Source of the DNA: Xanthocytophaga agilis
GTDB taxonomy: Bacteria > Bacteroidota > Bacteroidia > Cytophagales > 172606-1
Reading direction: 5' to 3'
Assembly (NCBI RefSeq): GCF_030068605.1
Contig: NZ_JASJOU010000003.1
Coordinates: forward strand, 558,001-622,000
Length of the DNA: 64,000 nucleotides
Positions 1 to 64,000 of the stretch are shown here, piece after piece. The translations under genes were made by a program, and so were the position numbers. Under the pieces are notes generated by a model. It saw only the letters and a program-made list of their open reading frames with translations, did not search any database and was not told the DNA's origin. Within the stretch, counting starts at the first letter, position 1, and the number at the start of each line of letters is the position of its first letter.

Positions 1-999
1 AGACTCCCCAAATTGCCAGATAAAATCAGCATGTCTGCTACGATAACGTACAGGAATTAATATATCAATTGCCTGATCCAATAAGGTATTTGCAGTATAA
101 CCAAACATTTTTTCCCCAGCCTCATTGATCATTACAATCTTCTGATGATTATCAATAGTGATAATAGCATCCATAGCAGAATGGATGATACCTTCCAGTC
201 TGGACTGAAATTCTTTTGCTTCTGCTTCTGCTTTGATACGAGTTGTAATATCCAGAAGGCTCACAGCAATTCTTGTAATTCTGTCCTGTTCATCATATAC
301 AGGAGAATAGCGTATTTGAAACCAGCGTTCTTTTTGATTGGCTAACTTCATTAATCGTTCCTCAGTAACCATCTCCCCCTGCAAACAAAGCAAGATGTTT
401 CGCTTAAACGGAATATGTAGTTCTTCAGGTATATACTTGAGCATGGAGTCACCGATTTGAGGCTCTTTATCCAGCAGATGAAATGTGCTCGTCCGGGCCA
501 TTGTATTCAGACGTTGAATGCAGTATGAGGAATCTAACAGATAGATTGCCTGAATACTACTATTGAAGTAGGCTTCCAGTTGTGCCTTTGCATCAATTAT
601 TTCTTTATCAGCCTGCCGCTTTTGCCTTCTGTTTTCAGCCTCCCGAATAGCCCGCTCTATGGCAGGAGCCAATCGCGTCAGGTTGTCTTTCATCAGATAA
701 TCATCCGCACCGGCATGCATTGCCTCTACAGCGGTCTCTTCACCTATGTTGCCTGAAACGATAATAATCGGAATATCTTTCTCTGATTGTTTTACGGTCT
801 CTATCACATTGATTCCGGTAAAATCAGGTAAATTATAATCGGATATGATAATATCCCACTCTTCCTGTTCCAACAAAGAGGAAAGAGCAGGCATAGTATC
901 AACTGTCACATATGAAAATGGAAGAAGAGCTTTATTCAAATGTCGGATCAGGATTCTCTCATCCAGCTCCGAATCTTCTATTAATAAGAGACGCAACAT
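1..999 (-). CDS. Response-regulator receiver/PAS protein, partial (runs off left edge)
   Basis: The reading frame starts at the ATG read from 999 and stays open to base 1, so only the first 333 codons are present. Residues 1-125 form a CheY-like receiver: acidic residues IEDSE near 7-11, a phospho-acceptor Asp at about residue 54 in DYNLPDFTG, and the conserved Lys in DYLMKDN. A helical linker rich in Arg, Glu and Lys follows, then two PAS domains, the first around EAYFNSSIQAIYLLD and the second around HSAMDAIITIDN. The missing C-terminus probably carries a histidine kinase or other output. It starts about 50 bases after the stop of the large kinase on the same strand, so it is probably the last or next member of that signalling operon and could receive phosphate from it. 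The receiver assignment is firm; the output is unknown. Confidence 0.88.
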   Translation of the reverse strand, partial: MLRLLLIEDSELDERILIRHLNKALLPFSYVTVDTMPALSSLLEQEEWDIIISDYNLPDFTGINVIETVKQSEKDIPIIIVSGNIGEETAVEAMHAGADDYLMKDNLTRLAPAIERAIREAENRRQKRQADKEIIDAKAQLEAYFNSSIQAIYLLDSSYCIQRLNTMARTSTFHLLDKEPQIGDSMLKYIPEELHIPFKRNILLCLQGEMVTEERLMKLANQKERWFQIRYSPVYDEQDRITRIAVSLLDITTRIKAEAEAKEFQSRLEGIIHSAMDAIITIDNHQKIVMINEAGEKMFGYTANTLLDQAIDILIPVRYRSRHADFIWQFGES

Positions 1000-1049
1000 A
1001 ACCCTATTTTTTTCAGACCCAAAACCTTTTAATTACTTCAGCTCTATAG

Positions 1050-4000
1050 TTAAAATATTTCCCACAATGTAAAAAAGAAGGTAGCTCCTTTATCGGGAGC
1101 TGCTTCAGTCCAGATATGTCCTCCATGTTTTGCGATAATACGTTGTACAGTAGCCAATCCAACTCCTGTCCCTTCAAAATCTCGTTTGGAGTGCAAACGC
1201 TGAAAAGGCTGGAATAATTTATCAGCGTACTTCATATCAAAGCCGACCCCATTATCTTTGATATAATATACAGGGGTTTCATTCTCTGTTATTTTACCCA
1301 ACTCAATAACTGTTTCTTCTCTTTTTCCTGTATATTTCCAGGCATTGTTCAGTAAATTCTGTAATGCAATACCCAGAAGCTTCTCATCTCCCATCACTAT
1401 CAGATCATCAGAAATGCGGGTAACAACTTTGCGTCCAGGACTCTCCTTCTGTAAGTCTTTCAAGATAGAATAAGCTATTGTACTTAGATTAACAGCCTCT
1501 TTATTGACTTCTGATTTAGTTACTTTGGCTAATTTCATCAGATCTTCAATCAACTGCCCCATTTTCTGGGTAGCGCTACGAATAGTATTCAAATATTCAA
1601 TGCCTTCAATGTCCAGCTTCTCAGCATAATCTTCCTGTAAGGCTCTGCTAAAACCATCAATACTCCGTAATGGAATGCGAAGATCGTGAGAAACAGAATA
1701 GGAAAATGCTTCCAATTCCTTATTGGCAGCAATCAGTTGCACGGTCCGTTCCTTAACTTTTTGTTCAAGTTCTTCGTTTAGCTGCTCTATTTTTAGCTCA
1801 TATTGTTTCTTTTGGGTAATATCCATGATGATACCTGTTGCCCGTATAGGTTTTCCACTCTCATCACGAACTATCACCTTTCCCATATCATATACCCATT
1901 TCCAGGTGCCTGATTTGGTTAAAAGTCGAAGTTCAGCCTGATAATAAGAAGTTTGGTTCTTCAAATGACCTTCCATTATTCCCGTTGTAGCCTCCAGGTC
2001 ATCCGGATGTATAAGATCTATCCAGTTTTCAATTCGCTGTACAAGTTCTCCCCGTTTATAGCCTAATATCTCCAGCCATTGATCATTATAATCGATATCT
2101 CCTGTTTGTATATTCCAATCCCATAATCCAAGTTCCCCACTTCGTAAGGCTAACTCCAGCTGTTGTTTGTCCTCTTCCAGCTTTTTGGTAAGATGCATCC
2201 TTTCTGTGATATCTCTGGCAAGAACAGAAACGCCTGACCGGGTAGGGTAAAAATACATTCGATGATAATACATTTGTCCCTGATATATCAGTTTATTGGT
2301 GAAATTCTGGGGAGTTCTTGTCTTTATTACCTCAAGTATTTTTTCTTCAATAGGTGATCCTTTTAATCCTGGTAGTATGTCATATACACTTTTACCTATC
2401 AACTGTTCAGATGATCTTCCCGTAAATCTTTCACTGGCTCGGTTATAGTAAGTATATCGCAGATCTTTGTCCAAAGAGAAAAATATATCGGTAATACTAT
2501 CTGCCAGATCCCGATAATTTTGCTCAGCCTGATACAACTTGGATACATCTCTGGAAATAACCAACACTCCTCCTCTTATGGAAGGGTAGACATAAATATG
2601 AAATCGCCTTTCCTCATTTCTGTAATACTCAACATCGTCCAACTCTGTTGAGACTCCTGTTGCCATTACCTGCCTGTATACCTTCAGACGTTCCCGAGCT
2701 ATTTCCATATAGTCTGAACTTAGTTGTCTTTGTACTAATACATCCTCCAGTTTTCGTCCCTTCACCTCAGCCAATCTGAAACCTGTATACTCTTCAGCGG
2801 TAGCATTCATATACTGATAACGAAGTTCTTTATCCAGTAATAAAATAGAATCCGTTATACTCTCACCCAACTCATGATAATTTTTCTCTGCTTCGATTCT
2901 GGCAGTTATATTCCGAGTAATTGCCAAAACGCCTTTTTGTTGAGTTGGATAGACCGCAATCTCCAGATAAGTAAGTCTTTCATCTCGAAGTATAGTTGTA
3001 GAAACCACCTCCTGAATCCCGGTCTTCATTACTCTTTGATAAGTATCAAACCGATCTCTGTACTGATTGTAGTAATCTTCCCCAAGTGCTTCAAAAGGTG
3101 TTTTACCTAAAATATCCTTCAGATGCTTTCCTGTACTTTTTTCTGTCGCTTTATTCCAATAGATATATCTAAAGTCCTGATCCAGCATAACAATAGGTTC
3201 TGTAATGCTCTCAGCCAGGTCTTTAAAACGGAACTCTGCCATTACCTCCTCTGTAACATTCTGTATAATAGCAAAAGCACCATTTGTAGTGGTAGGATAA
3301 AGATTTATTACCAGATACACCCATTGACTTTTGTATTGAAAAGTAGTAGTTGAGTTAGAAGAAGCGCCTGTATCAATGACCTTTTGTACATGGAACTCTA
3401 TAGCCTGGCTCATTTCCTCGTCAAAGAGCTCATGCGACTTTTTACCAAGTATATACTTCCGATCCAGACCTGCATTCAGCTCAGCAGCTTTGTTGACATA
3501 GACATAGCGCAATTCCTGATCAAACACAACAAAGATCTCGCGCATGTTCTCTGTAAGATCCATATATTTCTGCTCACTTATCTCTAATTTTTCGGCAGCC
3601 AGACGCTGGATCTCCAATGTAGCGGCTTTCATCTGCTCTGTCAATATCAGCAGTTCTTCGTTTGTAGATGTTAATTCTTCATTAGCGGCAATTAATTCTT
3701 CATTGAGTGTCTCCATCTCACCATGTTTTGCTTCCAGTGCATATATGGCATCCTGCAAAGTATTTTCTGTGTCTTTCAGGTAAGTAATATCCTGTGTAGT
3801 TCCGATAAACTGATCCGGTATACCGTCTACATTGCGACGGAAAACGGTCTGTCGAAGCAATAGATAATGATATGTACCCTTATGATGTTTGATACGTACT
3901 TCTGTTTTGCAAATCTCATTATCCAGAGCATGCTGACATGCCTCAAAAAAGTTTAGGTACACATGAAAATCATCTGGATGAATGACAAAATTAGATCGTG

Positions 4001-5552
4001 TAAGATCTGGATATAATTCAACCATAAATTCCGCCATATCTTCTCTGCTCATGTAAATAGTCTGTCGTGACGCAAGATCAAGTATGTATATGGTACTGGG
4101 AGTGGTGGAAATAATCTGTTCTACAAATGTTTTTTGTTCCAGCAGATGTATATGTGATGTATGAAGCTTTTCATTTGTGGTTAACATCTCTTCATTAAGT
4201 ACACTCAATTCTTTTTGATGTTGTTTTAATGCAGCAACTGTTTCCATTAATTCTACTTCCGTCTTTTTCAACTGTGTGATATCTTCAACAATCACTAATA
4301 CCTGTTCTGGAATACTATCCTGTCCCCGTTGAAAAACTACTCCATTCATTCTCATAAAAGCATACTGATTATCTTCCTGGATGATTTTATAATGAAGAAT
4401 ACGGACTTCGTGATCTTTTGCGTTTGCAAAATCGTAGAAATACTTAGTATATTGAATATAGTCATCAGGATGTAATACATCAGCTGTTACTGGTACATCA
4501 ACAGGTCTGTTTGAATAAATTGTAACAAGTGTATTTATATCTATTACTGCTACTTTATGCGGAATGGTTATATTGATAAGTTCTACAAACCGATTCTGTG
4601 CAGCAAGCTTTTCGTTGGTGATTGTCAAACTTTGATTTACTATGTGTAATTGCTCCTGTAACTGGATTTCAGAAGTTACGTCATCAAACAACCAAAGTTT
4701 ACCATTCAGCAAATCTCCATTCATTGGGATACAGGAAACTTTCAGGACTAAAGAGACTGGGATATCGTATTTCCAAAACCAGTCCTTTATAACAGATCGT
4801 GAGAAAACTTTTACAGCCTGTCCTGAAATCTCATCCTGGTTAACAGCTTTCATCCGAAGTTCATACATACGGTTAGAAACCTGTTCTGCCGGATGCTCAC
4901 CTGGGGCGATATTTAACCATTTGGATGCTGCCTCATTCACATAGGTTGTAGGTGAACTATCATTTATAAATAGACATCCTTGTGACATATGCCTGGTCAA
5001 TTCATAAAACTGTGTTAATTCTCCTTCAAAGCTACGTTGTTGATAGAACGCTTCCAGTATTTCACACAAATGAACCTGACAACAAGTCAAGAATAACCGA
5101 AAAAAATTATCTACCTGAACCACACTCTTCCATGTAAGCATAACCACTCCCTCAAAATAGGCTCTAAAAACAGGAATTAACGCAACAAATTGTATATCTG
5201 TACCTGTTACACTTTCCAGACTTTTCAAGAGATGAGGATCGTCTATTAATAAAGGTTCTGATTTGTTACCAACCAACAATGATTTATAAACCTGAGATCT
5301 AAAACTGTAAGTATTCTCTATTGGTGGCTGAGCTAAGATAATCTGGGCAGTCAGACTATCTGCTGCCTTTACAAGTAGTAACGAATCTGCGGTTGCCAAT
5401 TCTTTGATTAGAGATAAGACAAGATTTATCCGCTCCAAACCATTTACATTCTTATTAATATTCTGTAAACCAGAAAGAAATGCATACATCTTTTCAAGCC
5501 ACTTCGATAATTCTTCATATTCTGGCAATTTAGATCGATCCATTATTTTCAT
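1050..5552 (-). CDS. Large soluble multi-PAS sensor histidine kinase
   Basis: This 1500-residue protein has no evident membrane segment and so is probably cytoplasmic. Residues 1-185 look like a GAF-type sensor. Three PAS domains follow (about 190-310, 325-440, 475-600), then a Glu/Asn/Leu-rich coiled coil (about 600-660). Four mutually similar PAS units begin near 661, 773, 890 and 1010, each with a D-L/x-E-S-I-T-D type start and an R-Y-x-Y-x-N motif. A PAS with a PAC tail lies at about 1130-1255. The kinase core has its phospho-acceptor His at about residue 1289 in SYSVSHDLRIPL, the N-box NLLNNAWKYTG, DNGVGFD and GTGVGLATVQ. It starts 5 bases after the stop of the RsbQ-like hydrolase, which implies co-transcription and a shared signal. 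No DNA-binding output is attached, so the partner regulator must be elsewhere, possibly the next gene. Confidence 0.93.
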   Translation of the reverse strand: MKIMDRSKLPEYEELSKWLEKMYAFLSGLQNINKNVNGLERINLVLSLIKELATADSLLLVKAADSLTAQIILAQPPIENTYSFRSQVYKSLLVGNKSEPLLIDDPHLLKSLESVTGTDIQFVALIPVFRAYFEGVVMLTWKSVVQVDNFFRLFLTCCQVHLCEILEAFYQQRSFEGELTQFYELTRHMSQGCLFINDSSPTTYVNEAASKWLNIAPGEHPAEQVSNRMYELRMKAVNQDEISGQAVKVFSRSVIKDWFWKYDIPVSLVLKVSCIPMNGDLLNGKLWLFDDVTSEIQLQEQLHIVNQSLTITNEKLAAQNRFVELINITIPHKVAVIDINTLVTIYSNRPVDVPVTADVLHPDDYIQYTKYFYDFANAKDHEVRILHYKIIQEDNQYAFMRMNGVVFQRGQDSIPEQVLVIVEDITQLKKTEVELMETVAALKQHQKELSVLNEEMLTTNEKLHTSHIHLLEQKTFVEQIISTTPSTIYILDLASRQTIYMSREDMAEFMVELYPDLTRSNFVIHPDDFHVYLNFFEACQHALDNEICKTEVRIKHHKGTYHYLLLRQTVFRRNVDGIPDQFIGTTQDITYLKDTENTLQDAIYALEAKHGEMETLNEELIAANEELTSTNEELLILTEQMKAATLEIQRLAAEKLEISEQKYMDLTENMREIFVVFDQELRYVYVNKAAELNAGLDRKYILGKKSHELFDEEMSQAIEFHVQKVIDTGASSNSTTTFQYKSQWVYLVINLYPTTTNGAFAIIQNVTEEVMAEFRFKDLAESITEPIVMLDQDFRYIYWNKATEKSTGKHLKDILGKTPFEALGEDYYNQYRDRFDTYQRVMKTGIQEVVSTTILRDERLTYLEIAVYPTQQKGVLAITRNITARIEAEKNYHELGESITDSILLLDKELRYQYMNATAEEYTGFRLAEVKGRKLEDVLVQRQLSSDYMEIARERLKVYRQVMATGVSTELDDVEYYRNEERRFHIYVYPSIRGGVLVISRDVSKLYQAEQNYRDLADSITDIFFSLDKDLRYTYYNRASERFTGRSSEQLIGKSVYDILPGLKGSPIEEKILEVIKTRTPQNFTNKLIYQGQMYYHRMYFYPTRSGVSVLARDITERMHLTKKLEEDKQQLELALRSGELGLWDWNIQTGDIDYNDQWLEILGYKRGELVQRIENWIDLIHPDDLEATTGIMEGHLKNQTSYYQAELRLLTKSGTWKWVYDMGKVIVRDESGKPIRATGIIMDITQKKQYELKIEQLNEELEQKVKERTVQLIAANKELEAFSYSVSHDLRIPLRSIDGFSRALQEDYAEKLDIEGIEYLNTIRSATQKMGQLIEDLMKLAKVTKSEVNKEAVNLSTIAYSILKDLQKESPGRKVVTRISDDLIVMGDEKLLGIALQNLLNNAWKYTGKREETVIELGKITENETPVYYIKDNGVGFDMKYADKLFQPFQRLHSKRDFEGTGVGLATVQRIIAKHGGHIWTEAAPDKGATFFFTLWEIF

Positions 5553-5557
5553 GTATT

Positions 5558-6370
5558 TTATAAAAAAGTACCTATTGCCTGTATCACTTCCCCTGGTGCT
5601 GACATATGTGGAAAATGTCCCTTTGCATTTATATATAACAAATTACTTTCCCGAATACTAGCATTCAAATAGGCTCCTACCTGATGAGGGACAGCAATAT
5701 CTTCATGTGCATGAATAAGCAGTACAGGCTTTTGTACAGCAGGTAAATCTTTTCGGTGATCTGACTGAAAAATAGTTCTGGAAACACTTAATGCAATATC
5801 AGGACGGATTTCTCCTAATGTTCTGGCAAATTCATTCCCTAATCCAGGTCGATGAGGCATGTTCATTGCCAATGGTGCAAATCCACTTACCCATGTGAAG
5901 TAGTTTTGCTGCATGTTATCATACAGTTGATCCAGATCTGCCTGTTCAAAACCACCTATATAGCCAGAGTCACTATCATTCAGATATCTGGGAGAAGAAC
6001 TCAGACATATGAGTTTTGAAAAGAAATGAGGAGATTGGATAGATGCTAATAATCCCAGCATTCCACTCACAGAATGGCCTATCAGGATCACATCTTTCAA
6101 CAAAAGATCTGAGCAAACTTGTAATAGGTCTCCTACATAGCTATACAAAGAATTATACAGAAGAGGACTGTATAAAGCGGGATCTACCTTGCCTGATCCT
6201 GCATTATCAAATAAAATAAGGCGGTATTTATCAGCAAAAGCATCTTTCACAAAACGCCAGGCCGACTGATCTGTACCAAAACCATGAGCAAAAACTATAG
6301 TGGGTTTACTCGATTCTCCTATAATGGAAACATTGTGCTGAACCAAAAAATCAGATGCAGTAACAGACAT
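5558..6370 (-). CDS. RsbQ-like alpha/beta hydrolase
   Basis: A 270-residue single-domain alpha/beta hydrolase without a signal peptide. It follows the RsbQ family closely along its length: FAHGFGTDQSAW oxyanion region, FDNAGSGK, nucleophile elbow GHSVSG (Ser at about 97), YLND and GGFEQADL, SDHRKDLP, then the acid Asp in HAHEDIAVP and the catalytic His in GHFPHMS. In Bacillus subtilis RsbQ is needed for the PAS domain of the phosphatase RsbP to sense energy stress, and the plant receptors KAI2 and D14 belong to the same family. Here the gene lies 5 bases upstream of a multi-PAS histidine kinase on the same strand. The inference is that it makes or delivers a small ligand to one of those PAS domains. 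The family call is firm; the role is by analogy. Confidence 0.88.
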   Translation of the reverse strand: MSVTASDFLVQHNVSIIGESSKPTIVFAHGFGTDQSAWRFVKDAFADKYRLILFDNAGSGKVDPALYSPLLYNSLYSYVGDLLQVCSDLLLKDVILIGHSVSGMLGLLASIQSPHFFSKLICLSSSPRYLNDSDSGYIGGFEQADLDQLYDNMQQNYFTWVSGFAPLAMNMPHRPGLGNEFARTLGEIRPDIALSVSRTIFQSDHRKDLPAVQKPVLLIHAHEDIAVPHQVGAYLNASIRESNLLYINAKGHFPHMSAPGEVIQAIGTFL

Positions 6371-6417
6371 ATCCCTCTAAAATAAAATATGAGATAAGAT
6401 AGATCTAATATCATATA

Positions 6418-6447
6418 GCAAATTATCTGTATAATATAATCATACAA
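6418..6447 (-). promoter_or_regulatory. Candidate Bacteroidota-type promoter of the RsbQ-like/kinase operon
   Basis: Read on the minus strand, a TTG is followed after 19 bases by TAATTTGC. This is close to the Bacteroidota pattern TTG-N19-TANNTTTG but one base short in the -7 element. It ends about 48 bases before the ATG at 6370. It was found by eye only. Confidence 0.35.
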
Positions 6448-7030
6448 TTTGCCCGATGTTATTATGATTTAATAATGGATTTACTCCTGCTCTTTTCCGG
6501 TATTTAAAGATTCTAAGTTTAAAAAGCTAAATGGAAACAGCTTCTTTATAAGAACAATGCTTTGAGGTTTGATTGAGGTTTCTAAGATATAAAAAAAAAT
6601 ACAAGAATCAAGTAACAATACCAAATCCAGTAACACTGGTAGAATAATATCTCCATAAATAAAAATCTCAAATCAATAGTTTATAGTCTGCTATACAAAA
6701 TTTAAAAATATACTTTCTATGCTGGTAAATGACAAAAAATAGTATACCAATAAATGTTTGATTAACAGATTACTTTACAGAACGTTATAAAATTATCTTT
6801 TTCATCCTTAATCCCATCTATGTCGATCGAAAATCTTCTAAAAATCAACATATAGAAGTAATTCTTATGTTTGTCAAGTTATAAGTGCTTAACAATAATG
6901 ATAGCTGTTTGTTTAATTTCACATAGTATATTATCTAAAATGTGGAAATATAGACTCAGCTGAACCAGTTCTGTAGATGAAAAAGTTTATACGTTAAAAA
7001 AGAATAAATTTTTCTACTAGTTGATTTTAT
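6448..7030. other. Long AT-rich intergenic stretch
   Basis: No reading frame of convincing composition was seen on either strand. The right end receives the terminator of the GH28 gene and the left end leads to the promoter of the RsbQ-like gene. It separates the glycan locus from the signalling operon. No repeat or RNA gene was recognised. Confidence 0.6.
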
Positions 7031-7072
7031 AAAAAACGTGTATCCACATTTGTTAGATTATAGATACACGTT
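7031..7072 (-). terminator. Rho-independent terminator after the distal GH28 gene
   Basis: AACGTGTATC at 7035-7044 and GATACACGTT at 7063-7072 form a perfect 10-bp stem with an 18-base loop. On the minus strand it is followed by a run of six U (7031-7036). It lies 17 bases after the stop of the GH28 gene and closes the glycan operon. Confidence 0.8.
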
Positions 7073-7088
7073 GGATACAGATATCAAT

Positions 7089-8630
7089 TTACTTCTGGAT
7101 CTTCACTGTTTCTGTCTTACTCAATGGTGAAACTATTTTTTTAACAGTAGCATTGTCTGTTTTGTGAAGCAGGATAGCTGGAGCACTTTTCACTGTAGGA
7201 ATGGAAACATCCACAAGCTTTAAAGCTTTTACATCATCAAAGATCATAGGAATCCGGAAGTCTTCATCTTTATAACTTATTTTTACATTCTTCATAGTGA
7301 CACCCTTTGCATGTCGCACATAAAAGCCCCAGGCAGGCAGCTCTCCAAACATAGAAAACTCCGGATAATCTGAAATTTTCTCAGGAATCTGTGTCAATGC
7401 ATCTGGACTCACATAGGCAACCTCTTTACTGGCACCTCCTTCATATTTTACCTCTATATTTTCCAGTACAACATCTTCTATCGGATAATCTGGTAAACCT
7501 ACAATGGAAGATGGGTATACATTATGGGGTTCTCTCACAACAGGTCCTTCTTCGCGATATCCTTTATCAGGTTTTCCTTTGGGTACTTCCACTGTTACAT
7601 TGCCAATGTAAATATGACGTAAGTGACTTTGAACAGTATCTTTATTGCGATGTCCAATACGAATAAAAATAGCATTTCCGGTATTGGTTGCTTTGATGTT
7701 TCGAATATCTATGTTTTCCATAAAGCCACCATCCACTACTTCCAATGCAATGGCAGAACGATATGTATCATAAATTACCAGATCCCGCACGGTAATGTCT
7801 TTGAAACCACTCCAGGAAGCTGTTCCAAATTTTAAAGCACTGGCACTGGAACGAACTTTACAATTGGCGATATAAATATCCTCACAGATGTTTTTACGAT
7901 TCCGATCTTCTGACTTGAGGCAAATACCATCATCTGCAGCATTGATAAAGCTATTTGTGATTTTCACATGTCGACAATCTACCACATCAATGCCATCATT
8001 GTTCAGAAACGTAGTACTTTCTACCCTGATACTATCAATAATCAGGTTTGTACAATTTACATACTTTTGTATCCAGTCGGTACCATCCCGAAAGGTAATG
8101 CCTTTTATCTGTACACCATCACAATTCCGCCATTCCAATAGCTTCGGGCGATTATCTTCAGCTGGACGTATCTGATGCCAGGGATTTTCGGTTTGCCATT
8201 CATTATCCTCTAGTGTACCAGCTTTTAACATACGATAAATATCCTCAATCAGTTTGTCGGACTGCCCATCAATAGTTCCTTTGCCTGTAATGGATATATT
8301 TTTCTGACCATCAGCAACCAGCAAGGCGGAAGCTTTTTTAGGACCATACTCACTACGACGGGATGTTCCTAACAAAACAGCATTTTCAGCCAAATATAAT
8401 CCCACATTGGATTTCATATGTAATACTCCCGTTACAAATCGACCGGCAGGAATTAGAACTCTCCCTCCACCTGCTGCACTTGCCTCATCAATTGCTTTCT
8501 GAATAGCTTGTGTATTATGAGTTTCGCCATCTGGCTTTGCACCATAGGTAGTAATAGTAAAGACTTTCTGTTGACCAATAACAGAAAAGGTACTTATCAG
8601 ACAACCAATAAAAAGAATAGCATTTTTCAT
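7089..8630 (-). CDS. Glycoside hydrolase family 28-type beta-helix protein (distal copy)
   Basis: A 513-residue protein with a signal peptide (cleavage near FSVIGQQ). It opens with the pectate-lyase-3 style segment TITTYGAKPDGETHNTQAI and continues as a right-handed beta-helix. The GH28 acid motifs are visible: NNDGIDVVD and NAADDGICLKS. The usual GHG histidine motif is replaced by FGTASWSG and the RIK motif by RIGHRN, so it is a divergent member whose substrate cannot be assumed to be polygalacturonan. It is a clear paralogue of the protein encoded at 9710-11227, sharing for example FSMFGELPAWGFYVRHA. It is the last gene of the operon and is followed by a terminator. Family members act on galacturonosyl or rhamnosyl bonds; in this setting an alpha-uronosyl linkage is the best guess. 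It is exported, probably to the periplasm. Confidence 0.85.
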   Translation of the reverse strand: MKNAILFIGCLISTFSVIGQQKVFTITTYGAKPDGETHNTQAIQKAIDEASAAGGGRVLIPAGRFVTGVLHMKSNVGLYLAENAVLLGTSRRSEYGPKKASALLVADGQKNISITGKGTIDGQSDKLIEDIYRMLKAGTLEDNEWQTENPWHQIRPAEDNRPKLLEWRNCDGVQIKGITFRDGTDWIQKYVNCTNLIIDSIRVESTTFLNNDGIDVVDCRHVKITNSFINAADDGICLKSEDRNRKNICEDIYIANCKVRSSASALKFGTASWSGFKDITVRDLVIYDTYRSAIALEVVDGGFMENIDIRNIKATNTGNAIFIRIGHRNKDTVQSHLRHIYIGNVTVEVPKGKPDKGYREEGPVVREPHNVYPSSIVGLPDYPIEDVVLENIEVKYEGGASKEVAYVSPDALTQIPEKISDYPEFSMFGELPAWGFYVRHAKGVTMKNVKISYKDEDFRIPMIFDDVKALKLVDVSIPTVKSAPAILLHKTDNATVKKIVSPLSKTETVKIQK

Positions 8631-8681
8631 GAACTTGAAGAGTTAAATACGGAAGCTAAATTTCTTCAGATAGCTTGATTT

Positions 8682-9629
8682 CTATTTTGTTAATTCTGTA
8701 GTATACACAATGTTCCCTTCATGGTTAATGACCTGCACATATAGCTTTTTATCCGTAACAGAGAAGGCCATAAAGCCATACTCAGACAGCGCCAACTTGC
8801 TGATAGGCAGAGTCCCGATTTCTGTCTTTTCGGATGCAGATCCTGATACAAAATAATGAGTCTTGCCTTCTGGCAATAAATGTTGCAGATCATGATCATG
8901 CCCACAGAGATAGGCGTCTACTTTGTATTTGTCCAATACGGATTTTAGAGAAGCTCTTACAGCTCGTGTGTCATAGCTTTCTCTACGTTTTTGGGTGGCA
9001 GTAAATAAGGGATGATGCCCTACCACAATCTTCCACTTGATAGTAGGAGAGTTATTAGCTAACACACCTTCCAACCAACGTTTCTGTGCTGTACTATCCT
9101 GTCCAATGGTGGCATTGCTATATTCTCCTTTATAAAACTGTGGTATCAATGGATTGGTATCAATAAAGGCAATCAATACCTGTTTAGTAGTGTCACCATG
9201 GATTGAAAAGATCTTGGAATAATAGCGGGCGGGCATCTTCCAGCGACGGCTGATTTTTGAATAGGCAACCTGCGCATCTGGATTAGACTTATAATCATGA
9301 TTTCCTAACACCGGATACCAGTCCCATTGTAGCGAAAAATCAGTATAGATATCCTCAAAGGAATATTTCCAGAGGGGATCATGCTCACTAATGACTCCAC
9401 TGGGATAAAAATTATCTCCGGTTGCTATAATGAAATCTGTTGAGAGTGTTTTGGCGGCTTTGCCCATTTGTGTGGCAACAGGTTTTTGATGATCCTCTCC
9501 ATTACGGCCCCAGTCGCCCATAACCAGAAAGTTAAGTGCATCTGGATGTTTGGTTAATTCTTTTTTCTGTGCCTGTACAAGTTGAAAGCTCAGGAGGGAG
9601 ATGAATAAGGCACTAATTACTTTTTTCAT
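8682..9629 (-). CDS. Purple acid phosphatase-like metallophosphoesterase (ACP5-type)
   Basis: A 315-residue secreted protein (signal peptide ending near FQLVQAQ). The five metallophosphoesterase motifs are in order: GDWG, GDNFYP, GNHDY, GHHPLF and GHDHDLQHL. Length and the GDWG/GDNFYPSG pair are typical of the small purple acid (tartrate-resistant) phosphatases. It would remove phosphate from a monoester outside the cytoplasm. It sits between the two GH28 genes, 80 bases after one and 51 bases before the other, on the same strand and so probably in the same transcript. In a glycan locus it suggests that the substrate carries phosphate, for example inositol phosphate. The substrate is not shown by the sequence. 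Confidence 0.88.
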   Translation of the reverse strand: MKKVISALFISLLSFQLVQAQKKELTKHPDALNFLVMGDWGRNGEDHQKPVATQMGKAAKTLSTDFIIATGDNFYPSGVISEHDPLWKYSFEDIYTDFSLQWDWYPVLGNHDYKSNPDAQVAYSKISRRWKMPARYYSKIFSIHGDTTKQVLIAFIDTNPLIPQFYKGEYSNATIGQDSTAQKRWLEGVLANNSPTIKWKIVVGHHPLFTATQKRRESYDTRAVRASLKSVLDKYKVDAYLCGHDHDLQHLLPEGKTHYFVSGSASEKTEIGTLPISKLALSEYGFMAFSVTDKKLYVQVINHEGNIVYTTELTK

Positions 9630-9709
9630 AAATTGGATGGCTTGTTATATATAAATCAGAAAAAACATAATAATAAGCCCAGAAGATGGACTACTACAAA
9701 AACAGAGAA

Positions 9710-11227
9710 CTATTGAATCTTTAGAGATTCGGCCTCTGAAAAGGAAGATTTCACTTCTGTTAGTACTGGTTTGGCCACTTTATTCAAAATCCAAACCGGT
9801 TTTGTTGTAGCATTGCCAGACTCTACTCCTGAAAGTTTTAATCCTTTAATATCATCAAAGACACAAGCAGGCCGAAAATCTTCTTTTACCAATGATAGTT
9901 TTACATTTGAAAATTCAATCCCTTCAGCATGTCGCACATAAAAGCCCCAGGCAGGCAGTTCTCCAAACATAGAGAACTCCGGATAATTAGGTATTTGCTC
10001 CGGAACCAGATGAAGTGAATCTGTTGAAACAAACGCTTTGGTTTTAGAGGCTCCTCCTCCATACACAATCTCAATATTTTCCAGTTGTACATTTTGAACA
10101 GGATGTCCGGGTAATCCGGTAATGGAAGAGGGGATTAGATTATGTGGAGGCACCTTCGGAAGAGGTCCTTCTACAGGGTAGCCTGCATCAGGTTTACTGG
10201 CAGGAATTTCAGCCCTTACATCCTGAATAAGTACATCCCGTAAGATACCATATTGATTTCCTGTATTACGATGCCCCAAACGAATAAAAATTGCATTGCC
10301 TGTGTGAGTAGCCCGAACATGTTTAATCCTGACCTTTTCAATGATTGCGCCATCTACTGTCTCCAAGGCAATAGCCGAACGATATGTATCATATACTGTC
10401 AGATTCTCAACTACAATATTCCGAAAAGCGCCCATTGAACCGGTTCCAATCTTAAAAGCATTAGCACTAGACCGAATCGTACAGTTCTTGATTGTTATAT
10501 TTTCACATACTCCTTCTTTGTCTTCTGATTTCAAACAAATACCATCATCGGCTGAATTAATAAAGCAATCTTTAATGGTAACATTCTTTGTATCGACAAT
10601 ATCAATACCATCATTGTTCCAGTAAGCAACACTTTCCACCCGAATATGATCAATAGTTACATCTTCACAATTCTGGTAGTTCTGTACCCATCCAGAGGCG
10701 TCTTTAAAAGTAATACCTGAAACACGGATATTTTTTGATTTCTCTAACCCAAGTATCATCGGACGATTAGCTTCTGTAGGACGCTTGATTCTCCACTCCG
10801 GATCCTGAATTAGATTCTTATTCAGTAATTCGTATAGATTTACCACCAATTCTCTTCCCTGCCCATCTATGGTTCCTTGGCCAGTGATTGACACATTGGT
10901 AAGATTAAAGCCTGTTAGTAAGGCCAGTTTTCCTTCTCCTTTGGTATAATCCAACCGATTGGTACTTCCTAACAAAACTGCCCCTTCTTCCAGATGGAGT
11001 TCTACATTAGAACGCAGATACAGTCCTCCTGTCAGGAAATACCCAGCAGGAATGATCACCTTCCCTCCTTTTTTAGAGATATCATCAATAGCTTTCTGGA
11101 TTGCAGAAGTATTATTGCTCCTACCATCCGGTTTAGCTCCATAGGAAGTAATAGTAATTACTGTTTGCTGACAAATACCTATGATACTATGTATAATGCA
11201 AATACAAAGCAGAATTGCTTTTTTCAT
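9710..11227 (-). CDS. Glycoside hydrolase family 28-type beta-helix protein (proximal copy)
   Basis: A 505-residue secreted beta-helix protein with a signal peptide (MKKAILLCICIIHSIIGICQ). It carries SYGAKPDGRSNNTSAIQKA near the N-terminus, NNDGIDIVD, NSADDGICLKS, the segment KIGTGSMG in place of the canonical GHG motif, and IRLGHRN. It matches the distal copy over its whole length, including the C-terminal FSMFGELPAWGFYVRHA segment, so the two arose by duplication with the phosphatase gene between them. It starts 39 bases after the GH89 stop. Because the GHG histidine is absent in both copies, the pair may have shifted specificity together. Likely an exo-acting alpha-uronidase-like or rhamnosidase-like enzyme; the exact bond is unknown. 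Confidence 0.85.
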   Translation of the reverse strand: MKKAILLCICIIHSIIGICQQTVITITSYGAKPDGRSNNTSAIQKAIDDISKKGGKVIIPAGYFLTGGLYLRSNVELHLEEGAVLLGSTNRLDYTKGEGKLALLTGFNLTNVSITGQGTIDGQGRELVVNLYELLNKNLIQDPEWRIKRPTEANRPMILGLEKSKNIRVSGITFKDASGWVQNYQNCEDVTIDHIRVESVAYWNNDGIDIVDTKNVTIKDCFINSADDGICLKSEDKEGVCENITIKNCTIRSSANAFKIGTGSMGAFRNIVVENLTVYDTYRSAIALETVDGAIIEKVRIKHVRATHTGNAIFIRLGHRNTGNQYGILRDVLIQDVRAEIPASKPDAGYPVEGPLPKVPPHNLIPSSITGLPGHPVQNVQLENIEIVYGGGASKTKAFVSTDSLHLVPEQIPNYPEFSMFGELPAWGFYVRHAEGIEFSNVKLSLVKEDFRPACVFDDIKGLKLSGVESGNATTKPVWILNKVAKPVLTEVKSSFSEAESLKIQ

Positions 11228-11266
11228 GGCTGCTCAATTAAAATTCAACTACAATCTAACTCTATT

Positions 11267-13474
11267 TTAAATTGCATAAGCAGCCTGTACCTTCTTCCAA
11301 TACTTCTTATATAGTTGTCGGGCTACATCCACTGACACACCCACAGGTTTATCCGCAAAGGCTTTTTGTTCAGTAACCCACTCCCATTCCCATTTTTTAA
11401 TTTCCTTTTCAAAAGCAGCTAAGTCTATTTCCTTTCCGGAAACTAACGCTTCATTCACTCGCTGGAAAAACTGTTGCCATCTGGGTTTATAAAAATCACT
11501 TAGCAACCCATTCCACTGACGATTGGAATATTCATGTAATGGACTGTTTTCATCTCCCCATAGAGTTACCAGATCACGGGCATTCTGTTCATACAAAGCT
11601 TTTTCTTCTGCTGTGGTGCCACAACTACGCGCTTCAGCAATCCATTTTCCCAACAGAAAATCTTTTCGTGTTCCCAGCAACTTATTCATATCATCAATCA
11701 ACTCAATAAACTCTTTGCTATATTTCTGAAAATCCGCCTGATTCTTTTGTTTGTAAGCCTGTACCCATTTTTTCTGTAGAGGCAGGGCATAATTAGCCAG
11801 CACCTGTCGCGTGACATCCACCAGATCATACTGGAATCCATCACTGGACTTGCATGTGTTGATCGCCTGAACCAGATGTTGCCAGGCTGGTAAAAGTTCA
11901 ACAGGAGGATAATTCAGTTTAGTGCGTGTCCATACTGTGGTTGAATCAAAGGTAGGTCGTCCTGTTACAATTGATTCAGCTCCATCCCGAATGGCTTTGC
12001 CATTGTAGACAGTTGTTTTCAAAATCTGCCAGGCTGCTAAAGTATGTTCATTGGTATTACCATAACGATTTCGGATATAATCAGGCAACCATTTATCCAG
12101 ATTAATAGGTTGATCTCTCCAGGTGTTGGCCATCATCAGTTCATATAAAACAGGATTCTGCTCAATAGCTTCCATAGTGAGTCCAATTCCTTTCAAATTG
12201 CCACTTTTCGGATCATGCAATGCCTCGGCGGGACCTTTTGCAGCCCCTTCTATCCGTCCAAACAGATTGACATTACCCCCAAAATTATTTAGCATATTCC
12301 AGATCCAGGGTTTGCCATAAAATGCCTCAGTACTTTTCCATACAGGTTCTATTTCTGTGGCCAGATCCAGCACAATCATATGGTCATTGGGGACGGCATC
12401 CAGTAAAGCTTTGATTTGTGGAGCTTTCCAGAATTTGCGATCACTGTAGAATAACCATCCCTGCATAACCCATACAGCTTGTGGATCTGCTTGTCGCATT
12501 CCTTCATATACACGCGCACTCAGCTTAGACAAAAATTCAGGCTCATCAGAGGGTGGCTCGTTTTCGTTGAAGGTATCTGCGGAATACAAGTGATCTGTAC
12601 CAAATAAAGTAGTTTGTTTCTGTAGAAACTTCTTACCAATCTCAGCAAACATAGGATCTTCCGAGTCCAATATATAGGTATCTGCAAACCCATTGGTCCA
12701 GTTGGTAGCTTTCAGTTTAGCATGAGGAAAGCGATGACGAAAGGCAGCAGGAACGTGCCCTGTAAATGCAGGCAGTACAGGTTTCATTCCTAATTCACGT
12801 TCACGAGCAACAATCTTTTGCTGCAATTCTTTGTGGCTTTGCATCCAGCTTACAGGAAGTGGACCACCCCATGCATCCAGGTTTCCCATCCAGAACCAGG
12901 AGAAATATGACGGGCCACTAAAGAATGCTTGTAAATCCTGATCCGTAAATCCCATTTCCTTATATACTTCATACCATGTATATTCTTCTCCGGTAATTGC
13001 CAGAGGCATATTGATCCCATGCAATGCCATCCAGTCTATCTCTTTTTGCCAGCGTTCCCAATCCCACCAGCTCATGCTGTAGTTGAAGGTACAGTAGTTC
13101 AGATAATAACGGTAATGATAGGGTGTATTCTTGTGAACCTTTTCAGGTACAACAGGCAGAGAAGCAGGTAGTTTTAAATTTGTTCCATTCCATGTAATCT
13201 GGCAATGGGCATATTCTGTCAGATAGTAATATAAAGCAGATCCTATTGCCACTCCGGTACTTCCTCTAAGAATAATTTTACCATTCTTACTTTCTATTTC
13301 AAATGCATCTTTTCCTTTTTCAGGAGCTAATGCTTCCACCTGAAAGTACTGAGATTCATTGGGTAATATTCTTTTTACAAAAGCTTCAGAGGCTTGTACA
13401 TTGAGCTGAGCCATCACATAGGATGTAAAAAACAGATGGATAGCTCCTACTAGTAGAATTCGCTTAAAATACAT
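11267..13474 (-). CDS. Alpha-N-acetylglucosaminidase, GH89 (NAGLU family)
   Basis: The frame is open from a TTG-type start at 13615, but that overlaps the upstream gene. The ATG at 13474 begins a normal signal peptide (MYFKRILLVGAIHLFFTSYVMA), so I chose it, giving 735 residues. Homology to human NAGLU runs along the whole length: an N-terminal alpha/beta domain, then the (beta/alpha)8 catalytic domain with YSADTFNENEPPSDEP (acid/base Glu about residue 304, matching NAGLU E316), VWVMQGWLF, and GLTMEAIEQNPVLYELM (nucleophile Glu about 435, matching E446), followed by the all-helical C-terminal domain. It releases terminal alpha-linked GlcNAc by retention. It lies directly downstream of the HGSNAT-like acetyltransferase gene, which recreates the two-enzyme pair that removes terminal GlcN from heparan in lysosomes. 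Periplasmic or surface location is expected. Confidence 0.94.
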   Translation of the reverse strand: MYFKRILLVGAIHLFFTSYVMAQLNVQASEAFVKRILPNESQYFQVEALAPEKGKDAFEIESKNGKIILRGSTGVAIGSALYYYLTEYAHCQITWNGTNLKLPASLPVVPEKVHKNTPYHYRYYLNYCTFNYSMSWWDWERWQKEIDWMALHGINMPLAITGEEYTWYEVYKEMGFTDQDLQAFFSGPSYFSWFWMGNLDAWGGPLPVSWMQSHKELQQKIVARERELGMKPVLPAFTGHVPAAFRHRFPHAKLKATNWTNGFADTYILDSEDPMFAEIGKKFLQKQTTLFGTDHLYSADTFNENEPPSDEPEFLSKLSARVYEGMRQADPQAVWVMQGWLFYSDRKFWKAPQIKALLDAVPNDHMIVLDLATEIEPVWKSTEAFYGKPWIWNMLNNFGGNVNLFGRIEGAAKGPAEALHDPKSGNLKGIGLTMEAIEQNPVLYELMMANTWRDQPINLDKWLPDYIRNRYGNTNEHTLAAWQILKTTVYNGKAIRDGAESIVTGRPTFDSTTVWTRTKLNYPPVELLPAWQHLVQAINTCKSSDGFQYDLVDVTRQVLANYALPLQKKWVQAYKQKNQADFQKYSKEFIELIDDMNKLLGTRKDFLLGKWIAEARSCGTTAEEKALYEQNARDLVTLWGDENSPLHEYSNRQWNGLLSDFYKPRWQQFFQRVNEALVSGKEIDLAAFEKEIKKWEWEWVTEQKAFADKPVGVSVDVARQLYKKYWKKVQAAYAI

Positions 13475-13522
13475 GTATACGCAAAAATTTATGTAGAATA
13501 TTCGTTGTTCAATCTGATACTT

Positions 13523-13553
13523 AGTGGTTCTTTTTATACTTTTAAGAACCACT
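13523..13553 (-). other. Stem-loop over the stop codon of the acetyltransferase gene
   Basis: AGTGGTTCTT (13523-13532) and AAGAACCACT (13544-13553) form a perfect 10-bp stem with an 11-base loop. The stem includes the last codons and the loop the stop codon of the HGSNAT-like gene. No U run follows on the minus strand, so it is more likely an RNA stability or processing element than a strong terminator. It lies 49 bases before the GH89 start. Confidence 0.55.
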
Positions 13554-14676
13554 TTTGCTGATATAAAAAGTATAGGAACCCTAGTTGTACAGCGACAATT
13601 CCAGCGGCCAGCCATACTGGCTGCCAGGCTGCCTCTGCAAACTTAATCAACCCTCCAAAAAGAAAAACAGTAGTATGTTCAAAATCAATAACTCCATGTG
13701 AGGCCATATATATAGTAATCGAATTCATTCCTATCCATACCAGAGGCATAGACCATTTCTGAAATCCGGCAACATCAATAATCAGATAAAAAGTAGAAAG
13801 AAACAGCAGGCTCCAGCCACAGGTAAGCAACACAAATGAACTGGTCCACATATTTTTATTAATGGGAAAATCCAAATGCCAGATCCAGGCAATACCAATA
13901 AGTAAAAGCCCTACTGGAATCATAAGAAATCCTTTTTTGAGGGGTGTCCATCCAATAGACGACCACCGTAGAAATTGGCCTGTAAAAATTCCCATCAGGG
14001 CATTAGCAATAGCAGGAATGGTAGATAGAAATCCTTCAGGGTCGTAAACTTTCCGATGCAGTTTACCTGGCAACAATATACGATCTATATATGCCTCCAT
14101 ATTTCCTTCGGGAGTAAGAACACCTGCACCAAATCCTGGAACAGGAATAAACTTCATAACAACCCAATAACCAATCAATAATCCTGCAAACCACAGCAGT
14201 TGCCCTCTGAGATTACAGTAAAGAAAAATAAGTCCGGCAAAAAAACACGATAAGGCGATACGTCCAAGTACACTGGCAAACCGGGTGTTGTCATATCCTT
14301 GCCACTTCAGCAATCCGTTGACAACCATTCCCAAAATGATCAGGATGAGTGTACGCTTTAGAAGATGCCACAAAATCTTTTGTCGAATAGCTGATTTGTT
14401 CTCAGCAGAACTTCCTTCCAGCTGTTTTCCCATGGAATAAGGCATAGAAACCCCAGCTATAAAAATAAAAAGAGGAAATATCAGATCATAAAACGTAAAT
14501 CCATTCCAATCTGAATGATGTAGTTGGTCGGACATCCAGTCAATCAGTGAATTGTCAGATGCACTGGCCCAGGAATGAATTAACCCTTCTCCACTAATAA
14601 TCCAGAACATATCAAATCCTCTGAGAGCATCCAGAGACTGTAATCGTTTTAGGTGTGGTTTCTGATTTGTATGCAT
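13534..14676 (-). CDS. HGSNAT/NagX-like membrane acetyltransferase (DUF5009)
   Basis: A 380-residue polytopic inner-membrane protein with about ten hydrophobic segments. It begins with RLQSLDALRGFDMFWI, the hallmark of the heparan-alpha-glucosaminide N-acetyltransferase family. The segment HHSDWNGFTFYDLIFPLFIF aligns with the human HGSNAT active-site region, and His54 falls on the catalytic histidine (human H269). The enzyme uses cytosolic acetyl-CoA to acetylate terminal glucosamine across the membrane, which GH89 then removes as GlcNAc; the GH89 gene is next on the same strand. An alternative name for bacterial relatives is NagX, proposed to act in GlcNAc uptake in chitin regulons. The adjacent GH89 and preserved histidine favour the acetyltransferase reading. 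No signal peptide is present; the first membrane span follows a short cytoplasmic N-terminus. Confidence 0.87.
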   Translation of the reverse strand: MHTNQKPHLKRLQSLDALRGFDMFWIISGEGLIHSWASASDNSLIDWMSDQLHHSDWNGFTFYDLIFPLFIFIAGVSMPYSMGKQLEGSSAENKSAIRQKILWHLLKRTLILIILGMVVNGLLKWQGYDNTRFASVLGRIALSCFFAGLIFLYCNLRGQLLWFAGLLIGYWVVMKFIPVPGFGAGVLTPEGNMEAYIDRILLPGKLHRKVYDPEGFLSTIPAIANALMGIFTGQFLRWSSIGWTPLKKGFLMIPVGLLLIGIAWIWHLDFPINKNMWTSSFVLLTCGWSLLFLSTFYLIIDVAGFQKWSMPLVWIGMNSITIYMASHGVIDFEHTTVFLFGGLIKFAEAAWQPVWLAAGIVAVQLGFLYFLYQQKWFLKV

Positions 14677-14701
14677 ATTGGCAAGAAGATCGCCTATCTA
14701 T

Positions 14702-14741
14702 AAAAAACTCTCTGACAAATAAGACATTCTGCCAGAGAGTT
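14702..14741 (-). terminator. Rho-independent terminator after myo-inositol oxygenase
   Basis: AACTCTCTG (14706-14714) pairs with CAGAGAGTT (14733-14741) in a perfect 9-bp stem. A six-U run follows on the minus strand (14702-14707). It falls between the oxygenase stop and the acetyltransferase start, so the glycosidase genes either depend on read-through or have their own promoter. Confidence 0.7.
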
Positions 14742-14765
14742 GTACCAGGTTGCTTTAATTAACTT

Positions 14766-15644
14766 TTAAAATTTTAATGTAGATGGCAAGTACTTAGCTA
14801 CCAAATCTTCATAGTAAGGTCTGAGTGCTTTGGCATCAGGAGGTACAGGAACTTTTGAGTACAGATCGTAGGGATTGAATTTATTTACCCATTCAAACAT
14901 TTTATGGTCATGCTCTGTCATCAGATGGGAATAGGCATTTTCGCGATGTTGTGAGTAGAATGAGTGATAACGAATCATATACAAGGCAGGTTCTGGCAAA
15001 TAGTCTTTCATCATCTGATACAGGTATTCATCGTGCCCCCATGACATACGCACATTATCTAATCCACAGTTAGGTTCGTAAATGCCATATTTTGTATTAT
15101 AGCGTTCATCTGTAGAATCAGGATTTGCAGCAAAAAACTCAGGATAAACGATCTTGTCTGAATGCTGGCATCCAACAGGGAAAGTATCTCCTACTACCGC
15201 CCACTGAGGTTCTCCAAACAGACACAACACTTTACCCATATCATGCATAAATCCAGTCAATACAAACCAGTCCGGATGGCCATCAGCCCGAATGGCTTCT
15301 GAAGTTTGGAGCAAGTGCTGTAACTGATCCAGGCTGGTATCCGGGTCAGAGTCATCTACCAGTGTATTCAGAAAATCTACCGCTTCCCATAATGACATTT
15401 CCCGCTTATCAAATTTCAGAAAATCAGCTCTCTTCTCCTTTACAAAATCATAGGTTTGATAGGTATGGTTAAGTCGGTAAAACTCACGCACAGTATCTAC
15501 CCGTTCAGAATCAACATAATTTCGATACTCTTCTTTAGTCTTTACAGACTCATCCGGATCAGGATAACGCTTTAACAAATCGTCTTCCCATTCTTCCATA
15601 CTGGATAATGGAGATACTTCCTTTTCTGTGAATTTCTGGTTCAT
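14766..15644 (-). CDS. miox: Myo-inositol oxygenase
   Basis: A 292-residue cytoplasmic protein matching the eukaryotic myo-inositol oxygenase over its full length. All six di-iron ligands are present: His123 (ADGHPDW), His134 and Asp135 (FMHDMGK), His204 (SWGHDEY), His227 (RYHSFYSQHR) and Asp260 (NPYDLYSK). The family signature LFGEPQWAVVGDTFPVGC is intact. The enzyme cleaves the ring of myo-inositol with O2 to give D-glucuronate. No other inositol catabolism gene (iolG or iolE type) is in the window, so inositol would feed the hexuronate pathway. It is the first gene after susD in the locus, separated from it by a stem-loop and followed by a terminator. Its presence in a SusCD locus means inositol is probably a component of the imported substrate. 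Confidence 0.95.
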   Translation of the reverse strand: MNQKFTEKEVSPLSSMEEWEDDLLKRYPDPDESVKTKEEYRNYVDSERVDTVREFYRLNHTYQTYDFVKEKRADFLKFDKREMSLWEAVDFLNTLVDDSDPDTSLDQLQHLLQTSEAIRADGHPDWFVLTGFMHDMGKVLCLFGEPQWAVVGDTFPVGCQHSDKIVYPEFFAANPDSTDERYNTKYGIYEPNCGLDNVRMSWGHDEYLYQMMKDYLPEPALYMIRYHSFYSQHRENAYSHLMTEHDHKMFEWVNKFNPYDLYSKVPVPPDAKALRPYYEDLVAKYLPSTLKF

Positions 15645-15743
15645 AGGGTTATAATAATTGAGAGTTAAGGGATTAGTACAAACTTTTAAGAATACTTACA
15701 AGTTAACTACTCAGAAACCAAATAATCAACCCGGTATCAGATT

Positions 15744-15794
15744 TATAAGCTCTTCCTGGCAAACATTTTACTGATTTATCAGGAAGAGCTTATA
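15744..15794 (-). terminator. 15-bp stem-loop after susD
   Basis: TATAAGCTCTTCCTG (15744-15758) and CAGGAAGAGCTTATA (15780-15794) form a perfect 15-bp stem with a 21-base loop, 5 bases after the SusD stop. There is no U run on the minus strand. It may work as a partial terminator or a 3'-end stabiliser that keeps the susCD message more abundant than the downstream enzyme message. Confidence 0.65.
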
Positions 15795-15799
15795 ATATA

Positions 15800-17416
15800 T
15801 TAATAACCTGGATTTTGAACTAATTTTGGATTTAAAACAATTGCAGAAACTGGAATAGGGAAAATCCGCCGATAAGTATCCGCATTAGTCTTGAATCCCC
15901 AAGAATCTTCGTATTTCCCAAAGCGAATCATATCATTGCGATGCCAAGCTTCATAGGCAAATTCACGACTTCTTTCTTCATACAAATCATCCAACGTTAC
16001 AGCAGTCCAAGGGCTGGAAGTAGTTCTGTTTGCACGTACCTGATTTACTAATGAAAGAGCAGTATGTCCCGATGTTGGCGCACCTCCACGAAGTATAGCT
16101 TCTGCTTTCATTAAAAGAATATCAGAGTAACGAAACACAGGCATATCATTATTTTGATTCCGGTTAGCAGATGAAGCATCTGGATAGAATTTAATATTTC
16201 GATAACCCATATTCCAGGCAATCTCATCATTTCCCAAATCAAAGTTTACAACACTGCGTCTTAATACAATTTCAGGACTCAATTCTACCTGATACGTATA
16301 ACTGGCATCTCCATCAGTACCTGCATATGTTTCATCATATCCTTTTTTGGTTGTCGTAACTGTTAGTGGAGTACCATCAGTATTATATTGCTTTCCTGTT
16401 AGCCATTGACCATTACGTACATCATTTTCATCATTGAAGTGAGCGTAAAATTCAGGCAAAGTACTCTCTGGTGCACTTGGAGTAAACGGTAATTTGAATT
16501 TTGCTCTCATTGAACGTGGTACATCATAACGGGCACGATACATATAGCCATTTGTATTTGCAAGAGGTGCAGCTGTAGGATCATATGGTATAGCAAAAAT
16601 GAATTCTTTCATCTGAGGACCATTCGTTGGATAAAACATTTGCAGATACGAACTCATAGACTCTATGCCATACTTACCAGAGCTGATGATTTTATCACAA
16701 GCTGCAATACATTCGTCATTACGTTTTGTTCCGGTATAAACTTCTGCATTCAGGTACATCTTTGCCAACAGCGCATACGCCATCCATTTATTACATCTTC
16801 CGTACATCAATGTACCAGTTTCTTCACTCAGAAAAGGTAATGCAGCATTTACTTCTGATTCAATAAAGTTGAATACTTCTGTTCGGGAAGAATTAGCACG
16901 AGGTTCAAAGTCCCCATACGCAGTATCAATAGGAACATTTCCATATAAGTCTACCATCATAAAATAGGCAAGTGCTCTTACCATTTTGAGTTCCGCAAGT
17001 TTCGATGACTTGGAAGAAGACGTAGCTGGAATATTTTCCCCTAGAATGGCTAGTGCCTGATTAGTAGTCCCAATCACTCTGGATAACCAACTCCAGCTAC
17101 TGGATGGCCAGCCTGTATCAGTTGTCCAGGTATGATAGTGCATTCTAAGATATCCCTGGTTATCATACCAGTTACCGCCTCTGGCAGGTAATATTGCCTC
17201 GTCGGTACTTAACGTCTGAGTGAACCAGTAATCTAGTGCATAATTACCTCTTAAAGCTGCATATGCAGGCCCTGAAGCTTGAATAAATTGAATTGAATCC
17301 TGAGGGAATACATCTGGGGTTAACTCTGATGTAACAGGCACATCCAGCATATGACATGCTGTCATGAAGTAGAATAACAGAATTAAAAAAGATATATAGA
17401 GAGAACTTTTTTTCAT
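15800..17416 (-). CDS. SusD/RagB-family outer-membrane glycan-binding lipoprotein
   Basis: A 538-residue protein with a lipoprotein signal peptide; Cys21 in YFMTACHM is the lipidated residue. The helical TPR-rich body and the C-terminal SusD segment are recognisable: MPVFRYSDILLMKAEAILRG, the arrangement VNQVRANR, LYEERSREFAYEAWHRNDMIRFGKY, and a typical end FPIPVSAIVLNPKLVQNPGY. Family members cap the SusC porin and bind the incoming oligosaccharide. The gene follows susC by 31 bases. The binding specificity cannot be read from sequence. The neighbouring enzymes suggest a ligand with hexosamine, uronate and inositol. Confidence 0.95.
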   Translation of the reverse strand: MKKSSLYISFLILLFYFMTACHMLDVPVTSELTPDVFPQDSIQFIQASGPAYAALRGNYALDYWFTQTLSTDEAILPARGGNWYDNQGYLRMHYHTWTTDTGWPSSSWSWLSRVIGTTNQALAILGENIPATSSSKSSKLAELKMVRALAYFMMVDLYGNVPIDTAYGDFEPRANSSRTEVFNFIESEVNAALPFLSEETGTLMYGRCNKWMAYALLAKMYLNAEVYTGTKRNDECIAACDKIISSGKYGIESMSSYLQMFYPTNGPQMKEFIFAIPYDPTAAPLANTNGYMYRARYDVPRSMRAKFKLPFTPSAPESTLPEFYAHFNDENDVRNGQWLTGKQYNTDGTPLTVTTTKKGYDETYAGTDGDASYTYQVELSPEIVLRRSVVNFDLGNDEIAWNMGYRNIKFYPDASSANRNQNNDMPVFRYSDILLMKAEAILRGGAPTSGHTALSLVNQVRANRTTSSPWTAVTLDDLYEERSREFAYEAWHRNDMIRFGKYEDSWGFKTNADTYRRIFPIPVSAIVLNPKLVQNPGY

Positions 17417-17447
17417 AATGGTTTCTTTAAATAAAATCCAGAATAGA

Positions 17448-20400
17448 TTAGAATGTCACATTAGCTCCTAACAAAAATGTCCGGGTTTTTGGATAGAAGT
17501 TATTTGAATCTACACCCGGCGCAATACCACCTTGATTAATCTCCGGATCAATACCTTTGTAATTTGTGATGACAAAAGCATTGTTAACTGAAGTATAAAT
17601 ACGTAAGGACTTTACATATTGCCCCAGTTTTTTGAAATTGTAGCCCAGAGTTGCATTATCTAATCGCAAATAGCTTCCATCTTCAATAAAGCGGGTTGAA
17701 TATCTGTACGCATTCACATCATTTGCTGACTCATTTGCCGCTTCTTTCAGAATATTGGTAAATTCAGCAGTGTTTGGTCTGAATAAATCAGCTCGGGTCA
17801 CGTTAAAAATCTTATTACCAAATGCACCTCTGAAGAAAACATTCAGATCAAAGTTCTTATAACTAAAAGAGTTAGTCCATCCCAATAATAGTTTAGGTTG
17901 TGGACTACCTGCATAATGATAATCCTTACCAATAACAGGAGTAGTTGTCAGATTACCGCTTGCATCCACATACTGAGAAACACCCTGATCATTTTTTCCA
18001 GCATACTGGAGTGTAAAGAACTGTCCCAATGGCTTCCCTGATTTCAAAATCTGTAATGTACTTCCTGTTTGTCCAGCTCCGTCGGGCTGTGACAGACGAA
18101 CAGAGTCACCACCTGAGAAAAGAGGATTTGTAAGACTGGTAATTTTGTTGGTATTGTGGGCAAGATTCACACTTGTATTCCAGGTAAAGCCACTACCTGT
18201 TTTAACAGGAGTTGCATTCAAACTTACTTCAATACCTTTATTATTCATACTGCCTCCATTAGCAACAATACTACCAACTGGAACTTTAATAGGATCTACG
18301 GCATAAGAATAAATCATACCAGTAGTATTTTTATCATACCACTCAACGGTACCGCTCAGTTTTCCCTGTAGCAATGTAAAATCTAACCCAACGTTTGTTG
18401 TTGCAGTTTTCTCCCATTTCAGGTCAGGGTTAGCCGCCTGTGTTGGGCCATATGCTGCCACCTGTGAGCCATTGTAATAAAAAGTACCCAGACTACCTGA
18501 AATAAATTGAGCGGTGTATGGATTAAATCCGGAAGAGTTACCTGTTACTCCATAGCTGGCACGAAGTTTCAGATCATTAACAAAAGTTTGGCCCTTCATA
18601 AAATCTTCTTCAGATATTCTCCATGCACCACCAACTGCCGGAAAATATCCCCAGCGGTTATTTTCACCAAATACCGAAGATCCATCTCTGCGTATAGATC
18701 CTTGAAACAGGTATTTATCTTTATAGCTATAGTTTAAACGGGCAAAATCAGATATCCAACGATAATGCTGATAGATTCCATCTGATCCAAAGTTGATACG
18801 ATAAGAAGCTATAGCATAGGGGTTGCTAAGAGCAAAGTTACTATACCCAATGTTATCTACAGGAAAGTTTGTTGCAGTTGCCTGAAATCCATCACCCAAC
18901 TGGTTATCCTGCCAGGAATAACCTAACACGAAGTTTACAGAATGAACACCAAATTCCTTATCCCATGTTATATAACTTTCTAACACTTTGCGTATATCCT
19001 GATACGTATTGCGCAATGCTAACCCATTTGTACCAAAATTAAGCAGAGTTTTGGTTGAGGGAGGATCAGGGTTATTATATAAGTTAATGCCATTATATTT
19101 TGAGTAATAACTATCGTAAAACTCTCCATGCAAAGAAGTTGTATTCTGATAGGAAACGTTTAAGTTATAGGAAAGACCAAATGGAAGTTTTACCAGAGCG
19201 GTGAATGCACCTACCAGATTGTTATACTTTGTATCATCTTTTGCGTGATTAATCATCGCTACAGGATTGACATAGCTGGTATAAGTGAAATTCTCAAAAT
19301 AACTTCCATCTGCATTCTTTATAGGAGATACAGGTAGGTACGTAACCGCCTGCTGTAATACACTGTTTCGTAAAGGAGTGTTATTAGATATTGTATTTGA
19401 ATTAGTAACATTCAGACCAAATTTTACTCGATCATTCAATGCAGACTGCTCTACAGCTAATCTTGCAATAACACGTTCCAACTTACTACCTAACAGGATA
19501 CCTTCTCTATGTACATAGTTTAAACTTGCATTGTATGTACTATGCTCACTACCTCCACTAAATGAAAGGTTATGATTAGTTGAAAATGCTGACTTCCGCT
19601 GAATAGCTTCCTGCCAGTTGGTATTGGCACCTTTATCATCATTAGCAGAAAGAGAGCGACCATTGGCCTCCAGAAATGATCTTAGCTCATTTCCAGTCAT
19701 CATATCCAGTTTTCTGGACACTTTTTCAATACCGGCATAGCCATTATATGAAATCTGCATTTGACCTTTTTTTCCTCTTTTGGTAGTCACCATGATAACC
19801 CCATTAGCAGCCCGGTTTCCGTAAATAGCGGTAGCAGCACCATCTTTCAATACGTCAATAGATGCGATATCATCAGGAGCAATAATAGAGATATCAGCAC
19901 CCACAACACCATCAATCACATACAAAGGGGATTGAGAACTATTCAGTGTGGAGGCACCACGCAAAACAACGGCAGCGGTTCTGTTTGGGTCACCACTGGC
20001 TGTGATATTTAAACCGGGGACCTTCCCTTGTAGTAATTGGCCTACATCTGTAATAGCTCCTCTGTTAAGTTCTTCAGGCTTAACATTGCTGATGGCACTG
20101 GTCAGGTTCTTACGTGATTGAGTTCCGTATCCTACTACTACAACTTCACCTAATGTCTGGATATCTGGTACCAGAGCTACATCAATAGTAGTTCTGTTAC
20201 TAACAGCTATTTTCTCCTGTACATACCCTACAAAGGTGAAAATCAATTGAGCGTTGGCTCCAGCCTTCAACTTGTACTCGCCATTCACATCTGTAACAGT
20301 TCCGGTAGTAGTCCCTTCTACAAGAATGGATACTCCAGGCAAAGTCTCACCATTACTGGCTGATGTAACCTTCCCTGATACAGTTACTTCAGACTGTCCA

Positions 20401-20477
20401 AACAATTGCGAATGCATTGTAAGAGACAGAAACAGAAGCAGAAAGAGAATGGATTTGAAATGTAGATGTTTTTTCAT
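17448..20477 (-). CDS. SusC/RagA-family TonB-dependent outer-membrane transporter
   Basis: A 1009-residue outer-membrane protein. It has a signal peptide (MKKHLHFKSILFLLLFLSLT), a CarboxypepD_reg-like domain at about 30-115 (VSGKVTSASNGETLPGVSI), the TonB box and plug with EVVVVGYGTQSRKNLTSAIS and SPLYVIDGVVGADI, and a beta-barrel ending in LLGANVTF with a terminal aromatic Phe. It would import the oligosaccharide made or bound at the surface, powered by TonB/ExbBD, with the SusD partner encoded 31 bases downstream. The plug has the SusC signature IDVLKDGAATAIYGNRAANG. It is slightly longer than classic SusC porins of about 1000 residues but complete. A LacI-type operator lies about 90 bases upstream of its start. 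Confidence 0.96.
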   Translation of the reverse strand: MKKHLHFKSILFLLLFLSLTMHSQLFGQSEVTVSGKVTSASNGETLPGVSILVEGTTTGTVTDVNGEYKLKAGANAQLIFTFVGYVQEKIAVSNRTTIDVALVPDIQTLGEVVVVGYGTQSRKNLTSAISNVKPEELNRGAITDVGQLLQGKVPGLNITASGDPNRTAAVVLRGASTLNSSQSPLYVIDGVVGADISIIAPDDIASIDVLKDGAATAIYGNRAANGVIMVTTKRGKKGQMQISYNGYAGIEKVSRKLDMMTGNELRSFLEANGRSLSANDDKGANTNWQEAIQRKSAFSTNHNLSFSGGSEHSTYNASLNYVHREGILLGSKLERVIARLAVEQSALNDRVKFGLNVTNSNTISNNTPLRNSVLQQAVTYLPVSPIKNADGSYFENFTYTSYVNPVAMINHAKDDTKYNNLVGAFTALVKLPFGLSYNLNVSYQNTTSLHGEFYDSYYSKYNGINLYNNPDPPSTKTLLNFGTNGLALRNTYQDIRKVLESYITWDKEFGVHSVNFVLGYSWQDNQLGDGFQATATNFPVDNIGYSNFALSNPYAIASYRINFGSDGIYQHYRWISDFARLNYSYKDKYLFQGSIRRDGSSVFGENNRWGYFPAVGGAWRISEEDFMKGQTFVNDLKLRASYGVTGNSSGFNPYTAQFISGSLGTFYYNGSQVAAYGPTQAANPDLKWEKTATTNVGLDFTLLQGKLSGTVEWYDKNTTGMIYSYAVDPIKVPVGSIVANGGSMNNKGIEVSLNATPVKTGSGFTWNTSVNLAHNTNKITSLTNPLFSGGDSVRLSQPDGAGQTGSTLQILKSGKPLGQFFTLQYAGKNDQGVSQYVDASGNLTTTPVIGKDYHYAGSPQPKLLLGWTNSFSYKNFDLNVFFRGAFGNKIFNVTRADLFRPNTAEFTNILKEAANESANDVNAYRYSTRFIEDGSYLRLDNATLGYNFKKLGQYVKSLRIYTSVNNAFVITNYKGIDPEINQGGIAPGVDSNNFYPKTRTFLLGANVTF

Positions 20478-20567
20478 TGGCAGTTAAAATGGGTTTAATT
20501 CAAATCAACCACCGAATATCAATATAGTACTTTTTAAATAAAAGTTTTAGAATAACTAATTTCTATG

Positions 20568-20577
20568 CAAACGTTTG
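20568..20577. promoter_or_regulatory. Candidate LacI-family operator upstream of susC
   Basis: CAAACGTTTG is a perfect 10-bp palindrome with the central CG that LacI/GalR regulators prefer. It lies in the 133-base gap between the lacI-type gene and susC, 91 bases before the susC ATG. It is the natural binding site for the regulator encoded next to it. Confidence 0.6.
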
Positions 20578-20610
20578 AAATCGTTTTTGTCCAACTCCGA
20601 AAAGAAATTA

Positions 20611-21654
20611 TCATGATCTCCGGGACGAATCCCGCACAATTAATTCCGAATCCAGGACACAGTTTTGAGGAGAGACAGAGGAAGAACCTGATGTCAGGGA
20701 CTCGATAAACAGACGGGCCGCTTCTGTTCCAATTTGCTTGCTCTGACGTTTCACAGAAGTGAGTGGTGGCTGAAAATATTCTGCTATAGGACTATTATCA
20801 AATCCAACTAAAGCAATATCTGTTGGCACATTCAACTTATATTCCTTAATGACTTTTAATGCACCAAAACAAACCTGATCATTTACACCAAATATGCCAT
20901 CTGGCCTATCTTTCAGATTCAAAAGGTATTGTGTAGGCTTTAAGCCACTCTCTATATTGAAATTAGTCTCTGTTATCAATGCCTTATCTACAGGCAAGTG
21001 ATGATCATTCAGACAATCAATATATCCTTTATAACGCTGTTCTGCTACTGTAAGCCCCTTCGGCCCTCGTAAGTGTGCAATTCGCTTGCAACCTACTTCA
21101 ATCAAATGTTGAGTAGCTCTGTAAGCCCCCTGATAATCATTTATTGTAACTCCAAAAGCTGAAAAATGATCATATTCACGATCTATAAATACCAGTGGAA
21201 TGTTCCGTTTTAGTACCTGTTCCAAATGGGAATGATCTTTGGAATCGTAGGTTTCCTGAGACACAGACATAAAAATGGCATCTACCCGATTGGACAGAAG
21301 TCGATCTACATACTCCTTTTCCAGTATCTGACTCTCATTGGTGATACATATATTTACCAGATATCCCAATGGCTGCAACACAGACTGCAGTCCATTTACC
21401 ATAGCAGCTTCATGAAAATGGCTGATATTGGGCAGAATTACTCCTATTATTTTGGTTGATTTATTCAGAAGGCTCAACGAAACGGAATTTTTTTGATATC
21501 CCATTCGTCGGGCATATTCCTGTATAGTATTTCTTGTTTCAATATTGATTAAAGGATGATTGTTTAATGCTCTCGATACAGTAGAAGGAGAACACTTAAA
21601 CTTTTGAGCAATATCTTTAATCGTAATTATTTTTGGCGTTGAATGCAATGACAT
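20611..21654 (-). CDS. LacI/GalR-family transcriptional regulator of the SusCD locus
   Basis: A regulator of 347 residues when started at the ATG at 21654. A TTG start at 21696 would add 14 residues that look like untranslated leader, so I rejected it. Residues about 8-60 form the LacI helix-turn-helix: ITIKDIAQKFKCSPSTVSRALNNHP and the hinge region near YARRMGYQ. The rest is a periplasmic-binding-protein-like effector domain (IIGVILPNISHF, HLIEVGCKRIAHLRGP, PDGIFGVNDQVCFGALK, DIALVGFDNSPIAEYFQPPL). It lies upstream of susC on the same strand with a perfect palindrome between them, so it probably controls the locus in response to a breakdown sugar. The ligand is unknown; glucuronate, inositol or GlcNAc are candidates. 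Confidence 0.92.
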   Translation of the reverse strand: MSLHSTPKIITIKDIAQKFKCSPSTVSRALNNHPLINIETRNTIQEYARRMGYQKNSVSLSLLNKSTKIIGVILPNISHFHEAAMVNGLQSVLQPLGYLVNICITNESQILEKEYVDRLLSNRVDAIFMSVSQETYDSKDHSHLEQVLKRNIPLVFIDREYDHFSAFGVTINDYQGAYRATQHLIEVGCKRIAHLRGPKGLTVAEQRYKGYIDCLNDHHLPVDKALITETNFNIESGLKPTQYLLNLKDRPDGIFGVNDQVCFGALKVIKEYKLNVPTDIALVGFDNSPIAEYFQPPLTSVKRQSKQIGTEAARLFIESLTSGSSSVSPQNCVLDSELIVRDSSRRS

Positions 21655-21699
21655 ACTTTTAATGAAATAATACTTGTTAGACTTAATCCCTCTCAAGAA

Positions 21700-22480
21700 T
21701 ATTTGTATCGTGGTAACAGCTCAAACAAATTGCCAGATCCTATACAGGCACTAATTCTCTGTTACCAAAAAATACCCAATAGAACAATCAACTTCTTTTG
21801 CCATGAATTTATTACAATAAATACAATTTATCCAAAATAATATATTCAGACAAAAATTGTATTTTATCTAGATAACACATATTGGTAATATATTAGGCTA
21901 CTATTGATAAGGATAACCTTGATAATCAGAAGGTAAATGAGTATTAGTAACAAAAGTATGTGTAACTGGTTAAAAATAATGAGTTATAGGGGAAGCATAT
22001 ATTCTACCTAGAATATAAGATAGCACGCATTTTACATACAATAACAGAAGAATCTTACACCCATAACCATATATAGGGTATGGTCAAAATGATTCTGTAA
22101 TTAAGAATATCTGAGTTTTTATGTAAAGTTTTATAATTGCTATTTTTTTGATAAGCTTCTTCTAAAGAAATCTAAGTCTGCTAAGTACGTTTTACTTAAA
22201 CTATAGATTAGTTTATCCTATCTTTCAGATCTGTGAATTACCAGGCACTTAGCCTGTATGCGAATTGCCCGCAATCACGTTTGTAGTAGTAGAGAGCCCG
22301 TAATTTAATAAGAGAATCCAACCAATCTACTCATACAAGTAAACTTGTCACAAACAAGATTGTTTAGAAATTAGGTATACTTTAATACTAACAAATATTT
22401 TCTACAAAACCTAATTACATAAACAAAACATTATCAGTCTGTTACGGAATCTATCATCATTCACTCAAAGATTATAATCG
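21700..22480. other. Gene-free AT-rich stretch
   Basis: About 780 bases between the lacI-type gene and the propeller gene, both on the minus strand. I saw no reading frame of convincing composition, no RNA gene and no strong repeat. It must hold the promoter of the regulator at its left end. Confidence 0.5.
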
Positions 22481-22481
22481 T

Positions 22482-23618
22482 TTATACTTGGTATAAACTA
22501 AAACAACCATAGTCCGTCCGAAAACCCAGCAAATCGTTTACAAACTTTGGTCTTGCAGTTTTTACACTATGTTCTATCTGAAAGTTGTATAGAAAGGTCT
22601 TGTTCAGAAAGTCAAAAACAAAGGCTTTCTTGTTTTGAACTATAACCAATTTGGATTGGTCTCCATTGAAACAAAACCAACTAGCTTGCTGAGAATGTGA
22701 CGGAATTTGTAATTCAGACATTGCTAATTCATTACCGTTGACAAGGTCAAAATAACGGATACTCCATGGCCACCCATATGATCTAACAACCAGGATGGTA
22801 TCGTTTTCGGCAAATTCCATTTGAGAGATTACGCCAAATTCACCTGTGATGTGCTTCACTACTTTATCATCCGATACCTGTATCACTTTAATTTCATTTT
22901 CCTGATTGTGAAATGCAATCCATTGTCCATTCTTTGACAAAACAACTTCAAATGGTAGATGTCCTCTAACAATTTCAACATCAAAAGTATGTTTAAGAAG
23001 AACTGTATCCTTATCAAAAACATATAATTGGGGATGAGAACCAAAAGCGTATCTTTCAGATGAAACAGAAATAAAGCTTACTGGTTTACTAAATCCTTTT
23101 GTCAAACTATTGAACTTTTTGGTGGCTAGTGAATACTCAAAAATAAAATGATCTGTATCCAGTAATAGTGCATCCTTTACAGCATTATACTGTATATCCC
23201 ATGCAAGTATCTTGGGCAATTCGATGGTTTCTATGAGATTCCCTTCTATATCTATCAGTGACAAAAAATCTTTCTGATCAGCTGCGGTCTTAAACCAGCC
23301 ATGTTTATATACATAAATTCCATTGGGAGTAGTATCAAAAGCTAAACAACCTGTATATCCGGAGCCTACATAATAATGTAAAACGGGTTCTCCTATGGAA
23401 GCATTTTTATTTCTTAATACAAATCCCTTCTTCAGTAGTTCCCATTCCTTTTTAGAAAAGAAAGTTAATGCCTCTGCTGAAGTGGCGAACTCTTTTTCTG
23501 TAGCCTTTGACTTGCTGTCCTTTATATTTTCAATTAGTACCTTATTGGAATAGAGAATAAGAATACATTCTTTTCCAGATTGGGTATCAACTAGTGTATG
23601 CTTTTTTTCAATGTTCAT
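22482..23618 (-). CDS. Beta-propeller protein with a WGR-like N-terminus, unknown function
   Basis: A 378-residue protein without a signal peptide. The first 70 residues resemble the end of a WGR domain: a short beta region, then a Ser/Ala-rich stretch and the sequence FFSKKEWELLKKGFVL, although the WGR tripeptide itself is missing. Residues about 80-378 are repeated blade-like units (for example KNGQWIAFHNQENEIKVIQ, WSIRYFDLVNGNELAM, DQSKLVIVQNKKAFVFDF), as in a cytoplasmic WD40/YVTN-like propeller. I do not recognise the family more closely. It is divergent from the AraC regulator gene at 23846, with 227 bases between them. Function is unknown; a protein-binding scaffold is the most that can be said. 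Confidence 0.7.
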   Translation of the reverse strand: MNIEKKHTLVDTQSGKECILILYSNKVLIENIKDSKSKATEKEFATSAEALTFFSKKEWELLKKGFVLRNKNASIGEPVLHYYVGSGYTGCLAFDTTPNGIYVYKHGWFKTAADQKDFLSLIDIEGNLIETIELPKILAWDIQYNAVKDALLLDTDHFIFEYSLATKKFNSLTKGFSKPVSFISVSSERYAFGSHPQLYVFDKDTVLLKHTFDVEIVRGHLPFEVVLSKNGQWIAFHNQENEIKVIQVSDDKVVKHITGEFGVISQMEFAENDTILVVRSYGWPWSIRYFDLVNGNELAMSELQIPSHSQQASWFCFNGDQSKLVIVQNKKAFVFDFLNKTFLYNFQIEHSVKTARPKFVNDLLGFRTDYGCFSLYQV

Positions 23619-23845
23619 TGTCCTGTACAGATAGAGAATAACAATGTGAGATCGTGGAAAGCTAAAAAATAATTATGAACACACCACAAAGTCCTTGAGA
23701 TAAGAGAAGTACAAAGACCAGTATACTACTCTATCTGTTTTTATAAAACTCAGCTCACATAAAACTTCTTTTTGAAGAGAAATATTTTCTTAATTTTGAT
23801 AAATACACATAATATCCCAACCACTCTCAGATAAACCAAACGTGT

Positions 23846-25036
23846 ATGTCACTTATCAATGGCTCAGATTTTTGGAACATCATTATTCTACTGGGCGCTG
23901 TTCAGGGATTTATTTTAAGTTTCCTTGTATGGAAGGGCAAAGGAAGCAGTAAGTTATCCAATCGCTTACTGGCTACACTTATTTTTCTGCTGGCGTTGGC
24001 CTGCTCTAACTTATACATTAGTGAATCCGGCATGGAAGAAGAGTATGCCACCCTTCAGGTTATACAACAGTTGCTACCACTCATTCTTATTATGCCAGTA
24101 GGTCCCTTGATCTATTTCTATGTACAATCTGTCACAGAGGTAAATTTTCAATTGGATACAAAACGCTGGCTGCACTTTCTTCCTACCGGTATTGACTTAT
24201 TTCCCAAACTACTGGTATGGATAGCATTGGCAGGGCTTCTAATGCAACAACTGCAAGAAGAAACAGTCAAAGGCTGGGGTGATTTTATTGATGCATATAA
24301 CACATATATGGATATTCCTCGCTGGCTCTCGCTGACAGTATATGTATTAGTTGCCAGACACTATCTTATTCGTAAGCTACCATCACAAGCAGAGTCTGAC
24401 AATAGTCAGCGAAAATGGTTGGGCCAGTTTTTGAATGCTTTTTTGCTATTTCAAGGTATTTGGTTACTATTTCTTATTCCCTATATCAATCCTTCTACCC
24501 GAAATACCTTGCTGGATGATATGAGTTATTATCCTATCTATATTCCATTGGCGATTCTGGTGTACTGGCTTGGTTTTAAAAGTTATATACATATCAGACT
24601 ACAAACAGAAGCACCCCCATCACAGCCAGAGACAATTGCACAACAGCCTATGTTGGTTACTACGCCATCCTTTACATCAGAAGAAATTACTGATTATATC
24701 GATTCACTGAGGAAGGTTATGGAAAAAGAGAAACTCTATCTGGAACCGACTCTTCATCTGCAAATGCTGGCTACTCATACAGCTATTCCGCAGAAAACAA
24801 TTTCCTATATCCTTAACAACTATCTCCACAAAAGTTTCAATGAGTTTATCAATGAGTACCGGATTGAAGAAGTAAAAAAACGCCTGTTGGAAAAAGACAA
24901 TACACATCTCACCATCGTGGGTATTGCACTAGATTGTGGTTTTAACTCTCAGGCAACTTTTCAACGTGCCTTTAAAAATAGCACAGGTGTATCTCCCAGA
25001 GAATATTTATCGATACAATCGCAGGAATCTGCCTGA
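23846..25036 (+). CDS. Membrane-bound AraC-family transcriptional regulator
   Basis: A 396-residue protein. The first about 235 residues hold roughly seven hydrophobic segments (for example FWNIIILLGAVQGFILSFLV, LLATLIFLLALACSNLY, YYPIYIPLAILVYWLGF). The C-terminal 110 residues are an AraC-type double helix-turn-helix: LHLQMLATHTAIPQKTISYI and LTIVGIALDCGFNSQATFQRAFKNSTGVSPREY. This layout of a membrane sensor fused to an AraC DNA-binding domain is common in Bacteroidota. The gene is followed after about 70 bases by the M1 peptidase fusion on the same strand, so it may sense something at the envelope and control that gene or act with it. The ligand is unknown. Confidence 0.9.
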   Translation: MSLINGSDFWNIIILLGAVQGFILSFLVWKGKGSSKLSNRLLATLIFLLALACSNLYISESGMEEEYATLQVIQQLLPLILIMPVGPLIYFYVQSVTEVNFQLDTKRWLHFLPTGIDLFPKLLVWIALAGLLMQQLQEETVKGWGDFIDAYNTYMDIPRWLSLTVYVLVARHYLIRKLPSQAESDNSQRKWLGQFLNAFLLFQGIWLLFLIPYINPSTRNTLLDDMSYYPIYIPLAILVYWLGFKSYIHIRLQTEAPPSQPETIAQQPMLVTTPSFTSEEITDYIDSLRKVMEKEKLYLEPTLHLQMLATHTAIPQKTISYILNNYLHKSFNEFINEYRIEEVKKRLLEKDNTHLTIVGIALDCGFNSQATFQRAFKNSTGVSPREYLSIQSQESA

Positions 25037-25108
25037 AAGTAGTTATCAAATCCGGATTTGAGTAGATTTCGAGTCGCCATTTTGGTTGTATTGCTGCACA
25101 CACAACCC

Positions 25109-28033
25109 ATGTATACTATGCAACCCAATTATCGGCTTACACTCTTTTTATGGATCATCCTGCTATTCACTGCAATCAGCCCTGCAATGTCTCAGGAATC
25201 TTTTCTGACTATTACAGGCAGAGTAACTTCCCAACAAACCAACCAGCCTCTCCCCTATGCTAACATAGGTATTATCGGCAAGAGCCTCGGTACAGTCACC
25301 AATGCAGAAGGAAATTTTATTTTTAAGATACCAGCGTCCTATAGTCGTGATAGTCTGAAAATATCACAGATTGGCTATGAGTCTGTAACCAGAGCTGTTA
25401 AAGATGTACAAGGAAAAAAGAACCATATTACATTACAGGAAGCTCCCATCCAATTGGCTGAAGTTCATGTACATGCCAAAAGCAAAACAGGTCTGGAAAT
25501 CATAAAGGAAGCTATTGCGGCTATTCCAACCAATTATGATACCTCAGCTATTCAACTTCTGGCTTTTTATAGAGAAACGATCCAGTTAGATACTAGCCAG
25601 ATTACTCATACAGAATCTGTATTGGAAGTAAAACAACATCCCGGTAAAGAAAAAGAGGAGGGTTTAAAGATAAAAATCTTGAAAGAGCGAAAAAGTAGAC
25701 CAGATACTACGCTTTATACCAAAGACCCCCGTTTTTATTATTGGATACAGCTAAATAATGGTGCTCGAAACACATTAACTTCCAGTAATGTGTTTCAGGT
25801 TGATATAAAGCGTCACAAACGATTCTTTCTAAATAGCCGGAATTTTAAACACTATACATTTACGCTCCAAGGTATTGTTTCTGATAGAGAACGGAGGATG
25901 TATGTAATTGAAGTTACTCCGAAAAAGAAAAGTAGTAAAGCTTATATACAAGGGAAACTATATATAGATATACAATCGCTAGCCTTTACCCAATGGGATC
26001 TCGAATTGTCTCCTCAAGGGATTGAGCTGGAAAACAATCGGAACTTTTTCTGGAAGAGTATTGGGCGCATGGTTATGAAAGCGAATTTAAAAATATCAAG
26101 CTTTAAAGAAGTTCTCCATTTTGATCAGTATCAAGGCAAGTGGTATATAAAAGATATACGACGCCATTTTCTGGCAGATGTCAATAGCAAAAGCCGTCAT
26201 CTGGAAAACAGTGTCTGGAAAACAGATTTGCTTCTGACAGTGACAGATATTGCCAGATCTGCCACACCTGAAACAAAGATTTATACTTCTGCCGATTCTG
26301 TTAGCCCAAAACTAAACAAAGGTGATTTCTGGGGACAATTCAATATCATTCAACCTGCTTCTAAAGATACGCTTGGAACAGTTGGACAAAAAACAGATTC
26401 CATCCCTGTCAAAAAAATGAGCCAGGCTATTCCAGTAAAGCCATCAAACCGCGAAAATGGCTTTACACGTGCAGATACTTTGCGAGGCAAACTCACTCCT
26501 TTACGTACCTGTTACGATGTCACCTTTTACAAGCTGGATATAGATGTAGACATAGAACACAAATTTATCTCAGGGAGTACTGTCATTCGGTTCAGTGTAC
26601 AACAGCCGTTTACAAAGATGCAGGTAGACTTATATGATAACATGCAGATTCATCAGATTGTATACAAAGGAAAAACGTTACCGTATATACGAGAATACAA
26701 TGCAGTGTTCATTCAGTTTCCGGAAATGCTGCCTATACATACGAATCAGGAGATTACGATTCAGTATTCAGGCAATCCGAAAGAGCCCAATCGGGATATT
26801 TCTATGGATGGGGGATTCTTATGGTCTAAAGATGCCAATGGAGATCCCTGGGTGCAGGTAGTGTGCCAGGGATCAGGAGCAAGTCTATGGTGGCCAAACA
26901 AAGATCACTTATCAGATGAACCAGATAGTGTTAGCATTGCCGTCACAGTACCACAAGGCCTGCTGAATATTTCCAATGGACGCCTCCGAAAGACCACTCA
27001 ACTCTCCAATCACAAAACCCGCTACGAATGGTTTGTCAGCTATCCTATTAACAATTACAATGTAACACTGAATATTGGAAAGTATGCCCATCTGCAGGGC
27101 CATTATATTACGTCTGATACATTGACACTGGACTTCTATGTAATGCCTTATAATCTGGAAAAAGGAAAGATAATTTTTGATCGTATCAAACCTATGTTAG
27201 CGACTCTTGAAAAGCAATACGGCAAATATCCTTTCCCACGTGATGGATTCAAACTAATGGAATCGTTACATGCTATGGAACATCAGAGTGCGGTTTCATT
27301 TGGAAAAATGCCAGAAGGAGATAGTGAGGAGATGTCAACTGCTCCCTTAAGTATAGTATGGCATGAAGTTTCTCATGAATGGTGGGGTAATCAGGTTAGT
27401 TGCAGCGACCTTGCCGACATGTGGATTCATGAAGCCTTTGCTACATATTCAGAAAGTTTACCTTTTGCAGAAAAGTTTGGCAAAAAAGGGGAACAGGAAT
27501 ACATGGAAAGTTTAACAGGACAAGTTATTGAACAGCAACCTATCATTGGGGTATATGATGTAAACCATATTCATTACAATATCGGTGATATGTACGAAAA
27601 AGGAGCACTGATGTTATATACATTCAAAAATGTGCTCAACAATGACGCCTGCTGGGCAGAAATCCTGCAGGGTATTCAGAAGGATTTCCGAAACAAGACT
27701 GTTTGCACCAATGACATTGTACAATACATCAATACCAAAACCAATACAGATTACACGTATTTTTTCAACCAGTACCTTCGATATGCTTCCATTCCAGCTT
27801 TATCCGTAAAATACAAAATGAAAGGAAGTTCACTGGTGCTTTCTTATAAATGGATTGCAGATGTAACAGACTTCCGTATGCCAATTCGTGTAACCACTGC
27901 CAGAGAAAAGTTTGGACTCATTTATCCTACTACTCAGTGGAAAACCCTGACTTTACCCGATATGGAACCGACAGACTTTGATGTGGATGATACTCGGTTT
28001 TATGTGAATGTGGAAGAAGAGGAGATATACTAA
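25109..28033 (+). CDS. Carboxypeptidase-regulatory module fused to an M1-family aminopeptidase
   Basis: I start at the ATG at 25109 (the ATG at 25118 is equally possible); the longer frame from 25058 begins with TTG. A signal peptide follows (LTLFLWIILLFTAISPAMS). Residues about 30-120 are a CarboxypepD_reg-like beta domain (ITGRVTSQQTNQPLPYANIG). A DUF5686-like region of some 300 residues comes next (about 130-430). From about 470 to the end is an M1 peptidase: beta N-domain, then HEVSHEWWG with Zn ligands His752, His756 and Glu775, the last in WIHEAFATYSES. The usual GAMEN exopeptidase motif is HAMEH here, as in some bacterial M1 proteins. The catalytic residues appear intact, so an exported zinc peptidase is likely. 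The N-terminal fusion is unusual. It follows the AraC gene closely. Confidence 0.87.
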   Translation: MYTMQPNYRLTLFLWIILLFTAISPAMSQESFLTITGRVTSQQTNQPLPYANIGIIGKSLGTVTNAEGNFIFKIPASYSRDSLKISQIGYESVTRAVKDVQGKKNHITLQEAPIQLAEVHVHAKSKTGLEIIKEAIAAIPTNYDTSAIQLLAFYRETIQLDTSQITHTESVLEVKQHPGKEKEEGLKIKILKERKSRPDTTLYTKDPRFYYWIQLNNGARNTLTSSNVFQVDIKRHKRFFLNSRNFKHYTFTLQGIVSDRERRMYVIEVTPKKKSSKAYIQGKLYIDIQSLAFTQWDLELSPQGIELENNRNFFWKSIGRMVMKANLKISSFKEVLHFDQYQGKWYIKDIRRHFLADVNSKSRHLENSVWKTDLLLTVTDIARSATPETKIYTSADSVSPKLNKGDFWGQFNIIQPASKDTLGTVGQKTDSIPVKKMSQAIPVKPSNRENGFTRADTLRGKLTPLRTCYDVTFYKLDIDVDIEHKFISGSTVIRFSVQQPFTKMQVDLYDNMQIHQIVYKGKTLPYIREYNAVFIQFPEMLPIHTNQEITIQYSGNPKEPNRDISMDGGFLWSKDANGDPWVQVVCQGSGASLWWPNKDHLSDEPDSVSIAVTVPQGLLNISNGRLRKTTQLSNHKTRYEWFVSYPINNYNVTLNIGKYAHLQGHYITSDTLTLDFYVMPYNLEKGKIIFDRIKPMLATLEKQYGKYPFPRDGFKLMESLHAMEHQSAVSFGKMPEGDSEEMSTAPLSIVWHEVSHEWWGNQVSCSDLADMWIHEAFATYSESLPFAEKFGKKGEQEYMESLTGQVIEQQPIIGVYDVNHIHYNIGDMYEKGALMLYTFKNVLNNDACWAEILQGIQKDFRNKTVCTNDIVQYINTKTNTDYTYFFNQYLRYASIPALSVKYKMKGSSLVLSYKWIADVTDFRMPIRVTTAREKFGLIYPTTQWKTLTLPDMEPTDFDVDDTRFYVNVEEEEIY

Positions 28034-28080
28034 CTGTTATAACTTCACTATGACTCATCTCAGATATTGGATTTAAATAA

Positions 28081-28125
28081 AACCCAAGTCTATATTTTTG
28101 AAAATATGGGCTTGGGTTAACTTTT
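28081..28125 (+). terminator. Rho-independent terminator after the M1 fusion gene
   Basis: AACCCAAG (28081-28088) pairs with CTTGGGTT (28111-28118), and an inner ATATTTT/AAAATAT stem extends the hairpin. AACTTTT follows. It is 47 bases past the stop codon. Confidence 0.75.
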
Positions 28126-28249
28126 CAGAAATATTTCTTTCTGAGTTGGTTTATTGCCCTTTTGTTGTTCTTCCACAAGACTCTTCATTTTTTGCTTGCT
28201 AGTATCCATCTTTGTTTATTGCCCAGCATATTTCTCTTCCTATCACCTG

Positions 28250-28395
28250 TTACTTTTTTGCTTGCCCAAAAATAGGGGCACCAAACGAGAATTTGGTGAG
28301 CCAGATTTGTGTGGTAGCAAAAAAAGGCACTTTTTCCCAATCCTTCTGCCCGCAGGCCAAAGGCTAGCCTCACGGGAAAAAGATTCCCTACGCAC
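28250..28395. repeat. Probable dispersed palindromic repeat element
   Basis: This non-coding stretch stands out by its composition: homopolymer runs and nested hairpins, including CACCAAA (28279-28285)/TTTGGTG (28292-28298) and a later bulged GC-rich hairpin starting CCCGCAGGC and ending GCCTCACGGG. Reading frames crossing it give low-complexity Cys/Ser/Phe-rich peptides. Such elements are often present in many copies between genes in Cytophagales, but copy number cannot be seen in this window. Confidence 0.5.
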
Positions 28396-28517
28396 CTACA
28401 CTACCACTCGTAAGTAAAGTCATCACAACTCTCTTTGTGAAACCATTCTTACTTTCTCAATAATATCCTTTTCCCAAAGTTCAGGATGCCGCATGTTGAT
28501 TGAGATACACCATTGTT

Positions 28518-29912
28518 TTATGCTTGCTGATTATCCTTTAGTATATCTTCTATACAAATTCTGATAGCTGGTGTCATTTTAGGATGCTGGAGCAAATTAT
28601 GCAAGAGATCCACAACAGAGACATTTTCAATGTATTTTTGCCCTGCATGAAGTATTCTATTCAGAAGAGCGATTCCCAAAATAGAAGGTTGACGTTGAAG
28701 CGACTCCAATAGCATAGTTGTATAACCTGGCAAACGTCCTACACCATATACAATTGATCTGAACCCTCGTCTTCTATCTTCTTCTGGAAACCGCTCTATC
28801 AAAGAAAAAATCACAGGTAATCCCTTTTCAGGTGTATCTGTTTTCCATAACTGGCTAAGTAACTCATCCAGGATTATCCAATTATTACCTGCAAACTCAG
28901 AAGATTTTATCTGTTCAAGTATAATCTGAACACACATTTCTTTAGAGAGAGTAGACTTGGCTTTTTTATCAATTGCATTCAGAACCTGAATTATTTCAAA
29001 TCCAGCCACAGAACTATAATCTGGCCAGGGTGCAATCAGAAATTGATTATACAGTTGTCGCTCTGCATCTCGCAAAATTGCAGCACCTTCATACTGCCGA
29101 AGTTTAACAAAAAGCGTTTTGGCATCTTTAATTCGTATATCTAGTAACTGCTTTAACAATGGAACATGAGGAGGTGCCATTGACAAGTCAATAGAATTAG
29201 CAATCTGATTGTATGAAACATGAACAGAACCTTTATATAATGATTGCTCAAATCGATTAAACTCCTGAATCCAAAAATATTCTGCAAAACCAGGTAAGAA
29301 AGAAAATGTATCCTTTGTTTCATTCCATATAAAAAATGGACAATGAAAGATAGATTGAGGCAATTCCTTGTTAATACTTTTAAACCATTCTTGTAAATCG
29401 GTAATACTTGTTTGATATGTGTTCATCTTCAAAGCAATGTATCCCAAATAAGAAAATTGCATCAATGGATCTGTTACATCTACCAAAGCCTTGATAAAAG
29501 CTGGCTTATTAATTATTAATTCATCCTCATCTAAAAAATCATCTTTTCCTGATGCAGGAACAGTCTGATAACATAGGCCTTTCAACAAAAAGTCTTTCTC
29601 TATTCCTTCTCGTTGTTTCATTGTGTGAAGCATACCTTGATAGACAAGCTCCTGATCTTGCGTAACCTCATCATATTGGCTCAACACTCTCATAAAAAAT
29701 GAAGAACGATCAGGTTGTATGGGCTTGCCAAGGATATCTAATCCTACACTATGTATAACAACCTCAACACTAAAACCCAAATCAACAAGCAGGCTTTTTA
29801 TCTTATCCGAAATTGTATATTCAGTTGATAACGTTTTTTTCTTATGCCAGAATAATAAACTCATGTAATCTGAACCGGGAGAAACAAATACATACACTTT
29901 TGTAAAGTACAT
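28518..29912 (-). CDS. Hypothetical protein, partly helical-repeat-like
   Basis: A 464-residue protein without a signal peptide or membrane span; an internal start at 29864 (MSLLFWHKKK) is an alternative. I do not recognise a family. The N-terminal third is mixed alpha/beta. The C-terminal 200 residues are leucine-rich and predicted helical, in units such as QLLDIRIKDAKTLFVKLRQY and VVDLLHNLLQHPKMTPAIRI, in the manner of HEAT-like repeats. It is divergent from the Imm35-like gene with only 54 bases between starts, so the two probably share a control region. The Imm35 link makes an interbacterial-conflict role possible, but nothing in this protein shows it. Confidence 0.7.
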   Translation of the reverse strand: MYFTKVYVFVSPGSDYMSLLFWHKKKTLSTEYTISDKIKSLLVDLGFSVEVVIHSVGLDILGKPIQPDRSSFFMRVLSQYDEVTQDQELVYQGMLHTMKQREGIEKDFLLKGLCYQTVPASGKDDFLDEDELIINKPAFIKALVDVTDPLMQFSYLGYIALKMNTYQTSITDLQEWFKSINKELPQSIFHCPFFIWNETKDTFSFLPGFAEYFWIQEFNRFEQSLYKGSVHVSYNQIANSIDLSMAPPHVPLLKQLLDIRIKDAKTLFVKLRQYEGAAILRDAERQLYNQFLIAPWPDYSSVAGFEIIQVLNAIDKKAKSTLSKEMCVQIILEQIKSSEFAGNNWIILDELLSQLWKTDTPEKGLPVIFSLIERFPEEDRRRGFRSIVYGVGRLPGYTTMLLESLQRQPSILGIALLNRILHAGQKYIENVSVVDLLHNLLQHPKMTPAIRICIEDILKDNQQA

Positions 29913-29966
29913 ATAGGTTCTACAAATTGCAATTAGACCAACATATTACTGTTTACTACTATCCAA

Positions 29967-30572
29967 ATGGATTATCAGGAAGCGAAACAACTTGTATTGG
30001 AGTACATAAATCAAGACGTAGTACAGCATGGTTATCGCCTGGCCGTTTATGAACCAGCCATCGAATTTGAGTATGGATGGGTATTTTCTTTTGATACAGA
30101 ACATGCTTTAGGACTACGGCCATTTGAGAAAAAAGTACAGCAGATGTTAGACGATGGTCTGTCTCTTCCCCAAATTGAAACATCATTCACCGATGAAGAT
30201 AGAGAGCATGAGGGTAAAGAAGTAGGACTTGTAGGAACAGCCCCTATATTCATTGACAAACAAACACGACAGATAAGACTATTAAAGAATTTGCATTATA
30301 TCCCCATGAAAGTCCAGCTAGAAGCGATTCGGGAAGAAAAAATTGGAAGAAAAGGTGTATGGTGTATTTATCTTACCGAATCGCTTACAGGTCAGTCACA
30401 AAAGATGGCAAAACTGAGGATGTTATTAGAACTCAGTCCGGTAGAACTGATGAAGCACATCAAGCAAATAGAGACTCCTCTTTTTCAAGGCAATATTCAT
30501 GATGCATGGTCACTTAATGAAGCACTAAAAGAAAACGAGATACCCACCCAATTAGTCAAATTGGAGGAATAA
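29967..30572 (+). CDS. Imm35-like immunity-type protein with L7/L12-like C-terminus
   Basis: A 201-residue cytoplasmic protein. The first about 50 residues match the Imm35 (YrhB-type) pattern: EAKQLVLEYINQ, then EPAIEFEYGWVFSFDTEHA. A middle region of about 80 residues contains GTAPIFIDKQTRQIRLL. The last 50 residues (LRMLLELSPVELMKHIKQ, then AWSLNEALKENEIPTQLVKL) have the helix-helix-strand pattern of the ribosomal L7/L12 C-terminal domain, which recurs in bacterial toxin-immunity proteins. Imm35 proteins neutralise polymorphic toxins in some systems, but no toxin gene is adjacent, so this may be an orphan immunity gene. The L7/L12 resemblance is by eye. Confidence 0.6.
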   Translation: MDYQEAKQLVLEYINQDVVQHGYRLAVYEPAIEFEYGWVFSFDTEHALGLRPFEKKVQQMLDDGLSLPQIETSFTDEDREHEGKEVGLVGTAPIFIDKQTRQIRLLKNLHYIPMKVQLEAIREEKIGRKGVWCIYLTESLTGQSQKMAKLRMLLELSPVELMKHIKQIETPLFQGNIHDAWSLNEALKENEIPTQLVKLEE

Positions 30573-30586
30573 CATTAACCGAGATT

Positions 30587-30760
30587 CTACACTAATAACT
30601 TCCTGCGAAACAGAATTGTCACCAATGCAACAACTGTGGTGGCCATTGCCATAAACTGTACAATGTATGCTGTGATAATCTTTACTGCCAGGGTATGTTC
30701 TAATCTGCCCAGATTAATTTTCTCCGCAAGAGAGCCTCCGTGCATTTGAATCGTTTCCAT
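30587..30760 (-). CDS. Small one-span membrane protein, uncertain
   Basis: The longer frame begins at 30805, but the ATG at 30760 is better placed and gives 57 residues. The C-terminal half is one hydrophobic helix (AYIVQFMAMATTVVALVTIL) followed by the basic end FRRKLLV. It could be a genuine small protein or the last piece of a degraded transporter, since many transporter permeases end this way. I see no remaining upstream sequence of such a gene. Low confidence. Confidence 0.35.
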   Translation of the reverse strand: METIQMHGGSLAEKINLGRLEHTLAVKIITAYIVQFMAMATTVVALVTILFRRKLLV

Positions 30761-31157
30761 AATTTTATAGGTTTGTTTGATTTGAGTTATAAGAAAACGA
30801 TACAAGTCATTACTTAGTATATGGAAAAGCTTGGGATACCTACATTGTAGACGATTTTATGTTAAACACCAATCTTTATCCTAAAAATTGTATTGATCTG
30901 AAAAACTGTGAAACCATTGACGACTTGCCCACAATCAAAGGATATTTTGTTGTATTATTATGGTGTCAATGGTATGGTCTTGATCACACTATATGTGGAA
31001 TGATTGTAAATTATGCTAAACACTACAGTCCAGCTAAAAGACTTTATTTTTAGCATAACTCTATTCTGCACATCTCAAAAAACAATCCTTCCTATTATTA
31101 CAATAACTGACTATAGTGTATATATACAAAAGTATTCACTACACTATAGAAACTTAA

Positions 31158-31376
31158 ATGATAAAGAAGATAGTTGGATATCTATTTATTCTAGTAGGTA
31201 CATTAGGTATCATCTTATTTATTCCACTCATGTATGAAGGTACAAGACCTTGTTCCGGAGATGGATGTATAGTCCAGGCAGCAATATTTGTAGGGTTATT
31301 CCTGCTTTTGCTAGGTGGTATTCTTCTCACCATTGGTATTGTAATGGTAAAGCCTAAGCCTAAAACCTCCAATTAA
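31158..31376 (+). CDS. Small two-span membrane protein
   Basis: 72 residues with two hydrophobic helices (IVGYLFILVGTLGIILFIPL and AAIFVGLFLLLLGGILLTIG) separated by a short loop holding two cysteines (CSGDGC), and a basic tail KPKPKTSN. Cys-x4-Cys in the loop could bind metal or form a disulfide. No family was recognised. It stands alone between larger genes; the ATG at 31158 has no clear competitor. Confidence 0.55.
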   Translation: MIKKIVGYLFILVGTLGIILFIPLMYEGTRPCSGDGCIVQAAIFVGLFLLLLGGILLTIGIVMVKPKPKTSN

Positions 31377-31534
31377 ATAACTATAATCACCCATTTAAGG
31401 CACGTCTGAAACAAACTCATACTTATTTTCAACCCTTTTCCTTTTTTGGCTAAGAATTTCCTGTATCCGGCGAAGTAGCTCTCATCGCAATGCCGGACCT
31501 TTGTGTCAGTATTTACAAACCATTCAAAATAATT

Positions 31535-32614
31535 ATGGAACTGACACATTATCGTACATTTGGAAAATCCGGATTGCGGGTAAGCCCTCTCACACTTGGC
31601 ACTATGACATTTGGTGAAGAATGGGGCTGGGGAGCTTCAACAGAAGAATCAAAGTCTATTCTTAAACTCTATCTCGACAAAGGTGGAAATACGATTGATA
31701 CAGCCAATTTATATACCAAGGGACATTCAGAAAAGATCATTGGTGACTATCTAAAAGAAACCGGTATCAGAAGAGATAGTCTGGTATTATCTACCAAATT
31801 TTATGGAAACCTTTATCCGGGTGATCCCAATGCTGGTGGAACCAGCCGTAAAAATATCATCCAGTCACTGGAGCAGTCTCTGAGACGCCTTCAGACTGAC
31901 TATATTGACCTGTACTGGATGCATGCATTTGATGAATTTACACCTATTGAAGAAACATTATCAGCTCTACAGGATATGGTAACGTCCGGCAAAGTTCGTT
32001 ACATAGCTGTTTCGGATACTCCTGCATGGAAGGTAGCACAAGCGCAAATGATTAGCCAGTTTCGGAGTTGGGCATCGTTTATTGGTTTACAAATAGAATA
32101 TTCACTACTGGAGCGCACGTCCGAAGGCGAACTCATCCCAATGGCACAGGAACTTGGTTTGGGAGTAATGCCCTGGTCTCCACTGAAACAAGGTATCCTG
32201 ACAGGGAAATATACTCGTGAAAATCAGAATGATCAATCAACCGGAAGATATACTAAACCAGATCTTCCAGAAAGCACACATACAATCATTGATCGGCTAC
32301 GAGAGATTGCAAATCAACAGAACACCACTATCGCAGCAGTAGCTCTTGCCTGGGTAATGGCACAACCAGGTATATCTTCTACCCTTATTGGAGCAAGAAC
32401 TACAAATCAATTACAACAAAATCTTGAAGCACTTTCTGTATCACTAACACCTGATGACCTTACATATTTGAATGAAGTATCTGAGCCAGTACTGAACTTC
32501 CCTATACCCTTTATGCGGGCAGCTTATCACAATGGAATGGGTGGTACTACCATTAACGGCAAAACCTCAGTGCTATCTCCTATACTACCCCAAAATAGTC
32601 AGGAAGTGTATTGA
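31535..32614 (+). CDS. Aldo/keto reductase
   Basis: The frame opens at 31490, but the ATG at 31535 (MELTHYRTFGKSGLRVSPL) matches the family start, giving 359 residues. It is a TIM-barrel NADPH-dependent oxidoreductase: GTMTFGEEWGWG, the catalytic Asp/Tyr region DTANLYTKGHSE, the Lys in LSTKFYG, the His in YWMHAFDEF, and the cofactor-binding region LIGARTTNQLQQNLEAL. It reduces aldehydes or ketones; the substrate is not evident. It overlaps nothing and is followed after 91 bases by an AraC gene on the same strand, so it may be controlled by that regulator. Confidence 0.93.
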   Translation: MELTHYRTFGKSGLRVSPLTLGTMTFGEEWGWGASTEESKSILKLYLDKGGNTIDTANLYTKGHSEKIIGDYLKETGIRRDSLVLSTKFYGNLYPGDPNAGGTSRKNIIQSLEQSLRRLQTDYIDLYWMHAFDEFTPIEETLSALQDMVTSGKVRYIAVSDTPAWKVAQAQMISQFRSWASFIGLQIEYSLLERTSEGELIPMAQELGLGVMPWSPLKQGILTGKYTRENQNDQSTGRYTKPDLPESTHTIIDRLREIANQQNTTIAAVALAWVMAQPGISSTLIGARTTNQLQQNLEALSVSLTPDDLTYLNEVSEPVLNFPIPFMRAAYHNGMGGTTINGKTSVLSPILPQNSQEVY

Positions 32615-32705
32615 TACTATATACTATCAATTTCTAAAGGCAGTTATTAAGAATCTTTATTCTGGAATGAATGTTCTATTCAGAGCATTCATTCCTTTAT
32701 CACTC

Positions 32706-33620
32706 ATGAAAGCTGAAGATATACCCTATATATACAATTCCATTTCCGAGTTTCAACGAGATATGGGCCTTCCCAAACCGCTGCATCCATTGATAAGTGT
32801 AGTGAGACTGGAAGATATTCGATTTAGTGCAAAAAGGATTGAAACGAAAATCGCACTAAACTTTTACAAGATATCCTTTATTGAAGGTGGAAACCGAAAG
32901 ATACGGTACGGACAAACATATTTTGACTTTGATGAGGGAGGACTTTTCTTTATTTCTCCAGGACAGGTAATCTCTGTTGGCAGTCCAACAGAAAATCTAT
33001 GTGGCTTAACCATCTATCTGCATCCTGATCTGATACGCAACCACAATCTGGGCAAAAAGATAAAAGACTATGGATTTTTTTCCTACTCCATGGTAGAGGC
33101 ACTGCATCTATCTGAAAAAGAGAAGAATATCATACTAGGCTTATTCCATCAGATCCAGATGGAGTTAGATTCAGCTATTGATACCTTTAGTCAGGAACTG
33201 CTGGCTTCTTATGTAGAACTATTGCTTGACTACAGCAACCGATTCTATACCCGGCAGTTTATTACCCGCAAAACAGCCCATAACGACCTTCTTGACAAGC
33301 TGGATACGTTACTCTCAGACTATTTCCGAAGTGGCAAAGCTCTGCATAACGGTTTGCCAACTGTTCAGTTTGTATCTGAACAACTCAACTTTTCATCGGA
33401 TTATTTAAGCGATATGTTACGCACCTATACAGGTCAAAGCACACAGCAACATATTCATAACAAACTGATCGAGGTTGCCAAGGAACTGATCAGCACCAGC
33501 AATCTGACTATTTCAGAAGTTGCTTACCAACTAGGTTTCGAGCACCCACAATCTTTTACCAAGTTATTCAAGCAGAAAACAGATTTATCTCCTATGGTAT
33601 TCAGGCATTCTTTTAATTAG
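32706..33620 (+). CDS. AraC-family regulator (next to aldo/keto reductase)
   Basis: The reading frame extends upstream into the aldo/keto reductase gene. By comparison with its paralogues the start is the ATG at 32706 (MKAEDIPYIYNS), giving 304 residues. The N-terminal half is a cupin-like sensor with YFDFDEGGLFFISPGQVISV and LTIYLHPDLIRNH. The C-terminal 100 residues are the AraC double HTH (VSEQLNFSSDYLSDMLRTYT and LTISEVAYQLGFEHPQSFTK). It closely resembles the regulators at 48521 and 53327. Each of the three lies beside a different NAD(P)-dependent oxidoreductase gene. The effector is unknown. Confidence 0.9.
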   Translation: MKAEDIPYIYNSISEFQRDMGLPKPLHPLISVVRLEDIRFSAKRIETKIALNFYKISFIEGGNRKIRYGQTYFDFDEGGLFFISPGQVISVGSPTENLCGLTIYLHPDLIRNHNLGKKIKDYGFFSYSMVEALHLSEKEKNIILGLFHQIQMELDSAIDTFSQELLASYVELLLDYSNRFYTRQFITRKTAHNDLLDKLDTLLSDYFRSGKALHNGLPTVQFVSEQLNFSSDYLSDMLRTYTGQSTQQHIHNKLIEVAKELISTSNLTISEVAYQLGFEHPQSFTKLFKQKTDLSPMVFRHSFN

Positions 33621-33676
33621 TTGAAAACGATCATTTTACTATATTGCCTTCAACTAAACTCATTTACCCTTATCTC

Positions 33677-33892
33677 ATGAAAGAGGTTACCATCGGTTAT
33701 CGTATTTATACTAATTATGAAGGTGGTGATGATACTCTGTATGTTGTCAATGTAACTGTTCTGGAATATAGCATAAAAGGATCAGGAAAAACTTTTTATT
33801 CCACAGAAAGCCTTGAGGCAGCATTAAAGGAAGCAGAAGCCTGGCGTTCTTTATACCTGGATGGCCTTATTGATGAAGACGACTTTTTTTAG
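33677..33892 (+). CDS. Small hypothetical protein
   Basis: The ATG at 33677 (MKEVTIGYRIYTNYEGG) gives 71 residues; the longer frame from 33644 begins with TTG. It is an acidic protein with a beta-rich first half (DTLYVVNVTVLEYSI), a helix (STESLEAALKEAEAWRSLYL) and the acidic end DEDDFF. No domain was recognised. It lies 56 bases after the AraC gene on the same strand. Confidence 0.5.
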   Translation: MKEVTIGYRIYTNYEGGDDTLYVVNVTVLEYSIKGSGKTFYSTESLEAALKEAEAWRSLYLDGLIDEDDFF

Positions 33893-33905
33893 AATACATC
33901 TGATT

Positions 33906-34583
33906 TTAACCCCATCCAAGACTTGCATCTCTTGTCAGGTATTGTTTATCCAGAGAAAGATAGTCACTAAACACATCCTGAATGACTGCAAAAATTTCAT
34001 TTAGATTAACAGTGCATGGTGATCGCCTTACAAACAGATAATGCTCTCGGGTAAGTTTTTTAGTCAGCTCTCCTACAGTTTCTATAGCTAGCTCCTTTGC
34101 CGCTCTTTTAGCTAGCTTCACTATCAGGTAAAAAATCAAAAATCCCATGACAGCCACCTTTAAGTATAAAAACAAGCATACAAATGAAGCCAGAAACCCT
34201 AAGGTGATCACAAAGGATAACCAGCCTTGCATGCTCAGAACACCTACCTTAACACCCAGATTTTTCTCAAAACGTCTAACAAGTCTGGCTCTATCAGATC
34301 TGGAAAACAGGTCTTCCAGCTTTGTATCAGGACTAATAACAGTAACACAATCAGGAATAGTTTGCCTGAGAGCATTGCGGACTTTGTAGAAGGCCTGTTG
34401 TGTAGTACAATCATTTCTGTGCTCAGATGAGATGCTTTTTTCAATGACATCACACAAATCTCCAAACGTATCAACATGCATAAAATCATTTTCTCCAAAC
34501 CTGATCCCAAACGATTTTTCCAGACGACAAAGTATATCCATTATATCATCCGGATCAGTATTTTCAAGACGTATTATATCCAT
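33906..34583 (-). CDS. Hypothetical protein with two acyl-carrier-like folds and a membrane span
   Basis: The ATG at 34583 (MDIIRLENTDPDDIMDIL) is preferred over the longer frame from 34652, giving 225 residues. Residues about 10-50 (ILCRLEKSFGIRFGENDF, HVDTFGDLCDVIEKSI) and 60-120 (AFYKVRNALRQTIPDCVTVI, DTKLEDLFSRSDRARLVRR) look like two divergent acyl-carrier-type helical units. Both lack the DSL serine that takes phosphopantetheine. A hydrophobic region at about 130-165 (FVITLGFLASFVCLFLYL) anchors the protein, and a soluble tail follows. Function is unknown; proteins of this shape recur in Bacteroidota. Confidence 0.65.
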   Translation of the reverse strand: MDIIRLENTDPDDIMDILCRLEKSFGIRFGENDFMHVDTFGDLCDVIEKSISSEHRNDCTTQQAFYKVRNALRQTIPDCVTVISPDTKLEDLFSRSDRARLVRRFEKNLGVKVGVLSMQGWLSFVITLGFLASFVCLFLYLKVAVMGFLIFYLIVKLAKRAAKELAIETVGELTKKLTREHYLFVRRSPCTVNLNEIFAVIQDVFSDYLSLDKQYLTRDASLGWG

Positions 34584-34663
34584 AGTAGTTCTTATTAGCA
34601 TTAAGATGAAACAATAGAGAAAGTATGCAGGTAGTTTACTAATCTCCTGCATACTCCGGATAT

Positions 34664-36808
34664 CTATTTAGCTACAGGTTCAATCCCTACATGAGTTGGT
34701 TTGGTTTGAAGGATACTGCCATCTTCTCTGAACTCAAGTTTATCAATACACACCTCACGATTATAGCCGGCAGACCGTCCCATACCAATTCCTTTCGGAT
34801 AGTTAAAGCGATGGTAGACTATATACCATTCATCTTTTCCCGGAATCTGAATCACGGAATGATGCCCGGTCGCATAAATACCCGCTGTAGTATCTTTTAT
34901 TATAACCAGGTTATCCTGAGGAATTGTGAGAGGTCCCATAGGATTATTAGCTACCGCATACCTTACCTGATAGTCAGGATCACGGGTATCTTTTTCTGAC
35001 CAGGTAAAGTAATATTTTCCTTTGCGGTAAAAGACAAAAGTTCCTTCATTGTAGGTCTTAGTAGGAGTTAGTATTTTGGTAGTACCAGGCACCAGTGACG
35101 TCATGTCTTCGGCCAGTTCAGCAACAGCCATATAACTATTGCCCCAATACAGATAACTTTTGCCACTAACGGGATCAATAAATACATCCGGATCAATCTG
35201 TTGTCCATGAGTAGCACCTTCGGGTAACTTGTCAAGTAACGGCTTACCCAAATCTTTAAACGGTCCTGTAGGATTTTCTGCAACCGCTACTCCAATCTGA
35301 CCATTTGCACAGAAATAGTAGAAGTACTGATAGTGTCCATTTATCTTTTTTTCTACAATGGCAGGGGCCCAGGCTTTTGTATTTGCCCAGGTTACATCTT
35401 TTCCCAGTTGCAAAATTGTTCCTTCGTCTTTCCAGTTTACCAGATCACTCGAAGAAAAAACGTTAAAGTAATTACCAGACCAGTTGGTAAAACCATCACT
35501 GGTAGGATAGATATAGTATTTGCCTGTTTTTTCTGCATAAATAATATCCGGATCAGCATACAATCCATCCAATACCGGATTATGTGTTTCCAAAGCCTTT
35601 GTTGTAAAAGTAATAGGTTGTTGTCCGGAAATCTTTACAACATAACTAACCGTACCTTTTGAGAAGGATGTATTTCCTTTTGGAGTGACAATTACACCAG
35701 CTATCTCTGGAAACGTTGGCTTAAACTTTGTCAGATCTGTACCAGGTTTTACCTGCCATGTCACAACATGAGCCGCAGTATCCAATAGTGTATTATTTTT
35801 TTTAATGTCTTTACTTTCAGCAGACATAATTACCTGTTCAGGTGTCAGGAATCGGGTAGTCAAAGATATTGCCTCTGTAGTTGTTATGGGCATTACTGTT
35901 CCATGACGGGGATGAAAGTCCATCTGTATGTCAGCATTAATAGCTGTAAACTTCTCCAGATCTGAACTACGAGCAAACTCATAGCGACCATTCCGATACA
36001 CATCATATATCAGAATGTAATCGGAAGAATTGTTCAACTTAAAAATACCAGAGCCTTCTACTTCATCTTTGGTTTGTTCCAGCTGTTTATCCTGAAAAAC
36101 ATATCCACCTGTTAATTTATTTGACACTGCTTTTTTAATTCCAGGAGTTGCACTACCTGCATGTTTAAAAAACAAATGATACTTGCCATCTTTGGCAATA
36201 ATATCTGCATCTATACACACCGTATTGCCGGGAGGATCAAACAATACAGCAGGTTTGGTTTCCAGAGCTGAAAAATCTTTGTTGGCGTAAGCATAATAAA
36301 TCCTGTCCCGATCTTCTTTGCCCAATCGCATAGACCAATAAATCATGTATTTTCCGGTTGCAGGGTCAAAGATTGTCTGTGGAGCCCATATCCGATCGGA
36401 GGCAGCATATTCAGTATATATCTTTGCAACATCAACAGGATGTGATTCCCAATCGATCAGATCTTTAGAGCGCATAAGCACAATTCCCTGATTAGGCCCC
36501 CAGCCATTCTTGACAGTATTCATATCCGTTGCCACCATATAAAACGTCTTTCCACCTGCTCCACGCAAAATATGTGGATCACGAACCCCTCCACTGCCAC
36601 TGATTTTTGCAGAATTAAGTACAGGGTTGCCTCCATTTAGTGCTTTAAAATGATATCCATCGCTACTTACGGCATACCTGATAGCTTCATCGCTCCCTGT
36701 AAAATAGGTGAATAGATAGGCACTATAGCCTTTTGTTTTTGTCTGCTGGGAATGAGCGTAAAGATAAATGCACAGACAGAACATCAGGCAGATTTGACGT
36801 TTGAACAT
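34664..36808 (-). CDS. Two-domain GH43 glycosidase
   Basis: Started at the ATG at 36808, with signal peptide MFKRQICLMFCLCIYLYA, it has 714 residues. Two five-bladed beta-propeller GH43 modules are visible. The first (about 30-320) has the base Asp in GVRDPHIL, DADIIAKDGKYHLFF and the acid Glu in DEVEGSGIFK. A short Ig-like linker (about 325-405) follows. The second (about 410-700) has GLYADPDIIY, DPDVFIDPVSGKSYLYWG and NEGTFVFYRKGKYYFTW. All three catalytic acids can be assigned in each module. GH43 enzymes remove arabinose or xylose side groups from plant polysaccharides. The gene stands alone without SusCD. Confidence 0.9.
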   Translation of the reverse strand: MFKRQICLMFCLCIYLYAHSQQTKTKGYSAYLFTYFTGSDEAIRYAVSSDGYHFKALNGGNPVLNSAKISGSGGVRDPHILRGAGGKTFYMVATDMNTVKNGWGPNQGIVLMRSKDLIDWESHPVDVAKIYTEYAASDRIWAPQTIFDPATGKYMIYWSMRLGKEDRDRIYYAYANKDFSALETKPAVLFDPPGNTVCIDADIIAKDGKYHLFFKHAGSATPGIKKAVSNKLTGGYVFQDKQLEQTKDEVEGSGIFKLNNSSDYILIYDVYRNGRYEFARSSDLEKFTAINADIQMDFHPRHGTVMPITTTEAISLTTRFLTPEQVIMSAESKDIKKNNTLLDTAAHVVTWQVKPGTDLTKFKPTFPEIAGVIVTPKGNTSFSKGTVSYVVKISGQQPITFTTKALETHNPVLDGLYADPDIIYAEKTGKYYIYPTSDGFTNWSGNYFNVFSSSDLVNWKDEGTILQLGKDVTWANTKAWAPAIVEKKINGHYQYFYYFCANGQIGVAVAENPTGPFKDLGKPLLDKLPEGATHGQQIDPDVFIDPVSGKSYLYWGNSYMAVAELAEDMTSLVPGTTKILTPTKTYNEGTFVFYRKGKYYFTWSEKDTRDPDYQVRYAVANNPMGPLTIPQDNLVIIKDTTAGIYATGHHSVIQIPGKDEWYIVYHRFNYPKGIGMGRSAGYNREVCIDKLEFREDGSILQTKPTHVGIEPVAK

Positions 36809-37169
36809 ATGAGAAGGTTGCTTTGGTGTGAAACACATGAAGAACGAGAAAGCACAAAGAAAAATCTTTTACCTAATAATAAAAACAAGATAGCACAGGA
36901 TGCACTTTTGTGTAAACTTCACTGTATGTTTCGGCAAAAGAAATAAAACCCTGTTAACTGTATTATGTTACGTTCCATATAGACTGGACCATCTCTTTCC
37001 AATAAGTTGTATAGATGACAGCTTTATGAAGCCAAAGCTATCATCTATACAACTAAAAAGAGAAGAACATATACCCATTTCATTACCAAATTCATTCAAA
37101 ATTTTTCTATGGTTACTAGAATATTACTCAAATAGAACTATTATTGGCTTAATTATTCTTACTATACTC

Positions 37170-37976
37170 ATGAAAAAAACATTACTATCTCAACTCTTTT
37201 TCCTTTTTATATTTTCAATCACAATCTGCCAGGCTCAGTTTGATGACAAATTTTACTTCCCATCCAAAGAATGGAAACCAATAGCAGACCTGAAATATGA
37301 AGAAGTATTTCTGGATACAGACACTATAAAACTGAATGGTATCTTTGTAAAACCACAAAAGAAAGCCAAAGCAACTATATTATTATTTCATGGAGCAGGC
37401 GGAAATGTATCTTCTTACACCTATATCGCAAAACCGCTGGTAGACAAAGGATTTCAGGTCTTTATGATTGACTTCAGAGGATATGGAAAATCTACAGGAA
37501 AGCCCACCCATGTGAATATTCTAAAGGATGGTCAACTGGTGCTTGACTATCTTATCAAAAGAAATGATGTAAAAGGTACTAAATTAATCTTACTAGGTGT
37601 TTCTATCGGGTCTCAGGTGGCTACACGTCTGGCAAAGGATAATAAAAACAGTGTCAGTGCCCTTGTTCTTGACAGTCCGCTGAGCTCTTTTACGGACATA
37701 GCCGCATTCTATGCACCCAAGGAACAACAAGACGTTATTAAACAATACCTCGTTTCTCCTTACTCAGCCAAAGAAGATATCGCCTCTGTTGAGGTTCCTA
37801 AACTGATTATTCATAGCAAAGAAGACAAGGAAGTTCCATTTGAACAAGGTCAGGTAGTTTTCAATGCAGCAAAAGATCCTAAAACGTTCTGGGAGACTAC
37901 AGGAAAGCATATTGATGCAGCTAAAGTAGCAGGACCGGAATATGCTGAACGTATTGAGAAACTATTATCCAAATAG
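37170..37976 (+). CDS. Secreted alpha/beta hydrolase
   Basis: The ATG at 37170 gives 268 residues with a signal peptide (MKKTLLSQLFFLFIFSITIC). The alpha/beta hydrolase fold shows HGAGGNVSSY, the nucleophile elbow LGVSIGSQVA (Ser), HSKEDKEVPF (Asp) and GKHIDAAKV (His). The upstream open frame (from 36900) has no start of its own quality. It resembles the BAAT/FrsA or dienelactone-hydrolase-like groups; the substrate is not known. Confidence 0.85.
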   Translation: MKKTLLSQLFFLFIFSITICQAQFDDKFYFPSKEWKPIADLKYEEVFLDTDTIKLNGIFVKPQKKAKATILLFHGAGGNVSSYTYIAKPLVDKGFQVFMIDFRGYGKSTGKPTHVNILKDGQLVLDYLIKRNDVKGTKLILLGVSIGSQVATRLAKDNKNSVSALVLDSPLSSFTDIAAFYAPKEQQDVIKQYLVSPYSAKEDIASVEVPKLIIHSKEDKEVPFEQGQVVFNAAKDPKTFWETTGKHIDAAKVAGPEYAERIEKLLSK

Positions 37977-38000
37977 GATAGACAACCTACCTCAATAACA

Positions 38001-38039
38001 AATCCCTCAACGTGTTGCCTACAAACATATTGAGGGATT
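38001..38039. terminator. Terminator hairpin between convergent genes
   Basis: AATCCCTCAA (38001-38010) and TTGAGGGATT (38030-38039) form a perfect 10-bp stem with a 19-base loop. It lies between the hydrolase stop at 37976 and the GNAT stop at 38084, and may serve both directions. No long U run follows on either side. Confidence 0.6.
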
Positions 38040-38083
38040 CGTTATTACATAAATACGTTCACTACGTCACAAAATATATACCT

Positions 38084-38803
38084 CTATTTTCTGATTCGGT
38101 AGGTTTCAATTTCTCCATAAGCTGTAAATCCTAACTTTCTGTAAATGGGTTCTCCCATCAATGATGCGTGAAGTACACAATAGATACTTCCATTTGCTTT
38201 GGCCTCCTGTAGTAAATATCTGGTCATAGTCGTAGCAATACCCTTTCCTCTCCCATTAGGAGTTGTCCCTATCATATGCAATCCGGCATTATTGTCTGAA
38301 TCAAAAAATACAATTCCACAACCTATAGTTTCATTCTCTTCTGTGTATATAAACACACGAATCTGCTCTGACTGAGAAATAATAGTAGAAATAACGTGAT
38401 CTCCTACATGATACCGAAACGATTCAGATGCTATTTTAGCAAAAGCTATTGATTCTGCATCTGTTTTTACCTGTCGAATAGTTGTAGTATCTGTTGATTT
38501 TGCCTCCAAAGACCTCAGATCGATTGCCATATTTCTTTGTCCAGACAAAAAATCAAAATTGGGATTATCGTTTAGTATATTAGGCTTCTGAGTAGTGATT
38601 ATATCAGATAGTTCGCCTCCATGGCTTAGTTGACAGATCTCATCAATAACTAACTTTGAAACTTCAAAATCAAAGATTCTGTTTGGCCAATCAGAGTGAG
38701 GTACAGAAACAGCAGAGCATAACGTTGTCTTCTTTAGGGTATGTGTCAGTTGCCCAATATGAGTCCAGAATTCGTATAGATTTTTAACAATAGGTTTGTC
38801 CAT
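38084..38803 (-). CDS. GNAT-family N-acetyltransferase
   Basis: A 239-residue cytoplasmic protein. The C-terminal about 140 residues form a GNAT domain (SIAFAKIASESFRYHVGDHV, TIGCGIVFFDSDNNAGLHMI, the acetyl-CoA loop NGRGKGIATTMTRYLL, IYRKLGFTAYGEI). The N-terminal 95 residues are not a recognised domain and may help bind the substrate. It would transfer an acetyl group from acetyl-CoA to an amine; the acceptor is unknown. It is convergent with the hydrolase at 37170 and divergent from the one at 39002. Confidence 0.85.
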   Translation of the reverse strand: MDKPIVKNLYEFWTHIGQLTHTLKKTTLCSAVSVPHSDWPNRIFDFEVSKLVIDEICQLSHGGELSDIITTQKPNILNDNPNFDFLSGQRNMAIDLRSLEAKSTDTTTIRQVKTDAESIAFAKIASESFRYHVGDHVISTIISQSEQIRVFIYTEENETIGCGIVFFDSDNNAGLHMIGTTPNGRGKGIATTMTRYLLQEAKANGSIYCVLHASLMGEPIYRKLGFTAYGEIETYRIRK

Positions 38804-39001
38804 TTTACAAAAAGTGTCTATAAAAAATCTTAACCCATTACAGAGATAATTTGTTCATGGTTTAAGATAGTCACTATATGGTCAAGAAGCCTATACTGAA
38901 AGACAGATCCGATGAATTTACAACCTATTCGTTCTAAATCCTGTCAAAAGTAGGTATATAACATTGAATATCACCTAATTTCACTCCAGACCGTAGAACA
39001 T

Positions 39002-40072
39002 ATGTTATTGAAATTAACTACTCTTCTAACAATTTTATTGGTTTGCAAGATACCAATCCTGGCTCAACAAAAATCAGATACTATTATACCTCTGAAAACA
39101 CTTTTTCAGGAAGCCAAATCTGAATTTTCCCACTTTGAAAAAGTGCATGGACACGTCACATTAACTCCCAATGGCCGTATGCATTATCTGACATGGGGTA
39201 ATCGATCGGGAATTCCGCTTGTATGGTCACATGGTAGTTTGACTAATGCCTTTGAAGTACTTCCCTTTGTTGACCAATTAGTAAAAGCAGGTTATTATGT
39301 TATTGCAATAGATTATTACGGACATGGACAAACTCCTATACCGGATCATGAAGTATCACTTTATCATATAGCCGATGATATTAAATGCATATTGGATGAA
39401 TTAAAAATCAGAAAAACTGTAATTGGAGGTTGGTCAAGAGGCGCTATGGTCAGTACAGCTTTCTATGATACATATCCTGACCGGGTATTAGGTATAATTT
39501 TGGAAGATGGAGGCTCTGTTTCAAGCAATACTTATTATCATAAAATGGATTCCGCCCAATTAACTCAGCGAATAGATCAGCTATTCAAAGATCGTTTACA
39601 GGAGCAAATCTTTAACAGCGAGTTTGAAACCTATCAAGCCTATTATGATCCAGCAGAAAAAGGAAATCAGTTTAGCCTTCTGGCATGGATTCGTCCCACA
39701 AAAAATGGCAAATGGGCACTGAGTCCAGGTGTACTGCAACTATTACATATGCAAACGCCTGAACAATTTCTTGAAAATATTCTCTATCCTACTCGCATGC
39801 CACTCTTTGCAGAATCAATGGCAATTTTAGAACCTAAAATTATTTACCGCAATCTATCCGTCCCTCTTTTAATTATTGATCCGACCCATTCAGATGATTT
39901 GTTTCCTTTTGAAACAGAAAATGCTCGACTACAAAAACAACATCCTGCTTTAATTGAACACAAGATATATCCTAATACAGGTCATAATGTTCACTACGAA
40001 CACCCTGATCAATTTCTAAAGGATGTGATCAATTTCCTGAAACGTATAAAGCAGTACAATCACTTAAGATAG
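39002..40072 (+). CDS. Secreted alpha/beta hydrolase (proline iminopeptidase-like fold)
   Basis: A 356-residue protein with a signal peptide (LLKLTTLLTILLVCKIPILA). The fold is seen in WGNRSGIPLVWSHGSLTNAF, AIDYYGHGQTPIP, the nucleophile elbow GGWSRGAMV, the acid region LLIIDPTHSDDLFPF and the catalytic His in NTGHNVHYEHPD. The lid region is about 100 residues long. The substrate cannot be named. The stop is 7 bases from the stop of the convergent 71-residue gene. Confidence 0.85.
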   Translation: MLLKLTTLLTILLVCKIPILAQQKSDTIIPLKTLFQEAKSEFSHFEKVHGHVTLTPNGRMHYLTWGNRSGIPLVWSHGSLTNAFEVLPFVDQLVKAGYYVIAIDYYGHGQTPIPDHEVSLYHIADDIKCILDELKIRKTVIGGWSRGAMVSTAFYDTYPDRVLGIILEDGGSVSSNTYYHKMDSAQLTQRIDQLFKDRLQEQIFNSEFETYQAYYDPAEKGNQFSLLAWIRPTKNGKWALSPGVLQLLHMQTPEQFLENILYPTRMPLFAESMAILEPKIIYRNLSVPLLIIDPTHSDDLFPFETENARLQKQHPALIEHKIYPNTGHNVHYEHPDQFLKDVINFLKRIKQYNHLR

Positions 40073-40079
40073 TCATTTC

Positions 40080-40295
40080 TTATTCCAGTTCAATACAATC
40101 AAAATTTTGCTGCTTTAATAACTCAATTACCTTCGCGGTCAGTAAGGTATGACTATCAATACGTAAAATATGGTCACAATCTGCTAAATCAAAATTCCAC
40201 TTCGCATCAGCTAACAATGTATCTAGACGAGATTTAAGAGACCTTACAGCTTTCTTTGTTTTTACAGTTGTCTTAAACACATAAATCATAAACAT
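40080..40295 (-). CDS. Small conserved-looking hypothetical protein
   Basis: 71 residues; a start at 40289 is equally likely. It is basic in the first half (KTTVKTKKAVRSLKSRL) and ends with the acidic CIELE. The fold pattern strand-helix-strand-helix-strand is like a small ferredoxin or heavy-metal-associated-type fold without the CxxC motif (WNFDLADCDHILRID). It lies 27 bases after the siderophore-interacting gene on the same strand and may be co-transcribed with it. Function is unknown. Confidence 0.65.
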   Translation of the reverse strand: MFMIYVFKTTVKTKKAVRSLKSRLDTLLADAKWNFDLADCDHILRIDSHTLLTAKVIELLKQQNFDCIELE

Positions 40296-40322
40296 TGATT
40301 CTTTTTGTATGGTACTGAATAC

Positions 40323-41042
40323 TTATAAGCCTACTTTACCTTCCATCCAATAGGCTTTTGCCAGGACTCTTCCTCTGAAGTTCTTTTGCTTTAATACACG
40401 TTTCACTGTTTGAATAGATCTGGCATTCCCTGTCAAGACAAAGTTGCTATCCTGCCACGTATCCAAATGAAAGACAGGCAAACTGGCAACAGAGCTCTCA
40501 TTCTGAAACGTCCCATCCTTTGAAAATACAGTGTAATTATCCAGACCTAACAACTCTGGAACAGTATTATTCTGTTCGTCCAACTCCAGATAAAAATGAC
40601 AGTCATGTTGTTTATACTTTACTGCATCCAAAAAGGAATAAGCTAATCCCAACGATGTTTCATCTCCAATAATTACATGTTGCCTAACAGATGGATTATA
40701 TTGTTTCATTCCTCTGGGAGCACTTATCCGAATTTGTTCACCAGTTGTCAAAGCATGCATAAAGCGACTTCCGGGAGCCTCCCCATGTAAATGCACAATA
40801 ATTTCAACAACACCTTTTTCGGTATCACTATAGGATACCGTATAGTTTCTGTATTCCGTATCACTTACCCGGATAATGATGGCATAGCCAATCTGAAAAT
40901 CCATCCCAGACACATCTCCCTGAAAACATATCTTTTTAACAAACGGCGTTATGTATTCAGTATTTATTACTGTCATCAAAGGAAATTTGGAGGCAAATAA
41001 ACCTTCTAGGGTATTACCTAGCCACTTAGCTACTTTTGGCAT
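40323..41042 (-). CDS. Siderophore-interacting flavoprotein (ViuB-like ferric reductase)
   Basis: A 239-residue protein. The N-terminal FAD-binding barrel has YRNYTVSYSD, a variant of the RxYTxR motif, and the loop APGSRFMHALTTG. The C-terminal NAD-like domain has HVIIGDETSLGLAYSFLDAV, LELDEQNNTVPELLGL and the family end VLAKAYWMEGKVG. Proteins of this family reduce the iron of imported ferric siderophores to release it. The AraC gene 102 bases upstream on the same strand is a natural regulator. Confidence 0.9.
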   Translation of the reverse strand: MPKVAKWLGNTLEGLFASKFPLMTVINTEYITPFVKKICFQGDVSGMDFQIGYAIIIRVSDTEYRNYTVSYSDTEKGVVEIIVHLHGEAPGSRFMHALTTGEQIRISAPRGMKQYNPSVRQHVIIGDETSLGLAYSFLDAVKYKQHDCHFYLELDEQNNTVPELLGLDNYTVFSKDGTFQNESSVASLPVFHLDTWQDSNFVLTGNARSIQTVKRVLKQKNFRGRVLAKAYWMEGKVGL

Positions 41043-41144
41043 GTTTCAAACAAGTTTGCAGTTGTACTTTTCGTATGTCAGTGTATGTTGTACAGTGCAA
41101 AGTACGGTTATTGCCTTTGTGGCAGCAATGCAGAAAGGAGGGTA

Positions 41145-42014
41145 TTACTTAGACGAATCGAGGTTTTTATTCCGGAAAGCGACTGGGGTTATTCCGGTAA
41201 TCTTTGTAAAAAGTCGAGAAAAATAAGCGTAATCTTCATAGCCCAATTCACTGGCCACTTCTTTTACAGATTTGCTGGAATGAAATAACATCCGTTTTGC
41301 TTCCAGAATCACCCGTTGCTGAATATGATAAGAAACAGAATGGCCAGTCATATTTCTGATACATTCATTCAGATAAGGGACTGAAATATGTAATAGGCTG
41401 GCGTATTCTGCTGGACGCTTTATCTCAGCAAATCTACGTTCCAGAAGTAGTTTGAACTCATGTGTAACCGTACTAAAGCGAGAGATAGTGGTATTTGAAC
41501 TTTTCCGTTCCAGATGAAAAGACAGAAACATTCCTGCAAAAGCATTGATATAGTCCTTTACCAGTAATGTATATAGTTTATTATCCTTTTGCTCAGAAAC
41601 AGCAACACATAACCGAATAGCCTGATCAAAAAGAGTAACCATATCTGAAGTCAATGCCAAAGGAGAGGCAGGCAAAACAAGCTCATTGAATAGTTGTAGA
41701 TATTCTGGATTCAGCTTTTCATTGAGAATACCTAACATATAGCCCTCTGAATGTTCAACGCTTACAGTACGATGTACCTGGCTGGGATGAATATATAAAA
41801 TGACAGGACCTTCCATTTTATATTCTATAAAATCCACTTCCATACAAATTTTCCCTTTTTCCAATACATGAAAAAAATGAAAATCGTGTCGATGAGGATA
41901 TCCAGCTTCCTGATAGGAAGAAAAATCTTCAGATACTATCTTTCCGACTGCTGCTCCTGCTTCGAAATGCTCAATATAGGATCGTACAGGTATTGACTTT
42001 GCTTTTTTGGCCAT
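41145..42014 (-). CDS. AraC-family regulator (next to siderophore-interacting gene)
   Basis: The ATG at 42014 (MAKKAKSIPVRSYIEHF) gives 289 residues; the frame upstream begins with TTG. Residues about 20-110 form a cupin-like arm-binding domain (GYPHRHDFHFFHVLEKGKIC, GPVILYIHPSQVHRTVS). The C-terminal 100 residues form the AraC HTH pair (LLHISVPYLNECIRNMTGHS and KSVKEVASELGYEDYAYFSR). It lies directly upstream of the siderophore-interacting gene, so it probably controls iron acquisition. It differs from the three-paralogue group beside the oxidoreductases. Confidence 0.9.
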   Translation of the reverse strand: MAKKAKSIPVRSYIEHFEAGAAVGKIVSEDFSSYQEAGYPHRHDFHFFHVLEKGKICMEVDFIEYKMEGPVILYIHPSQVHRTVSVEHSEGYMLGILNEKLNPEYLQLFNELVLPASPLALTSDMVTLFDQAIRLCVAVSEQKDNKLYTLLVKDYINAFAGMFLSFHLERKSSNTTISRFSTVTHEFKLLLERRFAEIKRPAEYASLLHISVPYLNECIRNMTGHSVSYHIQQRVILEAKRMLFHSSKSVKEVASELGYEDYAYFSRLFTKITGITPVAFRNKNLDSSK

Positions 42015-42071
42015 TCTTTTTTTAGGCAATAAATTGTCTACAAAGCTATCTCTTACGAGTAGAGTCTACAC

Positions 42072-44063
42072 CTACTCAAAATACTTCACAGAGATAGCTT
42101 CCAGAAGTTTTTTAGGATCATACAGATTACCATCTTTTACAACCAGTGATACTCTGCGAATATCACTAATGTTTCGGACTGGATCTCCGTCTATCAGAAT
42201 AACATCGGCAATTTTGCCTTTGGTGATAGTACCTAATACATCCAGTTTATCACAAAGCTTTGCGGCATTGTATGTAGCCGTTTTTAATACTTCAGTAGTA
42301 GGAATGCCAGCTTCTGCATATAGTTCCAGTTCCCGATGCAGAATAAATCCTGCCAGATCATCTGTACCAGATACAATCAGGATACCTGCATCATAAAATT
42401 TTTTGACAAGTTTTTGCATTGCCTTCATTGCATTCCGATAGGTTTCTTCCTGACCTGGAGGTGGTGTTAATGCACCCCAGGAGGCATTGCGTTGCATGGT
42501 CGCAGGCAAACGACTCATAATTTTAGAATATCCCAATGAGGGTTTACTGGGACTACTGGTAAACATTCCCTCAAAAACTCCCAGTGTAGGATCTATGGAG
42601 ATATGTTTGTCCTGAAACAGTTTCACAAAGTCTTTAAATTCCTGGCTTTCAAAGTCCAGCGAAGCGGCCTTCTCCCCTACCAGCGTAAACCGACGCATTG
42701 AACGGGTATCTACTGTATCACCATAAAAATTCAGAAACAACATGTTGGCATGGGTAATTTCGTTATACCCGGCATTAATAGCCTGTGTCGCAGTCATATG
42801 AGAGGGAATATGTCCTGCTACTCTCAGCCCCAGCCGATGTGTTTCATCAGCCATTGGCTTTACCCATTCAGGTTTAATAGAACTATACAGCTTGATCTGC
42901 TGGTATCCTAGTGAATCGTATTTTCGTATGGCACGAAGTCCTTCTTCCAGATTGGAAACAGATATACCAAGTGGAACAGTATAGGGTCCGTCTCCATCAA
43001 TAATTCCACTACGATACACAATCCTCGGACCAATCACCTCTCCATTGTCAATCTGCTGCTGGAGTTCCAGCAAACTCAGTGAGTTGCCCATATCACGAAT
43101 ATTGGTAATTCCACAAGCTATATTCAACAAACCTTCAGATCCACCACCATAATGTGTATGCATATCCCATAAGCCAGGCAATAAGGTCTTTCCTTTTCCC
43201 TCTATAATCGTATACCCCTTGGGTAATTTAAGACTGGCATCTCCTACATCCTGGATCTTCCCATCTCTGATCAGAACGGTTCTTGCAGGCAAAACCTTCC
43301 CTCTTTCGGAGTCAAAGACATTGACATTGTGAAAAGCAATTCCTGTTCTGGACTTACTGACAAGCTGACTGGTCAGTTTGCTATAATAGCCATCCATCTC
43401 TTCTTTTTGTATTTGATACAAATCGCCTACATCATCCCTTACATCCTCACGAACTTCGTTAAAAGAATCACTGAAAGAACCCAAACTCATCTGATTCTCA
43501 TCCAGCCAGAGAAGTGAAGGATCAAAACCCAGTCCCGTGATTGAATACAAATAGGCATTCTTTCCATTTTTAAGTATATGTTCTTTTAGCAATCGGATAG
43601 ATGACTGTCCGGCAGGTAACAAATCAATCTTTTTCTCAGGAGAGGCAAGCAATGCCCATGGTAAATAAGGAGCATCCGCTTCAGTACTTAGATATATAGC
43701 AGGCCTTGTGACAGAAACTTGCTGTTTCTCAGCAGTATTTTCCCAGCGAGCAACACCATTTAGTAATTCATAAGTCTCAGCCACTTTGCCTTTCATATAG
43801 TTATTGCCTTCTACATCTAGGAAGGTCACAATACCTTGCGGAGAGGCCTTGAATGTAGTTAGTAATTTAGGTCCACGCCCTCTGTCATTGTATTCCTGAT
43901 ACGAAGCATACTGACGAGGTCCAGTCTGACAAAGCCAGCTATATCCAGCCTTCCTGCCATTAAAAAGGATGTCATATTTTAATGTATCACCAATTGGTAG
44001 CTTACCCTGAGCGAATAAATAAGTTTGACTTAGCAACAAAAACAGGGAGACGATTCTTTTCAT
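42072..44063 (-). CDS. Amidohydrolase (imidazolonepropionase-like), secreted
   Basis: A 663-residue protein with a signal peptide (MKRIVSLFLLLSQTYLFAQ). Residues about 25-230 are a beta-rich extension. The remainder is a metal-dependent TIM-barrel amidohydrolase: the HxH pair in LLPGLWDMHTHYGGG, RVAGHIPSHMTA, EITHANMLF, VSGTDDLAGF with the metal Asp, and a C-terminal beta-sandwich end KGKIADVILIDGDPVRNI. It would hydrolyse a C-N bond of a peptide-like or cyclic substrate in the periplasm; prolidase-type or unknown. The N-terminal extension is not typical. Confidence 0.88.
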   Translation of the reverse strand: MKRIVSLFLLLSQTYLFAQGKLPIGDTLKYDILFNGRKAGYSWLCQTGPRQYASYQEYNDRGRGPKLLTTFKASPQGIVTFLDVEGNNYMKGKVAETYELLNGVARWENTAEKQQVSVTRPAIYLSTEADAPYLPWALLASPEKKIDLLPAGQSSIRLLKEHILKNGKNAYLYSITGLGFDPSLLWLDENQMSLGSFSDSFNEVREDVRDDVGDLYQIQKEEMDGYYSKLTSQLVSKSRTGIAFHNVNVFDSERGKVLPARTVLIRDGKIQDVGDASLKLPKGYTIIEGKGKTLLPGLWDMHTHYGGGSEGLLNIACGITNIRDMGNSLSLLELQQQIDNGEVIGPRIVYRSGIIDGDGPYTVPLGISVSNLEEGLRAIRKYDSLGYQQIKLYSSIKPEWVKPMADETHRLGLRVAGHIPSHMTATQAINAGYNEITHANMLFLNFYGDTVDTRSMRRFTLVGEKAASLDFESQEFKDFVKLFQDKHISIDPTLGVFEGMFTSSPSKPSLGYSKIMSRLPATMQRNASWGALTPPPGQEETYRNAMKAMQKLVKKFYDAGILIVSGTDDLAGFILHRELELYAEAGIPTTEVLKTATYNAAKLCDKLDVLGTITKGKIADVILIDGDPVRNISDIRRVSLVVKDGNLYDPKKLLEAISVKYFE

Positions 44064-44263
44064 AGTGGTTGTAAATTTCTCTGAGTAAAAGCTATATACT
44101 ATTTTGTTGGACTTTATTATTTTGTGGCCTTCTTATTCTGATAGTCTAACTTACCATTGGTAAGGCCAAAGTATCTATATACCAGAAATAGTATCTGATT
44201 CGTAAAGATAATTTTTAAATAAGCTCTCACACTAAAAAACAATAACTTTACATAGGGACAAAC

Positions 44264-44992
44264 ATGCTTACATCTTGCTTTGAAAAATGGTGGATACCCA
44301 TTGTATTTTGGGTTGCTGCACTTGGGTTGGTTATAGTAAGCAACTGGACACCGGTCCCTTTCCTGGGAATAGCAAGCTTTATCCTTCTAACCCTATCACT
44401 ACTATTCCTTTTTGGATCGGCAGTCTATCACCTAGTGTATCGTCGCTGGCTCAAAGCTATCCTCACAGGGTTACTTGGAGTGGGAACAATAGCAGGAATC
44501 ATTCTGTATGCCGTGTTTATTTTTGCTATGGAACAACTAGATGGAGACAAATGGGCTGATAATCTAACTATACCCACCAATATTACGCTGAACACTCCTA
44601 AGGAGCAATCAATCATAAGCTCTGACTCTATAGGCCATAGTACAGGGAAAGCTTTTGACTTTGAGCTGTACAATTCTTTTCAACCAGGATTGTATGAATA
44701 TGCTATCTGGATAGGGAAAACAGAACCTGGAACTATTTACTTAAAAGCATATGAAGTGACGCAGGAGTATCCACTCTCCACAGATAATCTGGCGAAAAGC
44801 AGTTCTATTAAGATAATCAATGATACAGATAGTATTATACAATTTGGAACCAAAGATCATTTTACTATCTATGAGGGAGATTGGGGTAAACCGTATGCTG
44901 CCAGATTTGAAGTATGGTTTCATCCTGACAATGGAAATCCGGATAGAAAACTCACAGAGAAGATCTACAAGATTGAAGGATGGCAAAGATAA
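44264..44992 (+). CDS. Hypothetical membrane protein
   Basis: A 242-residue protein with three hydrophobic segments in its first 90 residues (IPIVFWVAALGLVIVSNW, FLGIASFILLTLSLLFLFG, ILTGLLGVGTIAGIILYAVF). A polar domain of about 150 residues follows and is probably outside the membrane (FQPGLYEYAIWIGKTEPGT, FEVWFHPDNGNPDRK). No family was recognised. It is divergent from the amidohydrolase and convergent with the tricorn gene. Confidence 0.7.
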   Translation: MLTSCFEKWWIPIVFWVAALGLVIVSNWTPVPFLGIASFILLTLSLLFLFGSAVYHLVYRRWLKAILTGLLGVGTIAGIILYAVFIFAMEQLDGDKWADNLTIPTNITLNTPKEQSIISSDSIGHSTGKAFDFELYNSFQPGLYEYAIWIGKTEPGTIYLKAYEVTQEYPLSTDNLAKSSSIKIINDTDSIIQFGTKDHFTIYEGDWGKPYAARFEVWFHPDNGNPDRKLTEKIYKIEGWQR

Positions 44993-45020
44993 GAGTCATG
45001 GTTGTGTGGTCTAAATAAAA

Positions 45021-45053
45021 CAATGGCATGGCTGAAAGACAGTCATGCCATTG
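45021..45053. terminator. Terminator hairpin downstream of the tricorn gene
   Basis: AATGGCATG (45022-45030) pairs with CATGCCATT (45044-45052), with an inner CTG/CAG pair. On the minus strand four U follow (AAAA at 45017-45020). It lies between convergent stops at 44992 and 45078, so it serves the tricorn gene and possibly both. Confidence 0.7.
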
Positions 45054-45077
45054 TATACACAAACTTACAAGCTTTTA

Positions 45078-48000
45078 CTAATTACCACCAATCACTTTAG
45101 ACTGAACTTTGGCTGGTGCAGACTTCTTCAGTTCATCCACCGCTTTTTCCAGCTGCTGATCACGACCTTTGGAAACAACTTCAGGCTGGTTCATCACCTT
45201 TACATCTGGCTCAAGCTGATTGTTCTCAAGATACTTGCCATCCAGTGCAACCATACCTACCTGAGGAATACCAAACACCAACGTTGGATCAATCTGAGTC
45301 TCCCACCATACCGCAGTGCCCGTACCTGGTACAGGCATACCTATGATTTTACCAATGTTGTTTTCACGGAAAGCAAACGGAAACATATGAGCATCAGAAT
45401 AGTTACCTTCACCTACTAATACGACAGAAGGCTTAATCCATTTACGAAAGGGTTCGTGTCCCATATGAACACCACGAGGAACAATATCCAGGTATTTTTT
45501 ACCACTTAGGAATGTAGCCAGATCATCGTGCAGCCACCCGCCACCGTTGAAACGGGTATCGACAATCAGCGATTCTTTGTCTGCACATTTTCCTAACACT
45601 TCTTCTACAACGGTGCGGTAGCTCGCATCATTCATGCCACGTATGTGTACATATCCCACACTACCATTTGACATTTTATCTACTTCTTTGCGACGAGTAG
45701 TCACCCAACGCTGATAGCGAAGTTCACTTTCCTGAGGCAAAGTAATTGGCTTAACAGTTTCTTCCCAGCGCACCTTTGTTTTTTCGTTGTAGCAGGACAA
45801 CAGTACGTTCTTATTCGCTTTCCGGTTCAACAGCTTATTATAATCCATTTCAGTAGTGATTTCTTCGCCATCTATTTTCTCTATGATGGTACCTGTCTCT
45901 ACCTTGGACTGAGCATTAGCCAGTGGCCCATTGCCCATCACTTCTACTACACGCAGCCCTTTGCCGTCGTATTCCTGATCATAAAACAATCCTAGCGAAG
46001 CGGTTGCATCCAGGTTTACCTGAGGATGTGCATACCGACAACCTGTATGGGATGCATTCAATTCGCCCAGCATTTCACTCAGCATCTCTGCAAAGTCACG
46101 GTTGTTGTTGATATGAGGCAGGAACTTAGCATAGGCAGTATGATAGAAATCCCAGTCTACGCCATGAAGATTTGTAACATAGAATTTTTTCAATACCTGA
46201 CGCCATGCATGATCAAAGATATAAGCTCTCTCTGCAGCTGTATTCAGGTTCATTTCACCATTGATGGTAACAGCTTCTCTTTTGCCTGATTCTGCATCGA
46301 TCTTCATGATTTTGCCATCAGAGCTCACAAAAATAGATTTACCATCTTTAGTCATATCAATACTGCCAGGTCCGCCTTCCAGCTTCGCCAGAATTTTGGT
46401 TTCTCTGGAACGCAGGTCTGTCACCCACAAATCATAGCCTTTCTCAAAACGACACATATAAAATAATCTGTCTCCATTAGGTGATACGGCAGCATCTGTC
46501 AAATTGGAAGAGTGAATTGTCAAACGAGACTTACGACCATCCAGTCCTTCAAATTCAATCTTTACTGTTTTATCTTCTTTCTTAGCCGATTCACCAGCTT
46601 TCTTCTTATCGTCTTTTTTCTCTGCTTCACTAGCCTTGGCAGCTTCTTTCTGTTCTTTTTCTTCTTTCTCTTTCAACAATGTAAAGTCTTCTTTGCTCAA
46701 CTTGTAGCGATCCCATGATTCTTTGGTAAAGAACATACCATATACATCACTCTCACCACCCCAGCTACCGTGATTTTTCATACCATCACGATCAGAAAAC
46801 CAGATCATCATTTTGCCATTCATCATCCATTTGGGTGATTCGTCGCTATATCCACTTTCTGTCAGGTTCACTAGTTTACCTTTACCATCAGCCGGAATCA
46901 AAGCGACTTCCGCACTGAACATGTTGCTTGGAGAGTAGGTTGCCAGGAAAAATTTGCCATCCGGTGACCATGTATAATATTGATCTCCATCTGAATAGGA
47001 ATAGTTTTTATCAGCAGACAAAATAACACGGGTCGCTTTGGATTCCAGATTAATCACTTTTAGGGTAACCCGTTCTTCCAGATAAGCTACCTCTTTACCA
47101 TCCGGAGAAAAAGAAGGTTGAAACTCTTCCGCGGTTGTAGCGGCTACGGGCTCTTCTTTCAGTACTGTAGAAGAATAGAAATAAGGCTCTTCTTTACGTA
47201 TAATAGAGCTTTTGTATATATTCCAGTTGTTATTTCGCTCACCGGCATACAATAACGTACGACCATCAGGGCTAAAACTAACAGAACGCTCCTGTTCTGA
47301 GGTGTTGGTCACACGTTTGGTTACTCCTCCTTCTACAGAAGTAACATATACTTCTCCACGAAATACAAACGCAATCTCTTTCCCATTAGGAGAAAGCGCC
47401 ATTTCAGTAGCGCCACTGTTGATCGGCACTACCTTTTCCAACACATTGCGGGTATCATTCAGGATCTGAATAACTACTTTTTTGGGTTCACTACCTGTTG
47501 TCTGTGTATAAATTTCTCCATCATAACCATAACACAAAGTACCACTCTCAGCCATAGTCAGAAAACGAACCGGATGTTTACTGAACTTGGTTACCTGAGT
47601 AGCCTGTCCAGGTTTATCTACCGACATTTTGTGTACGTTAAATGATCCACTGCTTTCACAAAGGAAGTAGATATCTTTCTCATCAGGTGATAATACCGGA
47701 TTTCGGTCTTCTCCATTAAAGGTGGTAAGCTGTGTATGTTTGCCTGTTGGCACATCATATACCCATACATCACGTGAGATAGAGGAAGTGTGATGCTTGC
47801 GCCAAGGGTCTTCATATCCTTTGTTATCATGGTATACCAATCGGTTACCTGCCCTATTGTAGCGAGCTTGTTCGGCGGGTGTAGTCAACAACATTTGCGC
47901 ACGGCCTCCGGCAACAGACACTTTATACAGTTCTGTCAGGATACCATAAGGAAACTGTACGTTGCTGGCTGCATCTGTACGTGATGACGAAAAGATAATG

Positions 48001-48368
48001 TGCTTTCCATCTGGGGTAAAATCACTGGGAAGGTCATTGGCCGAATGATACGTAAGACGAGTAGCTGCACCTCCGGTAGATGGCATCACAAAAACGTCAT
48101 AGTTACCGTAACGATCCGAAGCAAAAGCAATTTGTTTGCCATCGCGTGACCATACAGGCATAAAATCGTGTCCTTCACTTAATGTCAGCGGAATAGCCTG
48201 ACCACCAGCAGCAGCGACTCTATATAGGTCGCCCTGATAACTGAATACAATAAACTGGCCATCCGGTGAAATAGCCGGGTAGCGCATCCATAGTGGGTTC
48301 TGGTCGGCTTTCACGACCACAGGCATTAGCATGGCAATGCCGAGCAGAAATTGATAAAGGCGGTGCAT
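45078..48368 (-). CDS. Tricorn-type protease
   Basis: A 1096-residue protein with a signal peptide (MHRLYQFLLGIAMLMPVVVKA). The first about 730 residues form the two beta-propellers of tricorn (repeats such as SPDGQFIVFSYQGDLYRVA and SRDGKQIAFASDRYGNYDVF). A Lys/Glu-rich spacer lies near 575-610 (EEKEQKEAAKASEAEKKDD). After it come the C1 helical region, a PDZ domain (about 815-880) and the S41-like catalytic domain. The tetrad is preserved: Ser773-His774 in NASHTG, nucleophile Ser991 with Asp992 in NYSDAHMF, and Glu1023 in WWETQ. Tricorn cleaves peptides of 6 to 12 residues released by larger proteases; the export signal here suggests a periplasmic role. Confidence 0.93.
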   Translation of the reverse strand: MHRLYQFLLGIAMLMPVVVKADQNPLWMRYPAISPDGQFIVFSYQGDLYRVAAAGGQAIPLTLSEGHDFMPVWSRDGKQIAFASDRYGNYDVFVMPSTGGAATRLTYHSANDLPSDFTPDGKHIIFSSSRTDAASNVQFPYGILTELYKVSVAGGRAQMLLTTPAEQARYNRAGNRLVYHDNKGYEDPWRKHHTSSISRDVWVYDVPTGKHTQLTTFNGEDRNPVLSPDEKDIYFLCESSGSFNVHKMSVDKPGQATQVTKFSKHPVRFLTMAESGTLCYGYDGEIYTQTTGSEPKKVVIQILNDTRNVLEKVVPINSGATEMALSPNGKEIAFVFRGEVYVTSVEGGVTKRVTNTSEQERSVSFSPDGRTLLYAGERNNNWNIYKSSIIRKEEPYFYSSTVLKEEPVAATTAEEFQPSFSPDGKEVAYLEERVTLKVINLESKATRVILSADKNYSYSDGDQYYTWSPDGKFFLATYSPSNMFSAEVALIPADGKGKLVNLTESGYSDESPKWMMNGKMMIWFSDRDGMKNHGSWGGESDVYGMFFTKESWDRYKLSKEDFTLLKEKEEKEQKEAAKASEAEKKDDKKKAGESAKKEDKTVKIEFEGLDGRKSRLTIHSSNLTDAAVSPNGDRLFYMCRFEKGYDLWVTDLRSRETKILAKLEGGPGSIDMTKDGKSIFVSSDGKIMKIDAESGKREAVTINGEMNLNTAAERAYIFDHAWRQVLKKFYVTNLHGVDWDFYHTAYAKFLPHINNNRDFAEMLSEMLGELNASHTGCRYAHPQVNLDATASLGLFYDQEYDGKGLRVVEVMGNGPLANAQSKVETGTIIEKIDGEEITTEMDYNKLLNRKANKNVLLSCYNEKTKVRWEETVKPITLPQESELRYQRWVTTRRKEVDKMSNGSVGYVHIRGMNDASYRTVVEEVLGKCADKESLIVDTRFNGGGWLHDDLATFLSGKKYLDIVPRGVHMGHEPFRKWIKPSVVLVGEGNYSDAHMFPFAFRENNIGKIIGMPVPGTGTAVWWETQIDPTLVFGIPQVGMVALDGKYLENNQLEPDVKVMNQPEVVSKGRDQQLEKAVDELKKSAPAKVQSKVIGGN

Positions 48369-48520
48369 GGTAGATTAGTTTGCAAATAAGTCAACTTCAA
48401 ATTTCCACAAACCATCGTATATTATCAATCTATTTTTTGAAGAATATGCATTTGATAATGATAAGAAACCGGAAAAGGCTGTTTAACGGAAAAGTATAAT
48501 ACTACTTTTCTATCTACACC

Positions 48521-49423
48521 TTAATTCAACTGCCTGTACTCCTTGGGTGAAATCCCGATTTTGGATTTAAAAAGCTTTGTAAAATGGGAAGGATGTTCAA
48601 AGCCCAGATTATAGGCTATTTCACTGATGGTCTTTTCAGTTCCCCAAAGCAGCGTTTTTGCTCTGTCTACCAATTGCAAATGAATATGTTCTTGTGTGGT
48701 TTTACCTGTAAAACGATTTAACAGATCTGACAGGTAGTTGGGAGATAAATTCAGTTGTGAGGCAAAGTATTTCACATCGGGTAAGCCAGCCTCTACAAGT
48801 GTTTCCTGAGCGAAGTAGTCAATTAGCATTCGCTCAAACTTCTGCACTATATCATGGTTTACATACTCTCTCGTAAAAAACTGTCTGTCATAAAATCGAT
48901 TACAATAGGTAAGCATCACTTGTAAGTTGTCAATAATCAGACTTTTGGTATGCTTATCCATATTCTGGGAGTACTCTCTTTTTATTTTATTCAGGCAATC
49001 GAGCAATATAGTTTTTTCCTCAGCAGAGATATGCAATGCTTCATTTGTATCATACTGAAAAAATGAGTATTCATGAATCTTTCTTCCAAGTTCGGTTCCA
49101 GCCAATAAATCCGGGTGAAAAAACAAACCCCATCCCTCCAAAACCCGGATATCCGGACTGGAAGCAATTACCTGGTTAGGAGCAGTAAACATCAGAGACC
49201 CTTCTTCAAAGTCGTAATAGGATCTACCATACTTCATTGTTCCTTCAAACCGCTTGCACATCACCGTATAAAAGGCTGTTCTGTAATATACTTCTTCTTT
49301 GGGTCTATCAGGTGCTGTTTCTGCCAGATCAATAATGGTTATCAGTGGATGTTGGGGCGTACCACAATTGTAAAACCTATGAACTGCGGCGATGGATTCT
49401 ATGTCTATATATGTCGGTTTCAT
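48521..49423 (-). CDS. AraC-family regulator (next to SDR gene)
   Basis: By alignment with its paralogues I start at the ATG at 49423 (MKPTYIDIESIAAVHRF), giving 300 residues; 49438 is the other possible start. N-terminal sensor: YYDFEEGSLMFTAPNQVIAS and LFFHPDLLAGTELGRKIHEY. C-terminal HTH: ASQLNLSPNYLSDLLNRFTG and KTISEIAYNLGFEHPSHFTK. It is a paralogue of the regulators at 32706 and 53327. It lies 97 bases before the stop of the SDR gene, same strand, so it may be transcribed with it. Confidence 0.9.
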   Translation of the reverse strand: MKPTYIDIESIAAVHRFYNCGTPQHPLITIIDLAETAPDRPKEEVYYRTAFYTVMCKRFEGTMKYGRSYYDFEEGSLMFTAPNQVIASSPDIRVLEGWGLFFHPDLLAGTELGRKIHEYSFFQYDTNEALHISAEEKTILLDCLNKIKREYSQNMDKHTKSLIIDNLQVMLTYCNRFYDRQFFTREYVNHDIVQKFERMLIDYFAQETLVEAGLPDVKYFASQLNLSPNYLSDLLNRFTGKTTQEHIHLQLVDRAKTLLWGTEKTISEIAYNLGFEHPSHFTKLFKSKIGISPKEYRQLN

Positions 49424-49520
49424 GCCTGACAATCTCATTGTTTTCTCTTCTGGAACAAAACCAGAAGACCCGCGCTATAGGCAAATCTTTCTGGTTTTAT
49501 CAATCATGTGATACTTCTTC

Positions 49521-50336
49521 TCAGTTAAGAAAGAAATCTCGCACTGACTGGATAAACTTCTCTTCGGAATTTTTCCATTTTGTATCAATGTATAACTGAG
49601 CATCTTCTCCAACTACATAGCGAAGCTGAGTGCTTTCATCTATTGCCGCTTTGTAAATGGTGAGGGCTACATCTTCTGGCGTTGCTTTAGCCAGGTGCTC
49701 GGTAGGCTTTGCGTATCGACTGAAGAATGATCCCATGATTGGGTTGTACTCAGCTATTTCATTTTTAATTAGATCCAGTCCATTACGGAAGTTTGTATGC
49801 ACACCACCGGGCTCAATGATTTTAACTGCTATATTCAGTTTTACCAGTTCATGGGATAAAGCTTCTGAAAAACCTTCTACAGCAAATTTCGAACTGGCAT
49901 ACAAACTTGTAAACGGAAACCCAATTATCCCTCCAAAGCTGGAAATATTTATGATGGCTCCTTTGCCGTTTTTGCGTAAATAAGGTAGCACAGCCTGTGT
50001 CACTTCCATCATCCCAAATACATTGACATCAAATTGTTTCTGGATTTGCTCTCTGGTGGCAGATTCAAAAACACCCATCAAGCCATAGCCAGCATTGTTT
50101 ACCAACACATCGATTGTTCCAAATTTGTCTACACCTGCTTTTATGGCGTCTTCAATAGACTGAGAGTCCTGCACATCCAGTTGAGTAACTAATACGTTAT
50201 CTAAATTGCGCAACTCCTGCTCCTTTTCAGGTGAGCGCATAGAGGCAATAACATTCCATCCGTTTTGCTGAAACAATTTAGCAGTTTCCCGGCCAAAGCC
50301 TGATGAGGTGCCTGTGATTAATACTGTCTTTTTCAT
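49521..50336 (-). CDS. Short-chain dehydrogenase/reductase
   Basis: The ATG at 50336 (MKKTVLITGTSSGFGRETAKL) is the proper start; the frame from 50372 begins with TTG. The protein has 271 residues. It has the Rossmann motif TGTSSGFG, NNAG in LVNNAGYGLMG, the catalytic Ser in ISSFGGIIG and the YxxxK in YASSKFAVEG. It is a classical NADP-type SDR of the kind annotated as oxidoreductase with unknown substrate. It is a paralogue of the SDR at 51568 and lies in the AraC/Crp-rich cluster. Confidence 0.92.
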   Translation of the reverse strand: MKKTVLITGTSSGFGRETAKLFQQNGWNVIASMRSPEKEQELRNLDNVLVTQLDVQDSQSIEDAIKAGVDKFGTIDVLVNNAGYGLMGVFESATREQIQKQFDVNVFGMMEVTQAVLPYLRKNGKGAIINISSFGGIIGFPFTSLYASSKFAVEGFSEALSHELVKLNIAVKIIEPGGVHTNFRNGLDLIKNEIAEYNPIMGSFFSRYAKPTEHLAKATPEDVALTIYKAAIDESTQLRYVVGEDAQLYIDTKWKNSEEKFIQSVRDFFLN

Positions 50337-50373
50337 GTTGTTGATCGTTGTATTTTGTATCGTAATTGACAAT

Positions 50374-50389
50374 ACAAAGATGTACCAAC
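50374..50389 (-). promoter_or_regulatory. Shared promoter-type motif upstream of the SDR gene
   Basis: On the minus strand the sequence GTTGGTACATCTTTGT lies 37 bases before the ATG. CTTTGT fits the TTTG part of the Bacteroidota -7 element. Similar motifs stand before the genes at 51568 and 54320. Confidence 0.4.
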
Positions 50390-50467
50390 AACGGCTTTAA
50401 GACCTTATATCTTTCACGGCAGGAATTATACATTTCACCGAATAGTATGTATACGCACTGTATCTCC

Positions 50468-50848
50468 TCATTTTTGTTTGAAGAATTCCCCAAAGTGCCA
50501 GAGTATGCCAGAAGGATCATGCACAAAACACTCCCGTCCCCAATCCTGATTTCGGATCGGTGTGAGTTTTACCGTTTTGTATTTACTAGTAAGATCCAGA
50601 GCCAGCAGTTCATTCCAGTATCTCTCCACATTGTCTACCTCCAGAAAAAGCATAGTATTATCTACCCAGTCTTTGACATAATGTCCTTGCAGATAGAAGC
50701 CTATTCCTTCTGTATAGAAATAGGAAAAATCATGAGAAATAACGCCTTCCTGGAATCCCAGATCCCGATAAAAACTGCGTGATAACTGGAAGTTTTCGGC
50801 TCCGATGAAGGGCCGGATGGAAATAGCTTTGTGTTCCATAAGTGTCAT
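50468..50848 (-). CDS. VOC-family (glyoxalase/bleomycin-resistance fold) protein
   Basis: 126 residues; the ATG at 50839 is another possible start. One VOC unit pair is visible: IRPFIGAENFQLSRSFYRDL, then YLQGHYVKDWVDNTMLFLEV and the C-terminal ECFVHDPSGILWHFGEFF. A Glu near the end is in place of the usual metal ligand. Such small proteins bind a ligand, detoxify or are antibiotic-binding. It is in the minus-strand cluster but has its own promoter region. Confidence 0.82.
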   Translation of the reverse strand: MTLMEHKAISIRPFIGAENFQLSRSFYRDLGFQEGVISHDFSYFYTEGIGFYLQGHYVKDWVDNTMLFLEVDNVERYWNELLALDLTSKYKTVKLTPIRNQDWGRECFVHDPSGILWHFGEFFKQK

Positions 50849-51094
50849 TCTTACTTATTGAGTAAATTTAATAGTAGTAAATGGAGTCTGCTGTTTCTCC
50901 TGTTTATAGTAGAATGACCATTTGCCACAGAGGCAATTAGACGCACAATTTATAAAATTTCCGGTATAGTATTACCCTCTTTTCTGTATTCAGATACAAA
51001 CGCTCCATATACTACGCTGACAATCAGCTACCTCAACACTAAGCTAACCAATATTTCCTTCCTGAGCATAATACTTCTGTTATCTTCTCAGAGT

Positions 51095-51138
51095 AAAAAA
51101 CCTCAGTCAGATAACTAATTTATTATCTGACTGAGGTT
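51095..51138 (-). terminator. Rho-independent terminator after the NTF2-like gene
   Basis: AACCTCAGTCAGATAA (51099-51114) and TTATCTGACTGAGGTT (51123-51138) form a perfect 16-bp stem with an 8-base loop. Six U follow on the minus strand (51095-51100). It ends the SDR/NTF2 transcript. Confidence 0.88.
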
Positions 51139-51172
51139 AGTATAGGTTTTGTTAAAATAATAATGGCTTTAC

Positions 51173-51538
51173 TTATTTATTCGGCTCATCAACAAACACA
51201 TACAGCTTTTGCACCTTATCCTTTTCAATCACAAACAAATCCATACCTGTCACTACGTCTGGCTTCTCTTTTGATCCAAACTGCCAGTACAAACGGGCAA
51301 TGTTATGATGTGTATCAATAGGGTACCTATGAGAAAACCGGAAGTTGGGATTTTTCTGCTGGAGATTCTGTATAAACTCATTGATATGGGCATGGCCGAC
51401 AGCAATAAAGTGACGATCTACCATTTCAATATCAGTCGCATACACTTCCTGCATCAACACGTTACGTGAAGTCTGGTCTTTTTGGTTCCAGAGTTCAAGA
51501 TGACGCTCTACCAATCTTTCTATTTTAGCAGTTGTCAT
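51173..51538 (-). CDS. NTF2/SnoaL-like protein
   Basis: 121 residues. The cone-shaped alpha+beta fold of the NTF2 superfamily is suggested by the N-terminal helix (IERLVERHLELWNQKDQTSR), the loop EVYATDIEMVDRHFIAVGHA and the sheet strands IARLYWQFGSKEKPDVVTGM and MDLFVIEKDKVQKLYVFVDE. Enzymes of this fold isomerise or dehydrate small molecules. It follows the SDR gene by 29 bases on the same strand and is ended by a strong terminator, so the two make an operon. Confidence 0.8.
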   Translation of the reverse strand: MTTAKIERLVERHLELWNQKDQTSRNVLMQEVYATDIEMVDRHFIAVGHAHINEFIQNLQQKNPNFRFSHRYPIDTHHNIARLYWQFGSKEKPDVVTGMDLFVIEKDKVQKLYVFVDEPNK

Positions 51539-51567
51539 TTTAGTAGAATAGTTTAAACAAGAATGTA

Positions 51568-52425
51568 TTAGCCATTATAAGCAGCTAGCCATTTAGCCTT
51601 GATATCCGCACGGGACTGGATAAACTCCTTATCAGTACCCTGAGCAATTGCATCCAGCGGAAAACGTAGCGGACGAGAGCCTTTTTTCATATTTACCAGT
51701 TCCAGAATACCATCAGCAATAGTTTGCGGATTCATATTGAACTGTGCCATCTTACCAAATAAGGCCTGTCCCAATGCATTAAACTTCTCTGTGGCCTCTT
51801 CTCCGTATTCAGCTACTATAGATTCTTTGTCAGCATTAAAACCTGCTTTTGCACCATTGGTCATTTCTGTAGGATAGACACCCGGCTGAATACTTACATT
51901 TTCAATTCCATAGGCTGCCAGTTCGTCCTGTGCTCCTTCTGTGATGCTTTCTACAACAAACTTGGAAGCTAAGTAAGGAACCATAAATGGTAGTGTATGT
52001 CCACTGGCTCCGGAAGTGATATTGATAATTAAACCATTCTTTTCTTTACGCATAGAAGGCAACACGGCCTGATAGGTACGTATCACTCCATACATATTTA
52101 CTTCAAACATCTGACGGATCTGGTCCAGTGAATAGCCTTCCAGCAAACCAAAACCACTTACAGCTGCATTGTTTACCAGGACATCTATTTTGCCATATTT
52201 AGCCAGAATTTTTTCAAAGGCTTGTTGTACAGAACTGTCACTAGTGATATCAATTTCTACAACTTCAATATTGGGTAATGCAGCCAGTTCTTGTGCAACA
52301 GTTGCATTCTTAGTTTCTACGTTACGCATACCTGCTATAACTGAATGACCTGCATTGGCTAATGTGATAGCAGTAAGTTTACCAAATCCGGTGCTGGTGC
52401 CTGTAATAAAAATTATTTTTGACAT
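51568..52425 (-). CDS. Short-chain dehydrogenase/reductase (second copy)
   Basis: 285 residues. It has FITGTSTGFGKLTAITL with the TGxxxGxG motif, LVNNAAVSGFG, the Ser region INITSGASGH and YLASKFVVES, in which the usual YxxxK is present as Y-L-A-S-K. It is the paralogue of the SDR at 49521. An FNR-like box lies about 95 bases upstream of its start and a Crp/Fnr gene is next upstream, so oxygen or redox control is likely. It shares an operon with the NTF2-like gene. Confidence 0.92.
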   Translation of the reverse strand: MSKIIFITGTSTGFGKLTAITLANAGHSVIAGMRNVETKNATVAQELAALPNIEVVEIDITSDSSVQQAFEKILAKYGKIDVLVNNAAVSGFGLLEGYSLDQIRQMFEVNMYGVIRTYQAVLPSMRKEKNGLIINITSGASGHTLPFMVPYLASKFVVESITEGAQDELAAYGIENVSIQPGVYPTEMTNGAKAGFNADKESIVAEYGEEATEKFNALGQALFGKMAQFNMNPQTIADGILELVNMKKGSRPLRFPLDAIAQGTDKEFIQSRADIKAKWLAAYNG

Positions 52426-52466
52426 GATTTCTGTTGTTTTACGTTTTGTAATTGTTGTTTGATGTT

Positions 52467-52482
52467 ACAAAGGTGCCACAAC
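52467..52482 (-). promoter_or_regulatory. Shared promoter-type motif upstream of the second SDR gene
   Basis: On the minus strand GTTGTGGCACCTTTGT lies 41 bases before the ATG at 52425. It matches the motif found before the SDR at 49521 and the NmrA-type gene at 54320, and its CTTTGT fits a -7 element. Confidence 0.4.
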
Positions 52483-52519
52483 AGTCCGACCTTCACATTG
52501 ATGTAGAATAAGAAAGTTC

Positions 52520-52533
52520 TTGATCTGGATCAA
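52520..52533. promoter_or_regulatory. FNR/Crp-type binding site
   Basis: TTGATCTGGATCAA is a perfect palindrome with the FNR pattern TTGAT-N4-ATCAA. It lies between the Crp/Fnr gene stop (52600) and the SDR start (52425), 95 bases upstream of the start codon and about 38 bases upstream of the candidate promoter motif, a usual place for an activator. Confidence 0.6.
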
Positions 52534-52599
52534 GAGAAAAGTGCCTGCCAAAAACAGATAAAAAAGAAGCCTCAATAAAAGCTACTCTACAGAAAAATA

Positions 52600-53178
52600 C
52601 TATTTCCTGGTAATCTGACTTCGTATCCGACTTAATGTTTCGGGTGTCATACCCAGATAGGATGCAATCATACTCTGAGGTATCCGCGTAGCAAATCCAG
52701 GGTATTTGTTTACAAAGTTTAGATACTTTTCTTCGGCTGTATAACTCAAAGCTGCTTCAATACGATTCTGAGCAACAACAAAGCTTCGTTGCAGGATAGT
52801 ATTAATCAGATTATTAAAGGCTGGAATTTCTGAACAAAGCAACTCAAAATTAGCATTGGTAAACAAAATGATTTCACTATCTTCTAGAGCATCAATGTTA
52901 AATCGTGAAGGATTTCCGGAAAGCAAACTCTCCCTATCGCCTGTCCACCAGTTCTCACTAGCAAAACCGATTACATGTTCGTTTCCCTTGTCATCTACAG
53001 AATAAGTCCGTACACAGCCTTTGGTAATAAATGCATGATATTGCCAAACATCGCCTTCCTGTAACAGATACTGTCTTTTACGTAACTTTTTTAGAATAGC
53101 AAATGATCGAATGCGTTCAGATTCTTCTGAAGTCAGGGTTATTTTCTCCTCAAGGTATTTATGAAAAATATCGTACAT
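52600..53178 (-). CDS. Crp/Fnr-family regulator
   Basis: 192 residues. The N-terminal cyclic-nucleotide-binding-type barrel is seen in KKLRKRQYLLQEGDVWQYHA and FITKGCVRTYSVDDKGNEHV. The C-terminal HTH is FATRIPQSMIASYLGMTPET followed by LSRIRSQI. The Cys residues needed for an iron-sulfur cluster are absent, so oxygen would not be sensed as in FNR itself. It lies upstream of the second SDR operon on the same strand, with an FNR-like site between. Confidence 0.9.
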   Translation of the reverse strand: MYDIFHKYLEEKITLTSEESERIRSFAILKKLRKRQYLLQEGDVWQYHAFITKGCVRTYSVDDKGNEHVIGFASENWWTGDRESLLSGNPSRFNIDALEDSEIILFTNANFELLCSEIPAFNNLINTILQRSFVVAQNRIEAALSYTAEEKYLNFVNKYPGFATRIPQSMIASYLGMTPETLSRIRSQITRK

Positions 53179-53326
53179 ACAAAACAGGCACTAACATACA
53201 ACTAATCTCTTATCCAATCTATAGGTATTCTGTTTGCAAATATACCTTTTGATTTTGAAGAGATACAGTTCTCGCTAGAATTACCCCCACCTGAGTGTAT
53301 GTATATTCTCATTTATTTTGTCTAAC

Positions 53327-54241
53327 CTATTGAAAAGACTGCCTGAATTCCAGTGGAGAGAGATTAGTTTTGTTCTTGAATAACTTACTAAAAGACTGTG
53401 AATGTTCAAACCCCAGTTCATAGGCTATCTCGCTTACAGATAAATCTGTAGTTGATAATCTTTCCTTGGCTTTATCTATCAATTTATTGTGTATATGTTG
53501 CTGAGCAGTTTGTCCGGTTAGTACTTTTAAAACTGAACTCAGGTAATTGGGTGACATATGTAATTCGTCCGCAATGTATTGTACTGTAGGCAATCCTTTT
53601 TCGGCTAATGTCTCATTGTTGAAATACTCAGCCAGAATCTCTTCCAGCCGATTCAGAATTTTGTGATTAGTTACTTTTCGGGTAATAAACTGTCGATGAT
53701 AAAACCGTTCCGCATAGGTCAGCAGTAATTCCAGATGAGCAATCATCACTTTCTGACTGAAGGTATCGATGTTGGCATGATATTCCTGCTCAATGTTTTG
53801 CATGATATTGGTAACAACAATTTCCTCCTTCTCTGACAAGTGCAAGGCTTCACTGACCGAATAGCTGAAATACTCATATTGTTTGATGGCCTTGGCTAAA
53901 GGTGTATTCCATAAAAAGTCAGGATGCATAAGCAACAACCATCCTGTATGTTGCGACTCTTTATCTGCTTCGATTGAATAAACCTGATCAGGTGAAATAA
54001 AAATCATTACACCTTCATCAAAATCATATTCCTGCTGACCATATTTGATCTTACCATTGAAATTCCGTTTGAGTGCAATGGAATAAAACTGCTGAACAAA
54101 TTTGTTAGGTTTGTTGTCTGGCAATCGTTTGATATGGTTAAAATCAACCACACTCACTAATGGATGTTCGGGTTTGGGTAAATCCATAAACTGATGATAC
54201 TCTGTTATGGTCCGGAAGGAATAGGGTTGTATACTTTTCAT
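53327..54241 (-). CDS. AraC-family regulator (next to NmrA-type reductase)
   Basis: 304 residues. N-terminal sensor: KYGQQEYDFDEGVMIFISPD and LLLMHPDFLWNTPLAKAIKQ. C-terminal HTH: ADELHMSPNYLSSVLKVLTG and LSVSEIAYELGFEHSQSFSK. It is the closest paralogue of the regulator at 32706, sharing the segments FYHRQFITRKV and GQTAQQHIHNKLI. It lies 78 bases after the stop of the NmrA-type gene on the same strand. Confidence 0.9.
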   Translation of the reverse strand: MKSIQPYSFRTITEYHQFMDLPKPEHPLVSVVDFNHIKRLPDNKPNKFVQQFYSIALKRNFNGKIKYGQQEYDFDEGVMIFISPDQVYSIEADKESQHTGWLLLMHPDFLWNTPLAKAIKQYEYFSYSVSEALHLSEKEEIVVTNIMQNIEQEYHANIDTFSQKVMIAHLELLLTYAERFYHRQFITRKVTNHKILNRLEEILAEYFNNETLAEKGLPTVQYIADELHMSPNYLSSVLKVLTGQTAQQHIHNKLIDKAKERLSTTDLSVSEIAYELGFEHSQSFSKLFKNKTNLSPLEFRQSFQ

Positions 54242-54274
54242 TGCCTGGCAGATAAATAATATGACTTTAAATAA

Positions 54275-54311
54275 ATCCTGGAGGAAATAACAATAGTATC
54301 TCCTCCAGGAT
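54275..54311 (-). terminator. Hairpin after the NmrA-type gene
   Basis: ATCCTGGAGGA (54275-54285) and TCCTCCAGGAT (54301-54311) form an 11-bp perfect stem with a 15-base loop, 9 bases after the stop. Only a weak U-rich run follows on the minus strand. Confidence 0.7.
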
Positions 54312-54319
54312 AAGTACCT

Positions 54320-55207
54320 TTAGTTTTTTGCAAAAGCCACAGCAAAATCTTTCGCAAAATCTTCCAGCTTCACTTTTCCGATAGTCAACGGTTTATGTAG
54401 CTCATAATCTTCTTTCAGGGTACCATTGTGAATACTGGCTCCCAACTCAATAGAATTTGTGATAATATGAGCAGGAACTCCATGTTGCTCCATACCAGCC
54501 TGCATCTGTTCGTTGCTGACAGTGATCCACTTTAAATCCGGTTTACCAATAGCGGCACCCAGAATCGAAGCGGCTTCACGGGCTGTATATTCTCCACTTG
54601 CCACATAACGTACATTTACACCAGTACCAACAGTTACCAGTTCTTCAGCAGCAGCACTGGCTATATCTTCAGGGGCAACCATGACGATCTTATCATCATC
54701 CCCATAGTTTGAACGAATAAAACCAGTTCTCTTGATCATATCTGCGAAGTTATACAGATTATAGTATATAAACCCAGCCCGCAGGTGTGTAACAGCCACA
54801 TCTTTCAATTCATTCAACAAACACTCTGCATCGTGTGAACCCAAAATAAATCCGGTGCCTTTATCCAGATGAGCTCCCCAACTACTCAGATGCACTACAC
54901 GTTTTACGCCTGTCTGCCGGATAGCCTGCATATAATTTCTGCCAATCTGCTGATAATATGCACGCGAATCTGTTGTAACAAAGTTGGGTGGTATCATAGC
55001 GTATACAGCATCTGCCCCTGTAAAAATCGACACCAGAAAATCTACATCTTCCAATACTCCAATAGCTGCAGTAGCACCCAGTGCTTCGATGTCTTTCTGC
55101 TTGTCTGAATTGCTGCTAATGACGGTAACTGTATGTCCTTTTTGTACCAGTTCTTTTACCAGTGGTTTACTAATATTTCCTAACGAACCTGTGATGACAA
55201 CTTTCAT
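54320..55207 (-). CDS. NmrA-like NAD(P)-binding protein (QorB-type)
   Basis: 295 residues with an N-terminal Rossmann motif VVITGSLGNISKPLVKELVQ and the second Gly-rich strand. The later segments VVHLSSWGAHLD and HLRAGFIYYNLYNFADMIKR fit the atypical SDR/NmrA family that includes quinone oxidoreductase 2. No YxxxK catalytic pair was found, so it could be either a redox sensor or a reductase. It lies next to an AraC gene and shares a promoter-type motif with the two SDR genes. Confidence 0.88.
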   Translation of the reverse strand: MKVVITGSLGNISKPLVKELVQKGHTVTVISSNSDKQKDIEALGATAAIGVLEDVDFLVSIFTGADAVYAMIPPNFVTTDSRAYYQQIGRNYMQAIRQTGVKRVVHLSSWGAHLDKGTGFILGSHDAECLLNELKDVAVTHLRAGFIYYNLYNFADMIKRTGFIRSNYGDDDKIVMVAPEDIASAAAEELVTVGTGVNVRYVASGEYTAREAASILGAAIGKPDLKWITVSNEQMQAGMEQHGVPAHIITNSIELGASIHNGTLKEDYELHKPLTIGKVKLEDFAKDFAVAFAKN

Positions 55208-55240
55208 ATTTTTGTTTTTTGTGTTGTGAACGTTTGTATC

Positions 55241-55255
55241 ACAAAGGTCCTCAAC
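55241..55255 (-). promoter_or_regulatory. Shared promoter-type motif upstream of the NmrA-type gene
   Basis: On the minus strand GTTGAGGACCTTTGT lies 33 bases before the ATG at 55207. It matches the motifs at 50374-50389 and 52467-52482. Confidence 0.4.
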
Positions 55256-55403
55256 ATGAAAAAACTAACTGTAGTCTAATTCATGGTTGTTGTAGTCAAA
55301 ACAAGAATTTTATGGATAATCAAAAAAGTAATAGGTGGCAGAGAAGGAAATGTTTAGGGTAATAAAGAAAAAATAAATCTAACACTGTAACACTACATAC
55401 CAT

Positions 55404-55444
55404 CTATTTGAGGCTGAATACAAAACATACTCAGTCTCAAATAG
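55404..55444 (-). terminator. Terminator left from a lost permease gene
   Basis: CTATTTGAGGCTGA (55404-55417) pairs with TCAGTCTCAAATAG (55431-55444) in a 14-bp stem with one G-U pair and a 13-base loop. It lies directly after the stop of the permease remnant. Confidence 0.6.
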
Positions 55445-55452
55445 AGAAAAAA

Positions 55453-55524
55453 TTACTCTGAACGCAAGCTCTTAACCGGATTGGCCGAATCAGCTTTACT
55501 AGCTGTATAATCAACCGATTTTAT
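55453..55524 (-). pseudogene. C-terminal remnant of an FtsX/MacB-type permease
   Basis: On the minus strand the last 23 codons read DYTASKADSANPVKSLRSE before a TAA, which is the standard end (KAALANPVKSLRSE type) of the FtsX-like permeases common in Cytophagales. A TGA lies just upstream in the same frame and no longer permease sequence can be followed. So the body of the gene has been lost, and only the tail and terminator survive. Confidence 0.7.
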
Positions 55525-56040
55525 TCAGCAATAAGTAAACTAAAAACTTTTTTGTCTGGTATCAGGATCTGAATCTGTAGATAATATCGAGTTTCTGCAC
55601 CTTGAAATAAGTTAAAAATATATACTGTTACCTTTAACCAAAATCCAGCTTTCATATTCTACTAAAACTAAAACCTGTTACAACAATACTTAATTTCCAT
55701 TCACTCCTTATCAGTTGATAGACAAGAAAAGTAACAAATACCCAATACAGATAGAACATCTGTTGTTTTGAAGAAAAGCCTACAACAACACTTATTACTG
55801 GCCATTTACAAACGCAAGACAAACTAAAACTATGCAAACATGCTGAGTTTTGTTAGGCATAAAATTTCATCAAAAATAATTATCATTTAGCATGTTTATT
55901 TTAAAAATGAAAAGTCATTAAAGGATGAAACTATCACACTAACTTACTACATGCTCATATTTTACTTTTTTGTGAACGTCTATGGAGTACAATAAGCACT
56001 TTTTTCATCCTTTCATCCATCTTATTTAGTTAAACACACT
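55525..56040. other. Gene-free AT-rich stretch before the secreted protein gene
   Basis: No convincing gene was seen. The right end must hold the promoter of the secreted protein gene at 56041. It may be the scar of the deletion that removed the permease. Confidence 0.5.
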
Positions 56041-58422
56041 ATGAAACATTTTTATCTGCTGCTGGTATTTATTGGCAGCTTTGTTATGTCCAGCTATGGA
56101 GTAAATTCTCCCTTATTGCTCGCACCTCAGAATGGAGCCACCATCAATCTGAATACCTTGTCAGGGTTTAATGTTAATGCCAATGAACCTACAACCTGGA
56201 AGCTTTACATTAAGGTATCTATAAACGATCCCCGGCAGTTGGTGTATGAAAATTCTCATACCTTTACATCTACCGATCAAACAACAGAACCTTTTCTCTT
56301 TCCATTTTCCAATGGTAATCCACTGGAACCTAATCATCAATACCTGGTTGAGTTAAAAACAGTCGATGCCGCCAACGCTCTAATAAGTCAGGAATATTTT
56401 ACGTTCTTTACTTCATCTGCTGAAAAGACCAGCCCATTGCTGGTTTCTCCAAGTTCGGGAGATACATTGTATTTGACAGGTGCAATTACTTTTGATGCAG
56501 CAAAGTGGACAGTAAATGCCAATAATCCGAATGCTCGTTCAATCTCTACTGAAATCTTTGACGTAGCAACTGGTCAAGAGCTTACCTCCCTGTTTCCAGG
56601 AGATCCGTTTCCTATAAGTAAAAGCCTCACAGCACAAACAGCATTAACTAATGTAGAACTACAATCGTATGTAAGTTATATTCGTCAGCAACCTTATGCG
56701 GCTCGGGTAGTGTTAACAACTAAGGACTCTTTACAGAATATCATTGGACAAAGTGAATATCCTATTATCATCAAGCCGCGGCCATTAGGGACAGATGTCA
56801 ATCTTTCCATCATTAGCCCAGTTAATGGTCAAACAGGTGTGTCGACATCACCAACTGTCACTGTTCAAAAACCATCAGATATAGCTGTACATGGAGTAGG
56901 TATCCTGGTAGACTTTTATACAATAGATAAATATCCCATGGATGCTCAGGGGGAGGATTATCGCATGGTATGGGTATCAAATATATCAACCATTACCAGC
57001 TGGCAGATACCTAATCTGAAACCAGGAACTACCTATGAACTCAATATCCATTATCTCGTATCTGGGGCTAGAGGAAATCCTTCCGGAACGAGTAAAAATG
57101 TAAGAATTACTTTTACTACAGCACCTCAACCCCTGTTGGTCTCGCCAAGTCCGGGAGATACGTTATATGTAAAGAAGTCAATCTATCACACAGAGGTAGA
57201 ATGGACGGTCAATTCCAATAATCCTAATGCGCGTTCTATTACTGCCCAGATTTTTGATGTAGCAACTGGTACCCAGATAGATTATCAGTATGATCCGTTC
57301 CCTACACGAGTAGGTCTTACAGCGCAAACGGCATTAAACAATGTAAAGATGACGTCATTCATACAGGATTTACGTCAGGAGCCCTATGCTGCACGTCTGG
57401 TGTTGATTACCAGAGACTCTTTACAAAACATTATCGGACAGGGAGAGTATCCTATCATTATCAAACCACTTCCACTGGCAGCTGACATTTTTCTTACTAT
57501 CACCAGTCCGGTTAATGGTCAGACAAATGTATCTACTTCTCCATCAATTACTGTTCAACGACCAGCAGGGTTAGATCGTCATGGTATTACAGTGAGCTTA
57601 TATTCCTATAAAATTGATAAGTATCCGGCAGATAATCAGGGAGAAGATTATCGATTTGTCACATTACAAGGTACTCCATCCATTTCTACATGGCAAATAC
57701 CAGGTTTGAAGCCAGGAACTACCTATGAAATGGAAATTTTGTATGTGATAGAAAGAGCTGGAGGAGATATTTCAGGAACAGGTAAAACGGTGAAAACCAT
57801 TTTTACAACAGCCCCTGATCAAGGTACAAATTCTCTGTTACTATGGCCAGCAAACAATCAAAGTGTAACTATCTGTAACAACCAGGATGTATTGGTAAAC
57901 GCTAATGACTCCACTGCCCGTACGCTTATTGTAAAAGTATTGAAAAATGATCCGCGTCAGCTTGTTCAGGACTATATGTATGCTCTCAATGGAACAACCG
58001 CAACTCAAACAATTTCTATGGCGGGTGTCGTTCAACAACTGTTAGCTAATCAACAGTATCTGATTGAAGCAACCACGAAGAATGCGTCCGGTACTATTTT
58101 ACGTCAGCAATACTTCACTGTATTTACAACAGGATGTTCACAATCAGCAGCCCGGATAGGTTCACCAGAAGTTGAATTGCCTCAGAAATCGGTTATCTCG
58201 CCAAATCCGTCTGCCGGAGATTTTCAGGTACAATTGCATAGTGGCTATGGCAAAGCTAAGGTAGAGATAGTCTCACTGGAAGGACGCATTATTGCCAACT
58301 ATGAAACAGAAGGAAATCACGCTGTTCTGATGAATGGATCTTCCTTAAAACCAGGCTTGTATCTGGTGCGTATTACTGGAAATGCAGGATTGCGCGAGCA
58401 GTTTAAGATTGTGAAGCAGTAA
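56041..58422 (+). CDS. Secreted repeat protein with type IX secretion sorting domain
   Basis: 793 residues with a signal peptide (MKHFYLLLVFIGSFVMSSYG). The body is a series of Ig/fibronectin-like beta domains. Residues about 132-360 and 361-585 are a long tandem duplication: SPLLVSPSSGDTLYLTG versus PLLVSPSPGDTLYVKK, and NNPNARSISTEIFDVATG versus NNPNARSITAQIFDVATG. The first and last parts repeat another unit (KLYIKVSINDPRQLV and LIVKVLKNDPRQLVQ). The C-terminal 75 residues form a T9SS type A sorting domain (SVISPNPSAGDFQVQL, KPGLYLVRITGN). It would be exported through the outer membrane and attached to the surface or released. It has no recognised enzyme domain. Confidence 0.88.
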   Translation: MKHFYLLLVFIGSFVMSSYGVNSPLLLAPQNGATINLNTLSGFNVNANEPTTWKLYIKVSINDPRQLVYENSHTFTSTDQTTEPFLFPFSNGNPLEPNHQYLVELKTVDAANALISQEYFTFFTSSAEKTSPLLVSPSSGDTLYLTGAITFDAAKWTVNANNPNARSISTEIFDVATGQELTSLFPGDPFPISKSLTAQTALTNVELQSYVSYIRQQPYAARVVLTTKDSLQNIIGQSEYPIIIKPRPLGTDVNLSIISPVNGQTGVSTSPTVTVQKPSDIAVHGVGILVDFYTIDKYPMDAQGEDYRMVWVSNISTITSWQIPNLKPGTTYELNIHYLVSGARGNPSGTSKNVRITFTTAPQPLLVSPSPGDTLYVKKSIYHTEVEWTVNSNNPNARSITAQIFDVATGTQIDYQYDPFPTRVGLTAQTALNNVKMTSFIQDLRQEPYAARLVLITRDSLQNIIGQGEYPIIIKPLPLAADIFLTITSPVNGQTNVSTSPSITVQRPAGLDRHGITVSLYSYKIDKYPADNQGEDYRFVTLQGTPSISTWQIPGLKPGTTYEMEILYVIERAGGDISGTGKTVKTIFTTAPDQGTNSLLLWPANNQSVTICNNQDVLVNANDSTARTLIVKVLKNDPRQLVQDYMYALNGTTATQTISMAGVVQQLLANQQYLIEATTKNASGTILRQQYFTVFTTGCSQSAARIGSPEVELPQKSVISPNPSAGDFQVQLHSGYGKAKVEIVSLEGRIIANYETEGNHAVLMNGSSLKPGLYLVRITGNAGLREQFKIVKQ

Positions 58423-58457
58423 GCAAACAGATTACCTTTCATAGAATTGTCGAAGTT

Positions 58458-58495
58458 AAACTGGGTGGCCTGACAAGCCACCCAGTTTATTTTTC
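58458..58495 (+). terminator. Rho-independent terminator after the secreted protein gene
   Basis: AAACTGGGTGGC (58458-58469) and GCCACCCAGTTT (58477-58488) form a 12-bp perfect stem with a 7-base loop, followed by ATTTTT. Confidence 0.9.
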
Positions 58496-58677
58496 AGCTA
58501 TACGATAAGTCCTCAGACACACTTGGAATCTGACTATAAAAATGCAAGCTTTACAAAGATGTATTGACAGATTATACAAATACAGAAATGGATGGTATAT
58601 AAATTTACAATCAGACTTGTCTCGTAAAATTTCCTGAAAACAATTACACCTCTTAAACCTATAAAAACGATAAAACA

Positions 58678-59550
58678 ATGAGTACTACATCAACCATTGC
58701 CGTACTGGGCCTCGGAGCTATGGGCTCTCGTATGGCTAAAAACCTTATCAAAGCTGGTCACAGGGTCATAGTGTGGAACCGTACACCACAAGCAACTATA
58801 GACCTCGTTAAAGAAGGAGCCACACAGGCAAACTCTCCCAAAGAGGCTGCTGCACAGGCTGACTTTGTGCTGGCAATGGTTCGAGACGACGAAGCATCCC
58901 GACAAGTATGGCTGGACCCGGAAAATGGGGCGCTTCAGGGAATGAAAAAAGAAGCTATTGCGATTGAAAGTTCGACAGTAACACCTGTCTGGATCAAAGA
59001 ACTAGCGGGCACATTAACAGCAAAAGGCATTTCTTTTCTGGAAGCTCCTGTATCTGGCTCACGTCCTCAGGCAGATGCAGCCCAACTGGTTTTCTTTGTG
59101 GGAGGTGATCACACAATCTTTACCCGGACAGAACCCATCCTGAAAGCCATGGGATCTACTATTCAATATGTAGGACCCTGGGGTTCAGGAGCATTGGTAA
59201 AGCTAACAACCAATGCATTACTGGGTATTCAGGTAACAGCCTATGCCGAATTAATCGGAATGCTCAAACGGTCAGGTATGGATGCACAAAGTGCATTGGC
59301 AGCCATCTCTAAAACTTCTGTATGGAGCCCAGTAGCTGGATACCTCACAAGCACCATGCTAACAGAGAACTTTACGCCACAGTTTCCGGTAGAGTTAATC
59401 GAAAAAGACTTTTCTTATATCCTCACCACAGCGGGATCATCAGAATCAGCACCAATGACAGATGCTGCCCTACATGTATTTCAGAAAGCTATTGCTCAGA
59501 ATCTCGGCCAGGAAAATATGACTTCTGTCGTACGCATGTTTACCAAATAG
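58678..59550 (+). CDS. Beta-hydroxyacid dehydrogenase (3-hydroxyisobutyrate/6-phosphogluconate type)
   Basis: 290 residues. N-terminal NAD(P)-binding motif AVLGLGAMGSRMAKNLIKAG with NRT in WNRTPQ, which suggests NADP. The substrate motif is EAPVSGSRPQADAAQLVFFV, and the catalytic Lys is in LVKLTTNALLGIQ. The helical C-terminal domain is complete. The family oxidises 3-hydroxy acids such as 3-hydroxyisobutyrate, tartronate semialdehyde or related compounds; the exact substrate is not evident. It stands alone before the 28-bp array. Confidence 0.92.
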   Translation: MSTTSTIAVLGLGAMGSRMAKNLIKAGHRVIVWNRTPQATIDLVKEGATQANSPKEAAAQADFVLAMVRDDEASRQVWLDPENGALQGMKKEAIAIESSTVTPVWIKELAGTLTAKGISFLEAPVSGSRPQADAAQLVFFVGGDHTIFTRTEPILKAMGSTIQYVGPWGSGALVKLTTNALLGIQVTAYAELIGMLKRSGMDAQSALAAISKTSVWSPVAGYLTSTMLTENFTPQFPVELIEKDFSYILTTAGSSESAPMTDAALHVFQKAIAQNLGQENMTSVVRMFTK

Positions 59551-59582
59551 ATTTATAAAATGTTCTTATTCGATACAGCCAA

Positions 59583-59901
59583 ACTATCCGAGTTCTGGTC
59601 AAAATAAAAACTGACCGGAAGTAGGATAGTTTCCCAAAGCAACCGGAGTTCCGGTTATTGACGAAAGTGAACGGAACTCCGGTCAAAGGAAAACGTGACC
59701 ATTATTCGAATATTTCTGAAAAGCGACCGGAACTCCAGCCAAAATTGAAAGTGAACAGAGTTCCGGTCATTTTGCAAAGCGATCCGAAGTATGGTCGCTT
59801 TGTAGTTTGATTCGAAAACAAATCACAGTTTTTACTTTTATCAAGTTGACCGGAGTTCCAGTCATGTTGGAAAAATATTCGGATTACGTTCATGGGAAAG
59901 A
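59583..59901. repeat. Tandem array of 28-bp degenerate palindromic units
   Basis: Nine units follow in register from 59583 to 59835: 59583-59610, 59611-59639 (29 bases), 59640-59667, 59668-59695, 59696-59723, 59724-59751, 59752-59779, 59780-59807 and a weak one at 59808-59835. A clear unit at 59847-59874 and a weak one at about 59876-59901 follow after 11 extra bases. The consensus is a palindromic core GACCGGAACTCCGGTC followed by an A-rich stretch ending GAAAG. There are no spacers, so it is not a CRISPR array. A 28-base period is not a multiple of three and stops occur in all frames, so it is non-coding. Confidence 0.85.
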
Positions 59902-59946
59902 ATAGAAATTTCAGTAAGATGTGATCTGAAACAAGCAAAACAAAAC

Positions 59947-60492
59947 ATGAATTCAACATCTTCTTCATCACATCCTAACCCACTACTTAAAATAGTGTAT
60001 TTGCTAGTAGCTAGTTTCTTTTTATCATGCTGTATGATAAGCTTTTTCAAACAACTGCGTCCTCAGATGTATCACTTCCTGATAGAGGGCCTTCTATTCA
60101 ATGACTCAGACAGCTATCATATTATCCGGGATGAGCCTGATAGTACTGAGACTCGTTGGTATTATGCTCTTACATCTTTCTTTGTTATCCCTTATTGTGG
60201 CTTAGGATTGATATATATTCTAAAAAAACAAATCATATGGAAATGGTGGATTATTTATACAAGCTTGCTTTTCATAGGCTACTGGCTTGGAATGCTCATT
60301 CGGATTGGCTTGCTTCGTCTAACATTTATGACATATACAAGGCAACCTGACCCAAAATACTTTTATAAATATTGGATCCCCTATTTCCATTTGGAAGAAT
60401 GGGGTATTAGAGGAGTGTTGAGTATGATTGTCCTAATTGTTGCAATTAATAAAGTAAAGACTTTCAATAAGAATAGAATGCTTAATTATTGA
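59947..60492 (+). CDS. Hypothetical membrane protein
   Basis: 181 residues with four hydrophobic stretches (IVYLLVASFFLSCCMISF, YALTSFFVIPYCGLGLIYIL, WWIIYTSLLFIGYWLGMLI, GVLSMIVLIVAINKV). No family was recognised. Its stop is 1 base away from the stop of the convergent gene at 60494. Confidence 0.7.
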   Translation: MNSTSSSSHPNPLLKIVYLLVASFFLSCCMISFFKQLRPQMYHFLIEGLLFNDSDSYHIIRDEPDSTETRWYYALTSFFVIPYCGLGLIYILKKQIIWKWWIIYTSLLFIGYWLGMLIRIGLLRLTFMTYTRQPDPKYFYKYWIPYFHLEEWGIRGVLSMIVLIVAINKVKTFNKNRMLNY

Positions 60493-60493
60493 T

Positions 60494-61033
60494 CTATTTC
60501 TTCTTTCGCTTCCACAAAAAGAAATAAACTCCAGTGACCATTCCTACATAAAGTACTCTGGATAGAATCTGTTCCCCTACAGAAACTGGCTTTGTAACCC
60601 AGCCAGATGGCAAGTAATCACTAAAAAACGAGGTTATAAATATAATTATGGCTTCAAGATGAAGAGATAGCCATATAAATAGTGATAACACCATGTTATG
60701 GCGAAGCTTTGGTATCCAGAAAAGTTGAGTCAAGACACTCCCTACTATTGTTGTAATCCATACGACAGAGCCATAAGGCTCTTTAATGTGCGTTATAAAT
60801 ACATACCGCTCCGCATAGGTATTACTCATGAAGTAAGTAAACGCTTCATGAAACCAAAAGTAAAAGACATATAAGCCGCACACAGCCATGAGCAGATTCA
60901 TTGCCTCCAACATAGTAACAGCTTCTTTTTGATAAGCATCAAAATAGACTTTAACAAGAAGAATAAATACGATTAGCCAAATCAGAAAAAAAGAATATCC
61001 CTGACTAATAAGAGAAGCAAAATAGTCTATCAC
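60494..61033 (-). CDS. Hypothetical membrane protein
   Basis: 179 residues from a GTG start at 61033; the first span begins directly after it (FFLIWLIVFILLVKVYF). Four or five membrane spans are seen, ending with a basic tail WKRKKK. It lies 42 bases after the gene at 61076 on the same strand, with which it is likely co-transcribed. No family was recognised. Confidence 0.7.
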   Translation of the reverse strand: MIDYFASLISQGYSFFLIWLIVFILLVKVYFDAYQKEAVTMLEAMNLLMAVCGLYVFYFWFHEAFTYFMSNTYAERYVFITHIKEPYGSVVWITTIVGSVLTQLFWIPKLRHNMVLSLFIWLSLHLEAIIIFITSFFSDYLPSGWVTKPVSVGEQILSRVLYVGMVTGVYFFLWKRKKK

Positions 61034-61075
61034 AAGACTGGTGTAATGAATGAAGACACAAAATAGATAAAAAAC

Positions 61076-61876
61076 CTACCTCTTTTGCTCATTCAAATAC
61101 ACGTCTCCATAGAACAGAGGTGGCATCAGCGTCATACCCATTGCATACAATGAATCGCGCTGAACATCTTTGGCGAGCTCTGCATTGATGAAATACAGGA
61201 ATATATGTCTGACAAAAGGAATCCACAACACCAGATTCCACCATTTGGGCTTTTTGGTAATCTCAACCAATATCCAGTTATTCAGAAAGGGAACAATAGC
61301 CAGCCAGGGCTCTTTGTTGTATTTCCTGAACAGAAAGAATAAACTTTCACCATAGATCAATATCAATGTATAAAAAAGTCTATTACCTGTAAGTCCTCCT
61401 ATAAACCCTACCAGATCCCATCTCAAAAACAATGCACTAAGAGGCTCTGTAATCAGCCCAGTCATATAGCGAAAGGCAGCAAAGGCAGGCATATAAGGTT
61501 CATTATGCACAAAGGAGTCTATTAAACCCAATATTCCTTGGGTATCATGTCTGATTTTAGGTAACGATTCAAAGTAGCCTACATAAAAAGCCACATTAAT
61601 CAGGTATTCCACTACATAAGAAAGAAAAATCACCAAAATAGAGATAATCAGTATATCCTTCAGTGAGATGTGAGTAGTATTTCGGAAATAATACAGATGC
61701 GTAAAGAGCAAGAGCAGAAAAGACATACCATTTGTAGGCAAAGCCACTACCATGAGTGCATCCATCCAGTTTTGTTCCTCTGGCTTATACAAAAACATCA
61801 GAACTATATTTCCTATGATAGAAAATAATGCATACACCAAACTGGATACTGAGGCAATTTTCAGATAATATTTCAT
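61076..61876 (-). CDS. Membrane protein with DUF5684-like C-terminus
   Basis: 266 residues with about seven hydrophobic segments. The C-terminal 70 residues (KEPWLAIVPFLNNWILVEIT, KPKWWNLVLWIPFVRHIFLY, INAELAKDVQRDSLYAMGMT, LMPPLFYGDVYL) match the pattern of DUF5684-type domains that recur at the C-termini of Bacteroidota membrane proteins. The N-terminal part is not recognised. The function is unknown. Confidence 0.72.
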   Translation of the reverse strand: MKYYLKIASVSSLVYALFSIIGNIVLMFLYKPEEQNWMDALMVVALPTNGMSFLLLLFTHLYYFRNTTHISLKDILIISILVIFLSYVVEYLINVAFYVGYFESLPKIRHDTQGILGLIDSFVHNEPYMPAFAAFRYMTGLITEPLSALFLRWDLVGFIGGLTGNRLFYTLILIYGESLFFLFRKYNKEPWLAIVPFLNNWILVEITKKPKWWNLVLWIPFVRHIFLYFINAELAKDVQRDSLYAMGMTLMPPLFYGDVYLNEQKR

Positions 61877-62151
61877 GAGATATATGTTGACTTATGGACT
61901 TCGGATAAAACACTACCAACAATCATGTTTCACAACAATCACACATAAGACAAAATATAGAATTAATCTGAAAGGGTTACTGTGGAGTGAAAAGGTATTT
62001 GTAAGAAGAATACATTAATTTGAGAAAGTATTTTTCATGAATGTATATAGATACTACAACTTACATTAGAAGTACTCTAACTCACCTTTACATATATGCC
62101 CTTTTCTCAAAAGATTAAGAGAAATGGGAAGAATAAAATATAACAAAAAAC
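61877..62151. other. Intergenic stretch upstream of the membrane protein gene
   Basis: About 275 bases without a gene. It should hold the promoter for the pair at 61076 and 60494. Nothing else was recognised. Confidence 0.5.
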
Positions 62152-62195
62152 GTGATAACAGAGGAAATACGACTTACTCTCTCCTCCATTATCAC
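62145..62195 (-). terminator. Terminator after the Tyr/Gly-rich gene
   Basis: GTGATAA (62152-62158) pairs with TTATCAC (62189-62195), with an inner GAGGA (62161-62165)/TCCTC (62182-62186) stem. Six U follow on the minus strand (62145-62150). It lies 30 bases after the stop at 62225. Confidence 0.75.
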
Positions 62196-62224
62196 AGTAT
62201 ACAAAAATCTATCTAAAAAGTGTC

Positions 62225-63667
62225 TTAATGTCGTCCACCCCCATGAAATCCTCCGCCATGAAAACCGCCTCCGGCAAAGCCACCACCGAATCCACCTGAA
62301 AATCCCTGACCTCCTCGAAACGATCCCCATGCCTGGGCATGTGATTCATTAGCCCGGAAATGATCCATGCGACTGGAATTTTCAAATGCAGGAACTCGTC
62401 CAGAACGCAGAGGTTGCTCCCGTACATTTCCCTGAGGCACAATAGCCTGATGTTGAGGCAGGAAATTTCGTCTGTTCAGATCAGTCCGGTTAGCCATAGG
62501 AGCTACAGGATTATGCACATAGTGATTACGGGCAACATTCCAGAAGGCATTATGAAAAGGCATGTAGGGCACACGAGGGGCATATTGATGATAAAAATTA
62601 CCATATGCGTGATACAATGCCGGATAGCGGTGATATCCGTAGGTAAAGAACCAGTTTGAATACGCAAAGGAAGGTAGCCCAAAAACCATCAGATTGCCAC
62701 CCGCACCAAAATAAAAGCCAGTTTGCATATACAATGGCATTGGATACCATAGAGCATAATCATACCAGTAGGGATAGCCAAACCAATACGAATAAGGACT
62801 TACCCCATAATAGTAATTGGTTGTAGTCGCTGCATTGGGGATAACAGTATCCGATACGGTATAGGCATAGTGATTGTCAGCAGCAAATTCTTTTGACGAC
62901 TTCTGCAGTTCCTGCAAAGCCTGCGGATCAGACTCCAGTTGCTGGCGATAAGCGGATACCTCCTGCTGATTTTTTGCCTGCAAGGTAGTATGTAACTCAG
63001 CCAGATGGTTACGTACCTGTTCCGGATCTGCTTTAAAACTATCCTCCAACTGCATGGTCAGGTCCATATGATCTGTTAACAGTGTCAATACTTCAGGCAT
63101 ATCAATTAATTTATTGAATGCATTCTGAGTTGCAGGACTATACGATGCAGTCAACTGATCAAATGCCTGAGCCGCATTCTGATTCATCTGATCTATCTTT
63201 ACCAGATCCGCAAAATGGTGATGATAGATATTCCATAACGCTTCTTTGGCATTCTGATCTTCTACCATTGCCTTCACACTGGTCTCAGAACTGCCTTTTC
63301 CCAGACCTGCCAGGGTATGTACTACCTGAGGATAACGGGCAACCTGGTAAAAATAATCCTGCTCTCTTTGGGAATGTGATTGAATCAAATCCTGAAACTG
63401 CTGGCTTGTCTGAGCCTGCATCCTTGAAATACGTGCCAGTAACTGAGGTGCTTCACTCGCAGTCAGAATAGCCTCACGTGTAGCACTATCATAGGGAGCT
63501 ATGGAAGAAACAATATCCTTATCCTGATTTTGCAATTGCTGAGTCAGGGTGGCAACTGGCTCTGTCTGATTAGTCGCAGGAGACTCTGCATTTTGAGCCA
63601 TAGTACTTTGCAGGCAGCTTATCAACAATAAGCTAGTAATCAAATATTGAAATGAATGAATTTTCAT
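62225..63667 (-). CDS. Secreted Tyr/Gly/His-rich protein, unknown function
   Basis: Started at the ATG at 63667 (signal peptide MKIHSFQYLITSLLLISCLQ), giving 480 residues. Residues about 30-265 are helical and Gln-rich (QLQNQDKDIVSS, TLQAKNQQEVSAYRQQLESD), somewhat like a DUF3300 repeat. The middle is remarkable for aromatic residues (YYYGVSPYSYWFGYPYWYDY). The C-terminal 40 residues are Gly/Phe/His-rich (GGFAGGGFHGGGFHGGGRH). The mature protein has no cysteine of note. It could be an envelope or matrix component. I do not recognise a family. Confidence 0.72.
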   Translation of the reverse strand: MKIHSFQYLITSLLLISCLQSTMAQNAESPATNQTEPVATLTQQLQNQDKDIVSSIAPYDSATREAILTASEAPQLLARISRMQAQTSQQFQDLIQSHSQREQDYFYQVARYPQVVHTLAGLGKGSSETSVKAMVEDQNAKEALWNIYHHHFADLVKIDQMNQNAAQAFDQLTASYSPATQNAFNKLIDMPEVLTLLTDHMDLTMQLEDSFKADPEQVRNHLAELHTTLQAKNQQEVSAYRQQLESDPQALQELQKSSKEFAADNHYAYTVSDTVIPNAATTTNYYYGVSPYSYWFGYPYWYDYALWYPMPLYMQTGFYFGAGGNLMVFGLPSFAYSNWFFTYGYHRYPALYHAYGNFYHQYAPRVPYMPFHNAFWNVARNHYVHNPVAPMANRTDLNRRNFLPQHQAIVPQGNVREQPLRSGRVPAFENSSRMDHFRANESHAQAWGSFRGGQGFSGGFGGGFAGGGFHGGGFHGGGRH

Positions 63668-63790
63668 ATGCTTAAAAAATAAAACCAATAAACGGAAATA
63701 GAAGATACAGGAGGAGCCAAGAATCTTTTTGCAGCACTTAATTCTCTGTTAATTAATCTGTTACAAAAACTCCTGTACAAAAGCTATCGT

Positions 63791-64000
63791 CTAGCTGTTA
63801 TGTTTCTCCAGCCAGTTGTGGCAACGGGCAGTATAGTCTTTTAGTTGAGTAGTACTTATCTTCTCCCCCTTTTGTAATCTGGTTTCAAAGTTTTCACCAT
63901 CCTTGAGTAAAGCCTCTCCTTCCTGTTTAAGAGACGAAGTATCCTTGTTGACTCTCTGTCTCAAGTGTGCTACAGCAACGGTAAGCAATCGGGCTGTCGA
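63791..64000 (-). CDS. Hypothetical protein, C-terminal part (runs off right edge)
   Basis: On the minus strand the frame is open from 64000 to the stop at 63791, giving the last 69 residues of a longer protein. It is helical and Lys/Glu-rich (LKQEGEALLKDGENFETRLQ, DYTARCHNWLEK). The TTG at 63988 could act as a start, but no upstream stop is visible. No family was recognised. The gene ends about 120 bases before the Tyr/Gly-rich gene starts. Confidence 0.55.
   Translation of the reverse strand, partial: STARLLTVAVAHLRQRVNKDTSSLKQEGEALLKDGENFETRLQKGEKISTTQLKDYTARCHNWLEKHNS

Follow-up and report, generated by a model that had tools for sequence, protein, structure and literature searches.

Which glycan would be served by a locus that sets a myo-inositol oxygenase (MIOX) beside a SusC/SusD pair and glycosidases? 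We addressed this question for a run of nine genes, all on the minus strand, at positions 7089-21654 of the window (the whole 64,000-nucleotide stretch of Xanthocytophaga agilis DNA that was analysed; Table 1). Judging from its gene content, we consider it probable that this run is a SusCD locus by which the inositol glycan heads of plant GIPCs (GlcN(Ac)-alpha1,4-GlcA-alpha1,2-myo-inositol with or without phosphate) are utilized. GIPCs are predominant glycosphingolipids of plant membranes (PMC12201980, accessible part). No bacterial route for dismantling their heads is described in the literature searched, in line with the sequence-only reading of this DNA, which had known of no polysaccharide utilization locus (PUL) for this substrate; the same literature yielded no paper treating PULs together with GIPC.

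Table 1. Features of the locus (window positions)
Feature	Position	Strand	Supporting match or remark
LacI-family regulator	20611..21654	-	PF00356 37.8 bits, PF13377 110.2 bits
Probable LacI operator TGCAAACGTTTGAA	20566..20579	.	88 bp upstream of SusC
SusC-type TonB-dependent importer	17448..20477	-	TIGR04056 784.9 bits
SusD-type glycan-binding lipoprotein	15800..17416	-	PF07980 82.8 bits; aligned with 9 relatives
Myo-inositol oxygenase (MIOX)	14766..15644	-	PF05153 367.8 bits; 2huo E 3.5e-87
NagX/HGSNAT-like transmembrane acetyltransferase	13534..14676	-	NF046061 348 bits (below cut-off 480); HGSNAT structures E 2.4e-16
GH89 alpha-N-acetylglucosaminidase	11267..13474 (probable start Met48)	-	PF05089 490.6 bits; human NAGLU E 3.2e-169
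GH28-type beta-helix enzyme, clade A, candidate alpha-glucuronidase	9710..11227	-	PF00295 85.2 bits
Purple/tartrate-resistant acid phosphatase-type enzyme	8682..9629	-	PF00149 67.7 bits; 1qhw E 1.3e-36
Second GH28-type enzyme, clade A	7089..8630	-	PF00295 60.3 bits; 52% identical to first GH28

Gene content and catalytic residues

The open reading frame check and the profile matches bear out the nine-gene, single-strand run that had been described from the sequence alone. SusC adjoins SusD, and GH89, the two GH28 genes and LacI are co-directional, the arrangement by which we recognize a PUL. The LacI gene starts at the ATG at 21654 (gene calling offers a TTG at 21696 as an alternative), and the GH89 reading frame as first listed overlaps the NagX-like gene; translation of GH89 probably begins at Met48 (13474), which appears to stand before a signal-peptide-like stretch.

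Alignments with solved relatives uphold four further claims of the sequence-only reading, namely the six iron ligands of MIOX, an HGSNAT-like acetyltransferase with its catalytic His, both catalytic Glu of GH89, and a phosphatase of the purple-acid type. The MIOX, which clears a Pfam cut-off of 25 bits and is the sole MIOX match in the window's genome, aligns with 2huo at H110, H134, D135, H204, H227 and D260 (the residues that we take to be the iron ligands), and all six are invariant in the 12 MIOX proteins aligned. Three GH89 domains score over the Pfam cut-off (490.6, 299.0 and 88.3 bits), and the motifs ADTFNE and VLDLATE align to human NAGLU with both Glu, presumably the catalytic pair, kept. 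The best solved relatives of the phosphatase are purple/tartrate-resistant acid phosphatases, and alignment with them shows GDW, GDNFY, GNHD, GHHP and GHDH kept, which we assume to be the metal-ligand motifs of this type. The acetyltransferase has no Pfam match at E<=0.001 and misses the curated NCBIfam NagX cut-off, and we therefore call it NagX/HGSNAT-like only; its His54 aligns with His297 of human HGSNAT and is invariant in all 10 proteins aligned. PMC9007349, in its accessible part, describes transmembrane acetylation by HGSNAT with His297 as the catalytic His, and proposes periplasmic transmembrane acetylation for NagX, whose reported role is with free glucosamine, whereas the locus protein, which matches the same model and keeps the His, falls below the cut-off and lies beside GH89. 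The locus contains no inositol transporter gene and no ceramide-acting gene.

Mammalian lysosomes offer the closest parallel to the NagX-like and GH89 pair: HGSNAT acetylates terminal alpha-GlcN across the membrane, and NAGLU (GH89) then cuts alpha-GlcNAc, in heparan degradation. The present locus differs from that system in being bacterial, in lying beside MIOX and GH28, and in having no sulfatases. A heparosan or heparan-type locus, in which NagX, GH89 and a uronate enzyme would strip GlcN-GlcA chains and MIOX would be incidental, draws on this likeness to the animal enzymes and on a Bacteroides GH89 that acts on heparosan oligosaccharides (PMC8225759, accessible part). However, no sulfatase, heparinase or GH88/GH105 model was matched in the locus by Pfam and NCBIfam profile search (the first two absences had been noted in the sequence-only reading), so that it holds no lyase, sulfatase or unsaturated uronyl hydrolase of the kind that marks such loci, and the GH92 variants and MIOX with its shared palindrome (both below) would be left unexplained; we regard this reading as highly unlikely.

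Recurrence and variant loci in other Bacteroidota

A lack of co-occurrence in other genomes had been named by the sequence-only reading as a refutation; MIOX, GH89, NagX and SusCD do recur together in other families. In a class-wide sample of 395 genomes, GH89 is present in 16 and MIOX in 36, with both in 9 versus about 1.5 expected (Fisher p = 1.2e-6); the two lie at most 30 kb apart in 7 of these 9 genomes, and those 7 come from 4 genera in 3 families and do not count as 7 independent events. Within the order to which the window belongs, 3 of 291 genomes carry both genes, which is no significant association (p = 0.12), and GH89 adjoins MIOX solely in G000 and its sister, G006; in G006, SusCD and one GH28 have been lost and the second GH28 is shortened. 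Just 9 of the 42 proteins in a GH89 tree come from MIOX loci; these are divided between two lineages (about 36% identical) and do not make up a single clade.

The variants were tabulated in 19 MIOX loci, picked for carrying MIOX with these families (absences hold for the fetched stretches alone), and in 79 SusD-related loci. MIOX is paired with GH28 or the P584 family, plus NagX and GH89, a GH92 mannosidase, or both, GH92 thus being an alternative to or companion of NagX and GH89. In the 19 loci NagX and GH89 occur together in 9 and apart in none, a strict coupling that is limited to these selected loci, because two of the SusD-related loci (L120 and L146) have NagX but no GH89, and 34 of the 44 with GH89 lack NagX. 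Of the MIOX loci, 7 have GH92 but no GH89 (one of these is truncated by a contig end), 3 have GH89 but no GH92 (two come from one genus), 6 have both and 3 have neither. This alternation is softer than the counts look, given seven GH92 genes elsewhere in the window's genome and absences limited to fetched stretches. All but one of the 19, that is 18, carry GH28 or P584 (G006 only the shortened GH28), and the exception is truncated by a contig end; purple acid phosphatase (PAP) is found in 8 and missing from 11. Among the 79 SusD-related loci, MIOX lies within 10 kb in 8, GH89 and GH92 are both present in 35, and the marker enzymes are all missing from 10.

Such an alternation of GH89 and GH92 is what two alternative types of GIPC head, GlcN(Ac) and Man, predict; GPI anchors, heparan, pectin and phytate accommodate it less well than GlcN(Ac)-GlcA-inositol and Man-GlcA-inositol heads do. 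GlcN and GlcNAc are both found on GIPC (in part from PMC12201980, accessible text), which would explain NagX, and a bacterial GH89 cleaves GlcNAc-alpha1,4-GlcA (PMC8225759, accessible part). Synthesis of GIPC heads of the Glc, Gal and Man types is reported in PMC12498067. The Longitalea luteola locus (SSS/LacI/MIOX-SusC-SusD-GH92-GH28) is a small Man version, and large versions (G388 and G353) have GH2 and GH51 added, with GH95 also in G388; these match larger GIPC heads, for which Gal, Ara and Fuc are reported (PMC12201980, same part). UxuA directly adjoins MIOX in G401, UxuA-like pieces lie about 5 kb off in G460, and the window's genome has two UxuA and one UxaC.

All four rival substrates rank below GIPC against the 19-locus table, with GPI the strongest of them. 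A GPI anchor contains alpha-Man, alpha-GlcN, inositol and phosphate, and a GPI or fungal glycosyl-inositol phosphate substrate (Man-GlcN-inositol-P, no uronic acid) would therefore match GH92, NagX with GH89, MIOX and PAP part for part, as well as the joint presence of GH92 and GH89 noted above, and leave the GH28 proteins as passengers or acting elsewhere. We nevertheless think it unlikely: Man caps GlcN in GPI, so release of inositol would take both GH92 and GH89, unless one of them comes from another part of the genome, whereas ten of the 19 loci carry one without the other and 18 carry GH28 or P584. Scavenging of phytate or inositol phosphates, with PAP dephosphorylating, MIOX oxidizing and the glycosidases as unrelated additions, is the least probable of the readings; PAP does accompany MIOX in a Cnuella locus (L119) with no GH28, GH89 or GH92 in the fetched stretch, but GH89 or GH92 occurs in 16 of the 19 loci versus PAP in 8. 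The GH92 variants, the operator and the comparison with other GH28 proteins lay beyond the earlier reading of a single window.

The GH28-type proteins

Both window proteins, reported as GH28-type in the sequence-only reading, stand well above the Pfam cut-off of 22.9 bits. They keep NNDGID and ADDG, with three Asp that we take to be catalytic, and have neither the His (GHG/AHG) nor the RxK motif that mark polygalacturonase-type GH28; both motifs are missing from 13 of 13 clade A proteins (the window's two included) and 10 of 10 in clade B. In five genomes, 9 of 18 GH28 genes sit in MIOX-type loci, and all 9 lack the His and RxK motifs, which 7 of the 9 others keep. All 9 locus proteins, and none of the others, fall in clade A or B of a tree, the labels having been given by BLAST similarity ahead of it, so that clade monophyly is partly by construction. 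One GH28 from outside such loci (L194, in G561) groups beside clade A and is also without both motifs. A further GH28-like protein, which in L045 lies 5 kb away from MIOX, belongs to neither clade.

GH28 members are mostly pectinases, and the best NCBIfam match of the window's two is the rhamnogalacturonidase BT4146 (238 and 246 bits, cut-off 500), as a pectin or rhamnogalacturonan locus with the GH28 proteins as main enzymes would have it. They resemble BT4146 and the exo-galacturonidases in their beta-helix family and Asp motifs, but score far below the BT4146 cut-off, lack the motifs kept by most GH28 proteins outside the loci, and form separate clades beside MIOX; G401 has its sole GH28 in such a locus, and MIOX, GH89 and NagX do not fit pectin, which we consider very unlikely as the substrate. 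Without the usual motifs, the locus GH28 clades may instead be unrecognised alpha-glucuronidases. We know of no GH28 with that activity, and none is reported by title or opening lines of the abstract among the papers listed in a search.

P584 has no match below E 0.2 among PDB sequences. Against Pfam (E up to 10) its best match is DUF771 (5 of 26 members, 0.0022), with alginate lyase (3), PL8 (3) and GH88 (1) among the weaker ones; these matches are near chance and we assign P584 no role from them. A wider proposal, in our judgement evenly balanced, is that this locus is the first in bacteria for using plant GIPC heads, with GlcN(Ac)-, Man- and mixed versions spread over the Bacteroidota, that the two new GH28 clades are alpha-glucuronidases acting on GlcA-alpha1,2-inositol, and that in other variants this uronic acid is attacked by P584, perhaps through lyase activity.

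Predicted pathway and regulation

The sequence-only reading proposed that the locus could dismantle an inositol-containing glycan, possibly the GIPC headgroup. Recurring families and the GH92 variants support that head as the target, but since no locus gene acts on ceramide, we prefer to name the soluble inositol (phosphate) glycan of the head as the substrate; the food is likely the released glycan. We infer the substrate from gene content, and with it the order and localisation of the steps, the GH28 specificity and the repressor's ligand. Plant or fungal phospholipases would first cut the head from ceramide, and SusCD would import it. The phosphatase would take off phosphate, the NagX-like protein would acetylate unacetylated GlcN at the periplasmic face from cytoplasmic acetyl-CoA, GH89 would take off GlcNAc, and a clade A GH28 would hydrolyse GlcA-alpha1,2-inositol. 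Inositol would then enter the cytoplasm and be oxidized by MIOX to D-glucuronate, so that both halves would feed one hexuronate pathway.

Like known SusCD PULs of Bacteroidota, the locus unites a regulator, a SusC/SusD pair and glycosidases in a single run of genes; unlike them, it also contains a membrane acetyltransferase and an inositol oxygenase and is predicted to act on a lipid head group. A Botrytis GIPC phospholipase C (PMC11496612, accessible part) acts on the same lipid and frees inositol phosphate glycans that the locus could take up; it is fungal and cuts the lipid, not the glycan. In PMC3784431, on terrestrial flavobacteria, a word search of the text found no inositol, sphingolipid, GH89 or GH92. 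If the GIPC reading is true, GIPC heads are food for several genera of Bacteroidota, bacterial MIOX acquires a role in SusCD loci, a new alpha-glucuronidase activity falls in GH28, and the locus enzymes become tools for GIPC analysis; should enzyme tests confirm it, the locus would represent a type of food locus new to bacteria.

LacI would repress the operon through an operator before SusC. The LacI-type palindrome TGCAAACGTTTGAA that stands there is probably this operator. Its core, TGCAAACGTTTG, has 1 match in the 9.77 Mb genome against 3 for a reversed control pattern; the single match is within chance and by itself no enrichment. The same palindrome stands before MIOX or SusC in 8 of 8 fetched loci with a close LacI, and is common to loci with MIOX alone and loci with SusCD plus MIOX.

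Genes of the locus and the GH28 clades

The nine genes named in the sequence-only reading were confirmed, all of them open and on the minus strand. Matches to solved structures support the key residues of the enzymes: myo-inositol oxygenase (MIOX) was matched to 2huo (E 3.5e-87); GH89 to human NAGLU (4xwh, E 3.2e-169), with both Glu motifs aligned; the acetyltransferase to HGSNAT (8vkj, E 2.4e-16), His included; the phosphatase to a TRAP-type purple acid phosphatase (PAP) structure (E 1.3e-36); and GH28 to 5olp (E 3.5e-30). Against NCBIfam NagX the acetyltransferase scored 348 bits, under the cut-off of 480, and is therefore named NagX/HGSNAT-like (NagX below). The roles of the key residues are those generally ascribed to them; that of HGSNAT His297 is stated in PMC9007349.

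Profile searches of the 9.77 Mb assembly gave one match each for MIOX and GH89, three for GH28 (two in the locus), seven for GH92 (none in the locus), two for UxuA and one for UxaC; the presence of the last two makes glucuronate catabolism plausible in this organism.

In an alignment of 33 GH28 proteins, clades A and B (groups of locus GH28s, labelled by BLAST similarity before the tree was made) keep the Asp motifs and have neither His nor RxK motif (13/13 and 10/10, respectively). In polygalacturonases these two motifs bind the uronate polymer. Among 18 GH28 genes from five genomes, the nine in these loci all belong to clade A or B; the other nine comprise seven with both motifs, one with part (L199) and one with neither (L194, which lies outside these loci and groups beside clade A). 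Inositol, being neutral, would fit as the leaving group of an enzyme that has lost RxK, and the GH28 activity is probably new.

Features and their coordinates
Feature	Stretch	Position	Remark
Nine-gene locus	window	7089-21654	
Histidine kinase	window	1050-5552	1500 aa, many PAS domains; adjoins alpha/beta hydrolase gene
GH43 protein	window	34664-36838	two matched stretches
GH43 protein, same kind	L076 (G368)	1623-3773	several genes past GH92
Decaying copy	L008 (G006)	10543-18166	
P584 example	L034	7871-9625	
P584 example	L100	11649-13481	
P584 example	L119	12060-13853	
PP610	L063	3398-5230	

Recurrence and anatomy of related loci

A search for co-occurrence of MIOX, GH89 and SusCD in other Bacteroidota, proposed in the sequence-only reading, did find it. 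In the order sample (291 genomes), MIOX was over cut-off in 54 and GH89 in seven, with both in three; the association was not significant there (p 0.12), and the two were adjacent only in the window's genome (G000) and its sister G006. In the class sample (395 genomes), MIOX was found in 36 (leaving out a G294 match at 25 bits, over the cut-off) and GH89 in 16, with both in nine (p 1.2e-6). Seven of these nine, representing four genera and three families, have the genes at most 30 kb apart (G000, G353, G368, G388, G401, G460 and G622); in the other two, G397 and G561, a long distance separates them. The order in G401 is SusC-SusD-GH89-NagX-GH28-MIOX-UxuA. G368, G622 and G460 carry MIOX, SusC, SusD, PAP, NagX, GH89, GH92, GH28, LacI and an SSS symporter (Pfam was used for some of these genes), and G388 and G353 additionally have GH92, GH2 and GH51, with GH95 in G388 as well.

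Searching the named genomes with a SusD alignment gave 264 relatives, the best 80 of which were kept (79 loci). At most 10 kb from SusD, these 79 have GH89 in 44, GH92 in 41, P584 (a family of about 590 aa) in 41, GH28 in 13 (clade-A type in 12, clade-B type in two, L108 having both), NagX in 12 and MIOX in eight; in Flavobacterium, NagX and MIOX can sit farther away, as in G388. GH89 and GH92 occur together in 35 loci, GH89 without NagX in 34 and NagX without GH89 in two, and ten loci have no marker enzyme (for five of the ten, the stretch is shorter than 13 kb). P584 had no Pfam match at E<=0.001; faint signals point to lyase and GH88 folds, and the family is possibly an alternative uronate-cleaving enzyme. 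The 610-aa metallophosphoesterase PP610, present in 21 of the 79 loci and with a single, weak PDB match (LMO2642, E 7.6e-7), may replace PAP in Flavobacterium-type versions.

Paraflavisolibacter caeni (L108) has, in a row, P584, PAP, SSS, MIOX, SusC, SusD, PAP, NagX, GH89, GH28, GH92 and a further GH28 match, and Longitalea luteola (L129) has SSS/LacI/MIOX-SusC-SusD-GH92-GH28. The copy in G006 is decaying: SusC, most of SusD and one GH28 are lost and the other GH28 is shortened, with LacI, MIOX, NagX, GH89 and PAP remaining 94-99% identical and the palindrome described below retained.

An SSS-type symporter, likely an inositol importer, lies near MIOX in 18 of the 45 MIOX stretches of the order (L018, L020-L025, L028-L030, L032, L033, L039, L041, L043, L044, L051, L055). 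In L056, L057, L090 and L091, stretches that have no MIOX, GH89 lies close to a NagX of another type, which shares 30-32% identity with that of the window; the NagX-GH89 pair may serve more generally on glycans with unacetylated alpha-GlcN. L116, a contig labelled as a Williamsia MAG, carries a Bacteroidota-type SusC-SusD-P584 run; Williamsia is an actinobacterium, and the contig is likely misbinned or mislabelled.

Alternating caps and the proposed GIPC headgroup substrate

By gene content, recurrence and alternation of caps, the GIPC headgroup suggested in the sequence-only reading gives the best available interpretation, and we consider it reasonably probable that the locus is a SusCD polysaccharide utilization locus (PUL) for the inositol glycan head of plant GIPC sphingolipids. 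These heads are typically GlcA-alpha1,2-myo-inositol with a second sugar on O-4 of GlcA (PMC12498067); this position can be taken by Man, Glc, GlcNAc or GlcN, and Ara, Gal, Man and Fuc are found on longer heads (PMC12201980); tomato has both GlcN and GlcNAc forms, and free inositol phosphate glycans build up upon Botrytis attack (PMC11496612).

Among 19 selected MIOX loci (absences hold for the fetched stretches), NagX and GH89 occur together in nine and never apart, GH92 without GH89 in seven, GH89 without GH92 in three, both in six and neither in three. Clade A/B GH28 or P584 is present in 18 of the 19 (counting G006, with its shortened GH28 only), the remaining locus being cut by a contig end. 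The related loci resemble versions of a single pathway in which one cap can stand in for another. Were a GPI anchor the substrate, GH92 and GH89 would both be required every time, which is not so in these 19 loci, an argument limited by the seven GH92 matches elsewhere in the window's genome and by the length of the fetched stretches.

No ceramidase or phospholipase was found among the Pfam matches of the locus, so the GIPC lipid would probably be cut first by other organisms. As a PUL the locus is of a known kind; the substrate, which we infer along with step order, localisation and GH28 activity, would be new. No GIPC utilization locus was found described, and PUL and GIPC were not found treated in one paper, in the literature searched, a scope outside which most subscription papers and preprints fall and which does not prove absence from print.

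A palindrome upstream of SusC

The palindrome TGCAAACGTTTG(C/A)A, a motif of general LacI-family type, lies 88 bp upstream of SusC in the window. The 9.77 Mb assembly contains a single copy of its core, at this locus, and three of a backward control, so that the genomic count by itself proves nothing. Across 137 loci (2.75 Mb), 36 sites were found at up to two mismatches, versus nine in one mononucleotide shuffle, and 17 at up to one mismatch; 11 of the 17, in ten loci, lie no more than 300 bp ahead of SusC or MIOX, five are elsewhere, and the last precedes MIOX by 375 bp in the G006 copy, which has lost SusCD. Loci with a more distant LacI have no site at up to one mismatch in this search. 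In 8/8 loci with a LacI close to that of the window (47-62% identity; duplicates excluded), the palindrome precedes MIOX or SusC, in one of them with two mismatches.
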